Source of the DNA: Aphrocallistes beatrix
Lineage: Eukaryota; Porifera; Hexactinellida; Sceptrulophora; Aphrocallistidae
Length of the DNA stretch: 64,000 nucleotides
Direction: 5' to 3'
NCBI GenBank assembly: GCA_963281255.1
Contig: OY725504.1
Span: 2,170,001 to 2,234,000 of the forward strand
This document shows, piece by piece, positions 1-64,000 of this stretch (its first letter is position 1; each line of letters begins with the position of its first letter). The position numbers were made by a program, and so were the translations under genes. The notes below the pieces were generated by a model, which saw nothing but the letters and a program-made list of their open reading frames with translations, did not search any database and was not told the DNA's origin.

Positions 1-995
1 TAACATTCCATAGGGTGTAGTGCAATTATTATCAAAGAATCATATATGTACACTAGTAAAAAGTATATTAGGAAGTGAGAACTAAGAATTTGGACTTGTA
101 TTTACAAAGATAGAGAGATATCTCTTTTTGGACCCTAAATGGGGGTTTTTGACCGAATCTGCGAGGTCCAAGGCCAGAACTTTCAAAATAATTATCAAAA
201 GTTCTCCAATTTTTCTGTACATATTATTAACGGCAATTGTATTCACTATTTAGCATAATAGCTAAATTTGGACACATATTTAATGATTAGATTCGCCATT
301 TTCTAATAGATTCAAAGTTCTCCATAGAATTTGTATTACAATTAAATCAATGATAAGTCGAGAATTATTTATTTTTTGACAAAGGAATGTTCGAGGAACC
401 TATATATTTTCGCATATATCCTTTTATTTAAGGATATAATATATTATATATCTACAATAGTTTTTAAGATATGACATCAGCCTCTTTCGGGACCTTAGAG
501 GCCGAACTTTACCTATAATATGCGATATCTCAAGAACAAATGGTCGGATCCGAACAAATTTTTTTTTGAAACGATCAGAATTTTATTTCTGACCCAGTGA
601 TCGCTAAATATCTGAGATCAAACTTGCGATTTCCCGAGGATTATATAAATGAACTCCCTTATAGAGCTATTTTGTTTGGATTTTATTTGCCCATTCTTTT
701 AAATCTTTGTGTTTTATAATCTCCAAAGGTGCTAATACAATGTTAAGGTTCATATTATTAAAAAAATATCAAATAAGTTAAAAACTAACTGTTAAATGAG
801 TCAAAATCCTCTAATAATTTTCAATTTTTATTAGCGCTAAACTTTAGGGGGTTATTTCGCAAAAAATACAAAAAAATGCCGTCCAAATAGTGCTATCAGA
901 TGGTGGACCGATCAGTAATACAATAAAATTAGCAATAAAACATTTTGCAGTTTTTTTTTACGCCAGTCAAGATTTTTCGAGGGCGGTATCCTTAA
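1..995. mobile_element. TTAA-target element, right part (copy E6)
   Basis: The right terminus reads GGGCGGTATCC followed by TTAA at 992-995. This is the terminus shared by the copies at 5.87, 9.78, 22.1, 31.5, 36.9 and 39.9 kb. Interior blocks at 20-90 and 600-900 match the interior of the copies at 22.1-23.8 and 36.9-38.9 kb. The left end lies outside the window. There is no ORF of note, so this is a non-autonomous element. The TTAA target suggests the piggyBac superfamily, but no piggyBac transposase is visible in the window. Confidence 0.75.
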
Positions 996-1011
996 ATAGT
1001 TAGGACAAAGT

Positions 1012-1202
1012 TTAATGAGATGGCTGGGCCTGCTTTGCTTTTACAGGTTCATCAATTCTTGATTCGATTTTAGATAAAGCTACACGGAGGTCAGGCTCTA
1101 CGCATAAACGAGCACGATATCTCTTTTCTCAAAGAGTGCACTCTAGACACCACTACGCACTGTGGTTGTTCGCTTCCATTTTTCAGCATAAGTGTGAAAC
1201 CG
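1012..1202 (-). pseudogene. hAT (ZBED5/FAM200-like) transposase, C-terminal relic
   Basis: The minus strand encodes a stretch ending with RIDEPVKAKQAQPSH and a stop, preceded by RYRARLCVEPDLR. This is the extreme C-terminus typical of ZBED5/FAM200/SCAND3-type hAT transposases. An in-frame TAG lies about 40 codons before the end, and the rest of the transposase is missing. It directly abuts the TTAA element ending at 995. A hAT-like terminus lies at about 1644, so 1012-1644 may be one internally deleted element. Confidence 0.65.
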
Positions 1203-1567
1203 TGTTGAATATAATTATCATTATATTTTCGTTTTCCCCCGATTCCTTAAGTAATGAATTGCCATTTGAGTAACAGTTCAAATTTTAAATTGATCTGAAA
1301 TTATGTGAAATAACAATTTATTTTTAGAATTTATATCTAGAAATTGAAACCCTAAAATGGTATAGTCAAATTAAGTTCAGCAATAGTATCCACCCAGCTT
1401 TTATTTGTCCATTCATAAATTCGTGTCAAAATATACACTGGTAATTAGCAACCTTACATAATTAACCAAAGAATACGTACTGTCATAATTACGGTTTACT
1501 TTTGACAGGTCTCAAATCAGAAGTAATTACCAGACATAATTTCATAGTACTTCTAGACATTTAAAGT

Positions 1568-1644
1568 TTGTTCAGTGTACCCTTCGAAAACATCTGGCGT
1601 ACCCCTCGAAAAATACCTGGCGTACCCCAGGTTGAGAACCCCTG
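1568..1644. repeat. hAT-type terminus with subterminal repeats
   Basis: The block ends in TTGAGAACCCCTG, whose reverse complement starts CAGGGGTTCTCAA, a common hAT terminal sequence. Just inside are two subterminal repeats of the form GGCGTACCCC(T/A)(C/G)G with AAAAATAC between them. Only this end is seen. The opposite terminus was not found, so the target-site duplication cannot be checked. Confidence 0.55.
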
Positions 1645-2300
1645 GGTTAGAGTATATGGCTTCACACTCAAAATAGAGATCATTGTACGACACTACAATA
1701 GTATGTCATAGTTTATATAGATAGTTTATATAAATATAGATACCTTAATTTTATTAAAGTGTATATAGATAAAAGAGGTTATGTGTATATTTTCATACCT
1801 TAATATGCATATTTTGACACCATCTGACAAATTTTGATGTTAGAAATTAGCTTCCAACGGTTGACATGGGGAGCTTAGGGATGTAGATTTGGAATACCAT
1901 TTGGCAGACCCTCCACTTACTAGCATAGGCGCCAAGTGTGCGTACATGGAGGGGGCTCCCCCAAGGTCTGGAGCCGGGGGGAGGCCGTGGTGCTGGGTAG
2001 TGGAGCAATTGAGGAAGTTATGATATGGCAGGACTTCATACAAACTTATAGGTTACAATTCAAACCCCAATTTTATGTTAATTGAGTAGAGATCTATCTC
2101 ACAATTACATTTATATTCCACAGTAGTCCGAGGTTTTCATTTCCATAGATGGCAACGATGGTTGTGTTGATATTTGAGCTTCTAAGATTTGAAAAATTTT
2201 CTGGGGGCCAACCCCCCTCACCATCGCTCGCTTTGCTCGCTCTTGGCTCGTCCAGGTATTATTTTTTCTAAAATTTGCCACATATGCTAGGTGTCACTCT
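1645..2300. other. No gene seen; short G/C-rich patch
   Basis: No convincing coding region. 1905-2010 is locally GC-rich (CATAGGCGCC, GGAGCCGGGGGGAGG), and 2205-2250 has CTCGCTTTGCTCGCTC-type sequence. Both resemble ends of non-autonomous DNA elements, but no paired inverted terminus was found. Confidence 0.4.
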
Positions 2301-2690
2301 AAAAAAGGCCCATTTTTGAAGCGAAATGTCCCATATCTAACTTCTTTTAGGCATGCCAGATCATCATTTTATAATATATATATTTACCATATTTGGAGCA
2401 TTTTTGGTTGTCCGTGCCTAGCAACGGTCAGGAAATTTCTCACATACTTGGCCGGTGCTAGGAATACGCAGAAAATAAATTATCCAAATATGGTCAATAT
2501 ATATATCAAATCACTAGAAATTCAGTACTGGACATTAATTCGGCATTAAAGTACTACAGATCTGGTATACCTTGAAGAAGTTCTAGACATGGGATTCAGG
2601 CGGTTATTATCAGAATTGGTCTTTTTGGGGCCCCAGTCATGCTGACAGATTTTTCATACTATGTGTAATGGAGTGAAAATTTTGGATATA
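2300..2690. repeat. TAGCAACGG hairpin repeat, copy 1
   Basis: An interspersed repeat family. It has a central inverted repeat around CCTAGCAACGG...CCG(G)TGCTAGG, flanked by CCATATTTGG / CCAAATATGG and TTTGATATATAT arms. Sister copies are at about 4500-4960, 20,840-20,975 (continuing at 21,460), 43,060-43,270 and 49,785-49,995. No ORF. It looks like a foldback/MITE-type element; the exact ends are not defined. Confidence 0.6.
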
Positions 2691-3173
2691 CATATCACAT
2701 TATGAAGTTAAGTACTGCTATTTGTTGTTGAATAAGGATGTTGGCAAGCTATTTAATATTACGATACAGCAATATTAATGGGAATTTAGGGATCTATATA
2801 TACATTTTAAATCCAATTTTTTGAGAATATTTTTTAACACATATAGTATGTGAGTAATCTTTCGTAAATAGAAACGAAAACTATTTTAAAATTTTAAAAA
2901 AGTTGTGTGTTAGACAACCCTCTAATGGAAACTTTTGAAAAGTTTCTAAAGGGATTTACAAATATTATCTATATATTTTTCTACAAAGTTGACCAAGTTC
3001 AAAAAAATAATTTTTGTCAAAAATTAAACTGATCGGTGAAAAAAGTCAAAATTTAACTTTTTTTTTAAAAAGCAAACCTTATGCCATAACTCTAAAGTGT
3101 ATAAACTGTAGAAAATTGAAATTACGTATTCTCTTCAATTCGTAATCAAGTACTTCTTCTATAATAATAATAC
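2691..3173. other. No gene seen
   Basis: AT-rich sequence with many stops in all frames. Some blocks, such as TGATCGGTGAAAAAAGTC, recur near 21,970 and 42,060. These suggest old repeat material without clear boundaries. Confidence 0.4.
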
Positions 3174-4470
3174 CACTGCCTACGTAACTATAGCCTATTC
3201 ACGGTATTTAACCATGGATTACTTCAAGTCTTATGTGAAAATTACAAACTGTCTAGCATATCTATATTTTGCTGAAAATTAATGAAGTGTAATGAATATT
3301 AATACAAAAGAGGCGGGAAATTGTGATAGTTCTCTCTTACAACAAACTAACATGTATACAATAGTCCTCCATATTAATCATGACCCAAAATCCCAGCGGT
3401 TATGTTGGATGTTTTCTTGCTTTATCATACTTCTTAGCCCCGATTGTGTGCACTCCTGGTATTCTCGTGCAATTTCACTCAATTTTGCCTCTTCTTTCCG
3501 TTGTTTCGAGATACTGACTGGCTGACCCTATAACTTCTATTGGAGTATTACCCGTGCTAATGAGCATATCGATTGGTGATCTCGGCTGACGGTCAAACGC
3601 TAACATGTGGAGAGATATTTTCTCGACGCGTTATCCAGTTTATTGTAGTAGAAAGTAATCTCTTGCAACAACGATGGCCAGGAACCCTTTTCTAGGTGTT
3701 ATTCGAGCATCAAGCAACGTATCACTTGTTGGACGAAGCCGATACGTCTTTCGACCATCCCATCGGACTCCGGGTGTTACGGTGCGGTGTGAAGTTTAGT
3801 AATCCCTAAGTCGTGGCACAGTTCGTGCATCACTAACACATTCACATTCTTCCCCTGATCTGTGAGCATAATATTTGGTACGCCATATCCACGACAGATC
3901 CATCCTTCCATGAATGCGTTAATGATGGACGTGGCGGTCTGGTCTTTCAACGGGATCGCTTCGACGTAATGTGAAAAGAGATCAACTATGAGTAAGAAGT
4001 ACCTGTAGCCGCCATTGCGAGTGTCGTATTCAGCAGGTTAATAGTAAATTCACCCCCGTTATCTGTCTGGAAGATGTGAGGTGCTCCATGTTCACAGAAT
4101 ATATATATCAGGTGTTCGCATATTTTCAGCTGACTTCGTTTAAAGCGCTCTCACCACAATAAACTTGCTAAAACAGTCCTGGTCATCTGTAGTTCTAGGT
4201 CCATCTAACCCATCTACTCTAAACTCCTCTATATCACCAGTTCCATGTTCTCCCATAACCTCGTCTTCCTCGCCGACTTGTTCGGCTGCTTCTTCAGGAT
4301 GCATGACAATTGGGAGTCCCAATTCATACTTAAATTATGAAGGACAATTAAGAAGATTGATGGGGTTTGGCATTTTCCGAAGACCAGGTTTTCTGGAAAC
4401 TTTCTTCACTGTACCGTCACCTTGGGGAATATCGAGGAAGTAGTATACCCTCGTCACGAAAATGTATCGA
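3174..4470 (-). pseudogene. THAP/integrase composite element, copy A (truncated)
   Basis: On the minus strand, in order: the end of a THAP-like zinc-finger domain (about 4470-4335), an acidic linker (4322-4210), a partial integrase core (about 4190-4040), then a second, gypsy-type integrase (about 4010-3290) with VDLFSHY, an LTDQG motif and HPESDGM. The element ends at CACTGCCTACGTAACTATAG (3174). The same order is found on the plus strand at 29.8-34.7 kb. The catalytic region has a stop codon just before HPESDG, which is also present in the other copy. The THAP side is cut off by the hairpin repeat at about 4470, so the second terminus is missing. Not functional. Confidence 0.7.
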
Positions 4471-4960
4471 TGATCATTTGAATTCTGAATTCGTGTCCAG
4501 CATTTAATTTCCAACAATTTGATATATATACATATATTTACCATATTTGGAGAATTTCTTTGATAGTCCGTGCCTAGCAACGGCAAGTTTTTTCACTTTC
4601 TTGGCCGTTGCTAATAACCAGCAGCCAAAAGATTGTCTAAATGTGTCCAATATATTAATCAAATGGCTTGAAATTTAGTGCTGAAAACGAATTCAGCATT
4701 AAAATGATCTGACATGGTTAAGGTTGGCCTCCTATGGACATTTTGTTTTTTAATCATTTTTAGATCCCTAAAGGGGTTCTAAACATTAATTTCGTTTTTA
4801 GAATTTCAATGCCAATATTTCGCCACTTAGAGCCGCCCAAAAATGGACACATTTTTGAAGCGAAATACCTCATATTTATAACTTTTAACCATGGCAGATC
4901 ATCATTGTAAGCATCACATATCATTTTGATACTTTCAAGTCCGAGCAAGTAAACAGTACT
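4471..4960. repeat. TAGCAACGG hairpin repeat, copy 2
   Basis: Same family as 2300-2690. It starts near GAATTCTGAATTCGTGTCC and has the hairpin core GTGCCTAGCAACGG...CCGTTGCTA. It continues with the shared blocks TTAGATCCCTAAAGGGG and GAAGCGAAAT. It truncates the composite element to its left. No ORF. Confidence 0.6.
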
Positions 4961-5039
4961 ACTTATAAAACAATTTTAAGAAGACTAATTGACAAAATCT
5001 TATATGTGACGAATAAAAAGCCCCACATTACAAATTCTG

Positions 5040-5150
5040 CATTAATTTGACTGACATCGCGACGGCGACGCGGCTTTGCCGGGCCTCTTTCAAGTCCCGG
5101 TCCCTGGGTATTTCGCCCCCTGCCCCCCCTCGCCGGCCTTGACGCCCTCG
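5040..5150. other. GC-rich island
   Basis: About 100 bp of clearly GC-rich sequence (GCGACGGCGACGCGGC..., CCCCCTGCCCCCCCTCG) inside AT-rich DNA. It adjoins a degenerate TTAA-element end. No gene or paired terminus is recognised. It could be the end of an unrelated non-autonomous element. Confidence 0.35.
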
Positions 5151-5370
5151 AAAAACTTGCCAGACGTAAAAAAAACAAGCAAAATTTTTTTTGTTAATTC
5201 CATTGTAGTATTACTGAGCGGTCTACGATCTGATAGCACTAGTTGGACGGTATTTATTTTGATATTTTATGAGTTAAACCCCTAAAGTTTAGCGATGCTA
5301 AAAATTGAAAAATTATCGGAGGTTTTTTACGCATTCATCAATTAGTTTTTAAAACTAAATTACCATGCTA
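5145..5370. mobile_element. Degenerate end of a TTAA-target element
   Basis: GACGCCCTCGAAAAACTTG followed by the blocks TTGGACGGTATTTATTTTGA and CATCAATTAGTTTTTAAA matches the A-type end of the copies at 22.1 and 31.5 kb. The outermost GGATACC is lost next to the GC island. Only this end is present; the rest decays into AT-rich sequence. Confidence 0.6.
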
Positions 5371-5594
5371 ACCATGTTGTAAAAAATGGATATTTGTTAA
5401 TTAAATTGAAATTGATTAAAATCAGAATTCGGCAAAAACTAGATATCAGTATTAAGGTTTTGAATCACACAACACAAAATTCCAAGTTACATTATTGGAC
5501 ACTAGACCCGGAAAAGAATTTACATCTGTACAATTTTATCATTCCAAAGGAGGTAATCGTCTTCTATTGAACTTCTACTAATGGCCTTGTATCT

Positions 5595-5656
5595 CTTACT
5601 AAGCTACTAACTAAGCTACTAAAGCTACTAAGGGCCTACTAAGCTACTAAGGTTCC
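5595..5656. repeat. Short minisatellite (TAAGCTACTAA units)
   Basis: A local run of imperfect CTACTAAG / TAAGCTACTAA repeats, direct and tandem, about 60 bp in total. No coding potential. Confidence 0.7.
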
Positions 5657-5871
5657 AGGATTAGAGATACAAAGATTAAGTTACAATTTAAAAGACAAAA
5701 CTACATTAAATGTCCAAAATATTCCCCCATATTCTGGATGCAGAGTTCCAACCGCTCCAACCACTTATGAAGAGTCTTTTTGTACTCTTCTTTGGGGATG
5801 GCTTTGAGATAGTGGAAATAGCACTTCCAAGCTGGTGGTTGGTATCAAAATCTCTACCAGACAGATGTGAT

Positions 5872-6618
5872 TTAAGGATACCGCCCTCGAAAAACGATAT
5901 GATTTGACTTACAGCATACGATGAAAGTATAGCTATAAGAGATGTTAAGCGTGGGCAGGTATCTCCGTCAAGAAATACTTGCACATTCCAAACCGTTTTT
6001 GATTCTCATTTCTAGTTTTTGAGATACAGTGTCTCAAAGGTCTGTTTTTTTCGTTTATCGCTAGCACATCTTAATGGTAGAAATCTGGCCACTAAAGGAA
6101 TTGTTTTTCCTCATTTTGTCTCTAACTAAATTGGTAGATTTTCTATATTTTTGGCTCTGAATCCCAAACCATATCGTTCCTCCATAAGAAACATATGTTG
6201 GAGTGAACACACACTAATTGGCTGAAAAATCTATCCGTCATTTATGCATTGGGTTATATCTAATCAATTCGCAACCCATTGGTAGACCTGAGCATGATGT
6301 CGAAATTATTAAAGCAAATTAGAGATATGATGTTGTCAGGAGAATAGGTTTTCGGAGGGTTCGATGGGATGACGAAGGATTGCAAAAACCCCTTCACTTT
6401 GGGGAAAAGTGCCATGATTTAAAATTGACTGGATTAACTCATGATAGGAGTTAGTAAAGTATGGATTGAAATCAATTAAAGTAAATAATTTGAAAGTATT
6501 AACAAATACATTGAATCGAATCATAGAAGGAGATATGTACCCACGCTTAACATCTCTTATAACTCTCCTTTCATCGTATGCTGTAAGCCAATTGGTTTTT
6601 CGCGTGCGGTATCCTTGA
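5872..6618. mobile_element. TTAA-target element with two B-type ends (copy E5)
   Basis: It begins TTAA-GGATACCGCCC and ends with a variant of the inverted terminus (GTGCGGTATCC) followed by TTGA, a decayed TTAA. Both sides carry the B-type subterminal block (GCTTACAGCATA... and CCCACGCTTAACATCT in inverted order). The copy is therefore nearly palindromic, about 750 bp, unlike its A/B-ended relatives. No ORF. Confidence 0.75.
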
Positions 6619-7066
6619 GCATAGGAAATCTTACTTTGAACCAGATGATGAAAAATATGCGAAAATTTCCATCAGAATGTATACACATTCCTGCGCTGCC
6701 AGGGAAACGTAATCTCACTAACTTGGAATATGTCTCAATAATTATAAGGGCTAAACACTTATAAATGATGTCATATGTATGATAGATAATAGTCTACTTC
6801 TATTTTCACTAATAAAATAATTTAACCCATAACTGTAAACTATTATATTTTGGCGAATAAATTATATTATTAGTGAAAATGGAAGTGACTATTACCTATC
6901 TTATAACATGATTTATTCGTGTTTAGCATTTACAGTTATTGAGATATAGCCCAAGTTAGTCAGAATACGTTTCCTTTGGCAACGCAGGAATGTGTATACA
7001 TTTCAATGAAAATTCCACATCTTTTTCAACAACAGGTCCAAAGTGAGATTTCCTACGCTAAATAAA
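6617..7066. mobile_element. Foldback element with about 200-bp arms
   Basis: The left arm starts AGCATAGGAAATCTTACTTTG. It is mirrored by the right arm ending CTCACTTTGGACC (inverted) and AGATTTCCTACGCT. Shared inner motifs include GTATACACATTCCTGCG and AGGAAACGTA. The centre around 6800-6900 is also symmetric. The pattern fits a long inverted-repeat MITE/foldback. It lies flush against the TTAA element ending at 6618. No coding capacity. Confidence 0.7.
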
Positions 7067-7339
7067 CATTAATACTATTATTATGACTGTGCAAAGCATA
7101 GAAGAAAATTGGTTAATTAGTCATAATTATAGCTTGTTGCGCAATATAATAATGATTACACACATTTTGATTACCGATTTAAGCACTTGTCAATTTTGTT
7201 TACATATGTCGGTAATGAATTTCAATGATCTTGCACACTAGAAATTTTGTCAGTGATGTTAATAAGTCTGAAGATACTAACCAAGCCCTGGTCCAAATAG
7301 TATAACTTCACTCAGTTACCCTGGGTATGCTTCCCCTCC

Positions 7340-7735
7340 TAACTTCTGGTGTACACATAATTGCTATCTAGCTCCCTAGATACCCCACAATGAGGTATTA
7401 ATAGCCAAACCGGATCTCCCCTTGTAGAAACAGTCACCCTTGACTTGGATTCCTAATATTTCCTCTGGCGTTTTTGGGCTTCGATTATTTTACCTTCTAC
7501 GAATCCACGAAGTTCTGTCAACTTTTTAAGCAGAAACAATTCATATGAACCGGATTATGCTCGGCTGGTTTTTTATGATGCATCACATTAGGGGGTCTCG
7601 CCCATATATCAGCTCATATGGTGTTATACCAGTTGAAGAATGTTTAGTCGTTCTGTAAGCGTAGAACACTAATGGAAGAAATTCCTCCCACTCATGACTT
7701 TTATCCACATAGCATCTGCACATCTGGAGAACTGC
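7340..7735 (-). pseudogene. Ty3/gypsy-type integrase tail, relic
   Basis: Minus-strand codons give a YVDKSHEWEEFLP block, an AYRTTKHSSTGITP block and YELIYGR. These are the hallmark region downstream of the catalytic Glu in Ty3/gypsy integrases. After a stop, other frames give an alpha-helical stretch (GKIIEAQKRQRKY) and a GDPVWLL segment that resembles the start of the C-terminal domain. The catalytic core, reverse transcriptase and LTRs are not seen nearby, so this is a fragment with stops and frameshifts. Confidence 0.75.
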
Positions 7736-8400
7736 ACGGTAGAATTACTGTGATAGGACAATTATTGTGGTTCCTACATCCGATTTAAGTACATCAGTTT
7801 AGGAAACTGCCTTCACACGTGATTTGAGTTCCCTAAGGCTGTATTTCATTTCTGAGCAAATTTAGATTAAAACTGATCCTTCCATTAAATTCTACATATA
7901 AAAAAACCAACAAAAATATTGATTTATTTGTAGCATTATGGTTTTAGGATGGGGAATAAATTGTTCATGAAATGGTATACTTTAGTCCCATTTTTAGGTG
8001 GAGAAAATTGGGAAAAATCTACGGAAAGATGCATAATTACTTTTTGTCACAGGTTATTGTACTGAACACCCCTCGTTTACTTCATGACACATATGTTCTT
8101 AATTATTTGACTTTGTAATGATTTTATTCCACGAATTCAAAAAAATATCAAATTCATTTTTAAGCCATTTTCAATGAGGAGATTCCAATTTTTCGACAGT
8201 AACCTAAACCACGTATATAAATCAAAATCGAGTGATCTTACGTTCATCGCCTAATGATATGGAACAACTCCAAATCAATGACTATTTTTACATTAAAGAC
8301 AGTCAATTTTGAAATTTTAAAGTCCCGAGATATAGAGATTTTAATTTTAAATGTTAAGAACAATGCAAATGAGCTATTAAGGAGAGAAGAGCAAATTATT
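7736..8400. repeat. Interspersed repeat relics
   Basis: 7740-8140 shares blocks with the element at 56.3-56.8 kb (AATTATTGTGGTT, TTTCATTTCTGAGCAAA, GATTAAAACTGATC). 8150-8400 shares blocks with the TTAA-element interior (TCATCGCCTAATGATATGG, TTTTAAAGTCCCGAGATATA). Termini are not preserved. No ORF. Confidence 0.5.
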
Positions 8401-8866
8401 TGATGTTTTTCATGAAAATTTCCGAAAATGAGCTTTTATTGGATAAAATTGGTATTACAGTTCACTTCGAAAACCGGGACAGACCGCAAACCGTGGCGCA
8501 TCCGGAAAAAATATGGTCGTGTTCTATACAAATTACTCTCAGAAACAAGGGCGCTTGTTCAAAAACCGGGGCGAGTTTGGATGATATTTTTCTTTGCAAA
8601 ATTATGTTTTAGTTTAAAACATTCCATTTGTATGTGCTTAACCCTAGAATATCGAAAACTCTCGATATCGCGGATGTCTCCAGCCATTTTCAATGGGAAA
8701 GAAGCCATAAAGTTGTACCACTGTTGTACATTTCGGTAGTCTTAGGTTAATGTATGAAGAGTTGTTACACAGCATTTATGGGTGTGAGTGCCACGAATAC
8801 TTAGAGTCAAAGTACAATTTTTACTGTCATCAATGTAATACCAATGAGACAGACTGACTGTGTAGT

Positions 8867-9420
8867 ATGTACATACATTCCATTAGGTTTTGGTGCTTTC
8901 AAGTCTCATGGACCGGAAGTTCGCTCAAAATGAACTTTTTACGAAAAGAGAATGGCTGCGCATACTTTGAGATGCATCTACACCGTGGGAGTGTGTACTT
9001 CAATCTCTTAGGGTTGGAATGGGTAAAGGAAGTATTGGCGGGTGAAGAATCGCTAATGGGGGAATCACACAATTTTGGGAGTCCCTTCTCTAGAGGTGAA
9101 TTGGTTTCCATGAAATTTAGACCTCCTTGATCTGTTACCATTTCCACGGGAGGACTCGTGTGCTTGAAGTTGGGGAAAATATTGACTCCTGCGAAGATAG
9201 TTCTAATGTTGACAAGGGCGAGTTGAGGCCAGGGGTGGGCGGATGTGTTGCTGAAAAATGGATTCTTGTGGAGAACTGGGTAGGTGTATAGAAGTATGAG
9301 GGCTCTGAACTGGAGCCGGAAAACGCGTCGATGGAATCTGAATTGACGTCTCTATGTTCTCAGAGTACGTTTTCGTATTCAGAAAAGGAGCAGTTTGATG
9401 TTGAAGACATAACTTATTAG
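8867..9420 (+). pseudogene. Unrecognised coding-like relic
   Basis: An open stretch of 87 codons (8867-9130) is followed by further long partial frames to a TAG at about 9420. Base composition is less AT-rich than the surroundings. The ORF has NGCAYFEMHLHRGSVYFNL and GLEWVKEVLAGEE. A splice-acceptor-like TTTCAAG precedes the segment at about 8900. I do not recognise the family. It could be an exon of an unknown gene or a TE fragment. The reading frame is not maintained past 9130. Confidence 0.3.
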
Positions 9421-9776
9421 AAAAAAGCTAGTTTATATTGTAACACTGCCTGAAATAATGGATAGATACACACATATTCAATTTTATATATCAATTTCAA
9501 AAATGAAGCCGTCAAACCTATTTGATAAAAATAATTTGCATTAGTCAAACCAGTTTTGCAGGGACAAGATATAATTAGTTTTTATCTTCCTGCCGTGGGC
9601 TAATCAGCGTAGTCTATGCTCCGGTTTAACCAGTTATTAGCAATAATTCTAAAATAAATGACGAGTAATCAGCTAATACAGTAAAGATAAATACAAAAAA
9701 ACAAAGAGCTCGAAAAGAACTTGAACTCGGGGCGCTTGATTAATAGAAAAGTGTGTTGCACTTAAGCTTTCTGAGC
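9421..9776. other. No gene seen
   Basis: AT-rich, with stops in all frames and no paired inverted termini. It ends at the TTAA where the next element starts. Confidence 0.4.
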
Positions 9777-10430
9777 TTAAGGATACCGCCCGCGAAAAAT
9801 GCTTTGGTTTGGCTTACAGCATATGTTAAGAAGAGATATATATATAGAAGTTTAGCGTGGAGAAGAACCCGGTTAAAAAACATTGACACATGCCAAAACG
9901 TTTTTGGTTCGCATTACTAGTTTTTGAGTTACAGGGTCTCAAATTCGTTTTTTGTTCGATTTTCGCTAGCACATCTTAATGGTAGACGCTTCTCCACTCG
10001 GTATTTTTTTTGGAACATACCATAGGAACAATGCTTCCAAAATTGATCAAAACACAGTCTATCATATATGCTATCCTATTGGACCAAAAGAAAGTTAAAA
10101 GAACCAAAATCGTTAATTTTATAAGTTTGAAATTTCCTTGAGAACCCAAACTCGAAATATTTGGGATAATTGTGAATAATAATTCATATTCCTAGCACTA
10201 CGGGGTATAATCCATCAGTTTAGAATTAACAAAGAGCTTCTAAAAAGTATATTCGGAACCTAGAACGAAAGTCAACGACTTTTAGTTTCCAAGTTAGGAT
10301 TTCGAAAAATGATACGTCATCACATGACAAAAGTCTAATACTTAACATTCCGTAGAATGTAGTGCAATTATTATCAATGAATCATATATATACCAATATA
10401 AAAAGTATATTAGAAGGTGAGAACTGTTGC
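9777..10430. mobile_element. TTAA-target element, left part (copy E7)
   Basis: TTAA (9777-9780), then GGATACCGCCC and the B-type subterminal block (TTTGGCTTACAGCATAT, GTTAAGCGTGG). The interior then matches other copies up to about 10,430, including GTCAACGACTTTTAGTTTCC and ACGTCATCACATGA. The A-type end is missing, so the copy is 3'-truncated. Confidence 0.7.
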
Positions 10431-10891
10431 GTAGAATTTTCAGACACTGTATTATAAAACCATGGATTTATCTTTTTCAGACATTTCCATTAGATTCTAT
10501 GATACATAGCTACCCGTAGAATTTTCAGACATTTCCGTTATTGAAACAAAATTTAATTTCAACCACCACTCATTTTCAAGGAATTTTTAATTAGCATATA
10601 AACAAGTATTAAATTCTATTCCTCAGTGTCGCGATATATATATATAATTCATTGAAGTGAATATGATGATCGATAATTGAAATGCATTCAAGAATACCTG
10701 CACAAAATATTGTTTTCCTTCGCATAGAAACACACATTGGTTATAATTAATACAAGCGCGCTTCGCTTGCTTGCGCGCTGCGGGGCTGGCGGACACTTCG
10801 TGTCCGCCGGAGGATCCCTTCGGTCGCCTGAAGGTGACATTGGTTAATTAAACGGGATATATCATCTCTAAATATGTCCATCTTAGTTTTA

Positions 10892-12239
10892 CAGGGTGTC
10901 TCAAAATTATTGCCCTATTGTAAGTCTATACAGTATGGATTATAAATCTACCTCAAATCAGTATAGACTTCAGTTATAGTAACTCAAGTATTGAAATATA
11001 ACTTGAAATTTGATAACTTGAAGATTTATCTACGTACCTTGAAAATATATACGAAATTTTTTTTTTTCCTCTTGTCTTGTTTTACTGGCCGATATGGATG
11101 TTGACGATGGAAAGTTACAGGTCAGAAATCGCACTATTGGGATGTTACTCGCTGGTTCTACTCAGATTTCTGTAGCAAAGGAACTTGGGAAGGATATTAG
11201 AACAGTTCGAAGATGGTGGGCAAGATACAATTGTTCAAAAGATCTTCAGCATAGGAAAGGGGCTGGAAGGCCAAAAAAGCTGAATCGGCGGTCTAAGATC
11301 ATGATCGCAAAATTTCTGGGAAAGCGACACAAATCTACGCGATTAATCGCTACACAAATTACGAGGACATGTGTACCTGTCTCGAAAGACACTGTCCATC
11401 GCTATTTGAGGAAAGATTTGCAAGTTCGACCCTATAAGCGACCAAAACAGCCCAAACTTTCCTCAAAACAGAGAGAAAACAGATTAAATTTCTGTCTGGC
11501 AAAGGAGAACTGGACTGTCGCTGACTGGAGAAACATCCTTTGGTCTGATGAGTCTTCATTTGAGCTATTTCATCCCACAAATCGTCAAAATGACAGGATT
11601 TGGGCAAGAGATGGCTCAAATATAATCCCACAGGAAACTGTCAAATTTCCTCTGAAATTTATGGTTTGGGGGATGATGAGCTTTCGAGCGATCTCTAAAT
11701 TGCACTTCATCCCTCCCAAACAAACAGTAAATACAGCCTACTATATAGATGAAATCCTGGCAAAGTCCTGTTTGGAGACTCTTCACAGAACCCATGAAAA
11801 TGGATCTGTTTTGGATAGAAAAATGCTCAAAAACATGTCAAAAGCTGTTTTTATGCAGGAGGGCGCCCCTGCTCACACGTCCAAAAAAACCCAAGATTGG
11901 TGCAAGAGGAACCTAGCTAACTTTTGGGATAAACCACAATGGCCAGGCAACTCTCCTGACTTAAACCCAATTGAGAACCTGTGGGATATCTTCAGGAAGA
12001 GCTAAACAAGATGGACACCTCCAAAAGTATTTGTGACCTAAAAATACAGCTTGAATCGGCCTGGTCATCCATAAAACCAAATTGTCTAAAAGCTCTGATA
12101 GATGGAATGCCCGAGAGAATAAAATCTTGTATTAAACTAGATGGAAATTATATATCCAAATGACCGATCATACTATATCTCTCTATTCTGATATTTTATG
12201 GATAAAAATACAATTGGGCAATAATTTTGAGACACCCTG
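10892..12239 (+). mobile_element. Tc1-like transposon (DD37E type), defective
   Basis: Terminal inverted repeats of 29 bp with one mismatch. They start CAGGGTGTCTCAAAATTATT (10,892) and are mirrored at 12,211-12,239. TA target duplications are at 10,890-10,891 and 12,240-12,241. Total length about 1.35 kb, normal for Tc1/mariner. It holds one broken transposase gene in plus orientation and sits inside repeat R. Confidence 0.93.
11094..12163 (+). pseudogene. Tc1-like transposase, frameshifted
   Basis: Cut-and-paste transposase that would bind the TIRs and move the element in the nucleus. The first 303 aa (11,094-12,005) have an N-terminal helix-turn-helix (residues about 12-60, including TQISVAKELGKDIRTVRRWW) and a DDE domain: LWSDESSFEL (first Asp), FMQEGAPAHTS (second acid) and NSPDLNPIENLW (final Glu). 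The second acid is Glu where Asp is expected, which would itself be damaging. A one-base loss near 11,990 moves the C-terminus (EELNKMDTSKS onward) to the next frame, ending at 12,163. Spacing from second to third acid is 37 residues. Inactive copy. Confidence 0.93.
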
Positions 12240-12672
12240 TATAATCGATATCACCCGAAAAAACACAAAATTTGTCAATTTTTAAAATGTTGATGAGTAA
12301 TGATGACGTCATAGCAGAGTAATGAGTTATCATTTTTTGATGATATTTACATCATATGTGAGACGTATTAGTATACAGATTCTATTAAAATTTCAGCCTT
12401 CTATCTCCTATAATGGCTGAGGTATGCTCGAATAACTGTGTTGCTTAACTTTTAAAAATGTGACAATGACGTCATAATTCCATGATGAGTCGACATTTTC
12501 GCCTGAGCTCAGAACTTACTGGACCCATAGCCAAAAGACTCCCACATGCCAAAAATCAGCTTTCTGTGCCTGGCAGTTTCTTCAATCAATTCGTTACAGA
12601 TATATATATATATACACACACAAACAAACAAACAATAATCGAGTTTTAATAGTAAGGATTAGTAGATGAAAT

Positions 12673-13094
12673 AATATTGTTTTGACAGAAATGACCCCCC
12701 CTGCTGAAATGGTCCGGGGGGACCATTTCTGACAAATATCTATGGTTCATGACAGAAATTGTCCCCTGTGCAGATTTGGTCCCCCCTCTTTTGCTATATT
12801 GTCGAGTCATCCCTGCTAGCATGATACACTTTACTTGGCTGCTACGCAATTACTCTATCGTTTTAACTTGCTATTAATTAAGTGAATTTGGGAAAATAAG
12901 TCAGAAGATAATAGCGTAATAGTCAAATCAAGATTATCATACTAGCAGGGATGACTCGACAATATAGCAAAAGAGGGGCGACCAAATCTGCAGAGGGAAC
13001 AATTTCTGTCATGACTCATGAACCATGGATATTTGTCAAAAATGGTCCCCCCCGGACCATTTCGGCAGGGGGACCATTTCTGTCAAAACAATAT
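12673..13094. mobile_element. Hairpin (foldback) element with about 155-bp arms
   Basis: The left arm (12,673-12,826) runs from ATATTGTTTTGACAGAAATG to TCATCCCTGCTAGCATGATA. The right arm (12,935-13,094) is its inverted copy with a few mismatches. The loop is about 108 bp. Inside each arm is a smaller inverted pair, GAAATGGTCC...GGACCATTTC, around a run of G or C. No ORF beyond chance. A foldback-type non-autonomous element; no clear target duplication. Confidence 0.85.
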
Positions 13095-13430
13095 GTTACT
13101 GTCAAATAAAGTACATCGTTAATTAATTCTATGATGATACACATCACATCACATGCGATAATCGGGTTCTAATTATGGTGTTAAGGTGTAGGAGACTGTT
13201 CCGCTGTGTCATGTTGTCTTTATAGATACATTCGCTAATTTTATCTTCAGGAAAATATAACCTTTCGTCTATCTAAGACTCATCAGGCTGGCTAGTTGCC
13301 AGCTAGGTCCGTCTATATGTAAATACTAAGTCTTTATAGTATCGTTCGTTTGTAAACACTGAGTATGTACTTAAATAGTCGTATTTTCTTGTAAAAGCTA
13401 TTCAGAATCGAGGGTCTGAACATCATCACT
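13095..13430. other. No gene seen
   Basis: AT-rich spacer between the hairpin element and the OTU region. TGTAGGAGACTGTTCCGC at about 13,188 could be a transposon or LTR-like terminus, but I found no partner. Confidence 0.35.
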
Positions 13431-13475
13431 GGGTATGTTCCCATAGGAAGGGGTAATGGAGTTAATCATTGAAAT

Positions 13476-13874
13476 GACAGGCTCGTAGTGGAGGTTAATT
13501 TTTGAATGTAGATGGATGCCTCCGGATTGGTAGTGGCTCTGAGCAGGTTCCATCTCACGACTCGAGTAAGCGAGTTTCCTTGATTGAAGCTATTGGCTAA
13601 GTATATATCTACATTAAAGATAGCAGACGCTGCCATGATCTCTACGTCACTTCCCCAAATTCAATCAAAATAACTGGGATTTTCGGTTAATATGTAGTTG
13701 CACGGGGTTACTTGTTTCTGTTCAAAGTATCAAGCAATGAGAGATGATTTTATACGTACTTGAGGATGGCTGTCCTCTTTCCCAGTCAAGACTTTTGCTA
13801 AGCATCGGTATAAACAATTTCCATCGCCTACGATAGTCTCGGTCTCCCATGGCTGGTAGCGCAAAAGTGACTGA
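13476..13874 (-). pseudogene. OTU cysteine protease domain (C-terminal part of the Ginger1-like gene)
   Basis: The minus strand shows the OTU catalytic motif GDGNCLYRCLAKVLTG (Asp and Cys of the active site) followed by HPQVR. DVEIMAASAIFNVDIYLAN comes next, and the C-terminal catalytic His is in NLHYEPV. Spacing and order match the OTU fold. OTU enzymes cleave ubiquitin from proteins. A TGA-type stop and a frame change lie between the motifs. The upstream coding side continues beyond a hAT insertion at 13,883 (residues GQSLLRYQPWE next to the insertion, LIRQPGNLT across it). Confidence 0.78.
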
Positions 13875-13882
13875 CCTGCGAG

Positions 13883-16540
13883 TAGGGCTTACAATCCCGT
13901 TCATATTTTGTAATCCCGGGATTTCGGGATTGACATTTTATCTAATTTCGGGATCCCGGGATTCCGGGATTGAAGTTTTTTTCCAATCCCGGGATCCCGG
14001 AATTAAATCTCACGGACACAATATGGCGAAATTTTGTTTAGAGAATGTATATTAAGGGCACATATTCAGTTTAAAGACTGCATCTGATTTAATTAAGTAT
14101 TTTCAACGTTGTTAAACTCACCTTCAATTAAAAACTATAATTAATCATCTCTAGGTAAAAATTAATGTAGGAATCAAGATAGAAATATAATATGATGAAG
14201 AATTGACTAACAATTGACGCTGGTATATGAAAGTATCAATTTAATTAACTATTGCAGTAAACGAAGCAGTTATTTCTTATTATTCCTAATGAAACAGAGA
14301 GTATTTAAACTTCTGTCACTCAGACTGCTCCTGAACCTATTACAGAGATACGCACAAGATGATAAGATTCTCTCCGATTCAACTGAAGTAGGTGGTACTG
14401 TCAATAGCATTTGGTATACCTTCTCTAAAAACTCCTCTCTTACCCGTTTGCTCCGCTATGTTTAATTCATATTTCAGAGAAGACGATAAAGACTCATCAG
14501 ATGGTTATATATCTTGAGGTTTTTTAAGGGAAGCATCGATAGCTAATTGTAGTTTGACTGCTACAGGCAGCGATTCTGTCATTTCTGCGTTACTGACCAC
14601 TGAATTTGAGATGCGTATCTTCATGTATTTCAATTCCTTCTGTATTCTCAGGTTTATTTAATTTGGATAGTAAATTAGCGCAGAATTCCATTACAACAGA
14701 TTTTCTTTCAAGTTTTGCTAAAGGGTTATGCAGATATGCAGTTATCACCGAAGCTTGGATATAGTGTCCTTGAATATTTCTCTGATAAATCGCTTCAATA
14801 ATTCTATTGGTGTATTCTGAAGGTGGATAATTTTGAACTTCATCGAGTAAAATCTTATTGTTGCTTTGGCGCTGATAAAATTTGCATCTCGCCTACATAG
14901 AGCCTCAACAACTATCTTAATTGGATCCAATGCCTGTACGACATGGGAAATTTTCGTGAAATCAGCATCATTTATTTGTGTATCAGCATTCAAATCAAGT
15001 AGAGCTTTTTTGCATTGGGATTTTTAACTTAACAAACCTCTCGAGCATGTATAATAGTGAACTCCAACGGGTCTTACAATCAAGAATAAGCTGCAATCCG
15101 TTTGGATGTTTTTCTTTGGAATAATTCTGGAGAATTTCATTTTTGAGAGGGGAAAGCTTGAAAAATTTTACAATTCTACGAACTCTATTCACTATGCCAA
15201 GCATGTCATGCTTTAACATCAAAGAATCTTCCTGTTGAGTACCAGTAGCAATTACCATAGATAAGCCTTCTGAGTCTTCTATTTCATCAAATATTTCTTC
15301 TTCACACTGGTCAGTTTCACTTAAATAGTCAGATTCTTCCTCTGTATATCTGGTTTGATTCTCATAAAATAAGTCATGTATTACGAGCTGAAGCCCATGA
15401 GCGTAGCACAATTGATGAAGTGCTGGAATTAACTTTCCAAGTTTTTTTCATCATGGAACAGCCATCTGTAGTAACTGCAACAATATCCGTATCAAAATCA
15501 ATTTCAAATTCATTTAGTTTGTTAGCTATCGTCTCACAACATCTCTCTGCTGAAAAGCTTCCGCGTATTCTTACCAATCCCAAGTTCCAAAAATATTCAA
15601 TTCCATGTATATTGATGTTTAAATATCTCCTATTTTGCAGTGATGTCCATTCGTCTAGGGTAAGGCTGAATTTCTCACTGTTTTCTGAGGAATAAATCGT
15701 GTTTGATTCTTTCAGATAAATGTATTCCGTATTTTACTACTTGTTCTCTGATACTAGTAATTGATTTTGGTACTGAATGACCCAGGGCTGTCAGAGATTT
15801 TCTCAGGTAGGGAGAAGTAATAAAAATACTAAAAGGTAGACCATCATAGACTGTCATTCTCGCAAGTACCGCTGAGAGAGTAGTATCGTTAACGAAATTG
15901 TCAATTGTAGTGATTTTCGTACGTTTACTTTGAGGATCGCTTTCAAGAATTTCGAAATTCCTACGCTTTCCCTGTATATCAATTTGATGCATTGATTTGA
16001 GATGTACGTATAATCCCTCCGTATACCCAACAATGCATTTTAACACTTTTTTTGCACACTTTGTATTGTGCAAATTTGCCACATAAGGATCGAAGAAAAT
16101 GATTCCAGATCTCGACGCCATCAAAAACTTTAAATACGGGGGTATTGCATTTTGCCATTTAGAGAGTATATTACGAAAAATGTATCTTATATAATATTAG
16201 GGAAACATATTTATAATCTACCTCACCGGAATCATTATTATTAAATCCTGTTATTGCTCAACACTGAATCCATATGAAAGTTGTAAATAATTTATTGGTA
16301 AGCTACAAAAGTAAATAATATATTGTTACCATGAAGCAGTATGATATTGCTATTGAAAACGAATAATTATCGAAATTTTTCATAATGTTTAATAGTTATC
16401 CAGAAGAAAATTAACCTAATAATAAAATTTTGGGATCTCGGGATTAAAAAACAAATCCCGGGATTCAATCCCGGTAGAACGGGATTGAGAAACAAATCCC
16501 GGAGAAAAAACACACCGGGATCCCGGGATTGTAAGCCCTA
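13883..16540 (-). mobile_element. hAT transposon, 2.66 kb, with CCCGGGAT subterminal repeats
   Basis: The ends are inverted: TAGGGCTTACAATCCCG at the left and its mirror CGGGATTGTAAGCCCTA at the right. The flanking 8-bp duplication is CCTGCGAG (13,875-13,882) and CCTGTGAG (16,541-16,548), 7 of 8 matching. Eight-base duplications are diagnostic for hAT. Both ends carry clusters of AATCCCGGGATT-like repeats within about 110 bp, probably transposase-binding sites. It is inserted in the OTU-encoding sequence of the Ginger1-like gene. Confidence 0.9.
14745..16124 (-). pseudogene. hAT transposase, multiply broken
   Basis: N-terminal piece (16,124-15,675, 149 aa): a BED-like zinc finger (KCAKKVLKC...HLKSMH) and a nuclear-localisation-like SKRTK. 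The next pieces carry the RNase H-like core with TTDGCSMMKK (15,583-15,374), CYAHGLQLVIHD and KTRWSSLLYMLERF (15,411-14,995), then a further helical part (14,993-14,745). Frames change near 15,590 and 15,400 and a stop lies at 14,994. The C-terminal dimerisation domain is not clearly open. This copy cannot make a full transposase. Confidence 0.85.
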
Positions 16541-17883
16541 CCTGTGAGGTTACCGGGTTGCCGAATTAGAGAGTTGAATTTCAGCCCAAATATAGCGCAT
16601 TTCTCTCAGCCACTTTTCAGAAAGGACGCTGATTTTTGGACTCACACTAGGTATTTTGGGGCTACTGGGAGTCGAATTGTCTGAGAACGATTCCCAAAGA
16701 ACAGCGCTCATAAATTGGACAGCCTAAATGATAATATATTACAATAAATAAATCTAAGGGTGCGTGAAAACAAGTCTCGACCGACTAATTAAGTAAACTC
16801 CCAAAAAGAGTATTCGTAGTAAGTTCAGCAAGTAGATTCATTTTTTATAAGAAAATATAAAAATTTTATTATTAACCATATTATATTAAAATTTAAAAAG
16901 GAAACTCACAACTCCATATAGAAATTTCTCAGCGTATTTTGAAGCCAAGATATCTCCATATTCTGGATATACATAGGTCTGTAGTCCAGCTCAATACAGT
17001 TTCTCTGATCTCCTGCTTCTAAAATGGAATTATTATTCGTAGAGTATTAAAATCAATGGGTCTTAGAGTTGATAATTACTAACCACTGATCCTCATTCGA
17101 GTCTTTAAGAAATTTAAAAATGAAGATATTCGGAACATAATGGTGAAATCGATTGAGTTTCTTATGCAGGTCTTCGTGCAATGGCGTCAGGAAAGTGCCC
17201 TTGCTCACATTCTCCCTTAGAATAATCTAGAAATAAAGAAAGTGTTTACCAGTTGAAATACAATAGGTTAATGTAATATTTTGTCTATGATTAATGAAAA
17301 TAACATGCGCTGATCTCGATAGAAGATTGCATTCCTTGTATGTACGTCAGAGTTCTTGCGAGAAGCAAGCAATGGAAAAGAATGCAAATATAGCATGATA
17401 TGATTATTACAAAACTGGTCAAATTACCTTGAGGTTGGCTGGATGATGATGAATTGCTTCACTTATAAATCCAAATTCAACGTGTGGGGTCTAGAAAACA
17501 GAGATCAAACGGACCATGATCACGAAATTTATTCAAAAATAGAACATACGTGTGAAGACTTCGATCTTTTGACCTCATCACAATCAATTTTCGCATCTCA
17601 ATTTCTTTTTCCCAGAGTAATTTTTCCAGAATTATCCTGACACTCGTGATAGAGTTAGGTAGTGTGGATAGGAATTTTCTTATCCTTCTTCGATTTCAGT
17701 TCTTCTTTTGAAATAATGGCGTGGCTGTCAGTAATTCTGGATGCTGTAAAAGGCCCCAAAAACTTCGACTGGTGTTTAGTATTTGGCATCTTTTTCAATT
17801 TGGGGATGTTTGTAAATAGGATTTCGTCCCCTTTTTTAATGTTACATATATATGTTCAGTAGTACACCATAGCAAACATCATA

Positions 17884-18026
17884 CAGTCGCAACCGGGTTT
17901 TTCTTACTTTCGTTTTTTTCTTACTATTTATGAAGTAAAAAATTCGAAATTTATATTAATTTCCATCGGATTTTTTCTTACTTTCTGAAACTATAAAGAC
18001 AGAGTAAGAAAAACCGGTTTCGATTG
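17884..18026. mobile_element. 143-bp TA-flanked MITE
   Basis: The terminus CAGTCGCAACCGGGTTTTTC is mirrored by AAAAACCGGTTTCGATTG, each flanked by TA (17,882-17,883 and 18,027-18,028). It sits between the basic helix and the GPF-motif segment of the Ginger1-like integrase and so splits it. No ORF. The ends suggest the pogo/Tc1-mariner group. Confidence 0.85.
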
Positions 18027-18784
18027 TACGTACTTCTATATTGTTAGAGTTAACTTACTAATGTGCTTACTCAATAACTGAGAAAATTAACTTGCCTCTT
18101 TTCATTAACTTTCTTATCATACTGCCTCTTCTGCTTTAGCTGCTCTGATCTTATTGAGGCGTTCACAAGATCGCAGGTATTTTTCCTAGACTCATTCAGG
18201 AGATGAATCGATTCTAGGTGGTCATCAGGAGGAGAAAACATATCCAATTCGCACCCTTCCTCGATAGCCACAGATTCGGAAATGATAGTCTCTTGGAGTT
18301 CATAGTCTTCGTCATGTGATACATCTATCTAAGTTATATTCGAGACTAGATTCTCGTATTTCGATTCCCGTCCCCACATAACTTGAAAGGGAGTGTACGA
18401 GTGCGACTTCTTATCAGTAGAATTCATACATAAGACTGCAGGTTTAAGTACTGAAGACCAATGCTTGCCAGTCTGAAATGTCATTTTGTTCAACTTACTA
18501 TAATTTAGTGTATTATTTAATAATTGAATAATAAAGGTTAATTCAATAAAAATTGTAATTGATAACTAATGAACTAACTCACGTAGTTGACAATCTCTGA
18601 ATACATCCCCAGCCAATAATAACGCTGCTGGATTGATTGAACGGTAGCATTCATTCCCGGATGCAGTAGATGATCATGATACTTCTCCAATATACTGGAT
18701 ACATCAGAACGGCATGGAACCTGCAAGTCTTTCTCTTCCCCGTTTCTAATCTCTTTCTGTGATTAATTTAAAAATAAGTATTGA

Positions 18785-19070
18785 TATATTATAGTCACAA
18801 AACGGGCGGGCATGCATACAATCTATGACCATCTCGGGCATAGGCGTCAGACCTACCCGGCCACCCGGCATGGGCCGGGCGGCCCTAAGGGGCTTACCCG
18901 GCTCTACCCGGACTATGTCCAGCTCTACTCGGCATCGTCAGTTATGGGCCGGATAGGCCCGGGGGCCTACCTGGCTGGGTACAAGCTTCCCCGATACATT
19001 CCCAAAGTCCTAGAACCGTGTATCATGCAGTTTAACTGCACAACAAGCGAGCAGATAGCTCAGTAGGGAG
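18785..19070. other. GC-rich block with repeated TACCCGG motifs
   Basis: About 200 bp with dense CCCGGC/GGGCCGG words (TACCCGGC, CTACCCGGAC, GGGCCGGGCGGCCC) in an otherwise AT-rich region. A chance ORF of 84 codons crosses it. Such clusters are typical of subterminal regions of hAT-like elements, but no paired terminus is seen. It lies just upstream of the Ginger1-like zinc-binding exon. Confidence 0.4.
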
Positions 19071-19269
19071 TTTGATATCATCTCAGCATTAGTTATCTTT
19101 AGTAAATATATTTCAAAATATCCCGATTTACTTTTCATATTAAATTTCACAAATACTCCAATTTTCGAAAATAGTATATTAATATATACGGAAATTACAT
19201 GAGCCTTGAGAATAATAATTAGTAAGGGTATCTGGTTGTTTGTTCAATATAATACCTATATCAGTCAAT

Positions 19270-20105
19270 GCTATTAGATATTGACGCATTAACATGCTTT
19301 TGGGAAATGGCCCCCCACACTTTTAGAAAAAAAATCAAAAACTTTACGCCTATGGTCCTGGCCTTTAGCTACCCATACTTTGTTAACTTCCTTTGATAAA
19401 GGCTCGCTATAACGCACCCAAGTCTCATCACCAGTCACGATCTCGAATAGTCTCCTGGAGTCGGTTCTATCGAAGTCAGAAAGCAACTTTTGATTACATT
19501 TAACCCTCTTAGCTTTCTGGGCCTGTGTTAGTGAATGCGGGACCCACCGAGCGCAGATTTTCGTAAATTGCAAATTGTCACGCACAATGGTATGAACGGT
19601 TCCCGTTGAGACCCTAACTGCATTAGCTATCTCCACCAATGAAATATGAGGGTCTTCTTCAAGTAATTCGGAAACCTCGAGGACAAATTTGTCACTGGCT
19701 CCGGAAATCGGCCTCCCTGCTCTAGAGTTATCTTCTATCGACTCTCTTCCCTCACGAAAACGTCAGGTCCAGTCAACTATCGTGGAATATGGAAGAGTTC
19801 TATCATTATAAACCTCAATCAAATCCTTGTGGATCGGTTGAAGAAACTTGGAGCAGTGTACGAATCTTTACATAGGCTCGCTGCTCAATTTTGAAATCTG
19901 AACCCTCGGAAGCCATAATAAAAGCAAGTATATAAAAATGCCAAACTAATTATAGCCACAGTATAAAAACCAAAGCTCAGAATTGAAAAAGTAAAGTATC
20001 ATTTAAAAGAGCATCGGTATGGTTACATTAGATATGCAAACCCAATTATGAATCAAATGGAACAACCAAGATATATCGCAATAACGACTACTTATTGAAC
20101 GCCCG
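19270..20105 (-). mobile_element. Left-truncated mariner element
   Basis: The right terminus reads ACTACTTATTGAACGCCCG, ending at 20,105 and followed by TA (20,106-20,107). The expected inverted partner at the left is absent, so about the last third of the transposase and the other TIR are deleted. A related terminus (GGGCGTTCAATA) bounds the MITE at 56,217-56,960. Confidence 0.75.
19289..19916 (-). pseudogene. mariner transposase, N-terminal and first catalytic part
   Basis: On the minus strand, from an ATG at 19,916: an N-terminal paired-like HTH region in broken frames. A 116-aa open part (19,639-19,289) then carries ICARWVPHSLTQAQK and VTGDETWVRYSEP (first catalytic Asp). The second and third Asp are missing, because the left part of the element is gone. 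It shares the general plan of the mariners at 32 and 55 kb but is a different family. Confidence 0.88.
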
Positions 20106-20107
20106 TA

Positions 20108-20870
20108 GTATATCAAATTACTGGAAATTCAATGCGGGACATGAATTCAAATGATGGTCTGACATGGTTCAGAGAAGTGATTGATCTGAGATTCCGGCAG
20201 ATACTATCGAATGTGGTTATTTTGGGTGACCAGTCATCAATGAGACTTTTTTCAGCTATTATAAAGGTGATAACTTTTTGTAAATTCAACATAGGGGCGA
20301 AAACTCAACGGTTTCTAATAGATCTCGAAGAGGAGAACAAAATGAAGAGACATTTTGAAATTTTGTAAATTGTTAAAAATTCACACCAAAACGCCCGAGG
20401 AATTTTATTTTTAATAATTTTGACATTATTCTTTTCATAATTCTCTTTTTATGTGTAATATAAAAAATCTGTCTGTACATTTTGTTCTACTCTTTAAGAT
20501 CTATCAAAAACCGTTGAGTTTTGCCCCTATGTTGAATCTACAAAGAGTTATCACATTTATAATTGTTGAAAAATAAAGGATTTAGAAAATATTTATATAT
20601 GTCTCTCAATTTCCATTAGTTTTACTGCTTTGGAATATGAAATAACAGCTTATAGCAGTACTTAACTTCAAAATATGATATATCAAAAATTTTCACCATC
20701 AAAAGTGTGAAAAACTTGTCATTGATGACTGGTCACCCAAAAATAACAACATTCGATAGTATCCGCCGGAATCCCAGATCAATAACTTCTTTGAACCTTG
20801 TCAGATCATTATTTGATTTCTGAATTCGTGTCCCCCATTGAATTTCCAGCAATTTGATATATATATTGAC
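20108..20870. mobile_element. Long palindromic (foldback) repeat
   Basis: The outer left arm has GGACATGAATTCAAATGATG, GATCTGAGATTCCGGC, GATACTATCGAATG and GGGTGACCAGTCATCAATGA. The right arm has these in reverse complement order to about 20,840. An inner inverted pair (GTGATAACTTTTTGTA...CAAAGAGTTATCAC) surrounds the centre. Related sequence is at 42,280-42,720 and 48,990-49,440. No gene; the 78-aa and 96-aa frames crossing it are arm artefacts. Confidence 0.75.
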
Positions 20871-21590
20871 CATATTTGGGGAATGTCCGTGTATAGCAAC
20901 GGCCAGGAATTTTTTCACATTCCTGGCCATTGTACGGAACCCACAGCTAAAACCTCTTCCAAATGTCTCCAATATACACTGCCTGAACAAAAGTATTCGT
21001 ACACCCCATAATTCCCCATACAAATAGTTATAATACTGATTTATTTAGCGAGTCAATGTATTTAATTGGTAAGAGATACACTTAATTTGACTTCAAATTC
21101 GAATTCTCCACATTCAAATTACCCACTTTATAAGTTTTTAACTTAGTTACTCTTCTTCAAGATTAAATATTTTCAGCATTTGCTTTCCTATGCCACATGT
21201 CGCGAGTGATTACCATTGTATATGATGGCATTGGTGGTATGAGGTGGCGCAGTTTGAAAAATTTTAACCTTGTGGGAGTGTAAACAAGTTGAAAGATTAA
21301 TAAGTGAGTAATTCGAATATGGAGAATTCGAATTTGAAGTTAAATTAAGCGTATCTCTTACCAATTAAATACCTTGACTCGCTAAATAAACCAGTATTAT
21401 AACTACGTATTTGTATGGGGAATTATGGGATGTACGAATACTTTTGTTCAGGCAGTGTACACCAAATTGCAGGGAATTTAGTGCTGAGTGCGAATTTAGC
21501 ATTAACATGATATTCTGACATGGTTCAAAGAAGTTATGGATCTGAGACATTTCCGTTCAAAAATGAGTCCTTTTTTGGGCGACACCAGGT
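20871..21590. repeat. TAGCAACGG hairpin repeat, copy 3, split by a MITE
   Basis: 20,871-20,975 has the hairpin core (GTATAGCAACGGCC...GGCCATTGTACGG). The family resumes at 21,460 with AATTTAGTGCTGAG...TTTAGCATTAA, as in the copy at 4660. The MITE at 20,977-21,457 lies between the two parts. Confidence 0.65.
20977..21457. mobile_element. 481-bp Tc1-type MITE
   Basis: Termini CACTGCCTGAACAAAAGTAT and the mirrored ATACTTTTGTTCAGGCAGTG, flanked by TA (20,975-20,976 and 21,458-21,459). The inverted arms extend for about 150 bp on each side (ATTCCCCATACAAATA, GGTAAGAGATAC). No transposase. It is inserted in a hairpin repeat, whose uninterrupted relative is at 4620-4680. Confidence 0.92.
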
Positions 21591-22107
21591 AGTACATGTG
21601 GCTCTAAGTGGCAAAATATTAGCATTGATATTCTAAAAATCGAAATTCATGTTTAGACCCCCTTTAGGGATCTAAAATTCATTTATAAGGTCTTTTGGCA
21701 AATTTTTGATGCCCATAGGAAAGGCCAACCTTAAGATTTGAACACATATTTTGGATTAAGGCCTTCCTATTGTTGTTCTATAGAAAATCAAGCATCAAAA
21801 AAGCAGTTACGATTATTTAAATGAACTAAAAAACAGCATTATCGCTCTAAAAAGATCCTATTGCACAATCACTGGATGACAAATCGTTTTTGACAGCTGA
21901 ATTGGATACTCCGATATAATGTTTGTATATGATAATAATATACGGTTTTATTAAAGTTGGACTTTCCTATAACAGCTAATTTTTGACTTTTTTCATCGAG
22001 TTGATTAATTTTTCAGTGCAGATTTAAATCGCAGAGTTATATGCAAAATTGCTTAAATAAACACTCCAGCAATACTTTATGTATAAACCCCTCAATTTCC
22101 TTTATTA
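21591..22107. repeat. Old interspersed repeat sequence
   Basis: Blocks such as GCATTGATATTCTAAAAATCG, TTTAGACCCCCTTTAGGGATC and GGCCAACCTTAAG recur at 4700-4830 and 42,830-42,970. Termini are not resolved and there is no ORF. Confidence 0.5.
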
Positions 22108-23796
22108 TTAAGGATACCGCCCTTGAAAAACATCGCCTGACAAAAAAAAATGGTAAATTTTTTAATTGTGAATTCCATTGTATTACTGAGTGGTCTACCA
22201 TCTAATCGAACTTGTTGGACGGTATTTATTTTAATATTTATGAATTGGCCCACTAAAGTTTAGTGTTACTAAAAATCGGAAAGTTATTTGTGGTTTTTCG
22301 GTTCATTCATCAATTAGTTTCTTACTTATCCGATAATTTTTCAATGATATAGACCTCAAAATGGTTTTGGCCTCTTTGAAGATTATAAAACAGATCAATA
22401 TAGAAAAAGAGGCATATAAAATCCAATCAAAATATCTCTATGAGGGACTTCATATCTAAAATGCTCGGGAAATGGCCTTAGATATTAGCTATTGTATAAA
22501 GAAAAGAATTCTGAACATTTTAAAAATTTTTTTTCAGATCCGACCATTAGTTCGTAAGTTATAGTTTATTATAGTTAAAGTTTGGACATCACACCTCTCT
22601 ATGGTCCCGAAAGTGCTCGATGTCAAATCTTAAAAACTATTGAAGATATATAATATATTATAATCTTAAATGAAAGGATATATATGATAATATATAGGTT
22701 CCTCAAACATCTCTTTGTCAAAAAGTAAATATTTCTCGACTTATCATTGATTTTATTGTAATACAAATTCTATGAAGAACTTTGAATATAATAGAAAATG
22801 ACGAATCTTGTCATGGAATATGTTCCCAAATCTAGCTACAGGGTGTTTCAGCGATTGTATCACGAAAAGAATTTGAAATTACTAAGTAAATATTTTACTA
22901 ATCATCTTCCCCTTTTATGATGTTGTTTAGCACCTTCTGACATTTGAAGTGACAACAAAATGGACAAGCTAGATGACAAACAAAACAAGATCAAGATGGT
23001 AGAATTTTACCATAAAAATCAGTCCTATTCAAGACTACCCCACACTTCTAAGGTTTACCCGCCCAAAATGACTAAATCGGAAATGAGTTATCCCATATTA
23101 ATGATGTTTTAAAATCATTTACTTTTATTCCAACGGTTTGCTTCATTGTTTTTCATAAATGTCAAAGGATTTCCTTTCAAAAGCAACCAAAATAATTAAA
23201 TTATCTCAATCACAAATGAAATGAAAGCAATTTACTTTTGTGTGTAATCAATGAAACACCCAAATAAAAAAGTCAAATTTGTTTGGAGATGGAAGGCTGA
23301 AATTTACAATAGTTGTTTAATATCGTTGTACGATAAACGTAAGACCACTCGATTTTCGATATCTTATAAATTTGTGATATTATTGCTGATTTCCCATGGA
23401 AAAACGGACCTTTTTCGCCGTTTTTTTGGCAATTTTTAAAAAAACCCTATAAAATTAAAAATTTTAGTTATTTTAACTCTCTTTTGGTCCTATGCGATAG
23501 CAAATTTGATAAACTATATATGAATAAATTTTCGAAGGATTTGATCCAAACGTGTGTTCGGAAAAATATACAGAGTGGAGGAGGCTCTAACATTAGGATG
23601 TGCTAGCGAAAAACGAAAAAAAAAACGACTTTGAGACGCTGTAACTCAAAAACTAGAAATGCGAACCAAAAACGGTTTGGCATGCCTCAGTATTTTTAAA
23701 TTGCACTACCTGCCCACGCTTAACATCTTATATAGCCCTCTTCTTAATATATGCTGTAAGCCAAAACTAAGGATTTTTCTCGGGCGGTATCCTTAA
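22108..23796. mobile_element. TTAA-target element, full length (copy E1)
   Basis: TTAA at both ends (22,108-22,111 and 23,793-23,796), with inverted termini GGATACCGCCC...GGGCGGTATCC. The left side is the A-type end (TTGGACGGTATTTATTTT) and the right side the B-type end (CCCACGCTTAACATCTTATA). About 1.69 kb with no ORF above 62 codons, so non-autonomous. It contains the intact (empty) version of the site where the mariner sits in the 31.5-kb copy: GTTATAGTTTATTATAG near 22,560. A short tract at 22,840-23,230 is not shared with other copies and may be a small insertion. Confidence 0.88.
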
Positions 23797-24138
23797 CTGA
23801 GTCATAATATTAAATAGCTTGCAAACATCCTTATTCAACAACTTGTAGCAGTTCTTAAAAGAAGGTGACAGAGCCCCAAAAATTAAAGTCTTAATTCAAC
23901 CATTGTTAAACTGTTTATGGATAGTACTAGTTAGTATAAGAATTAATGCATAGTTTCGAACTAGGAATAAATATGAAGTTATAGTCACTCAAAGTCTGAA
24001 TCCTATACAAAGTCCGTGGGGTTGGGCCGTTCGGGATAACTACACTATTGACTAGATCAGGTTGATATAAGAGAACATTTATTTTACTTTTTTAATAATT
24101 TCATCCTTGCTATTAAAACACGATTAATATACTACATA

Positions 24139-24570
24139 TAACGAATTGATTGAAGAAACTGCCAGGCACAGAAAACTGATTTTTTGCCATTTGGGAGTCT
24201 TTTGGCTATGATTTCACTAAGTTATAACCGTCATTGTCTCCTTTCTTAGAATTAGAAGTTTCAGATTTTCGACGATAACTTAGTCACTTTAGGTGATAGA
24301 AGGCTGAAAGTTTATTATAATGTGTATACTAATATATCTTACATATGATGCAACTATAATAAAAAATAATGACTCATCACTATATTATTACGTCATCACG
24401 CATTAAAATTCGAAAAATTGAAAATCGATTATAACAGTAAGACAGACGTATTTAGAAATGTTATCTACTTTATAATTAATCATTGTGAGCCCAGGAGCTC
24501 GAAAGGACCCTCTGGCGGAAAAGTGTTCGCCAGCCGCACAGCACGATCAAGCCAAGCGCGCTTGTTTTAA
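24139..24570 (-). mobile_element. Repeat R copy, minus orientation
   Basis: Starts AACGAATTGATTGAAGAAAC and has CTAAGTTATAACCGTCATTGTC and a TTACGTCATCACGCATT tract. It ends with the degraded GC head (CTGGCGGAAAAGTGTTCGCC, AGCGCGCTTG). A second head-like fragment in plus orientation (GCAAGCACGCTTCGTTTGC) follows at 24,577-24,600. Confidence 0.8.
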
Positions 24571-24699
24571 TAATGTAGCAAGCACGCTTCGTTTGCTTGC
24601 ACTGAAATGACAGTTGATTGTTTTATTATTCACTGCTAAATAAACCGTCATTTTACTACGGTAAATCATTAATTCAGAATTGGAAAAGAAATTTTAGGT

Positions 24700-25240
24700 G
24701 CGTAATTTGAATAATTTGAAATCTATGCCCAAAAACCACATGTTAACTGCTGGAAGATAGTCTCTAGCTATCTTTAGAATTTGTTTACTTATATATCTAT
24801 TGTAAACAAGTGTAAACAAATAATTTATCACATAGATTCGAAAATACTACAGTAGAATTTACCTATTAGCAATTCGAGTTTTGATCATAAAATGGTTGCT
24901 AATATGGGAACAGAATTAGCACAAAGTCTTCACCTGGGACCTGAAGATTAGTTGCAAATAGAGCAATAATGCTAATGAGTAAATTCAACTTTATATTCAA
25001 ATATTCACGCCTAAAAGCCCTTTCAACCGTTGGAAGCCTGTCTCTAGCCTATATTTGGAATTTGTTACTTTATGTAACTATTGTAAACGAAAGTTAACAA
25101 ATAATTTATCATATACTATATTCGAATTATACACCCCTCAACTCAATCTTAATTGTTGGAAGCTAGCCTCTGGCATTTTTAAAAATTCGCCAAATGGTGT
25201 GAAAATAATGTGTATAAAGCAAGTAAATATGCACATACCT
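24700..25240. repeat. Three degenerate direct repeats
   Basis: The block [TTGGAAG...TCTCTAGCTATCTTTAGAATTTG...AACAAATAATTTATCACATA] at about 24,750-24,840 is repeated at about 25,030-25,115 and in part at 25,155-25,200. Spacing is unequal and no ORF is preserved. It may be the remains of a tandemly repeated element. Confidence 0.55.
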
Positions 25241-25645
25241 GGGTTTTTATTGCTCTTATATTATAATCTTATATTATAAACTTTTTTATTTCTATATATT
25301 ATAATAAAATTAAGATATCTAACGCAAGTTTTGGTTTTGAAGTAATAATAACAGAACAGTATATTGTAGTGTCATACAATGATTTCTATTGTGAGATTTG
25401 TGAGAAGTATATCTATCTATTGTATATAAAATGTTGTGAAAAATAGTTTACCATTTTTTTGCAGAAGTGTGAAAATTTCACTTAGATCTTAAAAAAATAA
25501 TCGTAGTCACATCATTTGACATCTACATGCCAATTTGCATATCTCTACCGCTTGCCAATTCTTCAATCAATTCGGACAAAGACAAAAAGAAAAAATCATA
25601 GCGTTTTAATATATAAAATATAATTATGCTATATTCTCTCTTTAG
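25241..25645. other. No gene seen
   Basis: Very AT-rich sequence. It contains a short match to the tail of repeat R (CCAATTCTTCAATCAATTCG at about 25,553) and nothing else recognisable. Confidence 0.4.
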
Positions 25646-27541
25646 AGAGATCATCCAGAAATTATCATTGATTCTATCCAACAATCTTCACGATTAAATC
25701 AAATCTCTGTAACTACCTTTGTGGTTGTTAATGTAAATCCAGTTCAATGGAAAGCAACAGATCTAACAGGTAGAAAAGACAGAATATTTGGTTAGATATA
25801 TGTATCTGCAATTCACTAAAGCTCATTTTTGAGGTTGAAAACCCTGATTTTTTTGCGCAACTTAAGAAAGCCCTGCCTGCCTACAAAAGACCTCATAAGT
25901 ATTTCAATTCTAAGATATTCTCTGCGACATTTTCAAAGTTACACAGTGACATATGTATCATACTTAATACTCTATATACAATATGTCTTACCGTGGATAT
26001 TTGGACGAATAGGACAATGCGTGCCCACATGGGTATTCCTAGACATTTCCGAGGAAATTTTCAGCTGCAGAGTGTCATGTTCGCATGTAGACGTTTAAAA
26101 GGGGCAGCATACTGCAGAAAATGTGTTATCTTAATACCAGGAAATTACAACACATTTCAATTTGCAGGGAAAGTTTTACATCACAGACAATGCAGTCAAT
26201 ATACTAAAAGCATTTATCAAGTTTCCAGGTGTGGAAGTGGAATATGGTGATGATAGTAAATCAGATGAGGAAGAAAATCAGGATTTCTACATAACTGTCG
26301 ATTCACTTGAGATGTTCCACCACTACAGCAGCATATCTCTTGTTTCATCCACACTTTACAGTTAGTAGTCCAGGATGAGCTAAAAGATATTGGCGCTGTA
26401 TCATCAATCATTAGCAAAACATCAAATATGGTTAGTTTTGTTTGTCATTCCTGTTAAGTTTCTTCTATTTTGAGAATCATAACAAACTCCAGGCAAAGAA
26501 TGATACAAGAAAGATGTAATAGCACAAATAATATGCTGAAATCACTTTTAAATGTAGATCCTCAAATAATGGAGAATCTAGATTATCCAGCGAAATTAAC
26601 GAAGTATGAGATGAAAGTTATAAGTGAAATTACAGCAATGCTCACACCAATCGAAATAAAAGTATCCAATGTCAAGCACATAATTTCGTAACTTCAAGTT
26701 TGATAATACCTTGCATCAGTGGAATTATATGCTATGAATTGAACAAATTATCACGAACATATAGAAAACGACAAATATATAAACTATCATAGCAATTCAG
26801 AGTTAAACATCCTTTACCCGGGTGTAGCTCCTCGGAGATCCCCCCATATAGGGTGTAGCCATCCCAAATTTAGGATGTGGCCATTCCAGTTCATTCCGTG
26901 AGAGGGTTGCGACAACCAAAGCTAATTTGTGAAATTTTAGTGGGCACAGCCTTTGATATTGCGGTCTAGGCCGCATGTGCCCTATCCTGGCTATGTCTTT
27001 GCCCCCTTATAATCATAAAAATACGAAATAACTGTATTTAGATGAAGCTACTTAAGTAGTTGGCATGATTAATCGGTGTAACAATTATACTGAATCGACT
27101 CGACTGAATGATTAGGTACTATGGTCCCGTCCAGAAAATAGGAACCTTTCTGTCCCGTCCCGAAAATTAGGTATATTGTCTGTCCCGTCCGTCAAATTAG
27201 GTATCTTGACTCGTCCCGCCTCGGAAAATACGTATCCTGATTCGTCCCGTCCCGTAAATTGGGTATCTAGATTTTCCGGGACGGTCTCGTCTTGTACTCG
27301 AAATTAGGCATGCCCAATTAAACATCCCAGATGATTCGGATCCACTCCAATACTGGAAACAGAACAAACTGACAATGCTTGAACCTACTCCTCTGGCTCT
27401 TTATTACCCAACAATCCCGGCTTTATCAGCTCCAGGAGGACGCTTGTTTTCTATTGCAGGGAAGGTGTTTCGCCCAGACAGATGTAGACTGTCAGACAAG
27501 AGATTTGAGGAACTCATGTTTATGATAGGAAATATACACTA
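25646..27541 (+). pseudogene. hAT transposase (ZBED type), broken and interrupted
   Basis: In order on the plus strand: VENPDFFAQLKKALP (from about 25,838); the catalytic-domain start TVDIWTNRTMRAHMGI with CRRLKG (to about 26,100); ITDNAVNILKAF (26,165 on); a CNSTNNMLKSLLNV helix region (26,470-26,690) and SSLIIPCISGIICYELNKLSR. After about 500 bp of foreign sequence, the C-terminal dimerisation domain follows (27,330-27,535: DPLQYWKQNK, LSAPGGRLFSIAGK, DKRFEELMFM). The domain order matches hAT transposases. Several frame changes and the insertion at about 26,815-27,315 make it non-functional. Confidence 0.82.
26815..27315. repeat. Insertion in the hAT gene, with 31-bp tandem repeats
   Basis: The first half (26,815-27,000) is relatively GC-rich (GGGTGTAGC repeated, GCGGTCTAGGCCGC). 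27,121-27,300 consists of five or six units of about 28-31 bp beginning GTCCCGTCC(C)G and containing AAATTAGGTAT. Such tandem GC motifs resemble subterminal repeats of a hAT-like element. No complete terminus pair is seen. Confidence 0.6.
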
Positions 27542-27757
27542 ACAATAATTATTGCGTTATTCTCTCATTGAAAGTATTTAGTTAAAAAGAATATATACTT
27601 GTATGTCCTTATCAGGCAATTAATGCAACATGTTTTAATGGCTCAATGAAATGCAACATATCAAACAGCGACTTGAATCCAGGATCAGTAATTCAGTACT
27701 GCGCAGAAAAGACATCAATCTCACTCTTTTGCAATATTTCGTCTAAGGGGTATAGTG
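27542..27757. other. No gene seen
   Basis: Short spacer between two convergent transposase relics. No RNA gene, terminator or inverted repeat is recognised. Confidence 0.4.
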
Positions 27758-29110
27758 TCACGCGAAATACTGTAAAATGTCAATATCGAGAAAGTGCTTA
27801 GATGAAGTGATTAGTGAAACCATCGAATGAAGTAGATCACAGACGGAAGCATCAACACGTTTGTTGAATTCATTAACAAAGACCTTCACAACCTTTGTCG
27901 AACAGTTTCTCTTTGTAATCTCTTCTGGTTCATGTGTATTGGTTAGAATCCTTCCTGCAACGGCGGCGGTGATCTCATTGGGAGTGCGATCTCGTTGGCA
28001 TTTGTCGCGTTGCTTCATCCTGCTCAAACAGCTCTGGAGAATCTAATGACTCTCTTAGCACGTCGATAAGTTCGACAGCCTTGCTCGTATCGATGTTTGT
28101 ACTCTGCAGATAGTTAGCTGCAAAATTGAACTTCAGCACAATATTCAGAAAGAGTACTGAGACAGACTATGTAATCCGTATCAATGAAACCCACCATGAT
28201 TGTGCGGTAGCTTGTCTTTCACTGTAGTCATCATCTTCAAATTATTCTACAGACTTGATCACACTTCTCAGGGTAACAACTGCAGCATTACATAGTTTAG
28301 CCTGACTACGCCACCTCGTCCTGGATAGAGACTTAAACTCCTTCATGCTCAGTGCTATGCTCAGTGCTTTGCATTCTTCTATATCATCACGTTGGTTCTT
28401 TTGTGTAGCGTGGAAATAGTAATGAGGCACACTGACAAAGAAGCATTTGTATAGGGCATATTCTCGAAGAACCTTGCAGCTTTGTCGATGCCGTATACCT
28501 AAATAAACGACGGTTCAATCGATGTGCCCAGTAATGAACATAAATGGCTAAGGGACAAATGAACTCACGCATTACGCTTGTAGTCCTCCCAGGCGGTCAG
28601 ACATGACACTTGAGCTTTCATAGCTTTCTTTGGGTTATCGGGTGACTCGTCGAGTCCACTCCCACGTCAAGCTGCTCAAGCTGCTCCTTCAGAACCCGAT
28701 GACTGATCGACTGTCCAAAGCATCTACTTTCATGAAGTTGTAAAAGTCCTCATAAAGGACTCCACAATCAACATAACGCAAACAAATGGATAGCTGCTCT
28801 TCTTTTCTGACATCTTTCGTTCATCGCACATGATAGCGATCTACTTCGCTGACTTCAGATTGGAAAGGATATCGGCACGAACAGACAGGTCTTGGGGGAA
28901 ATGATTAGTGTACTGTGCATGACAAATTCTGCTCATGAGCTTCTTCTTTATGATAGGATTGGATGCGTAGGATGAGAGAATCTCAAAAAAGTTACCTCTA
29001 TTGTGATATCCGCAGTTAAAATCGATCTCCACAGACGGAAGAATCTACGAGGCGTTCCTCACGGTAACCTCGCAGATCCATATCTTGAACGCTGCAGTGA
29101 ACGACGACCT
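27758..29110 (-). pseudogene. ZMYM1-like hAT transposase (DUF4371 type), broken
   Basis: Minus strand, N to C: about 29,110-29,030 MDLRGYREERLVD; 29,032-28,841 FNCGYHNRGNFFEILSSYAS (DUF4371 'RGNF' motif); 28,572-28,500 CPLAIYVHYWAHRLN (the Cys/His motif near the catalytic Asp); 28,430-28,242 MKEFKSLSRTRWRSQ; and 28,027-27,758, a helical region before the C-terminus. This order is that of ZMYM1/DUF4371 hAT proteins. Stops and frame changes separate every block, and the dimerisation domain is cut at about 27,760. Confidence 0.78.
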
Positions 29111-29806
29111 AAGAAACAGTATTGATGTAGTGGTAGTTATCTAAGATTTCTTGTCTCGAGATTGAAACCATTTTGTACTGACACTACCACTCCGCACACT
29201 CTCTTGGAAACTAACTACTTCACAAAGTTTCGATGTGAGACTCGGAAGCCTCGTGTAAAGCCTTTGCTCTCTTCCATAGCTCCCTTCCAGTTGTTGAATC
29301 AAAACTAAGTCCACTGGTCACTGGTATAATTGTATGAGAATGCTCGGCAGCAATAGCAGAATGCTATGTCGGAAGAGATGGAATACTCGAGCCAAGCTCT
29401 ACGCTTGTACCACCACTTGATTGCTATAAGTAGTATGATAAAAAACAACAAATCTACATATTATAAAGAATTATATTTTAATGGATCAAAAAACTTAATT
29501 TTTCTGTTTCTAAACTTAGTACAATCATTGTCAATCTAGATTCAGGGCCGGAGGAAACAGTGCACCAGATCCTGCATTTAGCACTTTTTCATAGAATTTA
29601 TATTACAGGTATTACAAAACCACGTTTGCTTTCCCACTTTTTCAAATATGATCTTGCCCAAATCGCCCTTAGTTGCTTCCAGGACCTCTGAGATAATCAG
29701 AGAGGCCAGGGTCACTTTGCTAGAATTATAGCATCCAATTCCAATATATGAAAACATGAGAAGAATGTGTTAAAAATTATACGATAATAGTGCAATTATG
29801 TGATTA
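29111..29806. other. No gene seen; possible hAT outer sequence
   Basis: May include degraded 5' coding or flank of the ZMYM1-like hAT. CAGGGCCGGAGG at 29,543 resembles a hAT terminus, but no partner was found. Otherwise AT-rich. Confidence 0.35.
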
Positions 29807-30061
29807 CAAACGAGCCACAGCCTACGTAACTATAGCCTATTCAGGGTACGAATTTTACCTTACCATGGATTACTTCAAGTCTATTTTGTAAACAAACCAT
29901 AATGTTTGAAATAAATTTGACTACGATAAGATGCAGTGTATAATTATAATATAGGATAAGTATATCATTGTTTAGTTTGTTTAGTATTACCTACAATATT
30001 TCATACATTTTCTTCCAAGTAATTCCCAATTTATTCATCCACACGTACATTTTTCTTAGCA

Positions 30062-30360
30062 GTATGCCGAATAGGTGTAGTGTAGCCAACTTCTGCTCCA
30101 ATTACGATGCAGTGATTATGTTCCAGTTTTTGAAATGTTGAATCATTGATCCAAAGAACTGCAAGATGAATGGCGAAGGTTTCTCCATAGAGATGATGCA
30201 TGGAAATTGGCGAGTCTTCATCTGTGCGAGCCATTTCTGTGACGAGGATATACTACTTCACTTCGATATTCCCCAGGGTGACGGTACAGTAAATAAAGTT
30301 TCCAGAAAACCTGATCTTCGGAAAATGAGAAGCCCATCAATCTTCTTAATTGTCCTTCAT
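30062..30360 (+). pseudogene. THAP-like zinc-finger domain
   Basis: MPNRCSVANFCSNYD starts the pattern (the two Cys of a C2CH finger). After a frame change it continues NWRVFICASHFCDED (Cys and His), then a KPDLRKMRSPSIF tail that matches the '...LKPGAVPSIF' end of THAP domains. THAP fingers bind DNA and are found in P-element transposases. The Cys/His spacing fits. A stop and a shift between the halves make it inactive. The second half is also present in copy A (4470-4335). Confidence 0.62.
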
Positions 30361-30439
30361 ATTTATGTGTAAATTGGGACTCCCAATTGTCATACATCCT
30401 GAAGAAGCAGCTGAACAAGTCGGCGAGGAAGACGAGGCT

Positions 30440-31320
30440 ATGGGAGAGCATGGCACTGGTGATATGGGGGAGTTTAGAGATGGGACCTAGAACTGCAGAT
30501 GACCAGGACTGCTTTAGCAAGTTTATTGTGGTGAGAGCGCTTAAAAGAAGTCAGCTGAAGCCTGAGGGTATGCTAGCACCTCACATCTTCCAGACAGATA
30601 ACGGGGTTGAATTTACTATTAACCTGCTGAATACGACACTCGCAATGGCGGCTACAGGTACTTCTTACTCATAGTTGATCTCTTTTCACATTACGTCGAA
30701 GCGATCCCGTTGAAAGACCAGACCGCCACGTCCATCATTAACGCATTCATGGAAGGATGGATCTGTCGTGGATATGGCGTACCAAATATTATGCTCACAG
30801 ATCAGAGGAAGAATGTGGATGGATTAGCGGTGCACGAACTGTGCCACGACTTAGGGATTACTAAACGTCACACCACACCGTAACACCCGGAGTCTGATGG
30901 GATGGCCGAAAGACATATCGGCTTCGTCAAACAAGTGATACGTTGCTTGATGCTCGAACGCCACCTAGAAAAGGGTTCCTGGCTGTCGTTGTTGCAAGAG
31001 ATACTTTCTACGGCAATAATCTGAACAACGCGTCGAGTAAAATATCTCCGTCCATGTTGCCGTTTGGCCTTCAGCCGAGATCACCAATCAATATGCTCAT
31101 TAGCACTGGTAATACTCCAACGAAAGTTACAGGGTCATCCAGTCAGTATCTTGAAACAACGGTAAAGAGAGGGCAAGAATTGATTGAAATTGCACGAGAA
31201 AACCGAGAGTGCACCCAATCGGGGGAAGTATGATAAAGGTAGAGAAGAAGTATGATCAAGGCAAGAAAAAATCCAACATAACCACGGGAGATTGGGTCAT
31301 GATTAATATGAAGGACTATT
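30440..31320 (+). pseudogene. Two consecutive integrase domains (first partial, second gypsy-type)
   Basis: First: DDQDCFSKFIVVRALK and FQTDNGVEF (30,589-30,615), resembling the first and second catalytic Asp motifs of KRBA2-like integrases; the Glu half is missing. Second, from 30,654: YRYFLLIVDLFSHYVEAIP, NIMLTDQ and HPESDGMAER, the full D,D(35)E motif series of Ty3/gypsy-type integrase. A GDWVMINMKDY segment at about 31,290 is the start of its C-terminal domain. A TAA stop replaces Tyr in the YHP motif. Copy A has the same stop, so the mutation predates duplication. Later frameshifts are private to this copy. Confidence 0.75.
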
Positions 31321-31896
31321 CGTCTATATGTTAGTTTGTAGTAAGAGAGAGCACTATCACAATTTTCCACCTCTTTTGTATCAATATTCAATACACTCAA
31401 TCAGTCAGCAAAATATAGATATACTACTACTATACAGTTTGTATTTTGCACTTAAGGATACCGCCCTTGAAAAACATCGCCTGACAAAAAAAATGGCAGA
31501 AATTTTTTGTTAATTCCATTGTATTACTGAGTGGTCTACCATCTAATCGTACTTGTTGGACGGTATTTATTTTGATATTTATGAATTGGCCCCCTAAAGT
31601 TTAATGCTCCTAAAAATCGGAAAGTTATTTGTGGTTTTTCGGCGCAATCATCAATTAGTTTCTTACTTATCCGATATTTTTTCAATGATATAGACCTCAA
31701 AATGGTTTTGGCCTCTTTGAAGATTATAAAACAGATCAATTAAGAAAAAGAGGAATATAAAATCCAATCAAAATATCTCTATGAGGGACTTCATATCTAA
31801 AATGCTCGGGAAATGGCAGTTGATATTAGCTATTGTATAAAGAAGAGAATTCTGAACATTTCAAAAAAATTTCCGACCATTAGTTCGTAAGTTATA

Positions 31897-33211
31897 CGAG
31901 GGGTGCCCGATAAGTTTTTAGCCTTGATTCGAAAACAGCATTATAATAGAATGCATTATTATAATTGTTCAAAATACTCTCCTCCAGCTTTAATACACTT
32001 GTCCATTCTGCAAAACCAACTATCAAAAGCTTCGGCGAACTCATTTTCTCGGATGTCCTCCAAAGCCTCTGATAATGCTGACCGCACTTCATCATTGCTG
32101 CTGAAAACCCTCCCCTTCAACTTCTTCTTAATACGAGGAAAGAGCCAGAAGTCACATGGAGCTAAATCTGGGCTGTAGGGTGGGTGAGATAACTCCTCGA
32201 AGCCAGTTTCTTCAATAAATTTCCTTGTTTTCAGGGCCTTATGTGAACTTGCATTATCATGATGCAGCAGTAAACCCCTTGTCCCATCTTCTGGTCGCAT
32301 TTTATGAACATTTTGAATGAGTTCTGGGAGGCAACTAGTGGTGTACCATTCTGAAGAGACTGTTTTTCCACTCTCTAGTGCAACTACTGCACGAATACCT
32401 TTAGGATCAAAGAATATTGCATACATTTGCTTCTTAGAATACTGACTTTTCCTAACTTTTTGAGGGGGAGGTTCACCTATTGGAGTCCACTGACGGCTCT
32501 GCTCTTTGGATTCTGGGTCATAATGATAAATCCATGTTTCATCACCCGTAATCACTTTGGAAACCAGAGGAGAAGTGCCTTTTTTGAATTTTGACTTCAT
32601 TTTCTTGCACCAATCAATTCGGGCTACTTTCTGCTCAGGTTTGAGCAAATGGAATCCACCTTGGAATCCACCTTGCACAGACTTTTGTTAAGTGTAGAAT
32701 TTCGTGTAGAATGAATTGGATCACATCATTACTGATACCCAACTCGTACTGAATCTGTCTATAGGTTATGTGCTTATCATTAAGTACCAACTTCTCAATT
32801 GCGCTGATGTTCTCTGGGGTCGAAGCAGTCAACGGCGACCCTGGTCTAGGTTTGTCAGTAAGGTCAAAATTTCCTCTTCTAAACTCTCTGTACCAGTTTT
32901 TTACAGTAGCAAGAGATGTAACATCGTTACCGAAAGCTTGTATTAACTGTTGGTAACAATCATCAATTGTTTTATCCATTTTAAATTGAAAAAGAATAAT
33001 TGCCCGAATTTGCTCTTTTGTGAGGATAATATTTTCAGTAATATTTGCCTGAGCCATCATACAAAATGTAGCAAACTTCAGAAAAATATATAGTAGAGAG
33101 CTAGGATTTACAGAGCCAGTTAGTAAAGTATCGAGTTATAAGAAAAATGTATGGTTCGTTAATAATGACTTAATATATGTTCAAGGCTAAAAACTTATCG
33201 GGCACCCCTCG
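31897..33211 (-). mobile_element. mariner transposon with perfect 31-bp TIRs
   Basis: 31 of 31 bases are inverted between CGAGGGGTGCCCGATAAGTT... (31,897-31,927) and its mirror at 33,181-33,211. TA duplications lie at 31,895-31,896 and 33,212-33,213. Length 1,315 bp. The empty target is preserved in the sister TTAA element near 22,560. Perfect TIRs suggest a fairly recent insertion despite a frameshift in the transposase. Confidence 0.95.
31959..33060 (-). pseudogene. mariner transposase (DD34D), one frameshift
   Basis: N-terminal 141 aa (33,060-32,635): HTH region with TVKNWYREFRRGNFDL and the linker ARWIP. C-terminal 239 aa (32,678-31,959): TGDETWIYHYDPE (first Asp), LLHHDNASSHKA (second) and PYSPDLAPCDFWLFP (third), with 34 residues between the second and third Asp, as in mariner. 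The C-terminal end IKAGGEYFEQL is typical. The two parts lie in different frames around 32,660, next to an exact 12-bp tandem duplication (RWIP encoded twice). Apart from this the coding sequence looks intact. Confidence 0.95.
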
Positions 33212-34756
33212 TAGTATATTATAGGTAAAGTTTGGACATCACACCTCTCTATGGTCCCGAAAGTGCTCGATGTCAAATCTTAAAAACTATTGAAGATATA
33301 TAATATATTATAATTTTAAATGAAAGAATATATATAATAATATATAGGTTCCTCAAACATATCTTTGTCAAAAAGTAAATATTTCTCGACTTATCATTGA
33401 TTTTATTTTAATACAAATTCTATGGAGAACTTTGAATGTATTAGAAAATGACAAATCTTGTCATGGAATATGTTCCCAAATCTAGCTATTAAAATAAAAA
33501 AACAATGCAATAGTCACTAGCAATGTATACTGAAATATTGAAGCACTCAACATGATTATTTTGGACGTTCAGGGCTTTTACCTCCCAAATTCGGTCAAAT
33601 CCCCCCATTTATGGTCGAAAAACAGATTACTCCCTATCTCGGGAAATATATACCCAAATTCTTAGCTCTCAATTCCTAATATACTTTTCATGACGGTATA
33701 TAGCTGATTCATTAATAATAAATGTACTACATCGTATGGAATGCTAAGTTTTAAATTTTTATCACGTGATGACGTAGCATTCTTCGAAAATCCTAACTTG
33801 AAAACTAAAAGTCGTAGACTCTCGCTCTAACTTCCTAATATCCTTTTTAGAAGTTCGTTATTCATTCTAAACCGATGGATTATACTTTGCAGTGCTAAGA
33901 GTATGAATTATATTTCCCAATTGATCCAAACTATTCGGAGGTTAGGGGCCTCAAGAAAATTTGTGAATTTTCACAATGCTTTTGCTATCTTCACCAAAAT
34001 TTGTTGTTAATATATCTAATTCATCAGTATAAATGCGATCAAATGCACATGAAAGCTTTTATTTATCCTTAATAGCTCATTATACATCGTTTTTAACATT
34101 AAAACTTTGAACACTTATACTTGGGACTTTAAAATTCCAAAATTAACATTCTTTAAAATAAAAAAAGTCAAATTTGGTTGGAGATAGAAGGCTGAAATTT
34201 ATAATAGTTGTTCAATATCGTTGTACGATAAACGTAAGACCACTCGATTTTCGATATCTTATAAATTTGTGATATTATTGCTGATTTTCGATGGAAAAAC
34301 GAACTTTTTCCGCCGTTTTTTGCCAATTTTTTAAAAAACCCCTATAAAATTAAAAATCTTAGTTTTTTTAACTTTATTTTGGTCCAATGCGATAGCAAAT
34401 TTGATAAACTATATATAAATAAATTTTCGAAGGATTTGATCCAAACGTGTGTTCGAAAAAATATACAGAGTGGAGGAGGCTCTAACATTAGGATGTGCTA
34501 GCGAAAAACGGAAAAAACCCCGACTTTGAGACGCTGTAACTCAAAAACAAGAAATGCGAATCAAAAACGGTTTGGCATGCCTCAGTATTTTTAAATTACA
34601 CTACCTGCCCACGCTTAACATCTTATATAGCCCTCTTCTTAATATATGCTGTGAGCCAAACCTAAGGATTTTTCGCGGGCGGTATCCTTAAGACTTGAAG
34701 TAATCCATGGTTAAATACCGTGAAAAGGCTATAGATACGTAGGTTGTGCAATCGAG

Positions 34757-35029
34757 CTATAATTGATAAATGCTTTTCTAGCCTTTTTCTGTGCAAATGC
34801 ATTAATTAATGAGGAAAAGTATAATTTTCGTGCAATTTCATAATTGATATCAAGCATGACCAGCCCATTTAAACACTATTTGTCCCACAGTTGAACGGTG
34901 ATAACTTTAACTTGCTTCATAACATTGAAAGTGCGTTCCCTGAAGCCAGTGACGCCTGCAAACTAACATGAAGTTATTGGCGTAAAGTCCTTCGCTGATG
35001 CCTCAGCTAGTTGTTTTCGTCGTCCTTTG
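34757..35029. other. No gene seen
   Basis: Unique-looking AT-rich spacer between the composite element and the non-autonomous hAT. It contains no long ORF. Confidence 0.4.
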
Positions 35030-35037
35030 CTTGCACC

Positions 35038-35966
35038 CAGAGGCGTAGTTAGTATCTTTTAGGGTGCGGCCAAGGTGTGGCACAATTTTTTCGATTGCGG
35101 CCTGCATCGCTCGGGCACCCCGTCCTACGCCTTAGCTGCGGCATTTCCTTGCGGCATTGCCCAGCGGCATTTCTCTGCGGCATTGCCCTCGACTCGAGTC
35201 CGCAAATATTATTTTATATTCAACCAATAGGATTTAATCTAAAGTACTGCACACTACAATTCGTGTAACATGTATTGGTTATCTCAATTACTGTACCGCC
35301 CCCCCCCCCCCCAATATATACATATGCCCTCCCCCAAATGGTTCTTCGCTACGCCCATTGGCGGGGGCAATGTCCAGAGGAAATCCCTCAAATAATACAT
35401 CCATATTTGCTTATCTACCCTTCACTATTTTAGCAGTTAATTAGTAATTACCTCTAATCAACCTTGAATGTCTTCGATTTCTTCCAAAGCTCATCGGACA
35501 CCACCATGTATTAGAGCACTTACTACTTTCGACTGGTTAAATCTCACTTGAGAACGCTTATTAGTGATCACCGACTGAATGCATTAATTTTACCTGCGTT
35601 GAATCGTGACATCATCAAATAATGGGATTTTGACGATATTGTGGATGATTTCAAGACGAGAAAAAATCGACGTATTCGCTTTAGGACTAAATCTAGAATT
35701 TTTGAATTTATTTAGTTTGTATTGACCTACATAATTCTTATCCACTATACTAGTAGTGTATATGTAACTAATCATTTATTCATTCATTTTGACGATAACT
35801 TATCCATGCTGTATTGTAATCAGTCCCCAATAGCCTGGGGTATTGTTAAATGCTACCTGTGGCAATGCCGCGGGGCCTTGACAAAAAATCGATTGGGCCT
35901 GTCATGCGGCAGGAATTTTCAGTGTGCGGCCTTGGCTCCACATGTCGCACCCTGGCTACGCCTCTG
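35038..35966. mobile_element. Non-autonomous hAT element, 929 bp
   Basis: Termini CAGAGGCGTAG (35,038) and CTACGCCTCTG (ending 35,966), with a perfect 8-bp duplication CTTGCACC at 35,030-35,037 and 35,967-35,974. Both ends are rich in GCGGC motifs (CTGCGGCATT, TTGCGGCATTG, GTGCGGCC). The centre has a run of about 15 C at 35,288. A sequence like the terminus (CTTCGCTACGCCCATTGGCG) at 35,346 may mark another nested end. No transposase. Confidence 0.92.
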
Positions 35967-35974
35967 CTTGCACC

Positions 35975-36935
35975 ACATTCAAATTTCCTTTTAATATCTA
36001 ATAAAGTATATAGACGTTCGTTCAATGGAAAATACGTTAATCATGTTCCCTCCTTTTTCATATAGAATATCTGCTCTACTTCTAATCTAAAGAAAATAAA
36101 ACACAAGAAATACTTTACACATGGAAGACAAAGAAAACATCATAATTGCAGTAATACTATTGCAAAATTTTTCCAGTTTCCGCTTCTCCACACCCTTGGC
36201 AACTACAGATGAATAATAATAATTTTTAACTTTATTTGCCAAAAAACTGTTAACAGCAACGAATATAAGTTTCTGAAGGATGTAATAGCCACTTGTAGCA
36301 CAAGAAGAACAGGCTTTATTTCACAAATCACAGTATTTACTAGCCATTATATAATTTATTGATAATTCAATAAGAATTTTCCTAGATGGTTCTTCAACTA
36401 ATATTATCATAAGTTCATCATCATTTTCAATGTTAACGAAAATCTTCCAGACAATTACGATACATTCTAGTACCATCTCAGAAGGGTATTTAAAAGATCT
36501 ACGATCAGAGAGGTCTAAAGGTCTGGTCTGACAGAGACACATCATCAATGAAGATATATTTTTCGAGAGTTATCCCGACATATAAAACAAGGCTGAGAAC
36601 ATTTGAAGTATTGATATATTGAAAAGCTAGCAATAAATGCTAAGGACTAAAGTACCTAGATGTCACACTCAATGGTAGAGAGTTCTGATATTGTACTCAA
36701 GAATGGATCTAAATCAACTTCAATCTTACAATCTCTACTTTCTATTGAAGAGAAGGATTGAATAAACTCTTGTAAACATGATGTACTATAGAAACGGTTT
36801 GCTTGGAAAACATGTTTAAGATATTGGATACTTTAAGACGACGCTCTGATTCTAAGACGACGCTCTGATTTGCACCTGACTTCATACGATATAAACCACA
36901 ATGATGTTCTAACGGGTCTGTCTGTAAGAGAGATG
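35975..36935. other. No gene seen; 19-bp tandem duplication
   Basis: No convincing coding region or element ends. TAAGACGACGCTCTGATT occurs twice in a row at about 36,834-36,870. The rest is AT-rich. Confidence 0.45.
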
Positions 36936-38871
36936 TTAAGGATACCGCCCGTGAAAAATCCATAGGTTTGGCTTATAGCATATATCAAGAATAGAGATAT
37001 ATAAGATGTTAAGCGTGGGCAGGTAGTGCAATTAAAAAATATTGAGACATGCCAAACAGTTTTTGGTTCACATTTCTAGTTTTTGAATTACAGCGTCTCA
37101 AAGTCGTTTTTTTCCGTTTTTCCCTAGCACATCTTAATGGTAAGCCCTCCTGCACTCTGTGATTTTTTTAAAGCACATGTTTGGATCAAATGCTTCGAAA
37201 ATTTATTCATAGATAGTCTATCATATTTGCCACTTCATAGGACCAAAAGAAAGTTAAAATTTTAAAAATTGTAAATTTTATCGGTGTCCGAATAAAAAGG
37301 GCCAAAAAACGGCGAAAAAAGTCCGATTTTCTTTGCAAATCAGCAATAAAATCACAAATTTATAAAATATCAAAAATTGAGTGGTCCTACGCTCATCGCC
37401 TAATGATATGGAACAACTCCTGAAATTTTCAAACCTCTATCTCAAAGCAATTTTGAGTTAAAATTTTTGAAAGACGGTCAATTTTGGAATTTTAAAGTCC
37501 CGAGATATAGGGATTTGAAGTTTTGATTGTAAGAACGATGTAAAATGAGCTATGAACGAAAAATAAATATCCATGGACATTTAATCGCGTGTATACTAAT
37601 TAATTAGATGTATTCCAACAGATTTTGGTGAAAATAGCAAAATTATACTGAAAATTCACAAATTACCTTGAGGCCCCTAACCCCGAATATTTTGAACCAA
37701 TTAGGGAATGTAAATCATATTCCTAGCAGTACAATGTATAATTCATCGGTTTAGAATGAATAAAGAGCTACCAAAAAGTATATTAGGAAGTTAGAGCGAG
37801 AGTCTACGACTTTTAGTTTTCAAGTTAGGATTTTCGAAAAATGCTACGTCATCACGTGATAAAAATTTGAAACTTAGCATTCCATTCCATGTAGTACATT
37901 TATTATTTAAGAATCAGATATATACCGTCTTGAAAAGTATATTAGGAATTGAGAGCTAAGAATTTTGGTGTATATTTCCCGAGATATGGAGGAATCTGTT
38001 TTTGGACCATAAATGGGGGGGCTTTGACTAAAATTTGGAGATCAATGATTTGAACTTCCAAAATAATCATGTTGGGTGCTTCAAAGTTTCTGTATACATT
38101 GTTAGTGACTATTGCATTGTTTTTTGAGTATAATAGCTACTTTTGGGAACTTATTTCATGACAAGATTCACCATTTTCTAATATATTCAAAGTTCTCCAT
38201 AGAATTTGTATTACAACAAAAACGATGATTAGTCTAGAAATATTTACTTTTTGACAAAGAGATGTTTGAGGAACCTATATATTATCATATATATCCTTTC
38301 ATTTAAGATTATTATAGATTATATATCTTCAATAGTTTTTAAGCATTGACATCGAGCACTTTGGGGGCCATAGAGTGGTTTGATGTCCGAACTTTACCTA
38401 CAATATACTATAACTTACGAACTAATGGTCCGATCTGAACAAACTTTTTTTTAAAATGTTCAGAATTTTTTTCTATACACAATAGCTAATATCACAACGG
38501 CCATTTCCCGAGCATTTTAGAAATGAAGTCCCTCATAAAGATATTTTTGATTGGATTTCAGGTGCCTCTTTTTCTAAATTCATCTGTTTTATAATATTTA
38601 AAGGGGCCAAAACCATTTTGAGGTTCGTATAATTGAAAAAATATCAGATAAGTTAGAAAATAATTGATGAATGCCCCGCAAAATCACGAATAACTTTCCG
38701 ATTTTTAGTACGCCTGAGCTTTAGGTGCCCAGTTCTAGAATATCAAAATAAATACCGTCCAACAAGTACGATTAGATGGTAGACTACTCAATAATCCGAT
38801 GGAATTGACAATAAAAAATTCCACAATTTTTTTTAATGTTTTGCGATGTTTTTCGAGGGCGGTATCCTTAA
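36936..38871. mobile_element. TTAA-target element, full length (copy E3)
   Basis: TTAA at 36,936-36,939 and 38,868-38,871. The left end is B-type (TTTGGCTTATAGCATAT, TTAAGCGTGGGCAGGTAG) and the right end A-type (GACGGTATTT inverted; CGATGTTTTTCGAGGGCGG). About 1.94 kb, no coding capacity. It is in inverted orientation to E4 (39,948-41,040), and the two are very similar. It cuts off the C-terminal side of the P-like transposase relic. Confidence 0.9.
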
Positions 38872-39590
38872 GAGATAAGAATAACCACAGTTCTCAGTTA
38901 GGAAATTTGTAATCTCCGGCGAGGCATTCATGTCTGAAGCTTGTAAAGGTATGCTTGCTCAGTTTTCCACCTTTCTCAGTTAGTGATTGCCAAGTTTCCA
39001 ACCAATGTATAATGCGGGTAAGAAAAACAAAGTGCTCATCATTAAATGTCAAACGACTAGACAATAATTCAATCGAATATGCTCACCTGGTACATTGACA
39101 TTAAAGATTTTCCAAAGAGATAAAAGAATCTGAACAAATTCGGGTGTGTGGTACTTAAATGCTGGACTATGCTCATTCTGAATAGCCAGACCAGCAATGG
39201 TGGATTCATGAATTACTTTTAGTACCAACTTAATATTGTGACACTCAAGAATGGGATAACACGACTTTAAAGTCAAACGTGGGGCTAGTTTTGCCAAGCT
39301 ATCCTCTGCAGAATTATATAGCATTCGAATGTCACGAAAAAAAGCAAATGTCAAGAAATGGCTTCTATGTACGTATATCATTAGGATGTGAACCCTTGTT
39401 TCAAATTTCTCGAGAGGAGAAAACAATTTGAAAGTTTAACATTTAGGGGCAGTTATCGGTAGAGATAACATGAACGAATAGGCCACATTCCTCAACATCA
39501 CGAATACATGATTTGATGATGTCAAATAGCGTTTCAGCTGTTACAGATTTTGTTCTGGGAAAAACGATTTTGTTGTTTGTTTAAGGAAAG
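38872..39590 (-). pseudogene. P-element-like (THAP9-type) transposase, catalytic part
   Basis: Minus strand: KIVFPRTKSVTAETLF...DVEECGLFVHVISTDN (39,585-39,440), an RNase H-like strand-helix pattern with the TDN acid. Then a 125-aa frame (39,426-39,049) with SHFLTFAFFRDIRM, LAPRLTLKSCYP, KVIHESTIAGL and LLSLWKIFNVNVPG. Then, in another frame (39,048-38,885), TFNDEHFVFL, HWLETWQSLTEKG and KLSKHTF. This series matches the P-element/THAP9 transposase insertion and C-terminal regions. Frameshifts lie at about 39,430 and 39,060, and copy E3 truncates the end. Confidence 0.75.
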
Positions 39591-39947
39591 AGAAAAAGTT
39601 TATTCTAAAGTCCAAAGGAAGAATACAATTTTTATAATGTATTAAAGTGTGGCAGTGATAAGCAGGACATACGCTGAAGATATATATAACACGTAGGTGA
39701 AATTAAATGTATTTTGAGTGTCAAAATTTTCACCAAAATGTTATAGCGACGCATGTTTATCAGTATCAGACTGTTTTCAAGTTGGCAGTTAATAAATTGA
39801 AGTCTAAAAATTTATTTTATATGACAATTATGTAATTCGTCCTCAGGCACATTAGCCTGGTTTTTAGCGATAACTTGTTGGATATTATTTTGTGCAGATG
39901 TAATTTTAGAATCATTGGATTTGAAGTTACTTTTAATTTCGGTTGTG

Positions 39948-41040
39948 TTAAGGATACCGCCCTCGAAAAACATCGCAAAACATTAAAAAAAATATGGAAA
40001 TATACACCAAAATTCTTAACTCTCAATTCCTAATATACTTTTCAAGACGGTATATATCTGATTCTTAAATAATAAATGTACTACATGGAATGGAATGCTA
40101 AGTTTCAAATTTTTATCACGTGATGACGTAGCATTTTTCGAAAATCCTAACTTGAAAACTAAAAGTCGTAGACTCTCGCTCTAACTTCCTAATATACTTT
40201 TTGGTAGCTCTTTATTCATTCTAAACCGATGAATTATACATTGTACTGCTAGGAATATGATTTACATTCCCTAATTGGTTCAAAATATTCGGGGTTAGGG
40301 GCCTCATGGTAATTTGTGAATTTTCAGTATAATTTTGCTATTTTCACCAAAATCTGTTGGAATACATCTAATTCATTAGTATACACGCGATTAAATGTCC
40401 ATGGATGCTTTTATTTTTCGTTAATAGCTCATTTTACATCGTTCTTACCATCAAAACTTCAAATCCCTATATCTCGGGACTTTAAAATTCCAAAATTGAC
40501 CGTCTTTCAAAAATTTTAACTCAAAATTGCTTTGAGATAGATGTTTGAAAATTTCAGGAGTTGTTCCATATCATTAGGCGATGAGCGTAGGACCACTCAA
40601 TTTTTGATATTTTATAAATTTGTGATTTTATTGCTGATTTGCAAAGAAAATCGGGCTTTTTCGCCATTTTTTGGCCCTTTTTATTCGGACACCGGTAAAA
40701 TTTACAATTTTTAAAATTTTAACTTTCTTTTGGTCCTATGAAGTGGCAAATATGATAGACTATCTATGAATAAATTTTCGAAGCATTTGATCCAAACATG
40801 TGCTTTAAAAAAATCACAGAGTGCAGGAGGGCTTACCATTAAGATGTGCTAGGGAAAAACGGAAAAAAACGACTTTGAGACGCTGTAACTCAAAAACTAG
40901 AAATGCGAGCCAAAAACTGTTTGGCATGTCTCAATATTTTTTAATTGCACTACCTGCCCACGCTTAACATCTTATATATCTCTATTCTTGATATATGCTG
41001 TAAGCCAAACCTATGGATTTTTCACGGGCGGTATCCTTAA
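39948..41040. mobile_element. TTAA-target element, internally deleted (copy E4)
   Basis: TTAA at 39,948-39,951 and 41,037-41,040, with inverted GGATACCGCCC ends; A-type left, B-type right. About 1.09 kb. Compared with E3 it lacks about 0.85 kb of the A side; the remaining part is almost identical. It lies between the THAP-end relic (41,274-41,468) and the catalytic part of the P-like transposase. Confidence 0.9.
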
Positions 41041-41273
41041 GAGGCGAATTGGAAATTTCTTCTGCTAGCATTTATAGTTCAGTGTCACTAAGATATATTT
41101 GAGATATCGGAAAGATTCACCTTTGCGATATGCTTACAGACAAATCAATTTCTACTGATAAGTAAACATCAATAAAAATATTGCTAGAATCTAGCTTAGG
41201 GCGCATAAATACTAATGTACTTGGATTCGGATACTAGTATGACCATATTTCATAAATATAAAGAAGTTGAATC

Positions 41274-41468
41274 TTATCTTGAAGGTCTTGGAAAGTGTAG
41301 ATCAGAAAATTTTAGGCTTTGAGAGAGGAATTCATAATCTTTAGACTCGAGGGATAGACGAGAGCGTTTAGTTCCTGAGTGTGATGAATAGTAAGATGGG
41401 CCACCTGGTAGAATAGATGGTACGGTACCTTCTTTCTCGATGGTACGGTACCTTCTGATTTTTGGCAA
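41274..41468 (-). pseudogene. THAP-domain end and linker of the P-like transposase
   Basis: EKEGTVPSILPGGPSYYS matches the AVPSIFP box that ends THAP domains. A serine-rich linker with KRSRLSLE follows. It lies upstream, on the same strand, of the P-like catalytic relic at 39.6-38.9 kb, so the two were probably one gene before TTAA copy E4 landed between them. The THAP finger itself is lost under the repeat R copy starting at about 41,455. Confidence 0.55.
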
Positions 41469-41890
41469 GTGGGAGTCTTTTGGCTATGGCTCCACTAAGT
41501 TCTGACCGCTGACGAAAATGTCGACTCATCATGTAATTATGACGTCATTGTCAACTTTTTAAAATTAGAAATTTCAGTTTTTCGACCATAACTCAGGCAT
41601 TTTAGGTGATAGAAGGCTGAAATTTTAACAGAATGTGTAGTTTAATATATTTCACAGATGATGCAACTATCGTCAAAAAAAGATGACTCATCAATTTGTT
41701 ATTGACGTCATCATTACGAATCAAAATTTAAAAAATTAACACATTTGGTGATTTTTCGTGTGATATCGATTATAACAGTCGGACAGGCGTATTTAGGGAT
41801 GTTATCTCAGTTATAATTAATCATTGTGACCCCAGACACTCACATGGCGCTACAGGCGCCACAAATTGTCCGCCAGCCGCGCTAAATTAA
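41455..41890 (-). mobile_element. Repeat R copy, minus orientation
   Basis: Starts in CTGATTTTTGGCAAGTGGGAG, has TTATGACGTCATTG, GATGATGCAACTATCGTC, ATTGACGTCATCATTACG and GATATCGATTATAACAG, and ends with a worn GC head (CAGGCGCCACAAATTGTCCG). The terminal CAAGCGAAGCGCGCTTG is lost. Confidence 0.8.
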
Positions 41891-43270
41891 AATGAAGTGC
41901 GAACAATAAGTAAATATTCATTTAAAAGTGTTAGAACACGTTAAAACATCTACCATTAGTATTTTAAACCATGGGATAGGGCATTATTCAATTCAATGGT
42001 TCGGACTTTCTCCGTATCCCTCTAAAGGGGTTCTAAACATTAAAGTTGGCCTTTCCTATAATAGCTAACTTTTGACTTTTTCAACCGATTCATTTAATTT
42101 TTTCAGCGAAGATTTGAATCGCAGAGTTATCAGCAAATCTGCATTCATAATTGAAATAATTCAACAGATAAAATTTAAAAAAAAACATTTGATCATTTTA
42201 CAAGGAAGAAATCGGACACAATATGCTTAGAATCCTTTAGAAACTTTTCAAATTAATTCATAAATCGATGATCTAATTAATGAACAAACAGATTTTTGAA
42301 ATTTTGAAAATTGTTAAAAATTCACACCAAAACACCCGACGAATTTTATTTTTCGTCATTTTGACACTATTTTTTTCATAATTCTCTTTTTATTTGTATT
42401 ATCAAAGATCTGTCTGTTCATTTTGTTCTACTCTTCGAGATCTATCAAAAACCGTTTTTCGTCTGTTTTCGTCCCTATCTTGAATTTACAAAAGGTTCTC
42501 ACCTTTATAATTGCTGAAAAAAAAGTCCCAGAAAATAGGATTTAGAAAAAATTTATTAGTTTTTAACTGCTTTGGAATATTATATAAAATGCAAATATCT
42601 TTATTTCGACAACTTATAGCAATACTTAAATTCAAAATATGGCACATCAAAAATTTTCACCATCAAAAGTGTGAAAAACTGGTAATTGATGACTGGCCAC
42701 CCAGGAATGACCACATTTAGCATTAAAATGATGATCTGACATGGTTCAAAGAAGTTATGGATATGAGACATTTCGGTTCAAAAATGTCCTTTTTTGGATG
42801 ACACCAGGTGGTACAAGTGGCTTTAAGTAGAGACATATTAGCATTGAAATTCTAAAAATCGATATTAATGTTTACAACCCCTTTAGGGATCTATTGATGA
42901 TTAAAAAGGTCTTTTGGAAAATTTTGTTAAAAAACAAAATGCCCTTAGGAAAAGCCAATCTTAAATTCGATTTTTAGAATTTCAAATATTTCAACACTTA
43001 AAGTAACGTACCACCTAGTGTTGCCTAAAAAAGGACATATTTTGAAGCTAAATGTCAGGAATTTGATATATATTGGACACATTTGGAGAATTTTCTTGCT
43101 GCGGGTTCCTAGCAACGGCCAGGAATGTGCAAAAATTCCTGGCCGTTGCTAGGTACGGGCAACCAAAAAAATCTCCAAATATGGTCAATATATATATCAA
43201 TAGCAGGAAATTAAATGCTGGACACGAATTCAGAATTCATAGTCTGGCATTTTTGAAAGAAGTTATAGAT
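41891..43270. repeat. Repeat-derived sequence incl. TAGCAACGG hairpin copy 4
   Basis: 42,000-42,720 matches the palindromic repeat of 20.1-20.9 kb and the 22.0-kb region. 42,720-43,270 is a TAGCAACGG hairpin copy (core CCTAGCAACGGCCAGGAA...TTCCTGGCCGTTGCTAGG at 43,110-43,155). No gene; the 68-70-aa frames here are incidental. Confidence 0.6.
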
Positions 43271-43282
43271 CTGAGATAAAAA

Positions 43283-43460
43283 AAGGGCCAAAAAAGTCAA
43301 ACATTTCTCCCACCGTTTCTTGATCTTCCGCAGGCCGTCATTTTAGAAGTCCTCAATTTGCATTGAAAACCACTGTTCCACCTCTTGAATGACCTCATCT
43401 GTGTCATCAAATCGTCGACCCTCATCAAATCGTGGAAATTCCTTTTCCACTCACAACAGT
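43283..43460 (-). pseudogene. mariner transposase, C-terminal relic
   Basis: Minus strand: EFPRFDEGRRFDDTDEVIQEVEQWF, with one stop, then DGLRKIKKRWEKCLTF. This matches the C-terminal end of mariner transposases ('...GIxKLxxRWxKC'). The rest of the element is absent. It is repeated at 50,008-50,185 within the duplicated contig end. Confidence 0.75.
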
Positions 43461-44083
43461 GTCATACGACGGGCAATCATCACCATTGACAGCCCAGTTA
43501 CAAAAGTAAAAGAAGTTAAAAGAACATTTTCGCACCATCATGCGCATGAGGACCAGTGATTATACTGACAAAATGTCATCGACATAGCTCAATAACCTCC
43601 GGGTGATATTTAAATCTTTACGATATCCCCTCGCACATTTAAAAGATTTAAATCGGCATTAAGAATAAATAAAAGCATTTACAGACATATAGTATTAACA
43701 TATATACTCATGATTTTAACATATTTGAGCAAAAATTTGGAAGAAAATATCAACCGTCCGCTGAAAACCAAATTTCTTTGAGGCCTGTTGTATCGTATTT
43801 TAGGCGCTTATATTACTGGACCAGGGATTCTTAATGAAAATTGTATACTATCGTATTTTGTTGCATTAAGAAGACTGTTTAAACCGAATTGGACTGGGAA
43901 TAATTACGAAACGGATGGATTGAGGTGGAGGTGGGCTAATGGCCCCGGTAAAGTAAAAAGTAAAGTTTATAGATTTATATACCCCCTGAATCCATGCTAA
44001 TATGTTCTCAGGGGTCACAATCTCGGTGAGATGCTAAACCTACTGATAGTTGCTGACTGAGGTGTATGCAGCATGTGTGTATG
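43461..44083. other. No gene recognised
   Basis: A 70-aa frame at 43,788-44,000 (with NWTGNNYETDGLRWRW) is somewhat less AT-rich but matches no family I know. No element ends are visible. Confidence 0.35.
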
Positions 44084-44085
44084 TA

Positions 44086-45206
44086 CAGGGTGGGGCATAA
44101 GTTCTGTCCCAAACTAATTTTGACATATTTACAAAACCCATATAGTAATCGCCCCAAAACTTCACAGGAATATTAACAACATATGTTGGGTCTGAATAAA
44201 TTTAATGTTATTCAATATAGCCACCTTTCTTAGTTACCACAGCCTGGAGTCTTGTCCTAAATTGAGACACGGCGCGCCGGAAGTGATCCTGGGGGATTTT
44301 CAGCCATTCTCGTTGCAAAGAAGCTTTCAGAGAGTCAATATTCAAGTGGGACTTAGCACAGGCCTTTTCCTCCAGAATAGACCAGACCGAATAGTCCATA
44401 GGATTGAGATCGGGACTTGATGGTGGCCATTCTTCCTTGGAAATAAATTCTTTTTTGTCCCGGAACCACTGTTGAGTGACATTGGCTGTGTGGGGTGGTG
44501 CTCCGTCTTGTTGGAATATCCAATTGCTGTTTCTGAAGAGTTTATGACCAGCACTTTTCACTTCCGTTTCCAAAATGAGATCGCGGGACGTTTTGGAATT
44601 AATTTTTACACCAGAGGGGACAAAAATCAGATTTGTCCTGGAATTTGCGGATATCCCTCCCCATACTATGACTGAAGCTGGCTTTTGACATTTGGGAATG
44701 AATCGAACCTCTTCTGGGATATCCTTAACGCTGGTGGACACGATTCTATCATTTTGGGAGTTAGATACTTCCTCAATTGTGAATAATTTCTCATCAGAAA
44801 ATAATATTTTATCCACAACTGACTCGGCGGCACGAGATAACAGGATTCGACTTCTTTGCAGCCGCTTTTCTCTAATTGACTTGGTAAGCATGTGTACCTT
44901 TCTACGTTTGAGAGATTTTAACCCTAATTGGTCATGCACAACTCGTCGTATCGTTCTCGAGCTTACCCCAAAATCACGAGCCATTTTACGCATGGAACGC
45001 CGAGGATTTCGGACTATTCTCTTCTGCACCTTAGCTTTTAGGCCAATGGTCCTTTCAGTACGCGGACGGCCACTTCTAGCTTTGTCATTCAAACTTCCCG
45101 TCTCCTTGTATCTTTTGATAGTGCGATAGATCAATTTCCTACTGAAGTTTTCTTGTCCAAGCATTTTGAAGATCTCGCCAGCAGACTTCCCGCACTCAAA
45201 TAAACT
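44086..45206 (-). mobile_element. Tc1/mariner element (DD36D), cut by the assembly gap
   Basis: Same element as 50,811-52,119, starting at CAGGGTGGGGCATAAGTTCT after TA (44,084-44,085). Its right part is missing because the contig ends at 45,206. The coding part seen (45,206-44,208) equals the C-terminal 318+ residues of the full copy without visible difference. Confidence 0.9.
44208..45206 (-). CDS. Tc1/mariner transposase, 5' end lost in gap
   Basis: Identical, as far as it goes, to the 353-aa ORF at 50,933-51,994. The first in-window Met (45,164) corresponds to residue 36 of the full protein; the true start lies in the gap. Read this as the same locus represented twice, not as a second gene. 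Confidence 0.85.
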   Translation of the reverse strand, partial: SLFECGKSAGEIFKMLGQENFSRKLIYRTIKRYKETGSLNDKARSGRPRTERTIGLKAKVQKRIVRNPRRSMRKMARDFGVSSRTIRRVVHDQLGLKSLKRRKVHMLTKSIREKRLQRSRILLSRAAESVVDKILFSDEKLFTIEEVSNSQNDRIVSTSVKDIPEEVRFIPKCQKPASVIVWGGISANSRTNLIFVPSGVKINSKTSRDLILETEVKSAGHKLFRNSNWIFQQDGAPPHTANVTQQWFRDKKEFISKEEWPPSSPDLNPMDYSVWSILEEKACAKSHLNIDSLKASLQREWLKIPQDHFRRAVSQFRTRLQAVVTKKGGYIE

Positions 45207-45406
45207 NNNNNNNNNNNNNNNNNNNNNNNNNNNNNNNNNNNNNNNNNNNNNNNNNNNNNNNNNNNNNNNNNNNNNNNNNNNNNNNNNNNNNNNNNNNNNN
45301 NNNNNNNNNNNNNNNNNNNNNNNNNNNNNNNNNNNNNNNNNNNNNNNNNNNNNNNNNNNNNNNNNNNNNNNNNNNNNNNNNNNNNNNNNNNNNNNNNNNN
45401 NNNNNN
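45207..45406. other. Assembly gap (200 N)
   Basis: Exactly 200 N, a conventional placeholder. The sequence to its left (38,682-45,206) and right (45,407-51,931) is the same 6,525-bp segment. The gap therefore probably joins two overlapping contig ends. Confidence 0.97.
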
Positions 45407-45596
45407 AATCACGAATAACTTTCCGATTTTTAGTACGCCTGAGCTTTAGGTGCCCAGTTCTAGAATATCAAAATAAATACCGTCCAACAAGTACGATTAG
45501 ATGGTAGACTACTCAATAATCCGATGGAATTGACAATAAAAAATTCCACAATTTTTTTTAATGTTTTGCGATGTTTTTCGAGGGCGGTATCCTTAA

Positions 45597-46315
45597 GAGA
45601 TAAGAATAACCACAGTTCTCAGTTAGGAAATTTGTAATCTCCGGCGAGGCATTCATGTCTGAAGCTTGTAAAGGTATGCTTGCTCAGTTTTCCACCTTTC
45701 TCAGTTAGTGATTGCCAAGTTTCCAACCAATGTATAATGCGGGTAAGAAAAACAAAGTGCTCATCATTAAATGTCAAACGACTAGACAATAATTCAATCG
45801 AATATGCTCACCTGGTACATTGACATTAAAGATTTTCCAAAGAGATAAAAGAATCTGAACAAATTCGGGTGTGTGGTACTTAAATGCTGGACTATGCTCA
45901 TTCTGAATAGCCAGACCAGCAATGGTGGATTCATGAATTACTTTTAGTACCAACTTAATATTGTGACACTCAAGAATGGGATAACACGACTTTAAAGTCA
46001 AACGTGGGGCTAGTTTTGCCAAGCTATCCTCTGCAGAATTATATAGCATTCGAATGTCACGAAAAAAAGCAAATGTCAAGAAATGGCTTCTATGTACGTA
46101 TATCATTAGGATGTGAACCCTTGTTTCAAATTTCTCGAGAGGAGAAAACAATTTGAAAGTTTAACATTTAGGGGCAGTTATCGGTAGAGATAACATGAAC
46201 GAATAGGCCACATTCCTCAACATCACGAATACATGATTTGATGATGTCAAATAGCGTTTCAGCTGTTACAGATTTTGTTCTGGGAAAAACGATTTTGTTG
46301 TTTGTTTAAGGAAAG
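45597..46315 (-). pseudogene. P-element-like transposase relic (duplicate view)
   Basis: Same frames as at 38,872-39,590 (125-aa frame at 45,774-46,151). Part of the duplicated segment. See that entry for motifs. Confidence 0.72.
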
Positions 46316-46672
46316 AGAAAAAGTTTATTCTAAAGTCCAAAGGAAGAATACAATTTTTATAATGTATTAAAGTGTGGCAGTGATAAGCAGGACATACGCT
46401 GAAGATATATATAACACGTAGGTGAAATTAAATGTATTTTGAGTGTCAAAATTTTCACCAAAATGTTATAGCGACGCATGTTTATCAGTATCAGACTGTT
46501 TTCAAGTTGGCAGTTAATAAATTGAAGTCTAAAAATTTATTTTATATGACAATTATGTAATTCGTCCTCAGGCACATTAGCCTGGTTTTTAGCGATAACT
46601 TGTTGGATATTATTTTGTGCAGATGTAATTTTAGAATCATTGGATTTGAAGTTACTTTTAATTTCGGTTGTG

Positions 46673-47765
46673 TTAAGGATACCGCCCTCGAAAAACATCG
46701 CAAAACATTAAAAAAAATATGGAAATATACACCAAAATTCTTAACTCTCAATTCCTAATATACTTTTCAAGACGGTATATATCTGATTCTTAAATAATAA
46801 ATGTACTACATGGAATGGAATGCTAAGTTTCAAATTTTTATCACGTGATGACGTAGCATTTTTCGAAAATCCTAACTTGAAAACTAAAAGTCGTAGACTC
46901 TCGCTCTAACTTCCTAATATACTTTTTGGTAGCTCTTTATTCATTCTAAACCGATGAATTATACATTGTACTGCTAGGAATATGATTTACATTCCCTAAT
47001 TGGTTCAAAATATTCGGGGTTAGGGGCCTCATGGTAATTTGTGAATTTTCAGTATAATTTTGCTATTTTCACCAAAATCTGTTGGAATACATCTAATTCA
47101 TTAGTATACACGCGATTAAATGTCCATGGATGCTTTTATTTTTCGTTAATAGCTCATTTTACATCGTTCTTACCATCAAAACTTCAAATCCCTATATCTC
47201 GGGACTTTAAAATTCCAAAATTGACCGTCTTTCAAAAATTTTAACTCAAAATTGCTTTGAGATAGATGTTTGAAAATTTCAGGAGTTGTTCCATATCATT
47301 AGGCGATGAGCGTAGGACCACTCAATTTTTGATATTTTATAAATTTGTGATTTTATTGCTGATTTGCAAAGAAAATCGGGCTTTTTCGCCATTTTTTGGC
47401 CCTTTTTATTCGGACACCGGTAAAATTTACAATTTTTAAAATTTTAACTTTCTTTTGGTCCTATGAAGTGGCAAATATGATAGACTATCTATGAATAAAT
47501 TTTCGAAGCATTTGATCCAAACATGTGCTTTAAAAAAATCACAGAGTGCAGGAGGGCTTACCATTAAGATGTGCTAGGGAAAAACGGAAAAAAACGACTT
47601 TGAGACGCTGTAACTCAAAAACTAGAAATGCGAGCCAAAAACTGTTTGGCATGTCTCAATATTTTTTAATTGCACTACCTGCCCACGCTTAACATCTTAT
47701 ATATCTCTATTCTTGATATATGCTGTAAGCCAAACCTATGGATTTTTCACGGGCGGTATCCTTAA
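46673..47765. mobile_element. TTAA-target element E4 (duplicate view)
   Basis: Same as 39,948-41,040 with identical TTAA sites and ends; part of the duplicated 6.5-kb segment. Confidence 0.88.
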
Positions 47766-50700
47766 GAGGCGAATTGGAAATTTCTTCTGCTAGCATTTAT
47801 AGTTCAGTGTCACTAAGATATATTTGAGATATCGGAAAGATTCACCTTTGCGATATGCTTACAGACAAATCAATTTCTACTGATAAGTAAACATCAATAA
47901 AAATATTGCTAGAATCTAGCTTAGGGCGCATAAATACTAATGTACTTGGATTCGGATACTAGTATGACCATATTTCATAAATATAAAGAAGTTGAATCTT
48001 ATCTTGAAGGTCTTGGAAAGTGTAGATCAGAAAATTTTAGGCTTTGAGAGAGGAATTCATAATCTTTAGACTCGAGGGATAGACGAGAGCGTTTAGTTCC
48101 TGAGTGTGATGAATAGTAAGATGGGCCACCTGGTAGAATAGATGGTACGGTACCTTCTTTCTCGATGGTACGGTACCTTCTGATTTTTGGCAAGTGGGAG
48201 TCTTTTGGCTATGGCTCCACTAAGTTCTGACCGCTGACGAAAATGTCGACTCATCATGTAATTATGACGTCATTGTCAACTTTTTAAAATTAGAAATTTC
48301 AGTTTTTCGACCATAACTCAGGCATTTTAGGTGATAGAAGGCTGAAATTTTAACAGAATGTGTAGTTTAATATATTTCACAGATGATGCAACTATCGTCA
48401 AAAAAAGATGACTCATCAATTTGTTATTGACGTCATCATTACGAATCAAAATTTAAAAAATTAACACATTTGGTGATTTTTCGTGTGATATCGATTATAA
48501 CAGTCGGACAGGCGTATTTAGGGATGTTATCTCAGTTATAATTAATCATTGTGACCCCAGACACTCACATGGCGCTACAGGCGCCACAAATTGTCCGCCA
48601 GCCGCGCTAAATTAAAATGAAGTGCGAACAATAAGTAAATATTCATTTAAAAGTGTTAGAACACGTTAAAACATCTACCATTAGTATTTTAAACCATGGG
48701 ATAGGGCATTATTCAATTCAATGGTTCGGACTTTCTCCGTATCCCTCTAAAGGGGTTCTAAACATTAAAGTTGGCCTTTCCTATAATAGCTAACTTTTGA
48801 CTTTTTCAACCGATTCATTTAATTTTTTCAGCGAAGATTTGAATCGCAGAGTTATCAGCAAATCTGCATTCATAATTGAAATAATTCAACAGATAAAATT
48901 TAAAAAAAAACATTTGATCATTTTACAAGGAAGAAATCGGACACAATATGCTTAGAATCCTTTAGAAACTTTTCAAATTAATTCATAAATCGATGATCTA
49001 ATTAATGAACAAACAGATTTTTGAAATTTTGAAAATTGTTAAAAATTCACACCAAAACACCCGACGAATTTTATTTTTCGTCATTTTGACACTATTTTTT
49101 TCATAATTCTCTTTTTATTTGTATTATCAAAGATCTGTCTGTTCATTTTGTTCTACTCTTCGAGATCTATCAAAAACCGTTTTTCGTCTGTTTTCGTCCC
49201 TATCTTGAATTTACAAAAGGTTCTCACCTTTATAATTGCTGAAAAAAAAGTCCCAGAAAATAGGATTTAGAAAAAATTTATTAGTTTTTAACTGCTTTGG
49301 AATATTATATAAAATGCAAATATCTTTATTTCGACAACTTATAGCAATACTTAAATTCAAAATATGGCACATCAAAAATTTTCACCATCAAAAGTGTGAA
49401 AAACTGGTAATTGATGACTGGCCACCCAGGAATGACCACATTTAGCATTAAAATGATGATCTGACATGGTTCAAAGAAGTTATGGATATGAGACATTTCG
49501 GTTCAAAAATGTCCTTTTTTGGATGACACCAGGTGGTACAAGTGGCTTTAAGTAGAGACATATTAGCATTGAAATTCTAAAAATCGATATTAATGTTTAC
49601 AACCCCTTTAGGGATCTATTGATGATTAAAAAGGTCTTTTGGAAAATTTTGTTAAAAAACAAAATGCCCTTAGGAAAAGCCAATCTTAAATTCGATTTTT
49701 AGAATTTCAAATATTTCAACACTTAAAGTAACGTACCACCTAGTGTTGCCTAAAAAAGGACATATTTTGAAGCTAAATGTCAGGAATTTGATATATATTG
49801 GACACATTTGGAGAATTTTCTTGCTGCGGGTTCCTAGCAACGGCCAGGAATGTGCAAAAATTCCTGGCCGTTGCTAGGTACGGGCAACCAAAAAAATCTC
49901 CAAATATGGTCAATATATATATCAATAGCAGGAAATTAAATGCTGGACACGAATTCAGAATTCATAGTCTGGCATTTTTGAAAGAAGTTATAGATCTGAG
50001 ATAAAAAAAGGGCCAAAAAAGTCAAACATTTCTCCCACCGTTTCTTGATCTTCCGCAGGCCGTCATTTTAGAAGTCCTCAATTTGCATTGAAAACCACTG
50101 TTCCACCTCTTGAATGACCTCATCTGTGTCATCAAATCGTCGACCCTCATCAAATCGTGGAAATTCCTTTTCCACTCACAACAGTGTCATACGACGGGCA
50201 ATCATCACCATTGACAGCCCAGTTACAAAAGTAAAAGAAGTTAAAAGAACATTTTCGCACCATCATGCGCATGAGGACCAGTGATTATACTGACAAAATG
50301 TCATCGACATAGCTCAATAACCTCCGGGTGATATTTAAATCTTTACGATATCCCCTCGCACATTTAAAAGATTTAAATCGGCATTAAGAATAAATAAAAG
50401 CATTTACAGACATATAGTATTAACATATATACTCATGATTTTAACATATTTGAGCAAAAATTTGGAAGAAAATATCAACCGTCCGCTGAAAACCAAATTT
50501 CTTTGAGGCCTGTTGTATCGTATTTTAGGCGCTTATATTACTGGACCAGGGATTCTTAATGAAAATTGTATACTATCGTATTTTGTTGCATTAAGAAGAC
50601 TGTTTAAACCGAATTGGACTGGGAATAATTACGAAACGGATGGATTGAGGTGGAGGTGGGCTAATGGCCCCGGTAAAGTAAAAAGTAAAGTTTATAGATT

Positions 50701-50810
50701 TATATACCCCCTGAATCCATGCTAATATGTTCTCAGGGGTCACAATCTCGGTGAGATGCTAAACCTACTGATAGTTGCTGACTGAGGTGTATGCAGCATG
50801 TGTGTATGTA

Positions 50811-52119
50811 CAGGGTGGGGCATAAGTTCTGTCCCAAACTAATTTTGACATATTTACAAAACCCATATAGTAATCGCCCCAAAACTTCACAGGAATATTA
50901 ACAACATATGTTGGGTCTGAATAAATTTAATGTTATTCAATATAGCCACCTTTCTTAGTTACCACAGCCTGGAGTCTTGTCCTAAATTGAGACACGGCGC
51001 GCCGGAAGTGATCCTGGGGGATTTTCAGCCATTCTCGTTGCAAAGAAGCTTTCAGAGAGTCAATATTCAAGTGGGACTTAGCACAGGCCTTTTCCTCCAG
51101 AATAGACCAGACCGAATAGTCCATAGGATTGAGATCGGGACTTGATGGTGGCCATTCTTCCTTGGAAATAAATTCTTTTTTGTCCCGGAACCACTGTTGA
51201 GTGACATTGGCTGTGTGGGGTGGTGCTCCGTCTTGTTGGAATATCCAATTGCTGTTTCTGAAGAGTTTATGACCAGCACTTTTCACTTCCGTTTCCAAAA
51301 TGAGATCGCGGGACGTTTTGGAATTAATTTTTACACCAGAGGGGACAAAAATCAGATTTGTCCTGGAATTTGCGGATATCCCTCCCCATACTATGACTGA
51401 AGCTGGCTTTTGACATTTGGGAATGAATCGAACCTCTTCTGGGATATCCTTAACGCTGGTGGACACGATTCTATCATTTTGGGAGTTAGATACTTCCTCA
51501 ATTGTGAATAATTTCTCATCAGAAAATAATATTTTATCCACAACTGACTCGGCGGCACGAGATAACAGGATTCGACTTCTTTGCAGCCGCTTTTCTCTAA
51601 TTGACTTGGTAAGCATGTGTACCTTTCTACGTTTGAGAGATTTTAACCCTAATTGGTCATGCACAACTCGTCGTATCGTTCTCGAGCTTACCCCAAAATC
51701 ACGAGCCATTTTACGCATGGAACGCCGAGGATTTCGGACTATTCTCTTCTGCACCTTAGCTTTTAGGCCAATGGTCCTTTCAGTACGCGGACGGCCACTT
51801 CTAGCTTTGTCATTCAAACTTCCCGTCTCCTTGTATCTTTTGATAGTGCGATAGATCAATTTCCTACTGAAGTTTTCTTGTCCAAGCATTTTGAAGATCT
51901 CGCCAGCAGACTTCCCGCACTCAAATAAACTAATAATTTTTGACTTTTTAGCTTCCATGCCAGTAATATCAGAAATTCGCAGTTTGAACGCCATAAACGG
52001 TATTGCGATTGTATAGGCATATATAATGAACTTTATGGGCGTATAAGTTTTAAGATACTATGTTATAGCATTGCAGTATAATGCATCAAACTTTGGGACA
52101 GAACTTATGCCCCACCCTG
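50811..52119 (-). mobile_element. Tc1/mariner transposon (DD36D), intact
   Basis: 28-bp perfect TIRs: CAGGGTGGGGCATAAGTTCT... at 50,811 and its mirror ending at 52,119. TA duplications are at 50,809-50,810 and 52,120-52,121. Length 1,309 bp, with one uninterrupted transposase ORF on the minus strand. This is the only structurally complete autonomous-looking element in the window. Its right TA is also the left TA of a 190-bp MITE. Confidence 0.95.
50933..51994 (-). CDS. Tc1/mariner-superfamily transposase, 353 aa, intact
   Basis: Nuclear DDE transposase that would excise and insert its own element at TA sites. N-terminal HTH units (residues about 20-60 with LFECGKSAGEIFKML, and about 80-115 with MARDFGVSSRTIRRVVHD) around a GRPRTER linker (GRPR-type motif). 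The catalytic domain has ILFSDEKLFTIE (first Asp), IFQQDGAPPHTA (second Asp) and SSPDLNPMDYSVWSILE (third Asp). The spacing between second and third acids is 36 residues with Asp last, so DD36D. This differs from classic Tc1 (DD34E) and mariner (DD34D) and is close to maT (DD37D). The length is normal, with no stop or shift, so it may still be active. The start is the first Met of the frame, about 125 bp inside the TIR end. Confidence 0.95.
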   Translation of the reverse strand: MAFKLRISDITGMEAKKSKIISLFECGKSAGEIFKMLGQENFSRKLIYRTIKRYKETGSLNDKARSGRPRTERTIGLKAKVQKRIVRNPRRSMRKMARDFGVSSRTIRRVVHDQLGLKSLKRRKVHMLTKSIREKRLQRSRILLSRAAESVVDKILFSDEKLFTIEEVSNSQNDRIVSTSVKDIPEEVRFIPKCQKPASVIVWGGISANSRTNLIFVPSGVKINSKTSRDLILETEVKSAGHKLFRNSNWIFQQDGAPPHTANVTQQWFRDKKEFISKEEWPPSSPDLNPMDYSVWSILEEKACAKSHLNIDSLKASLQREWLKIPQDHFRRAVSQFRTRLQAVVTKKGGYIE

Positions 52120-52121
52120 TA

Positions 52122-52311
52122 CAGTCGACTCCGCTTAATAGGGCCACATCGGTCAGAGGACATTTTGACCCGATTAAGCGGAGAACCCTATTAACCGAAA
52201 ATATTTTGTATTAGCTTCTATGTGAGAGAGCAATATTCTGGTCCTACCAAAAGTGGCCCGATTAAGCGGCTAACCCGATTAAACAGTGGCCCTATTAAGC
52301 GGAGTCGACTG
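52122..52311. mobile_element. 190-bp pogo-like MITE
   Basis: Termini CAGTCGACTCCGCTTAATAG and the mirrored CTATTAAGCGGAGTCGACTG, flanked by TA (52,120-52,121 and 52,312-52,313). Internal repeats of GATTAAGCGG are frequent. The CAGTCGACTCCG terminus is typical of pogo/Tigger relatives. No ORF. Confidence 0.9.
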
Positions 52312-52484
52312 TATATGATAGCATGTTTACAGAGAAAAACTCGGCTATCAGAAGGCAAGAAAGATAGCACCTAACTTTACTTTTAGCAAGATGACATCCT
52401 TAGTGCTTTCAGCTCACTAAGGTTCTGCAAGAGTGTAGGCTCAGGTTACATTACCGAAGCAAAGTAATTGAGAACAAAATGCAA

Positions 52485-52556
52485 ATGACTAGGGCGAGGT
52501 TAGAACCAGTGACCTAAGTTACGGTGTTCAAACTCCTTAACTACTGCACCACCCAA
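52485..52556 (-). repeat. tRNA-derived SINE head
   Basis: On the minus strand, TGGTGCAGTAGTTAAGGAG resembles the RNA polymerase III A box (TGGCNNAGTNGG) and GGTTCTAACC the B box (GGTTCGANNCC), about 40 bp apart as in a tRNA gene. The anticodon arm is not well formed and there is no clear acceptor pairing. It is therefore a SINE head or decayed tRNA copy rather than a working tRNA. The body would extend to lower coordinates (about 52,380). Confidence 0.65.
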
Positions 52557-52795
52557 GCAGATAACATCACACGAAATTACGAGAAAATGATATACGTGTG
52601 TGAGATCATCCTGTAATATATAATTTTGTGCTGATTTTATTAGATCTAATAAAAAGATATAAATTATCAAGAAATAAATAATCATTACAATTGCTAAAAA
52701 ACTAAAATATAAATTATATTAAAGTAAATTATTTACAAGATATTTAGTCATTAATTCTAACCACAAACAGCAATGAATTCGTTTATAATTTGATT

Positions 52796-53593
52796 TCATA
52801 ATATTATCAATGAATAAGAACCAGATCGAAAAGAAATAAATATATATTCTTCCTTATTAACTGCTAAACCGCGAGGAAGGGAGCAGTGAAATGTATTAGT
52901 GTCAATCGCTTTCAAAAGGTTTCCAATTGGATCTAAAATTTTTACTATATTGCAATTATCTGAAATAAAAATATTAAAATTATTATCCAATGTGAAGTAG
53001 AAAGCTTGATATAAATTTATGCCATCTTGATTAATTGAGATTATTCCTAATAATTCTCCAGATTGTGAATCCAATTTAATAATTTTATTCTTGTAAACTT
53101 CTAAAGCAAAAAGAATTCGACGTGAAACTTGAATTGACCAGCACCACGTTAACAAATTGTTCCCCAACTCACGAATTTTGTCAAAATTAACATTGAATAC
53201 TGCTATAATACCCAGAATTATTTGGGAAACATAAATCTCTGAATTCTCAGAAGCAATACCGAATGTGTGACTTAAGTTTTCAAACAAAGAAACCAACGAA
53301 AAATTTGAGATATCATATTTACAAATTCTTGTTGGATCAGAATTTGTAATAAATACAAATGAATCACACAGAGTGATCGATTCTGGATTAGTTAATTCTT
53401 CATTTCCATATTGATCGATATAATCTCCTTTGATCGAACAAATAATGATCTTGTTTGTTAATTTGTCAATAATGTATACACGGTCAGAAGAATTGTCGAT
53501 ACACATACCTCTAGGCTGATTGAATTGATTTATAGGCGGACAAAAATGACCAATCTGTGCCAAAGGTATGTTGATCGCTCTATAATCTCTCAT
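52796..53593 (-). CDS. NHL-repeat-like beta-propeller protein, 265 aa
   Basis: The only candidate non-transposon gene. The protein has about five or six repeats of the type 'PRGMCIDNSSDRVYIID...NKIIIC', 'PESITLCDSFVFITN...RICKYD', 'HTFGIASENSEIYVSQ', 'RILFALEVYKNKIIKLD', 'QAFYFTLDNNFNIFISD' and 'PRGLAVNKEEYIFISF'. NHL propellers act as protein- or RNA-binding platforms; no RING, B-box or other partner domain is seen. No signal peptide or membrane segment. An in-frame TAG precedes the Met by 8 codons. That TAG could instead be the end of a splice acceptor (TTTCATTTAG), making this the last exon of a longer gene. It may also be a processed or partial copy, and the function is unknown. Confidence 0.65.
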   Translation of the reverse strand: MRDYRAINIPLAQIGHFCPPINQFNQPRGMCIDNSSDRVYIIDKLTNKIIICSIKGDYIDQYGNEELTNPESITLCDSFVFITNSDPTRICKYDISNFSLVSLFENLSHTFGIASENSEIYVSQIILGIIAVFNVNFDKIRELGNNLLTWCWSIQVSRRILFALEVYKNKIIKLDSQSGELLGIISINQDGINLYQAFYFTLDNNFNIFISDNCNIVKILDPIGNLLKAIDTNTFHCSLPRGLAVNKEEYIFISFRSGSYSLIIL

Positions 53594-53916
53594 GTTGGGG
53601 TAATATTCTTGTTTCTAAATGAAATTTGTTTTAATAATGTTGTTCTAAATCAGCACATCGTTAAAAGAAGTAAAGGTATTACGACATTTTGCTTGAAATT
53701 TGTCGAAAATCACTGTACTACTTGTATATTAGCAAATTGATCGTACCCATTAAGTCTACCTAATATTGATATTTTAAAATCCGAATAGTGACCGAGATAT
53801 AGTCCAGTGGCTGATGGATACGTAATACTTTATATATCTCATGGGACCCATATTATCAAAACTAAACTGGGAATTTAGATTGTAGAGCGTAGCTTTTTTA
53901 TTATATATTGATCTAT
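53594..53916. other. No gene seen
   Basis: AT-rich upstream side of the NHL ORF. A candidate intron/acceptor at about 53,618 is the only noteworthy signal. No promoter motif can be supported. Confidence 0.35.
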
Positions 53917-54545
53917 ACAGGGTGGAGAATTAGTTCTGCCACAAGTTTTATTAGGTATAAAATTTCTTATACTCAAACAATCTTAGTTATTATGGTCCTT
54001 AGAGATTGTAATTCGAATATTTTCAATGATTTTAAAAGAGTTTTCGATTCTATGAAATGTGTTTTGTATGGTGAGTTTTGAGAAAATAAAATGTGTCCTG
54101 GTCCGCAGCGAAAATCGTGAATCAGGGCCCACTGCTTCTGAAAAAATGTGTTCATAATCGATGTCCCATGACGATTTAGCACCTGGTAGCTTTCATTCGC
54201 CATAGAAATATTTCATAAATCCACTGAATTCGTTATCATAGACGAGAAAAAGTTGTTCAGTCGCAGTTCAGATTAGGTACATTTTGCAAAATTCCCCAAA
54301 TGGCACTTTTTTTCACATCACAAAGAAATCTGATCCAATTGGTCTTCAAAATGCACTGATCTGAACATCTTATATCTCTACAAATTTAGAGTGTTCGAGG
54401 AAAATGTGTGAACTAATTTTTCCTAGAATTTGAAGACTCTGGGAAGATAACTTGAAAAGCAGTGGGCCCTGATTCACGATTTTCGCTGCGGACCAGGACA
54501 CATTTTTTTTTCGCAAAACTCACCATACAAAACACATTTCTAAAT
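53917..54545. mobile_element. Tc1-like solo terminus plus foldback element
   Basis: CAGGGTGGAGAATTAGTTCT at 53,920 after TA is a Tc1-type terminus without a visible partner. 54,051-54,150 is an inverted copy of 54,455-54,545 (shared: TTTTGTATGGTGAGTTTTG, CTGGTCCGCAGCGAAAATCG, CAGGGCCCACTGCTT), forming a foldback of about 495 bp. The small frames here are incidental. Confidence 0.7.
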
Positions 54546-54656
54546 ATTTTTTCAATTCAGCTAATCAAATTTCAAGTTGTATTTCTAACTTGTTTATGTG
54601 CATTGAGTTAGGTCTATTCTATATTAACAAATTACATTAAATTATGCTGTTACTTA

Positions 54657-55980
54657 GGTCATTTCAAAAGTACTGATCACCCCCCACCAATTTGATATTA
54701 AGCAACGACTGATGTGTTATTTAATTACATATTCTCGAAATAGTCTCCCTTGACGCGAATACACTCCTTTAGACGGTCTACCCAGCAGCGAAATGTATTT
54801 TTATACTCCGTCTGTGGGATCGATTTCAGGTACTTATGAACGGCGATTTCGATCTCCATTCGGCTAGTGAACTCCTTATCAGAGAGATGACATTTCAGCT
54901 TTAAAACAACCAGAAGTCACAAGGACTTAGGTCAGGGGAATAGGGAGGGTGATTCAGTGTTTTCATCCTTATATCCTTGATGTATGCGGTGACTTGTTTA
55001 GTTTTATGGCTACTGGCATTATCATGCAGAAGTTTTATTCCACGAGGACCAGTTCTCGGCCGACGCTCTGTGTAGTGTTTACTGACTTCTGCGAGCACAT
55101 GAGTGCAATAAAAGTCTCCAGTAACATTCTGGCCCTTCGGAACGCAAACCTGAGCAACTGAACCGTAGGCGTCAAACGCAATTGCGTATATTTCCTTCTT
55201 GGCACGGAAATCTGGACGCGGTCTTTTAGGTCGGGGTTCGCCGGGATGCAGCCAACACTTAGACTTTTCCTTGGATTTAGGTTGTGAATAGTAAATCCAA
55301 GTTTAATATATGGTTACTATCTCATAGAGTCGCCTTGAATCAAATTCTTCGTAATGTAGAAGATTTTCACAACATTCTACCCTCTGTTTCATCCGGGCCT
55401 CTGACAGCAAATACGGCACCCACCGAGCGCAAACCTTCCTTACTCAGAGATCTTCATTCAGAATGTGATAAATATTTCCCGTTAAGATATCCGTATACTT
55501 AGAAAGCTCTTCAATAGAGCAGCAAGGGTCATTTCGAAGAAATTCACCAACCAACTCAATTGAGGGTTCACCGGTTGCAGATTTAGGCCTACCAGTCCGA
55601 GGCTCATCTTCAATGCTGCCTCTTCACTCTCTAAATAGTCGAGCCCATCTTCTAACCGTGGAATAATCTAGTGTTTGATCTCCACAAACTTCCACGAGAT
55701 TATTGTGGGTATACCTGTTCGAATCTTTTAGCAGTGATCGAAACTTGATATACGCCCTTTGCTCTTGCTCAATAATAGACGATTTTGAAGCCATAAATGT
55801 ATAAGTAGCCAAAACTGACGAGATTGAAATGATGATTATAAGAAAAATACTTATGCTATCTTAAAAATTCTTTTAAATATTAGGAGAGAATGGGTAATGC
55901 TATCTGGATTATATTAATTGGTACATTCGATAACCACTAGCTGTCAAAAATCAATAGTGATCAGTACTTTTGAAATGACC
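54657..55980 (-). mobile_element. mariner element, decayed, with good TIRs
   Basis: Inverted termini GGTCATTTCAAAAGTACTGA (54,657) and TCAGTACTTTTGAAATGACC (ending 55,980), 24 of 24 bases matching, flanked by TA. Length 1,324 bp. The transposase inside is broken. A third mariner family, distinct from those at 19 and 32 kb. Confidence 0.93.
54700..55793 (-). pseudogene. mariner transposase, multiply frameshifted
   Basis: From an ATG at 55,793: MASKSSIIEQEQRAYIKFRSL (N-terminal HTH start) and DYSTVRRWARLF. Later frames give a worn ARWVP-like linker (near 55,415) and the second catalytic motif KLLHDNASSHKT (55,040-55,000). The third is PYSPDLSPCDFWLF (ends 54,901), 34 residues on, as in mariner. 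The C-terminal part is present to about 54,750 in shifted frames. Several frameshifts and stops; inactive. Confidence 0.9.
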
Positions 55981-56040
55981 TAAGTAAATTAAAATCGTTA
56001 CGAATCAAACTTGATTAACGTGTGTGTATGTATATATATA

Positions 56041-56126
56041 CAGTAGAACTCGGATAAAACGTACTCTTTTGGAAAGGACTTATTAGTACGTAATATCCAT
56101 AAGTACGTACTAACCGAGTTCAACTA
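56041..56126. mobile_element. Short pogo-like MITE
   Basis: CAGTAGAACTCGGATAAAAC and the mirrored GTACTAACCGAGTTCAACT, next to TA at both sides. About 86 bp, no ORF. GAACTCGG-type ends are common in pogo/Tigger-derived MITEs. Confidence 0.75.
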
Positions 56127-56216
56127 TATATATATATATATACAAGGTGTTTCATAAACCGTTGCCACTACCAAAATCAAAGAAAATAAACAAAAACTAG
56201 ACACAAATTTATTGTA

Positions 56217-56960
56217 CTTAGGGCGTTCAATATGTTCCAGGCCCAACTTTATAATTCGAAAGGTAACTGAAACAATGTATTTTAAATTATTTTATTGTAT
56301 TCGTTAGAGGATTATCTTTCTACTGGCAATTTGATTTGCTGTGATAATATAATTATTGTGGTTAGCCACACGATTTATACGGTCCTTGTACTTATGGAGA
56401 GTTTTAGCTTAATATTTGATGTATTTCAGTTCTGAGCAAACTTGGATTAAAACTAATCTCTCCATTGAATCCTGCAAGTCAAATAACATAGAGATTGACT
56501 TCTTTGAACTATCCTAATTTTAAGCTGGGGGATAAAGTTCTTTTGCAATTCACTGACACTTTAGTCCCACTTTAAGTGGCAAAAATTGGGGAAAATCCAC
56601 CATAATTAGTATAGCATCTTTTTATCACAAAATATTCAACTGAACACTTCCCGTTTGCATCTTCTCCATGCCTTCTTGATTATTTTACATTTCAATGATT
56701 TTATTTAAAATTTTGAGGGATTTTATCCATACAAATTGTTTGCCAGTATTTTTCAATGGCAAAATTGAAATTTTTTATAAGGACCGTAAACCGGGTCAAT
56801 AATCGTGTGGTAACCACAGTAATTATATTAATAACACAGCAACTAACATACCAGTCGAAGCATAATCCTGCAACGAATTCATTAAACGAATTGAAAATAC
56901 TTTGTCTTTGCTACATTTTGACAAATAAAGTTTAGCCTGGAACGTATTGAACGCCCTAAG
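56217..56960. mobile_element. Mariner-like MITE with a nested inverted-repeat element
   Basis: Outer ends CTTAGGGCGTTCAATATGTT and the mirrored GTATTGAACGCCCTAAG, flanked by TA (56,215-56,216 and 56,961-56,962). Inside, a second inverted pair (CTGTGATAATATAATTATTG at 56,339 and its mirror ending CAGTAATTATATTAATAACACAG near 56,841) marks a nested element of about 500 bp. Relatives of the inner element are at 7,738-8,140. No ORF. Confidence 0.82.
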
Positions 56961-56974
56961 TATTATATATGAAT

Positions 56975-57453
56975 ACAAGCGCCCTTCCTTTGCAAAGCGC
57001 TGCAGGGCTGGCGGACACTTTGTGTCCGCCGGAAACACCCTTTGGATTCATGGACTCACAATGATTAATTATAAGGTAGATAACAACTCTAAATATGTGT
57101 GTCTTACTATTATAATCGAAATCACTGGAAAAAGGATAAAATTTGCCAGTTTTAAATTTTTTTGACGTAATGATGAATCCAAGTCATCATTCTTTGATGA
57201 AAATTTTATCATATTTTAGATAGATTAATATACACATTCTATTAAAATTTCAGCCTTCTATCACCAAAAATGGCTGAGTTGTAGTCAAAAATGAAATTTC
57301 CAATTATAAAAAAGGTGACAATGAAGTCATAATTCCATGATGAGTCGACATCTTCATCTGAGGTCAGAACTTAGTGGAGTCAAAGCCAAAAGACTCACAA
57401 ATGCCAAAAATCAGCATTCTGTGCCTAGCAGTTTCTTCAATCAATTCGTTACA
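56975..57453 (+). mobile_element. Repeat R copy 2
   Basis: From ACAAGCGCCCTTCCTTTGC through the palindrome GGACACTTTGTGTCC to TTCAATCAATTCGTTACA. One internal TGACGTCA is changed to TGACGTAA. It is followed by (TA)n and then directly by the next copy. Confidence 0.82.
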
Positions 57454-57462
57454 TATATATAT

Positions 57463-57920
57463 ACAAGCGCGCTTCGCTTGCTTGCGTTGCGCGGCTGGCG
57501 GACACAAAGTGTACGCCTGAGGCGCCCTTTGGGCGCCTGAAGTCGCATTGATTAATTATAAGGGAAATAACATCTCTAAATACGTCTGCCCTACTGTTAT
57601 AATCGAATATCGTACAAAAAATCACCAAAAATATCAATTTTTAAAATTTTGATGAGTAATGATGACGTCATTACAAAGTGATGAGTCATCATTTTTTGAT
57701 GATAGTTGTATCATATGTGAGGCATGTTAGTATACAGATTCTATTAAAATTTCAGCCTTCTATCTGCTACAATGGAAAAATGTGACAATGACGTAATAAT
57801 TCCATGATGAGTCGACATTTTGCTCTTAGCTGAGAATTTAGTGGAGCCATAGCCAAAAGACCCCCACATGCCAAAATCAGCTTTATATGACCGGCAGTTT
57901 ATTCAATCAATTCGTTACAG
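57463..57920 (+). mobile_element. Repeat R copy 3
   Basis: Starts ACAAGCGCGCTTCGCTTGC; has GGCGGACACAAAGTG, GGCGCCCTTTGGGCGCC, GATGACGTCATTAC and TTCAATCAATTCGTTACA. A Tc1 MITE (57,936-58,361) stands in the (TA)n run after it. Confidence 0.85.
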
Positions 57921-57935
57921 ATATATATATATATG

Positions 57936-58361
57936 CACTAAGCGGACAAAAGTAAGGGCAATACGTTCAAATTCAAAGAGATACTACTAAAATCTGATTT
58001 CAGATTCGAAATCTCCACATTCGAATTGGTCATAGTTGAACATAACTAATAAATTACTCAAATCAATGAACAATCTTATCAGCCTGAGCCACCATAGGTA
58101 ATTCATTGCCATCATGTATAGTGATCAAAATGGGTTTATGTGGCATAAGGTGGCACTGATTGATAATTACAAAAAGTTAGGAATGGTTGATTAATTATAA
58201 AAAATAACCTGTGACTAATTTGAATGCGTATTATTCGAATCTGGAATCCAATTAGCTGTATCCCATATCGTTTAGAAGTAACCCTCTTCATGAATAGACC
58301 CATTGTAGTATTATTTGTATGAGAAAGAATCAAGTGTTGAAATACATTTGTCCGCTCAGTG
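57936..58361. mobile_element. Tc1-type MITE, 426 bp
   Basis: Termini CACTAAGCGGACAAAAGTA and the mirrored ACATTTGTCCGCTCAGTG, with TA on the right (58,362-58,363) and TG on the left. Inverted arms continue inward (GATTTCAGATTCGAA ... TTCGAATCTGGAATC). No ORF. Confidence 0.82.
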
Positions 58362-58368
58362 TATATAT

Positions 58369-58432
58369 GTTACAGTAATTTTGTGAATTCAGGAGATTCA
58401 TGAATTTCCTGAATTCACAAAATTGCTGTAAC
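58369..58432. repeat. Short near-perfect hairpin
   Basis: GTTACAGTAATTTTGTGAAT and its mirror form 26-bp arms with one mismatch around a 12-base loop. It lies in a (TA)n-rich spacer. It could be a tiny MITE or a cruciform-forming palindrome. Confidence 0.85.
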
Positions 58433-58449
58433 ATATATACACATATATA

Positions 58450-58960
58450 TTAATAGAGTTTTAATAGTAAGGATACAAGCGCGCTAAACTTGCATGCGCT
58501 GCGCGGCTGGTGGGTCTGCTGGAGGCGCCCTTTGGGAGCCTGTGGTCACCATTGATTAATTATAAGAGAAATAACACCTCAAATAGGCCTGTTATACTGT
58601 TATAATCGATATACCACGAAAAATCAGCAAAATTATCAATTTTAAAATTTTGATGAGTAATGATGACGTCATGACAAAGTGATGAGTCATCATTTTTTGA
58701 TGATAGTTGCATCATATGTGAGGTATGTTAGTATACAGATTTTATTAAAATTTCAGCCTTCTATCTCCTATAATGGCTGAGTTATGCTGGAATAACTGTA
58801 TTGCTTAACTTTTTTAAATGTGACAATGACGTCATAATTTCATGATGAGTCGACATTTTGCTCTGAGCTCAAAACCTAGTGGAGCCATAGCCAAAATACT
58901 CCCATATGCCAAAATTCAGCTTTCTGCGCCAGGCAGTTTCTTCAATCAATTCGTCACAGA
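58450..58960 (+). mobile_element. Repeat R copy 4
   Basis: Begins AATAGAGTTTTAATAGTAAG then the GC head (shortened: TGGTGGGTCTGCTGG), two TGACGTCA sites, and the TTCAATCAATTCGTCACA end. Confidence 0.85.
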
Positions 58961-58980
58961 TATATATATATAAATATATA

Positions 58981-59510
58981 TTAATCGAATTTTAACACTA
59001 AGTAGAAGGACAAGCGCACTTCACTTGCTTGCGCTGCGCGGCTGGCGGACACAAAGTGTCCGCCAGAGGCTCCCTTCAGTCGCCTGAAGTAACATTGGTT
59101 AATTATAAGGGAGATAACATATCTAAATATATGTCCATCTTAGTGATAAGTCATTAAAATCGATATCACTCAAAAATTACCACATTTGTCAATTTTTAAA
59201 ATTTTTGATGCGTAATGACGTCATAACAGAATGATGAGTCATAATTTTTTATGATAGTTGCATCATATGTGAGGTATGTTAGTATACAGATTCTATTAAA
59301 ATTTCAGGCTTCTATCTCTTATAATGGCTGAGTTATACTCGAAAAACTGTATTGTTTAATTTTTAAAAATGCGACAATGACGTCATAATTCCATGATGAG
59401 TCGACATTTTGCTCTCAGCTCAGAACTAACTGGAGCCATAGCCAAAGGACTCCCAAATGCCAAAAATCAGCCTTCTACGCCTGGCAGTTTCTTCAATCAA
59501 TTCGTTACAT
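58981..59510 (+). mobile_element. Repeat R copy 5
   Basis: Near-complete: AATCGAATTTTAACACTAAG, the GC head with GGCGGACACAAAGTGTCCGC, two TGACGTCA sites, and TTCAATCAATTCGTTACA followed by a long (TA)n. Confidence 0.87.
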
Positions 59511-59528
59511 ATATATATATATATATAT

Positions 59529-59960
59529 ACAAGCGCACTTCGCTTGCTTGCTTGCGCTGCAATTAGGGAGATAACATCTCTAAATACATCTGTCCTACTG
59601 TTATAATCGATATCGACAAAAATCACCAAATTTAGCAATTTTTAAAATTTTGATGAGTAATGATGACGTCATAACAAAGTGATGAGTCATCATTTTTTGA
59701 TGATAGTTGCATTATACTTGAGGTATGTTAGTATACAGATTCTATTAAAATTTTAGCCTTCTATCTCATATAATGGCTGAGTTATGCTCGATTAACTGTT
59801 TTGCTAAACTTTTAAAAATGTGACAATGAGGTCATAATTCCATGATGAGTCAACATTTTGCTCTGAGCTCAGAACTTACTGGAGCCATAGCCAAAAGACT
59901 CCCACATGCCAAAAATTAGCTTTCTATGACCGGCAATTTCTTCAATCAATTCGTTACAGA
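59529..59960 (+). mobile_element. Repeat R copy 6, head-deleted
   Basis: ACAAGCGCACTTCGCTTGC then a deletion of the GGCGGACAC palindrome. The AT-rich body is intact with GATGACGTCATAAC, and one site is changed to TGAGGTCA. It ends at the (AAAT)n microsatellite. Confidence 0.85.
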
Positions 59961-59978
59961 TATATATATAGATATATA

Positions 59979-60291
<313 letters not shown>

Positions 60292-60361
60292 ATACATTAA
60301 TCGTGTTTTAATAGTAAAGGATTTATTTAGGGTAGATATCAAGGTTGAAACCGCTTCAACC

Positions 60362-60835
60362 AATACCAATTTAACCGAATAATGGGTAGACCAAATAATT
60401 TGGTTAACCGAATAATTCGGTCAACCGAATATTTGGTCAACCAAATAATTTGGTCAACCGAATAATTTGGTCAACCAAATAATACATGATTATATTTTTG
60501 CATAAATGTTTATATAAATATTTATACAAAAATATATTCAAGTATAAGTAAGCCTATAATATTTATTTGTGTTCGGACCACTTCTTGTAAGAACATGTGA
60601 TTATTGTGTTGGGAAAGCATGCAAATTATTTGTTTGGCTAAATATTCAGTTGACCAAATCATTCGGTTGACCAAATTATTTGGTTGACCAAATTATTTGG
60701 TTGACCAAATTATTCGGTTGACCAAATTATTTGGTTCTCAACCGAATACCAAATAATGATATTTGGTTACAAACCAAATATCAATTATTTGCAAATAATA
60801 TTTGGTTAAACCGAATAATCAACTATTCGGTTATC
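60362..60835. repeat. Foldback array of 17-bp units
   Basis: Left arm (60,362-60,485): tandem units of the type TTGGTCAACCGAATAAT. Right arm (60,640-60,835): the inverted units GGTTGACCAAATTATT(C/T). Many units are themselves palindromic (CCAAATAATTTGG). The middle (60,490-60,640) is unrelated AT-rich DNA. No coding function. Confidence 0.85.
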
Positions 60836-61352
60836 TGTAACGAATTGATTGAAGAAACTGGCGGCAGAAAGCTAATTTTTGGCATGTGGGAGTCTTTTGG
60901 CTATGGCTCCAGTAATTTCTGAGCTCAGAGCAAAATGTCGACTCATCATGGAACTATGACGTCATTGTCACATTTTTAAAAGTTAAGCAACACAGTTATT
61001 CGGGCATAACTCAGCTATTATAGGAGATAGAAGGCTGAAATTTTGATAGAATCTGTATACTAACACGTCTCACATATGATGCAACTATCATAAAAAAATG
61101 TTGACTCATCACTTTGCTATGACGTCATCATTACTCATCAAAATTTTAAAAATTGACAAATTTGGTGTTTTTTCGAGTGATATCGATTTTAAAACTAAGA
61201 TGGACATATTTAGAGATTACATCTCCCTTATAATTAACCAATGTTACCTCCAGGCGACCGAAGGGAGCCTGCGGCGGACACGAAGTGTCTGCCAGCTGCG
61301 CAGCGCAAGCAAGCGAAGCGCGCTTGTCCTTACTATTAAAACTCGATTAATC
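60834..61352 (-). mobile_element. Repeat R copy 7
   Basis: Minus orientation, from CTGTAACGAATTGATTGAAG to ACTATTAAAACTCGATTAAT. It has the complete GC head (CAGGCGACCGAAGGGAGCC, GGCGGACACGAAGTGTCTGC, GCAAGCGAAGCGCGCTTG) and the sites CTATGACGTCATTG and GCTATGACGTCATC. This is the best full-length copy, about 520 bp. Confidence 0.88.
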
Positions 61353-61380
61353 TGTATGTATGTGTGTATATATATATATC

Positions 61381-61690
61381 TCTGTAACGAATTGATTGAA
61401 GAAACTGCAGGGCGTAGAAAGCTGATTTTTGGCATGTGGTAGTTTTTTAGCTATAGCTCCAGTAAGTTCTGAGCTCAGAGCAAAATGTCGACTCATCATG
61501 GAATTATGACGTCATTGTCACATTTTTAAAAGTTAAGCAACACAGTTATTAGGGCATAACTCTTTATCTCCCTTATAATTAACCAGTGTGACCCCAGGCG
61601 ACCGAATGGAGCTTCCGGCAGACACAAAGTGTCCGCCAGCCGCGCAGCGCAAGCAAGCGAAGCGCGCTTGTATATAAATAAATATTAATC
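61381..61690 (-). mobile_element. Repeat R copy 8, internally deleted
   Basis: Both ends are present (CTGTAACGAATTGATTGAAG ... GCAAGCGAAGCGCGCTTG), but about 200 bp of the AT-rich centre is missing after AGTTATTAGGGCATAACTC. One TGACGTCA remains. Confidence 0.85.
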
Positions 61691-61844
61691 GAGTTTTAAT
61701 AGTAAGGATACAAGTGATAAGAAAATATGAATAGAAGTGAAGTTTATTAAGCACAGCATAAGAGAATAGCTTTCGCCTTATATCTACCATCAGATCTTGA
61801 AATTATACTTGTATTTTCAGTTCTGCATATTTGTCCCATTTCAT

Positions 61845-62874
61845 CTAGCCTATCTGAAAGAATCGCCTATAGATTCTCAACAGGATTTACTAGTTTGGGA
61901 GAATTGCATGACCATTCACCTTTATTCCAAAATCTTGGAAAGTTCTTCGAACACCATGCTTGAGTCAAATTAGCAGACGGAGCTGGTGCACCGTCTTGTA
62001 TGAACAGAAATTTGACATGTGTTGTAGCATAGCCCTCTCACAAATACCACCTGTTTTACGATTTCTTCGAATTGCATCAAGACAGGGCCTCTTTATTATA
62101 TGACCCTGATACAGTAAGTACAATTTATACGTTTTGCTTTTGAGGGACTTTGTGCAGTTCTGAAACAGCAGTGATGGGACATCATGCCCCATGCCATGAC
62201 CTTCGTTGGAAATTTCATTTTGAGGACATGATCTAATCTTTCGCTGGTTTTGTAGCAAACGCGGCCATTTTGTGGATTTGGGGTGAAAACAACTCAAAGG
62301 GGGACTCATCTGACCAGAAAACTTTTTTCTAATCCTCAACAGTATAATGTTGATGAGTAGGGCAAAATAAATAAGCCTTTTTGGACGTTTGGACGACCTC
62401 GCACCGATATGGTGTTTCAAATGCCTATAAATAGTATTAGGCGAAAAAGTCTAGCCTTTCCCTCACAGTTTCTTCGCGAAATTCCTCGTTGACTGGAGTC
62501 GTTTGCCCATAGAATTAGCAATAAAAATTTTGGTCACACGGTCTAAAATCTGCGGACGTCCAGACCACCTCTTTATTTCCAGTGAACCTCCCGAATTATT
62601 GGATTAAGAACCATCTTCGGACTATATCCAACATTAAGCCTATTGGCTCCCTCTTTTTCAAGACTACTGATTCTACAAGTATCATCCCGATTGCCTTAGA
62701 ACGTATGGCTAACCAGTAGTCAGACAGATTCATTTCGAAAGAATTAACAAAATTCGCAAAATATTCCAAAAAAAGTAGCAGAAAATAATAATCAACGAAA
62801 TCATGGTTGAAAAGAGAGTGATTGTAATACAGTAGTAAAGCAGCAGAAAGAGAAATAGAATTGCTCATGGTCAA
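61845..62874 (-). pseudogene. Tc1-like transposase, heavily decayed (DD37E-like)
   Basis: Minus strand, N to C: RSKAIGMILVES (HTH start, 62,720 region). Pieces of the catalytic domain follow in shifting frames, e.g. FPTKVMAWGMMSHHCC near 62,200. Then FIQDGAPAPSANLTQAWC (second Asp, about 62,000) and NSPKLVNPVENL (final Glu, about 61,875). Spacing is close to the DD37E type of the 11-kb element. Several stops and shifts; no TIRs recognised. Confidence 0.78.
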
Positions 62875-62951
62875 TTAGAAACGCAATTGTGGATATTTAA
62901 AATTTATGGACACGATTTATAAAACACCATGCATGTATGTATATATATATA

Positions 62952-63423
62952 ACAAAATGATTTAGAGAAACTGCTAGGTACATAAAGCTGATTTTTGGCA
63001 ATAGAGAGTCTTAGCTATGGCTACACTAAGACCTGAGCACAGACGAAAATACTGACTCATCATGAAATTATGACGTATTTGTCACCATTAAAAATTTAAG
63101 CTTTTCGACTATAACCCAACCTATAAATTACGTAGGTGATAGAAAGCTGAAATTTTAATAGAATGTGTATATTAATATATCTCACATATGATGAAACTGT
63201 CATCAAAAAATGATAACACATCACTCTGTCATGACGTCAACATTAAACATCCAAAATTTTGTGATTTTTCGAGTGATAACGATTATAACAGTAAGACATA
63301 CGTATTTTGCCATGTTATCTATTTTATAATTAATTAAATGTAAGCCTAGGTATCCTTTGGGCACCTCTGGCGGACACAAAGTGTCCGCCAGCCGCGCAGC
63401 TCAAGCAAGCGAAGCGCGCTTGT
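62952..63423 (-). mobile_element. Repeat R copy 9
   Basis: A divergent 5' side (ATGATTTAGAGAAACTGC) with GTCATGACGTCAACATT and the complete GC head: GGCGGACACAAAGTGTCCGC, then GCAAGCGAAGCGCGCTTG. One site is degraded to TATGACGTATTTG. Confidence 0.83.
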
Positions 63424-64000
63424 TTTATTAATCAGCACAAATGTATTTCGAGGCAAAGTGTGAAAATATGAGTTATCGTTACATTAGACTGATTACTCCT
63501 AAAACAACAAATTTCTAACCACTCCCGAAAAGACACATAATAATATAGTATAAATTGAACCAAGTAAATTATGTATTACATTGAAATAGGTACCACATCA
63601 CATTTCAGGGTCGTATTAAAATAAAATATACAAGTGCAAGTATATATATACCAGAAAAATCAATACATTGAACTCAAATTTTGAACTTTTAGTTATCCGA
63701 ACATTTAAATTAAACGAACCTTCTTTGGCTCATCACCGTTGGGATAACTGATATTCTATACTGTATTTCAGAATTGGACAGATTCAAATTTCACCATATA
63801 AGGATTATATGTGCCAAATTTGGTCCAATATAATTTCCAAGAACGAGCAGACAGACAGACGGACGTTCGTCACCGATCATGACATAAGAAATCACCTAAG
63901 CTAGGAGCTGCACTAAAAAGTCTACATTAAATCCAAAGATCATATGGGGTATGTGATCAATTGGTGCTAGAGATTAACTATTTTGTCAAAATGATCCTAT
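63424..64000. other. No gene seen
   Basis: AT-rich. GAGCAGACAGACAGACGGACG at about 63,844 is a short CAGA-rich motif often found in old interspersed repeats. No ORF or paired ends. Confidence 0.4.

Follow-up and report, generated by a model that had tools for sequence, protein, structure and literature searches.

A decayed element in the window

The window, that is the whole stretch of 64,000 nucleotides of Aphrocallistes beatrix DNA that was analysed, carries on its minus strand, between 10425 and 18838, the remains of a Ginger1-like element together with nested inserts. We read these remains, with a probability of about 0.94, as a Ginger1-like DNA transposon copy, now dead, that encoded an OTU protease. 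The 5′ end of the element is gone upstream of 18838, and a search of this copy revealed neither exon 1 nor a 5′ TIR. By blastn, positions 18838-18522 are 94-97% identical and positions 18525-16540 91-93% identical to three copies from the same genome, L029-L031, while 13882-13086 and 10752-10474 each show 91% identity to L030 and L031. Scans of the window for Rfam families and tRNAs were negative. In the genome at large, 19 homeobox matches were obtained and no Wnt match, the Wnt scan being one whose controls were equally silent; from this gene content, as a guess, the host would be an animal of reduced gene repertoire, possibly myxozoan-like.

The exons that persist on the minus strand were compared with those of L031. 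Exon 2 (18583..18756; 97% identity) encodes the zinc-binding domain, recognized by Pfam as Integrase_H2C2 at 18577-18762 (E=4.5e-13); it carries the HH half of H2C2, the CxxC half lying on exon 3 in full copies. The post-catalytic exon 5 (18101..18497; 95% identity) is matched by the L031 exon at 18496-18101 (E=5e-83) and contains an in-frame TAG at 18329-18331. Exon 6 (17577..17843; 87% identity) encodes the GPY/F-type region, which reads GPF in this copy (match of the L031 exon at 17843-17577, E=1e-47). It is followed by the short linker exon 7 (17428..17475; 88% identity) and by the linker exons 8 (17086..17226; 98% identity) and 9 (16910..17018), the latter broken in mid-exon and aligned by tblastn as two pieces in different frames. 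Exon 10 lies in two parts. The first (16541..16723), aligned by tblastn to L031 exon 10, has a frame break near 16601. The second (13425..13882) encodes the OTU protease with its GDGNC and HYEPV motifs and is also broken in frame, its two pieces being 79% and 92% identical to the L031 OTU exon. Used as a query, this L031 exon matches the window at 13882-13502, 13496-13425 and 16723-16537. Taken alone, the OTU halves of the window give Pfam OTU E-values of 0.022 and 0.024, which fall short of the curated cut-off; the same exon in intact copies reaches 5e-9 (L039) and 1e-7 (L041).

The 3′ terminal region (10425..10540, minus strand) matches the termini of L030 and L031 and comprises a TIR ending in ...GCAACA together with between one and two units of a 48-bp subterminal repeat. 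It is flanked on the same strand by the tetramer GTTC (10421..10424), whose sequence fits a GNNC target and whose 5′ partner is lost.

Alignment breakpoints against L030 and L031 place a deletion junction at 18522..18525 (minus strand), with a 4-bp microhomology AATT. This deletion of about 0.7 kb took out exons 3 and 4, which encode the DDE core. It is absent from all 18 of the other loci that were checked, not one of which lacks both core exons. Two groups of inserts add to the damage. A hAT copy of 2,658 bp, itself decayed, lies inside exon 10 (13883..16540, minus strand), delimited by inverted termini at 13882-13899 and 16524-16541, with a Dimer_Tnp_hAT match at 14273-14455 (E=4e-7) and an 8-bp duplication with one mismatch, CTCACAGG/CTCGCAGG, at 16541-16548 and 13875-13882. 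In the 3′ non-coding part of the element, about 2.3 kb of later inserts occupy 10753..13085, a place where L030 and L031 have only 10-16 bases between the flanking matches; here we observed the ORF of a Tc1-like element (11043-12005, plus strand; DDE_3, E=2e-9) and an inverted-repeat (fold-back) stretch at about 12674-13094.

The first-pass annotation had named zinc-binding, post-catalytic and GPF segments, small exons and an OTU domain on the minus strand, and all of these pieces were found. It had also pointed out the missing DDE core, which is indeed absent, but the next exon past this deletion begins at about 18497 (acceptor ttatag) rather than at 18472. The OTU domain is present as described, its exon being split by the hAT copy, which had escaped mention. 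The range of 13440..18756 proved too narrow, as the 3′ end of the element lies beyond it.

The ten-exon gene of intact relatives

Relatives are numerous in the same genome, and every tested exon is open at 11 of the 18 loci checked. These open relatives are shown to contain a single gene of ten exons between inverted repeats, which encodes a DDE transposase of integrase type ending in an OTU domain; they are likewise shown to have 4-bp GNNC duplications and corresponding empty sites. In L039 the gene is interrupted by nine introns and encodes 810 amino acids. All nine introns are GT-AG and consistent in phase, and the exon borders are common to the four other subfamilies, as far as they could be pinned. 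The domains follow one another in the order H2C2 zinc finger, DDE core, GPY/F-type region and C-terminal OTU protease. Exons 7, 8 and 9 sit between the GPF and OTU exons, exons 8-9 forming a conserved linker. The Pfam check proposed at first pass had recovered Integrase_H2C2 in the window, and it returned three domains on one chain when applied to the L039 protein, spliced and otherwise unaltered: Integrase_H2C2 (3e-18), rve (8e-9) and OTU (1e-8, residues 662-779 of 810). The conserved exons and phases predict that the transcript is spliced and that integrase and OTU protease would be fused in one protein.

The core was compared with integrases of solved structure and matched 3dlr_A (3e-17) and the PFV integrase (4e-17). 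The D..D..E positions are matched in the alignment to 3dlr_A, and the three residues are invariant across five subfamily representatives. Other motifs vary among these subfamilies: GPY is found in A and GPF in B and E, with GPC in C and GPQ in D, so that GPY/F is strictly kept in three of the five. In subfamily C, the CxxC pair has one residue fewer between the two cysteines. On exon 1, YP and later Y/F positions are kept in all five representatives, as judged by eye in a comparison made apart from the published YPYY alignment.

Ends, target sites and alternative origins

The six full copies measured are 5.2-6.5 kb long and end in inverted repeats of 106-141 bp that are 97-99% identical, which bears out the expectation of full-length relatives with 40-270-bp TIRs. 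The inverted matches are offset between the two ends in L041 and L046, by 16 and 48 bases. The termini read TGTTG...CAACA (TGTNR type), and some copies possess arrays of the TIR-like 48-bp subterminal repeat. Exact 4-bp duplications were observed for 14 of the 19 elements fetched at both ends (inexact in the other five) and also for the six measured copies. The duplications had been predicted to be CCGG or CCGT; we found GNNC instead, before 298 of 322 TIR ends compared with an expected 3%, the remaining 24 deviating from it. A 2-bp duplication next to CTG...CAG ends leads to the same target, and the sequence cannot separate the two descriptions. A query built as an empty site, for which 40 out of 1,275 candidates were scored, returned at least 42 matches, of which 40 span the join. 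Copies on separate contigs share 99.9% identity along 5.5 kb, and such near-identity suggests that this intron-rich family moved recently.

Could the window copy instead be a Ginger1-derived host gene, comparable to GIN1 or Imagin, whose core was lost under selection and which was broken later? The copy has lost its core and yet keeps its H2C2, GPF and OTU exons. Domesticated Ginger1 genes are known, the GIN1/GIN2 and Imagin host genes are multi-exon with the same integrase parts, and the DDE triad of Imagin is defunct (PMC2836005, PMC12863088). Unlike these host genes, the elements studied here are multi-copy and TIR-bounded, and core loss concerns one broken copy only. The closest relatives, L029-L031, are 97% identical to it at exon 2 and lie on three contigs, and both L029 and L031 retain the full core exons 3-4. 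The core was lost in a single microhomology-associated deletion, the copy bears stops and frame breaks as well as a hAT element within its OTU exon, and its 3′ TIR persists. We rejected domestication, which the first-pass annotation had offered as its second option, since relatives with core exons, TIRs and 4-bp duplications exist; it is very improbable.

An origin from a Gypsy LTR retrotransposon that had acquired an OTU domain is no more credible, at a chance of very few in a hundred, and was rejected. The integrase is of Gypsy type, elements with reverse transcriptase and rve matches in one long frame abound in the genome, and reverse transcriptase occurs within 7 kb of at least 2 of 60 exon-2 relatives (among the 150 matches listed). 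The inverted repeats that end the six full copies contradict this origin. They also contrast with the relatives always bearing LTRs and reverse transcriptase that had been named at first pass as evidence against a Ginger1 origin. Within L039, neither reverse transcriptase nor LTR was seen, the open fragments beyond the gene fall far short of the length of a reverse transcriptase, and the gene contains nine introns. A chance juxtaposition of an integrase remnant and an unrelated OTU gene, which the hAT copy and the frame breaks within and between the window pieces might recommend, is highly unlikely and was rejected on the pairing count: the exon order recurs in five subfamilies between matching TIRs, and an OTU match lies within 7 kb of at least 40 of 60 exon-2 relatives against a random mean of 1.3 (20 of the 60 have none among the matches listed).

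Relation to Ginger1 and proposed mechanism

We compared the family with OTU-type Ginger1 elements, such as Ginger1-1_HM, -2_HM, -3_HM and -11_HM of Hydra and Ginger1-1_AC of Aplysia (Bao et al. 2010, PMC2836005). Both share the H2C2 finger, DDE core, GPY/F-type region and C-terminal OTU (PMC2836005), TIRs within 40-270 bp, TGTNR ends, a 4-bp duplication, an intron-bearing gene and possibly, as judged by eye, a YP...Y-type N-terminal motif. Published Ginger1 elements have a CCGG or CCGT/ACGG target, 0-4 introns as tabulated and TIRs of about 40-270 bp (PMC2836005). The present elements differ from them by their GNNC target, their nine introns and, in some copies, their TIR-like 48-bp subterminal arrays. 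The first-pass reading, compared here with published descriptions of Ginger1, is partly supported: anatomy, TIRs, TGTNR ends, the 4-bp duplication and the lack of reverse transcriptase all agree with a decayed Ginger1 copy, while the predicted target and the option of a domesticated gene do not stand. Ginger2/Tdd elements likewise have an integrase-like transposase, TGTNR ends and a 4-bp duplication; Ginger2, however, lacks GPY/F and YPYY and has an AT-rich target, RTATAY (PMC2836005). Membership in Ginger2/Tdd was rejected in view of the GPY/F motif of three subfamilies and the GNNC target.

Ginger1 transposases are close kin of Gypsy integrases; their excision mode is not yet known, and the role of the Ginger1 OTU or Ulp1 proteases has only been proposed (PMC2836005). 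With several subfamilies, near-identical and apparently complete copies and a clear target rule other than the published one, the present family offers material for testing the target choice of integrase-type transposases and what a deubiquitinase does for the transposon that carries it. A mobile gene with nine introns is also in keeping with the idea that host genes of the GIN type received their introns from transposon ancestors.

In the mechanism that we propose, the spliced protein would bind the TIRs and perhaps also the TIR-like 48-bp subterminal repeats. The transposase would then free the TG...CA ends and join them to target positions 4 bp apart at GNNC, in the manner of a retroviral integrase. 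The OTU domain may allow transposition to succeed by stripping ubiquitin either from the transposase itself or from host proteins of repair or chromatin. In the copy within the window, the 5′ end and the catalytic exons are gone, the latter through the microhomology deletion, and hAT and Tc1-like elements have inserted.

More tentatively, and at slightly less than even odds, the family could represent a separate, still mobile Ginger lineage whose target switched from CCGG-type to GNNC, whose nine-intron gene moved as DNA and whose OTU deubiquitinase is needed for transposition. The last point is put forward because the OTU exon is conserved about as strongly as the integrase. Between subfamilies B and E, dN/dS is 0.08 for the integrase, 0.10 for the linker and 0.12 for the OTU, values that are rough because dS is high (1.1-1.4); in other subfamily pairs dS is at or close to saturation. 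These data show that integrase, linker and OTU protease are all under purifying selection.

The decayed copy in the window

The window (G000:C18:2170001-2234000) belongs to a genome of 100.5 Mb in 28 contigs. The integrase and OTU pieces described in the first-pass annotation are real and lie on the minus strand, as seen with Pfam and with the exons of L031, a related locus of the same genome, which we used as queries to locate the window exons. Pfam detects an Integrase_H2C2 match at 18577-18762 (minus strand, E=4.5e-13) and two weak OTU half-matches at 13888-13733 and 13660-13469 (E=0.022 and 0.024, below the curated cut-off). On the minus strand, exon 2 is 97% identical to its L031 counterpart, the post-catalytic exon 5 is 95% identical and carries a stop, and exons 6 (GPY/F-type), 7 and 8 are 87%, 88% and 98% identical; exon 9 matches in two frames and the OTU exon 10 is present as several matching pieces. 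Exon 1 of L031 found no match anywhere along the window, even with E values up to 1 allowed. The 5' terminal inverted repeat (TIR) of this copy was not found, homology to subfamily E, one of five subfamilies (A-E), beginning at 18838. The 3' TIR terminates at 10425, adjoining GTTC, which conforms to GNNC. A decayed hAT element (13883-16540) sits inside exon 10 with an 8-bp duplication bearing one mismatch, and further inserts of 2.3 kb, including a Tc1-like ORF, occupy 10753-13085.

The missing DDE core, also pointed out earlier, was confirmed: exons 3 and 4 are unmatched by the L031 exons at the element's site. They were removed by a deletion of about 0.7 kb joining intron 2 to intron 4, with a 4-bp microhomology (AATT) at the junction. 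Since the loss of both core exons is seen in no other locus among the 18 checked, the absent core is damage to the window copy alone and not a family trait.

Elsewhere in the window, exon 3 has distant integrase-core matches at 3849-4126 (minus strand) and 30650-30811 (plus strand), with 35-43% identity and E values of 2e-3 to 6e-6; the stretches around them, 3254-4461 and 30234-31426, represent a single repeat (87%). Two 6,525-bp stretches, 38682-45206 and 45407-51931, are 100% identical and flank a 200-N gap; they probably reflect duplication in the assembly and not a true tandem. A 272-aa open frame at 52796-53614 (minus strand) matches the NHL repeat (E=7e-5) and does not look obviously transposon-like.

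Gene structure, selection and relatives

The gene modelled at the related locus L039 comprises ten exons predicted to encode an 810-aa protein, separated by nine introns, all GT...AG and consistent in phase. Its Pfam domains follow the order H2C2 (3e-18), rve (8e-9) and OTU (1e-8). In comparisons with solved structures, the hits to the core are integrases: 3dlr_A at E=3e-17 and entries called PFV integrase at 4e-17. Its two D and its E align with the D, D and E of 3dlr_A, which are the established catalytic residues. The best solved relative of the OTU exon is OTU domain-containing protein 1 (E=1e-4). Intron 2 splits the zinc finger, leaving two H on exon 2 and CxxC on exon 3. Exon set and order are common to the five subfamilies and borders agree where pinned, the exon 5 end and exon 6 start having been pinned in some but not all subfamilies. 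Selection acts on all parts of the gene, integrase, linker and OTU: between subfamilies B and E, dN/dS stands at 0.08 across exons 1-6, at 0.10 across exons 8-9 and at 0.12 across the OTU exon, values that are rough because dS is 1.1-1.4. For the other four subfamily pairs, dS is at or close to saturation.

Searches of the same genome with the exon-2 and OTU peptides returned at least 150 and at least 210 matches, respectively (150 candidates scored in each). An OTU match lies within 7 kb of 40 of the first 60 exon-2 relatives (154 OTU matches used), compared with 1.3 on average, and 6 at most, in 1,000 random draws; reverse transcriptase lies within 7 kb of 2/60, among the 150 matches listed. 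Three exon-2 relatives with identical scores (G000:C3:4013585, C14:3988359 and C19:3092244) have no OTU within 7 kb among the matches listed, and are perhaps a subfamily with another protease or none.

We examined the sequences of 20 relative loci. The exon check covered 18 of them, leaving out the more distant L047 and L048, and exon 7 for subfamilies C and D. All tested exons are full-length and free of stops in 11 loci (L031, L033, L034, L035, L037, L038, L039, L041, L043, L044, L045); the set is incomplete or carries stops in seven (L029, L030, L032, L036, L040, L042, L046). Within one subfamily, identity between copies on different contigs reaches 99.9% over 5.5 kb, suggesting that the family moved recently.

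Another locus, L089 (G000:C7:763600-766800, minus strand), holds a multi-copy 1,037-aa open frame that has an OTU domain at its C-terminus (E=3e-9) and an N-terminal part giving no Pfam match above its cut-off. OTU matches at C4:961412, C6:4042450, C7:2463656 and C15:4005091 score the same. L089 is possibly another OTU-bearing mobile element.

Ends, target duplications and empty sites

Full-length relatives with TIRs of 40-270 bp, which the first-pass annotation suggested looking for, do exist: the best inverted matches in six copies span 106-141 bp at 97-99% identity, with element ends TGTTG and CAACA. The match is offset between the two ends by 16 bases in L041 and by 48 in L046. All six copies have exact 4-bp duplications (L039 GTGC, L040 GGGC, L041 GAGC, L042 GGCC, L043 GGAC, L046 GTCC). 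We chose 22 outer TIR pairs from TIR-pattern sites on contigs C1-C4, leaving out pairs nested within others. Both ends were fetched for 19, and 14 of these have exact duplications, every one GNNC (two share identical flanks), while five are mismatched at one or two bases; the remaining three comprise two exact duplications (GCTC, GGAC) and one inexact. Genome-wide, GNNC precedes 298 of 322 TIR-pattern matches, about 3% being expected from the window base composition, although these ends are not all independent because some sit in nested or duplicated copies. The CCGG/CCGT duplication predicted earlier is not the rule in this family.

Joining the L042 flanks with a single GGCC gave an empty-site query with 42 matches, 40 of which span the join, at up to 100% over 80 bp (40 of 1,275 candidates scored). 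By sequence, the target can be read equally as a 2-bp duplication with CTG...CAG ends or a 4-bp one with TG...CA ends; the latter agrees with the TG...CA termini of integrase-type elements. The same TIRs also bound short elements such as C1:4135820-4136342 (duplication GTTC), which look like non-autonomous derivatives. In some copies the region close to the 3' end contains an array of a 48-bp TIR-like unit, with 18.5 units at L031:8895-9795 and at least 39 at L034:8028-9901, where the array extends past the stretch examined.

The gene structure, TIRs, duplication, empty sites, near-identical copies and selection on every part of the gene are documented directly. In the proposed mechanism, the DDE core would carry out cut-and-paste at the DNA level, the TIRs and TIR-like repeats would be bound, and the OTU deubiquitinase may have a helper role.

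Comparison with Ginger1

In the sections of Bao et al. (2010; PMC2836005) considered here, Ginger1 has H2C2, DDE, GPY/F and YPYY as well as an OTU or Ulp1 domain at the C-terminus, TIRs of 40-270 bp with TGTNR ends, 0-4 introns, and 4-bp duplications that are CCGG in 75% and CCGT/ACGG in 24%; the 4-bp length also appears in the part of PMC10045372 considered. Setting aside YPYY, judged by eye only, the present family shares these anatomical features, except that two of the five subfamilies do not have GPY/F in its strict form. It differs in its target, GNNC instead of CCGG or CCGT/ACGG, and in its nine introns, above the published 0-4. The proposed Ginger1 identity stands for the anatomy (H2C2, DDE, OTU, TIRs, ends and 4-bp duplication) but not for target specificity or intron number. 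As we also found no GNNC-specific Ginger reported in the portions considered of PMC2836005, PMC10045372, PMC12863088, PMC9004415 and PMC10294476, we call the element Ginger1-like, a new variant rather than a plain Ginger1.
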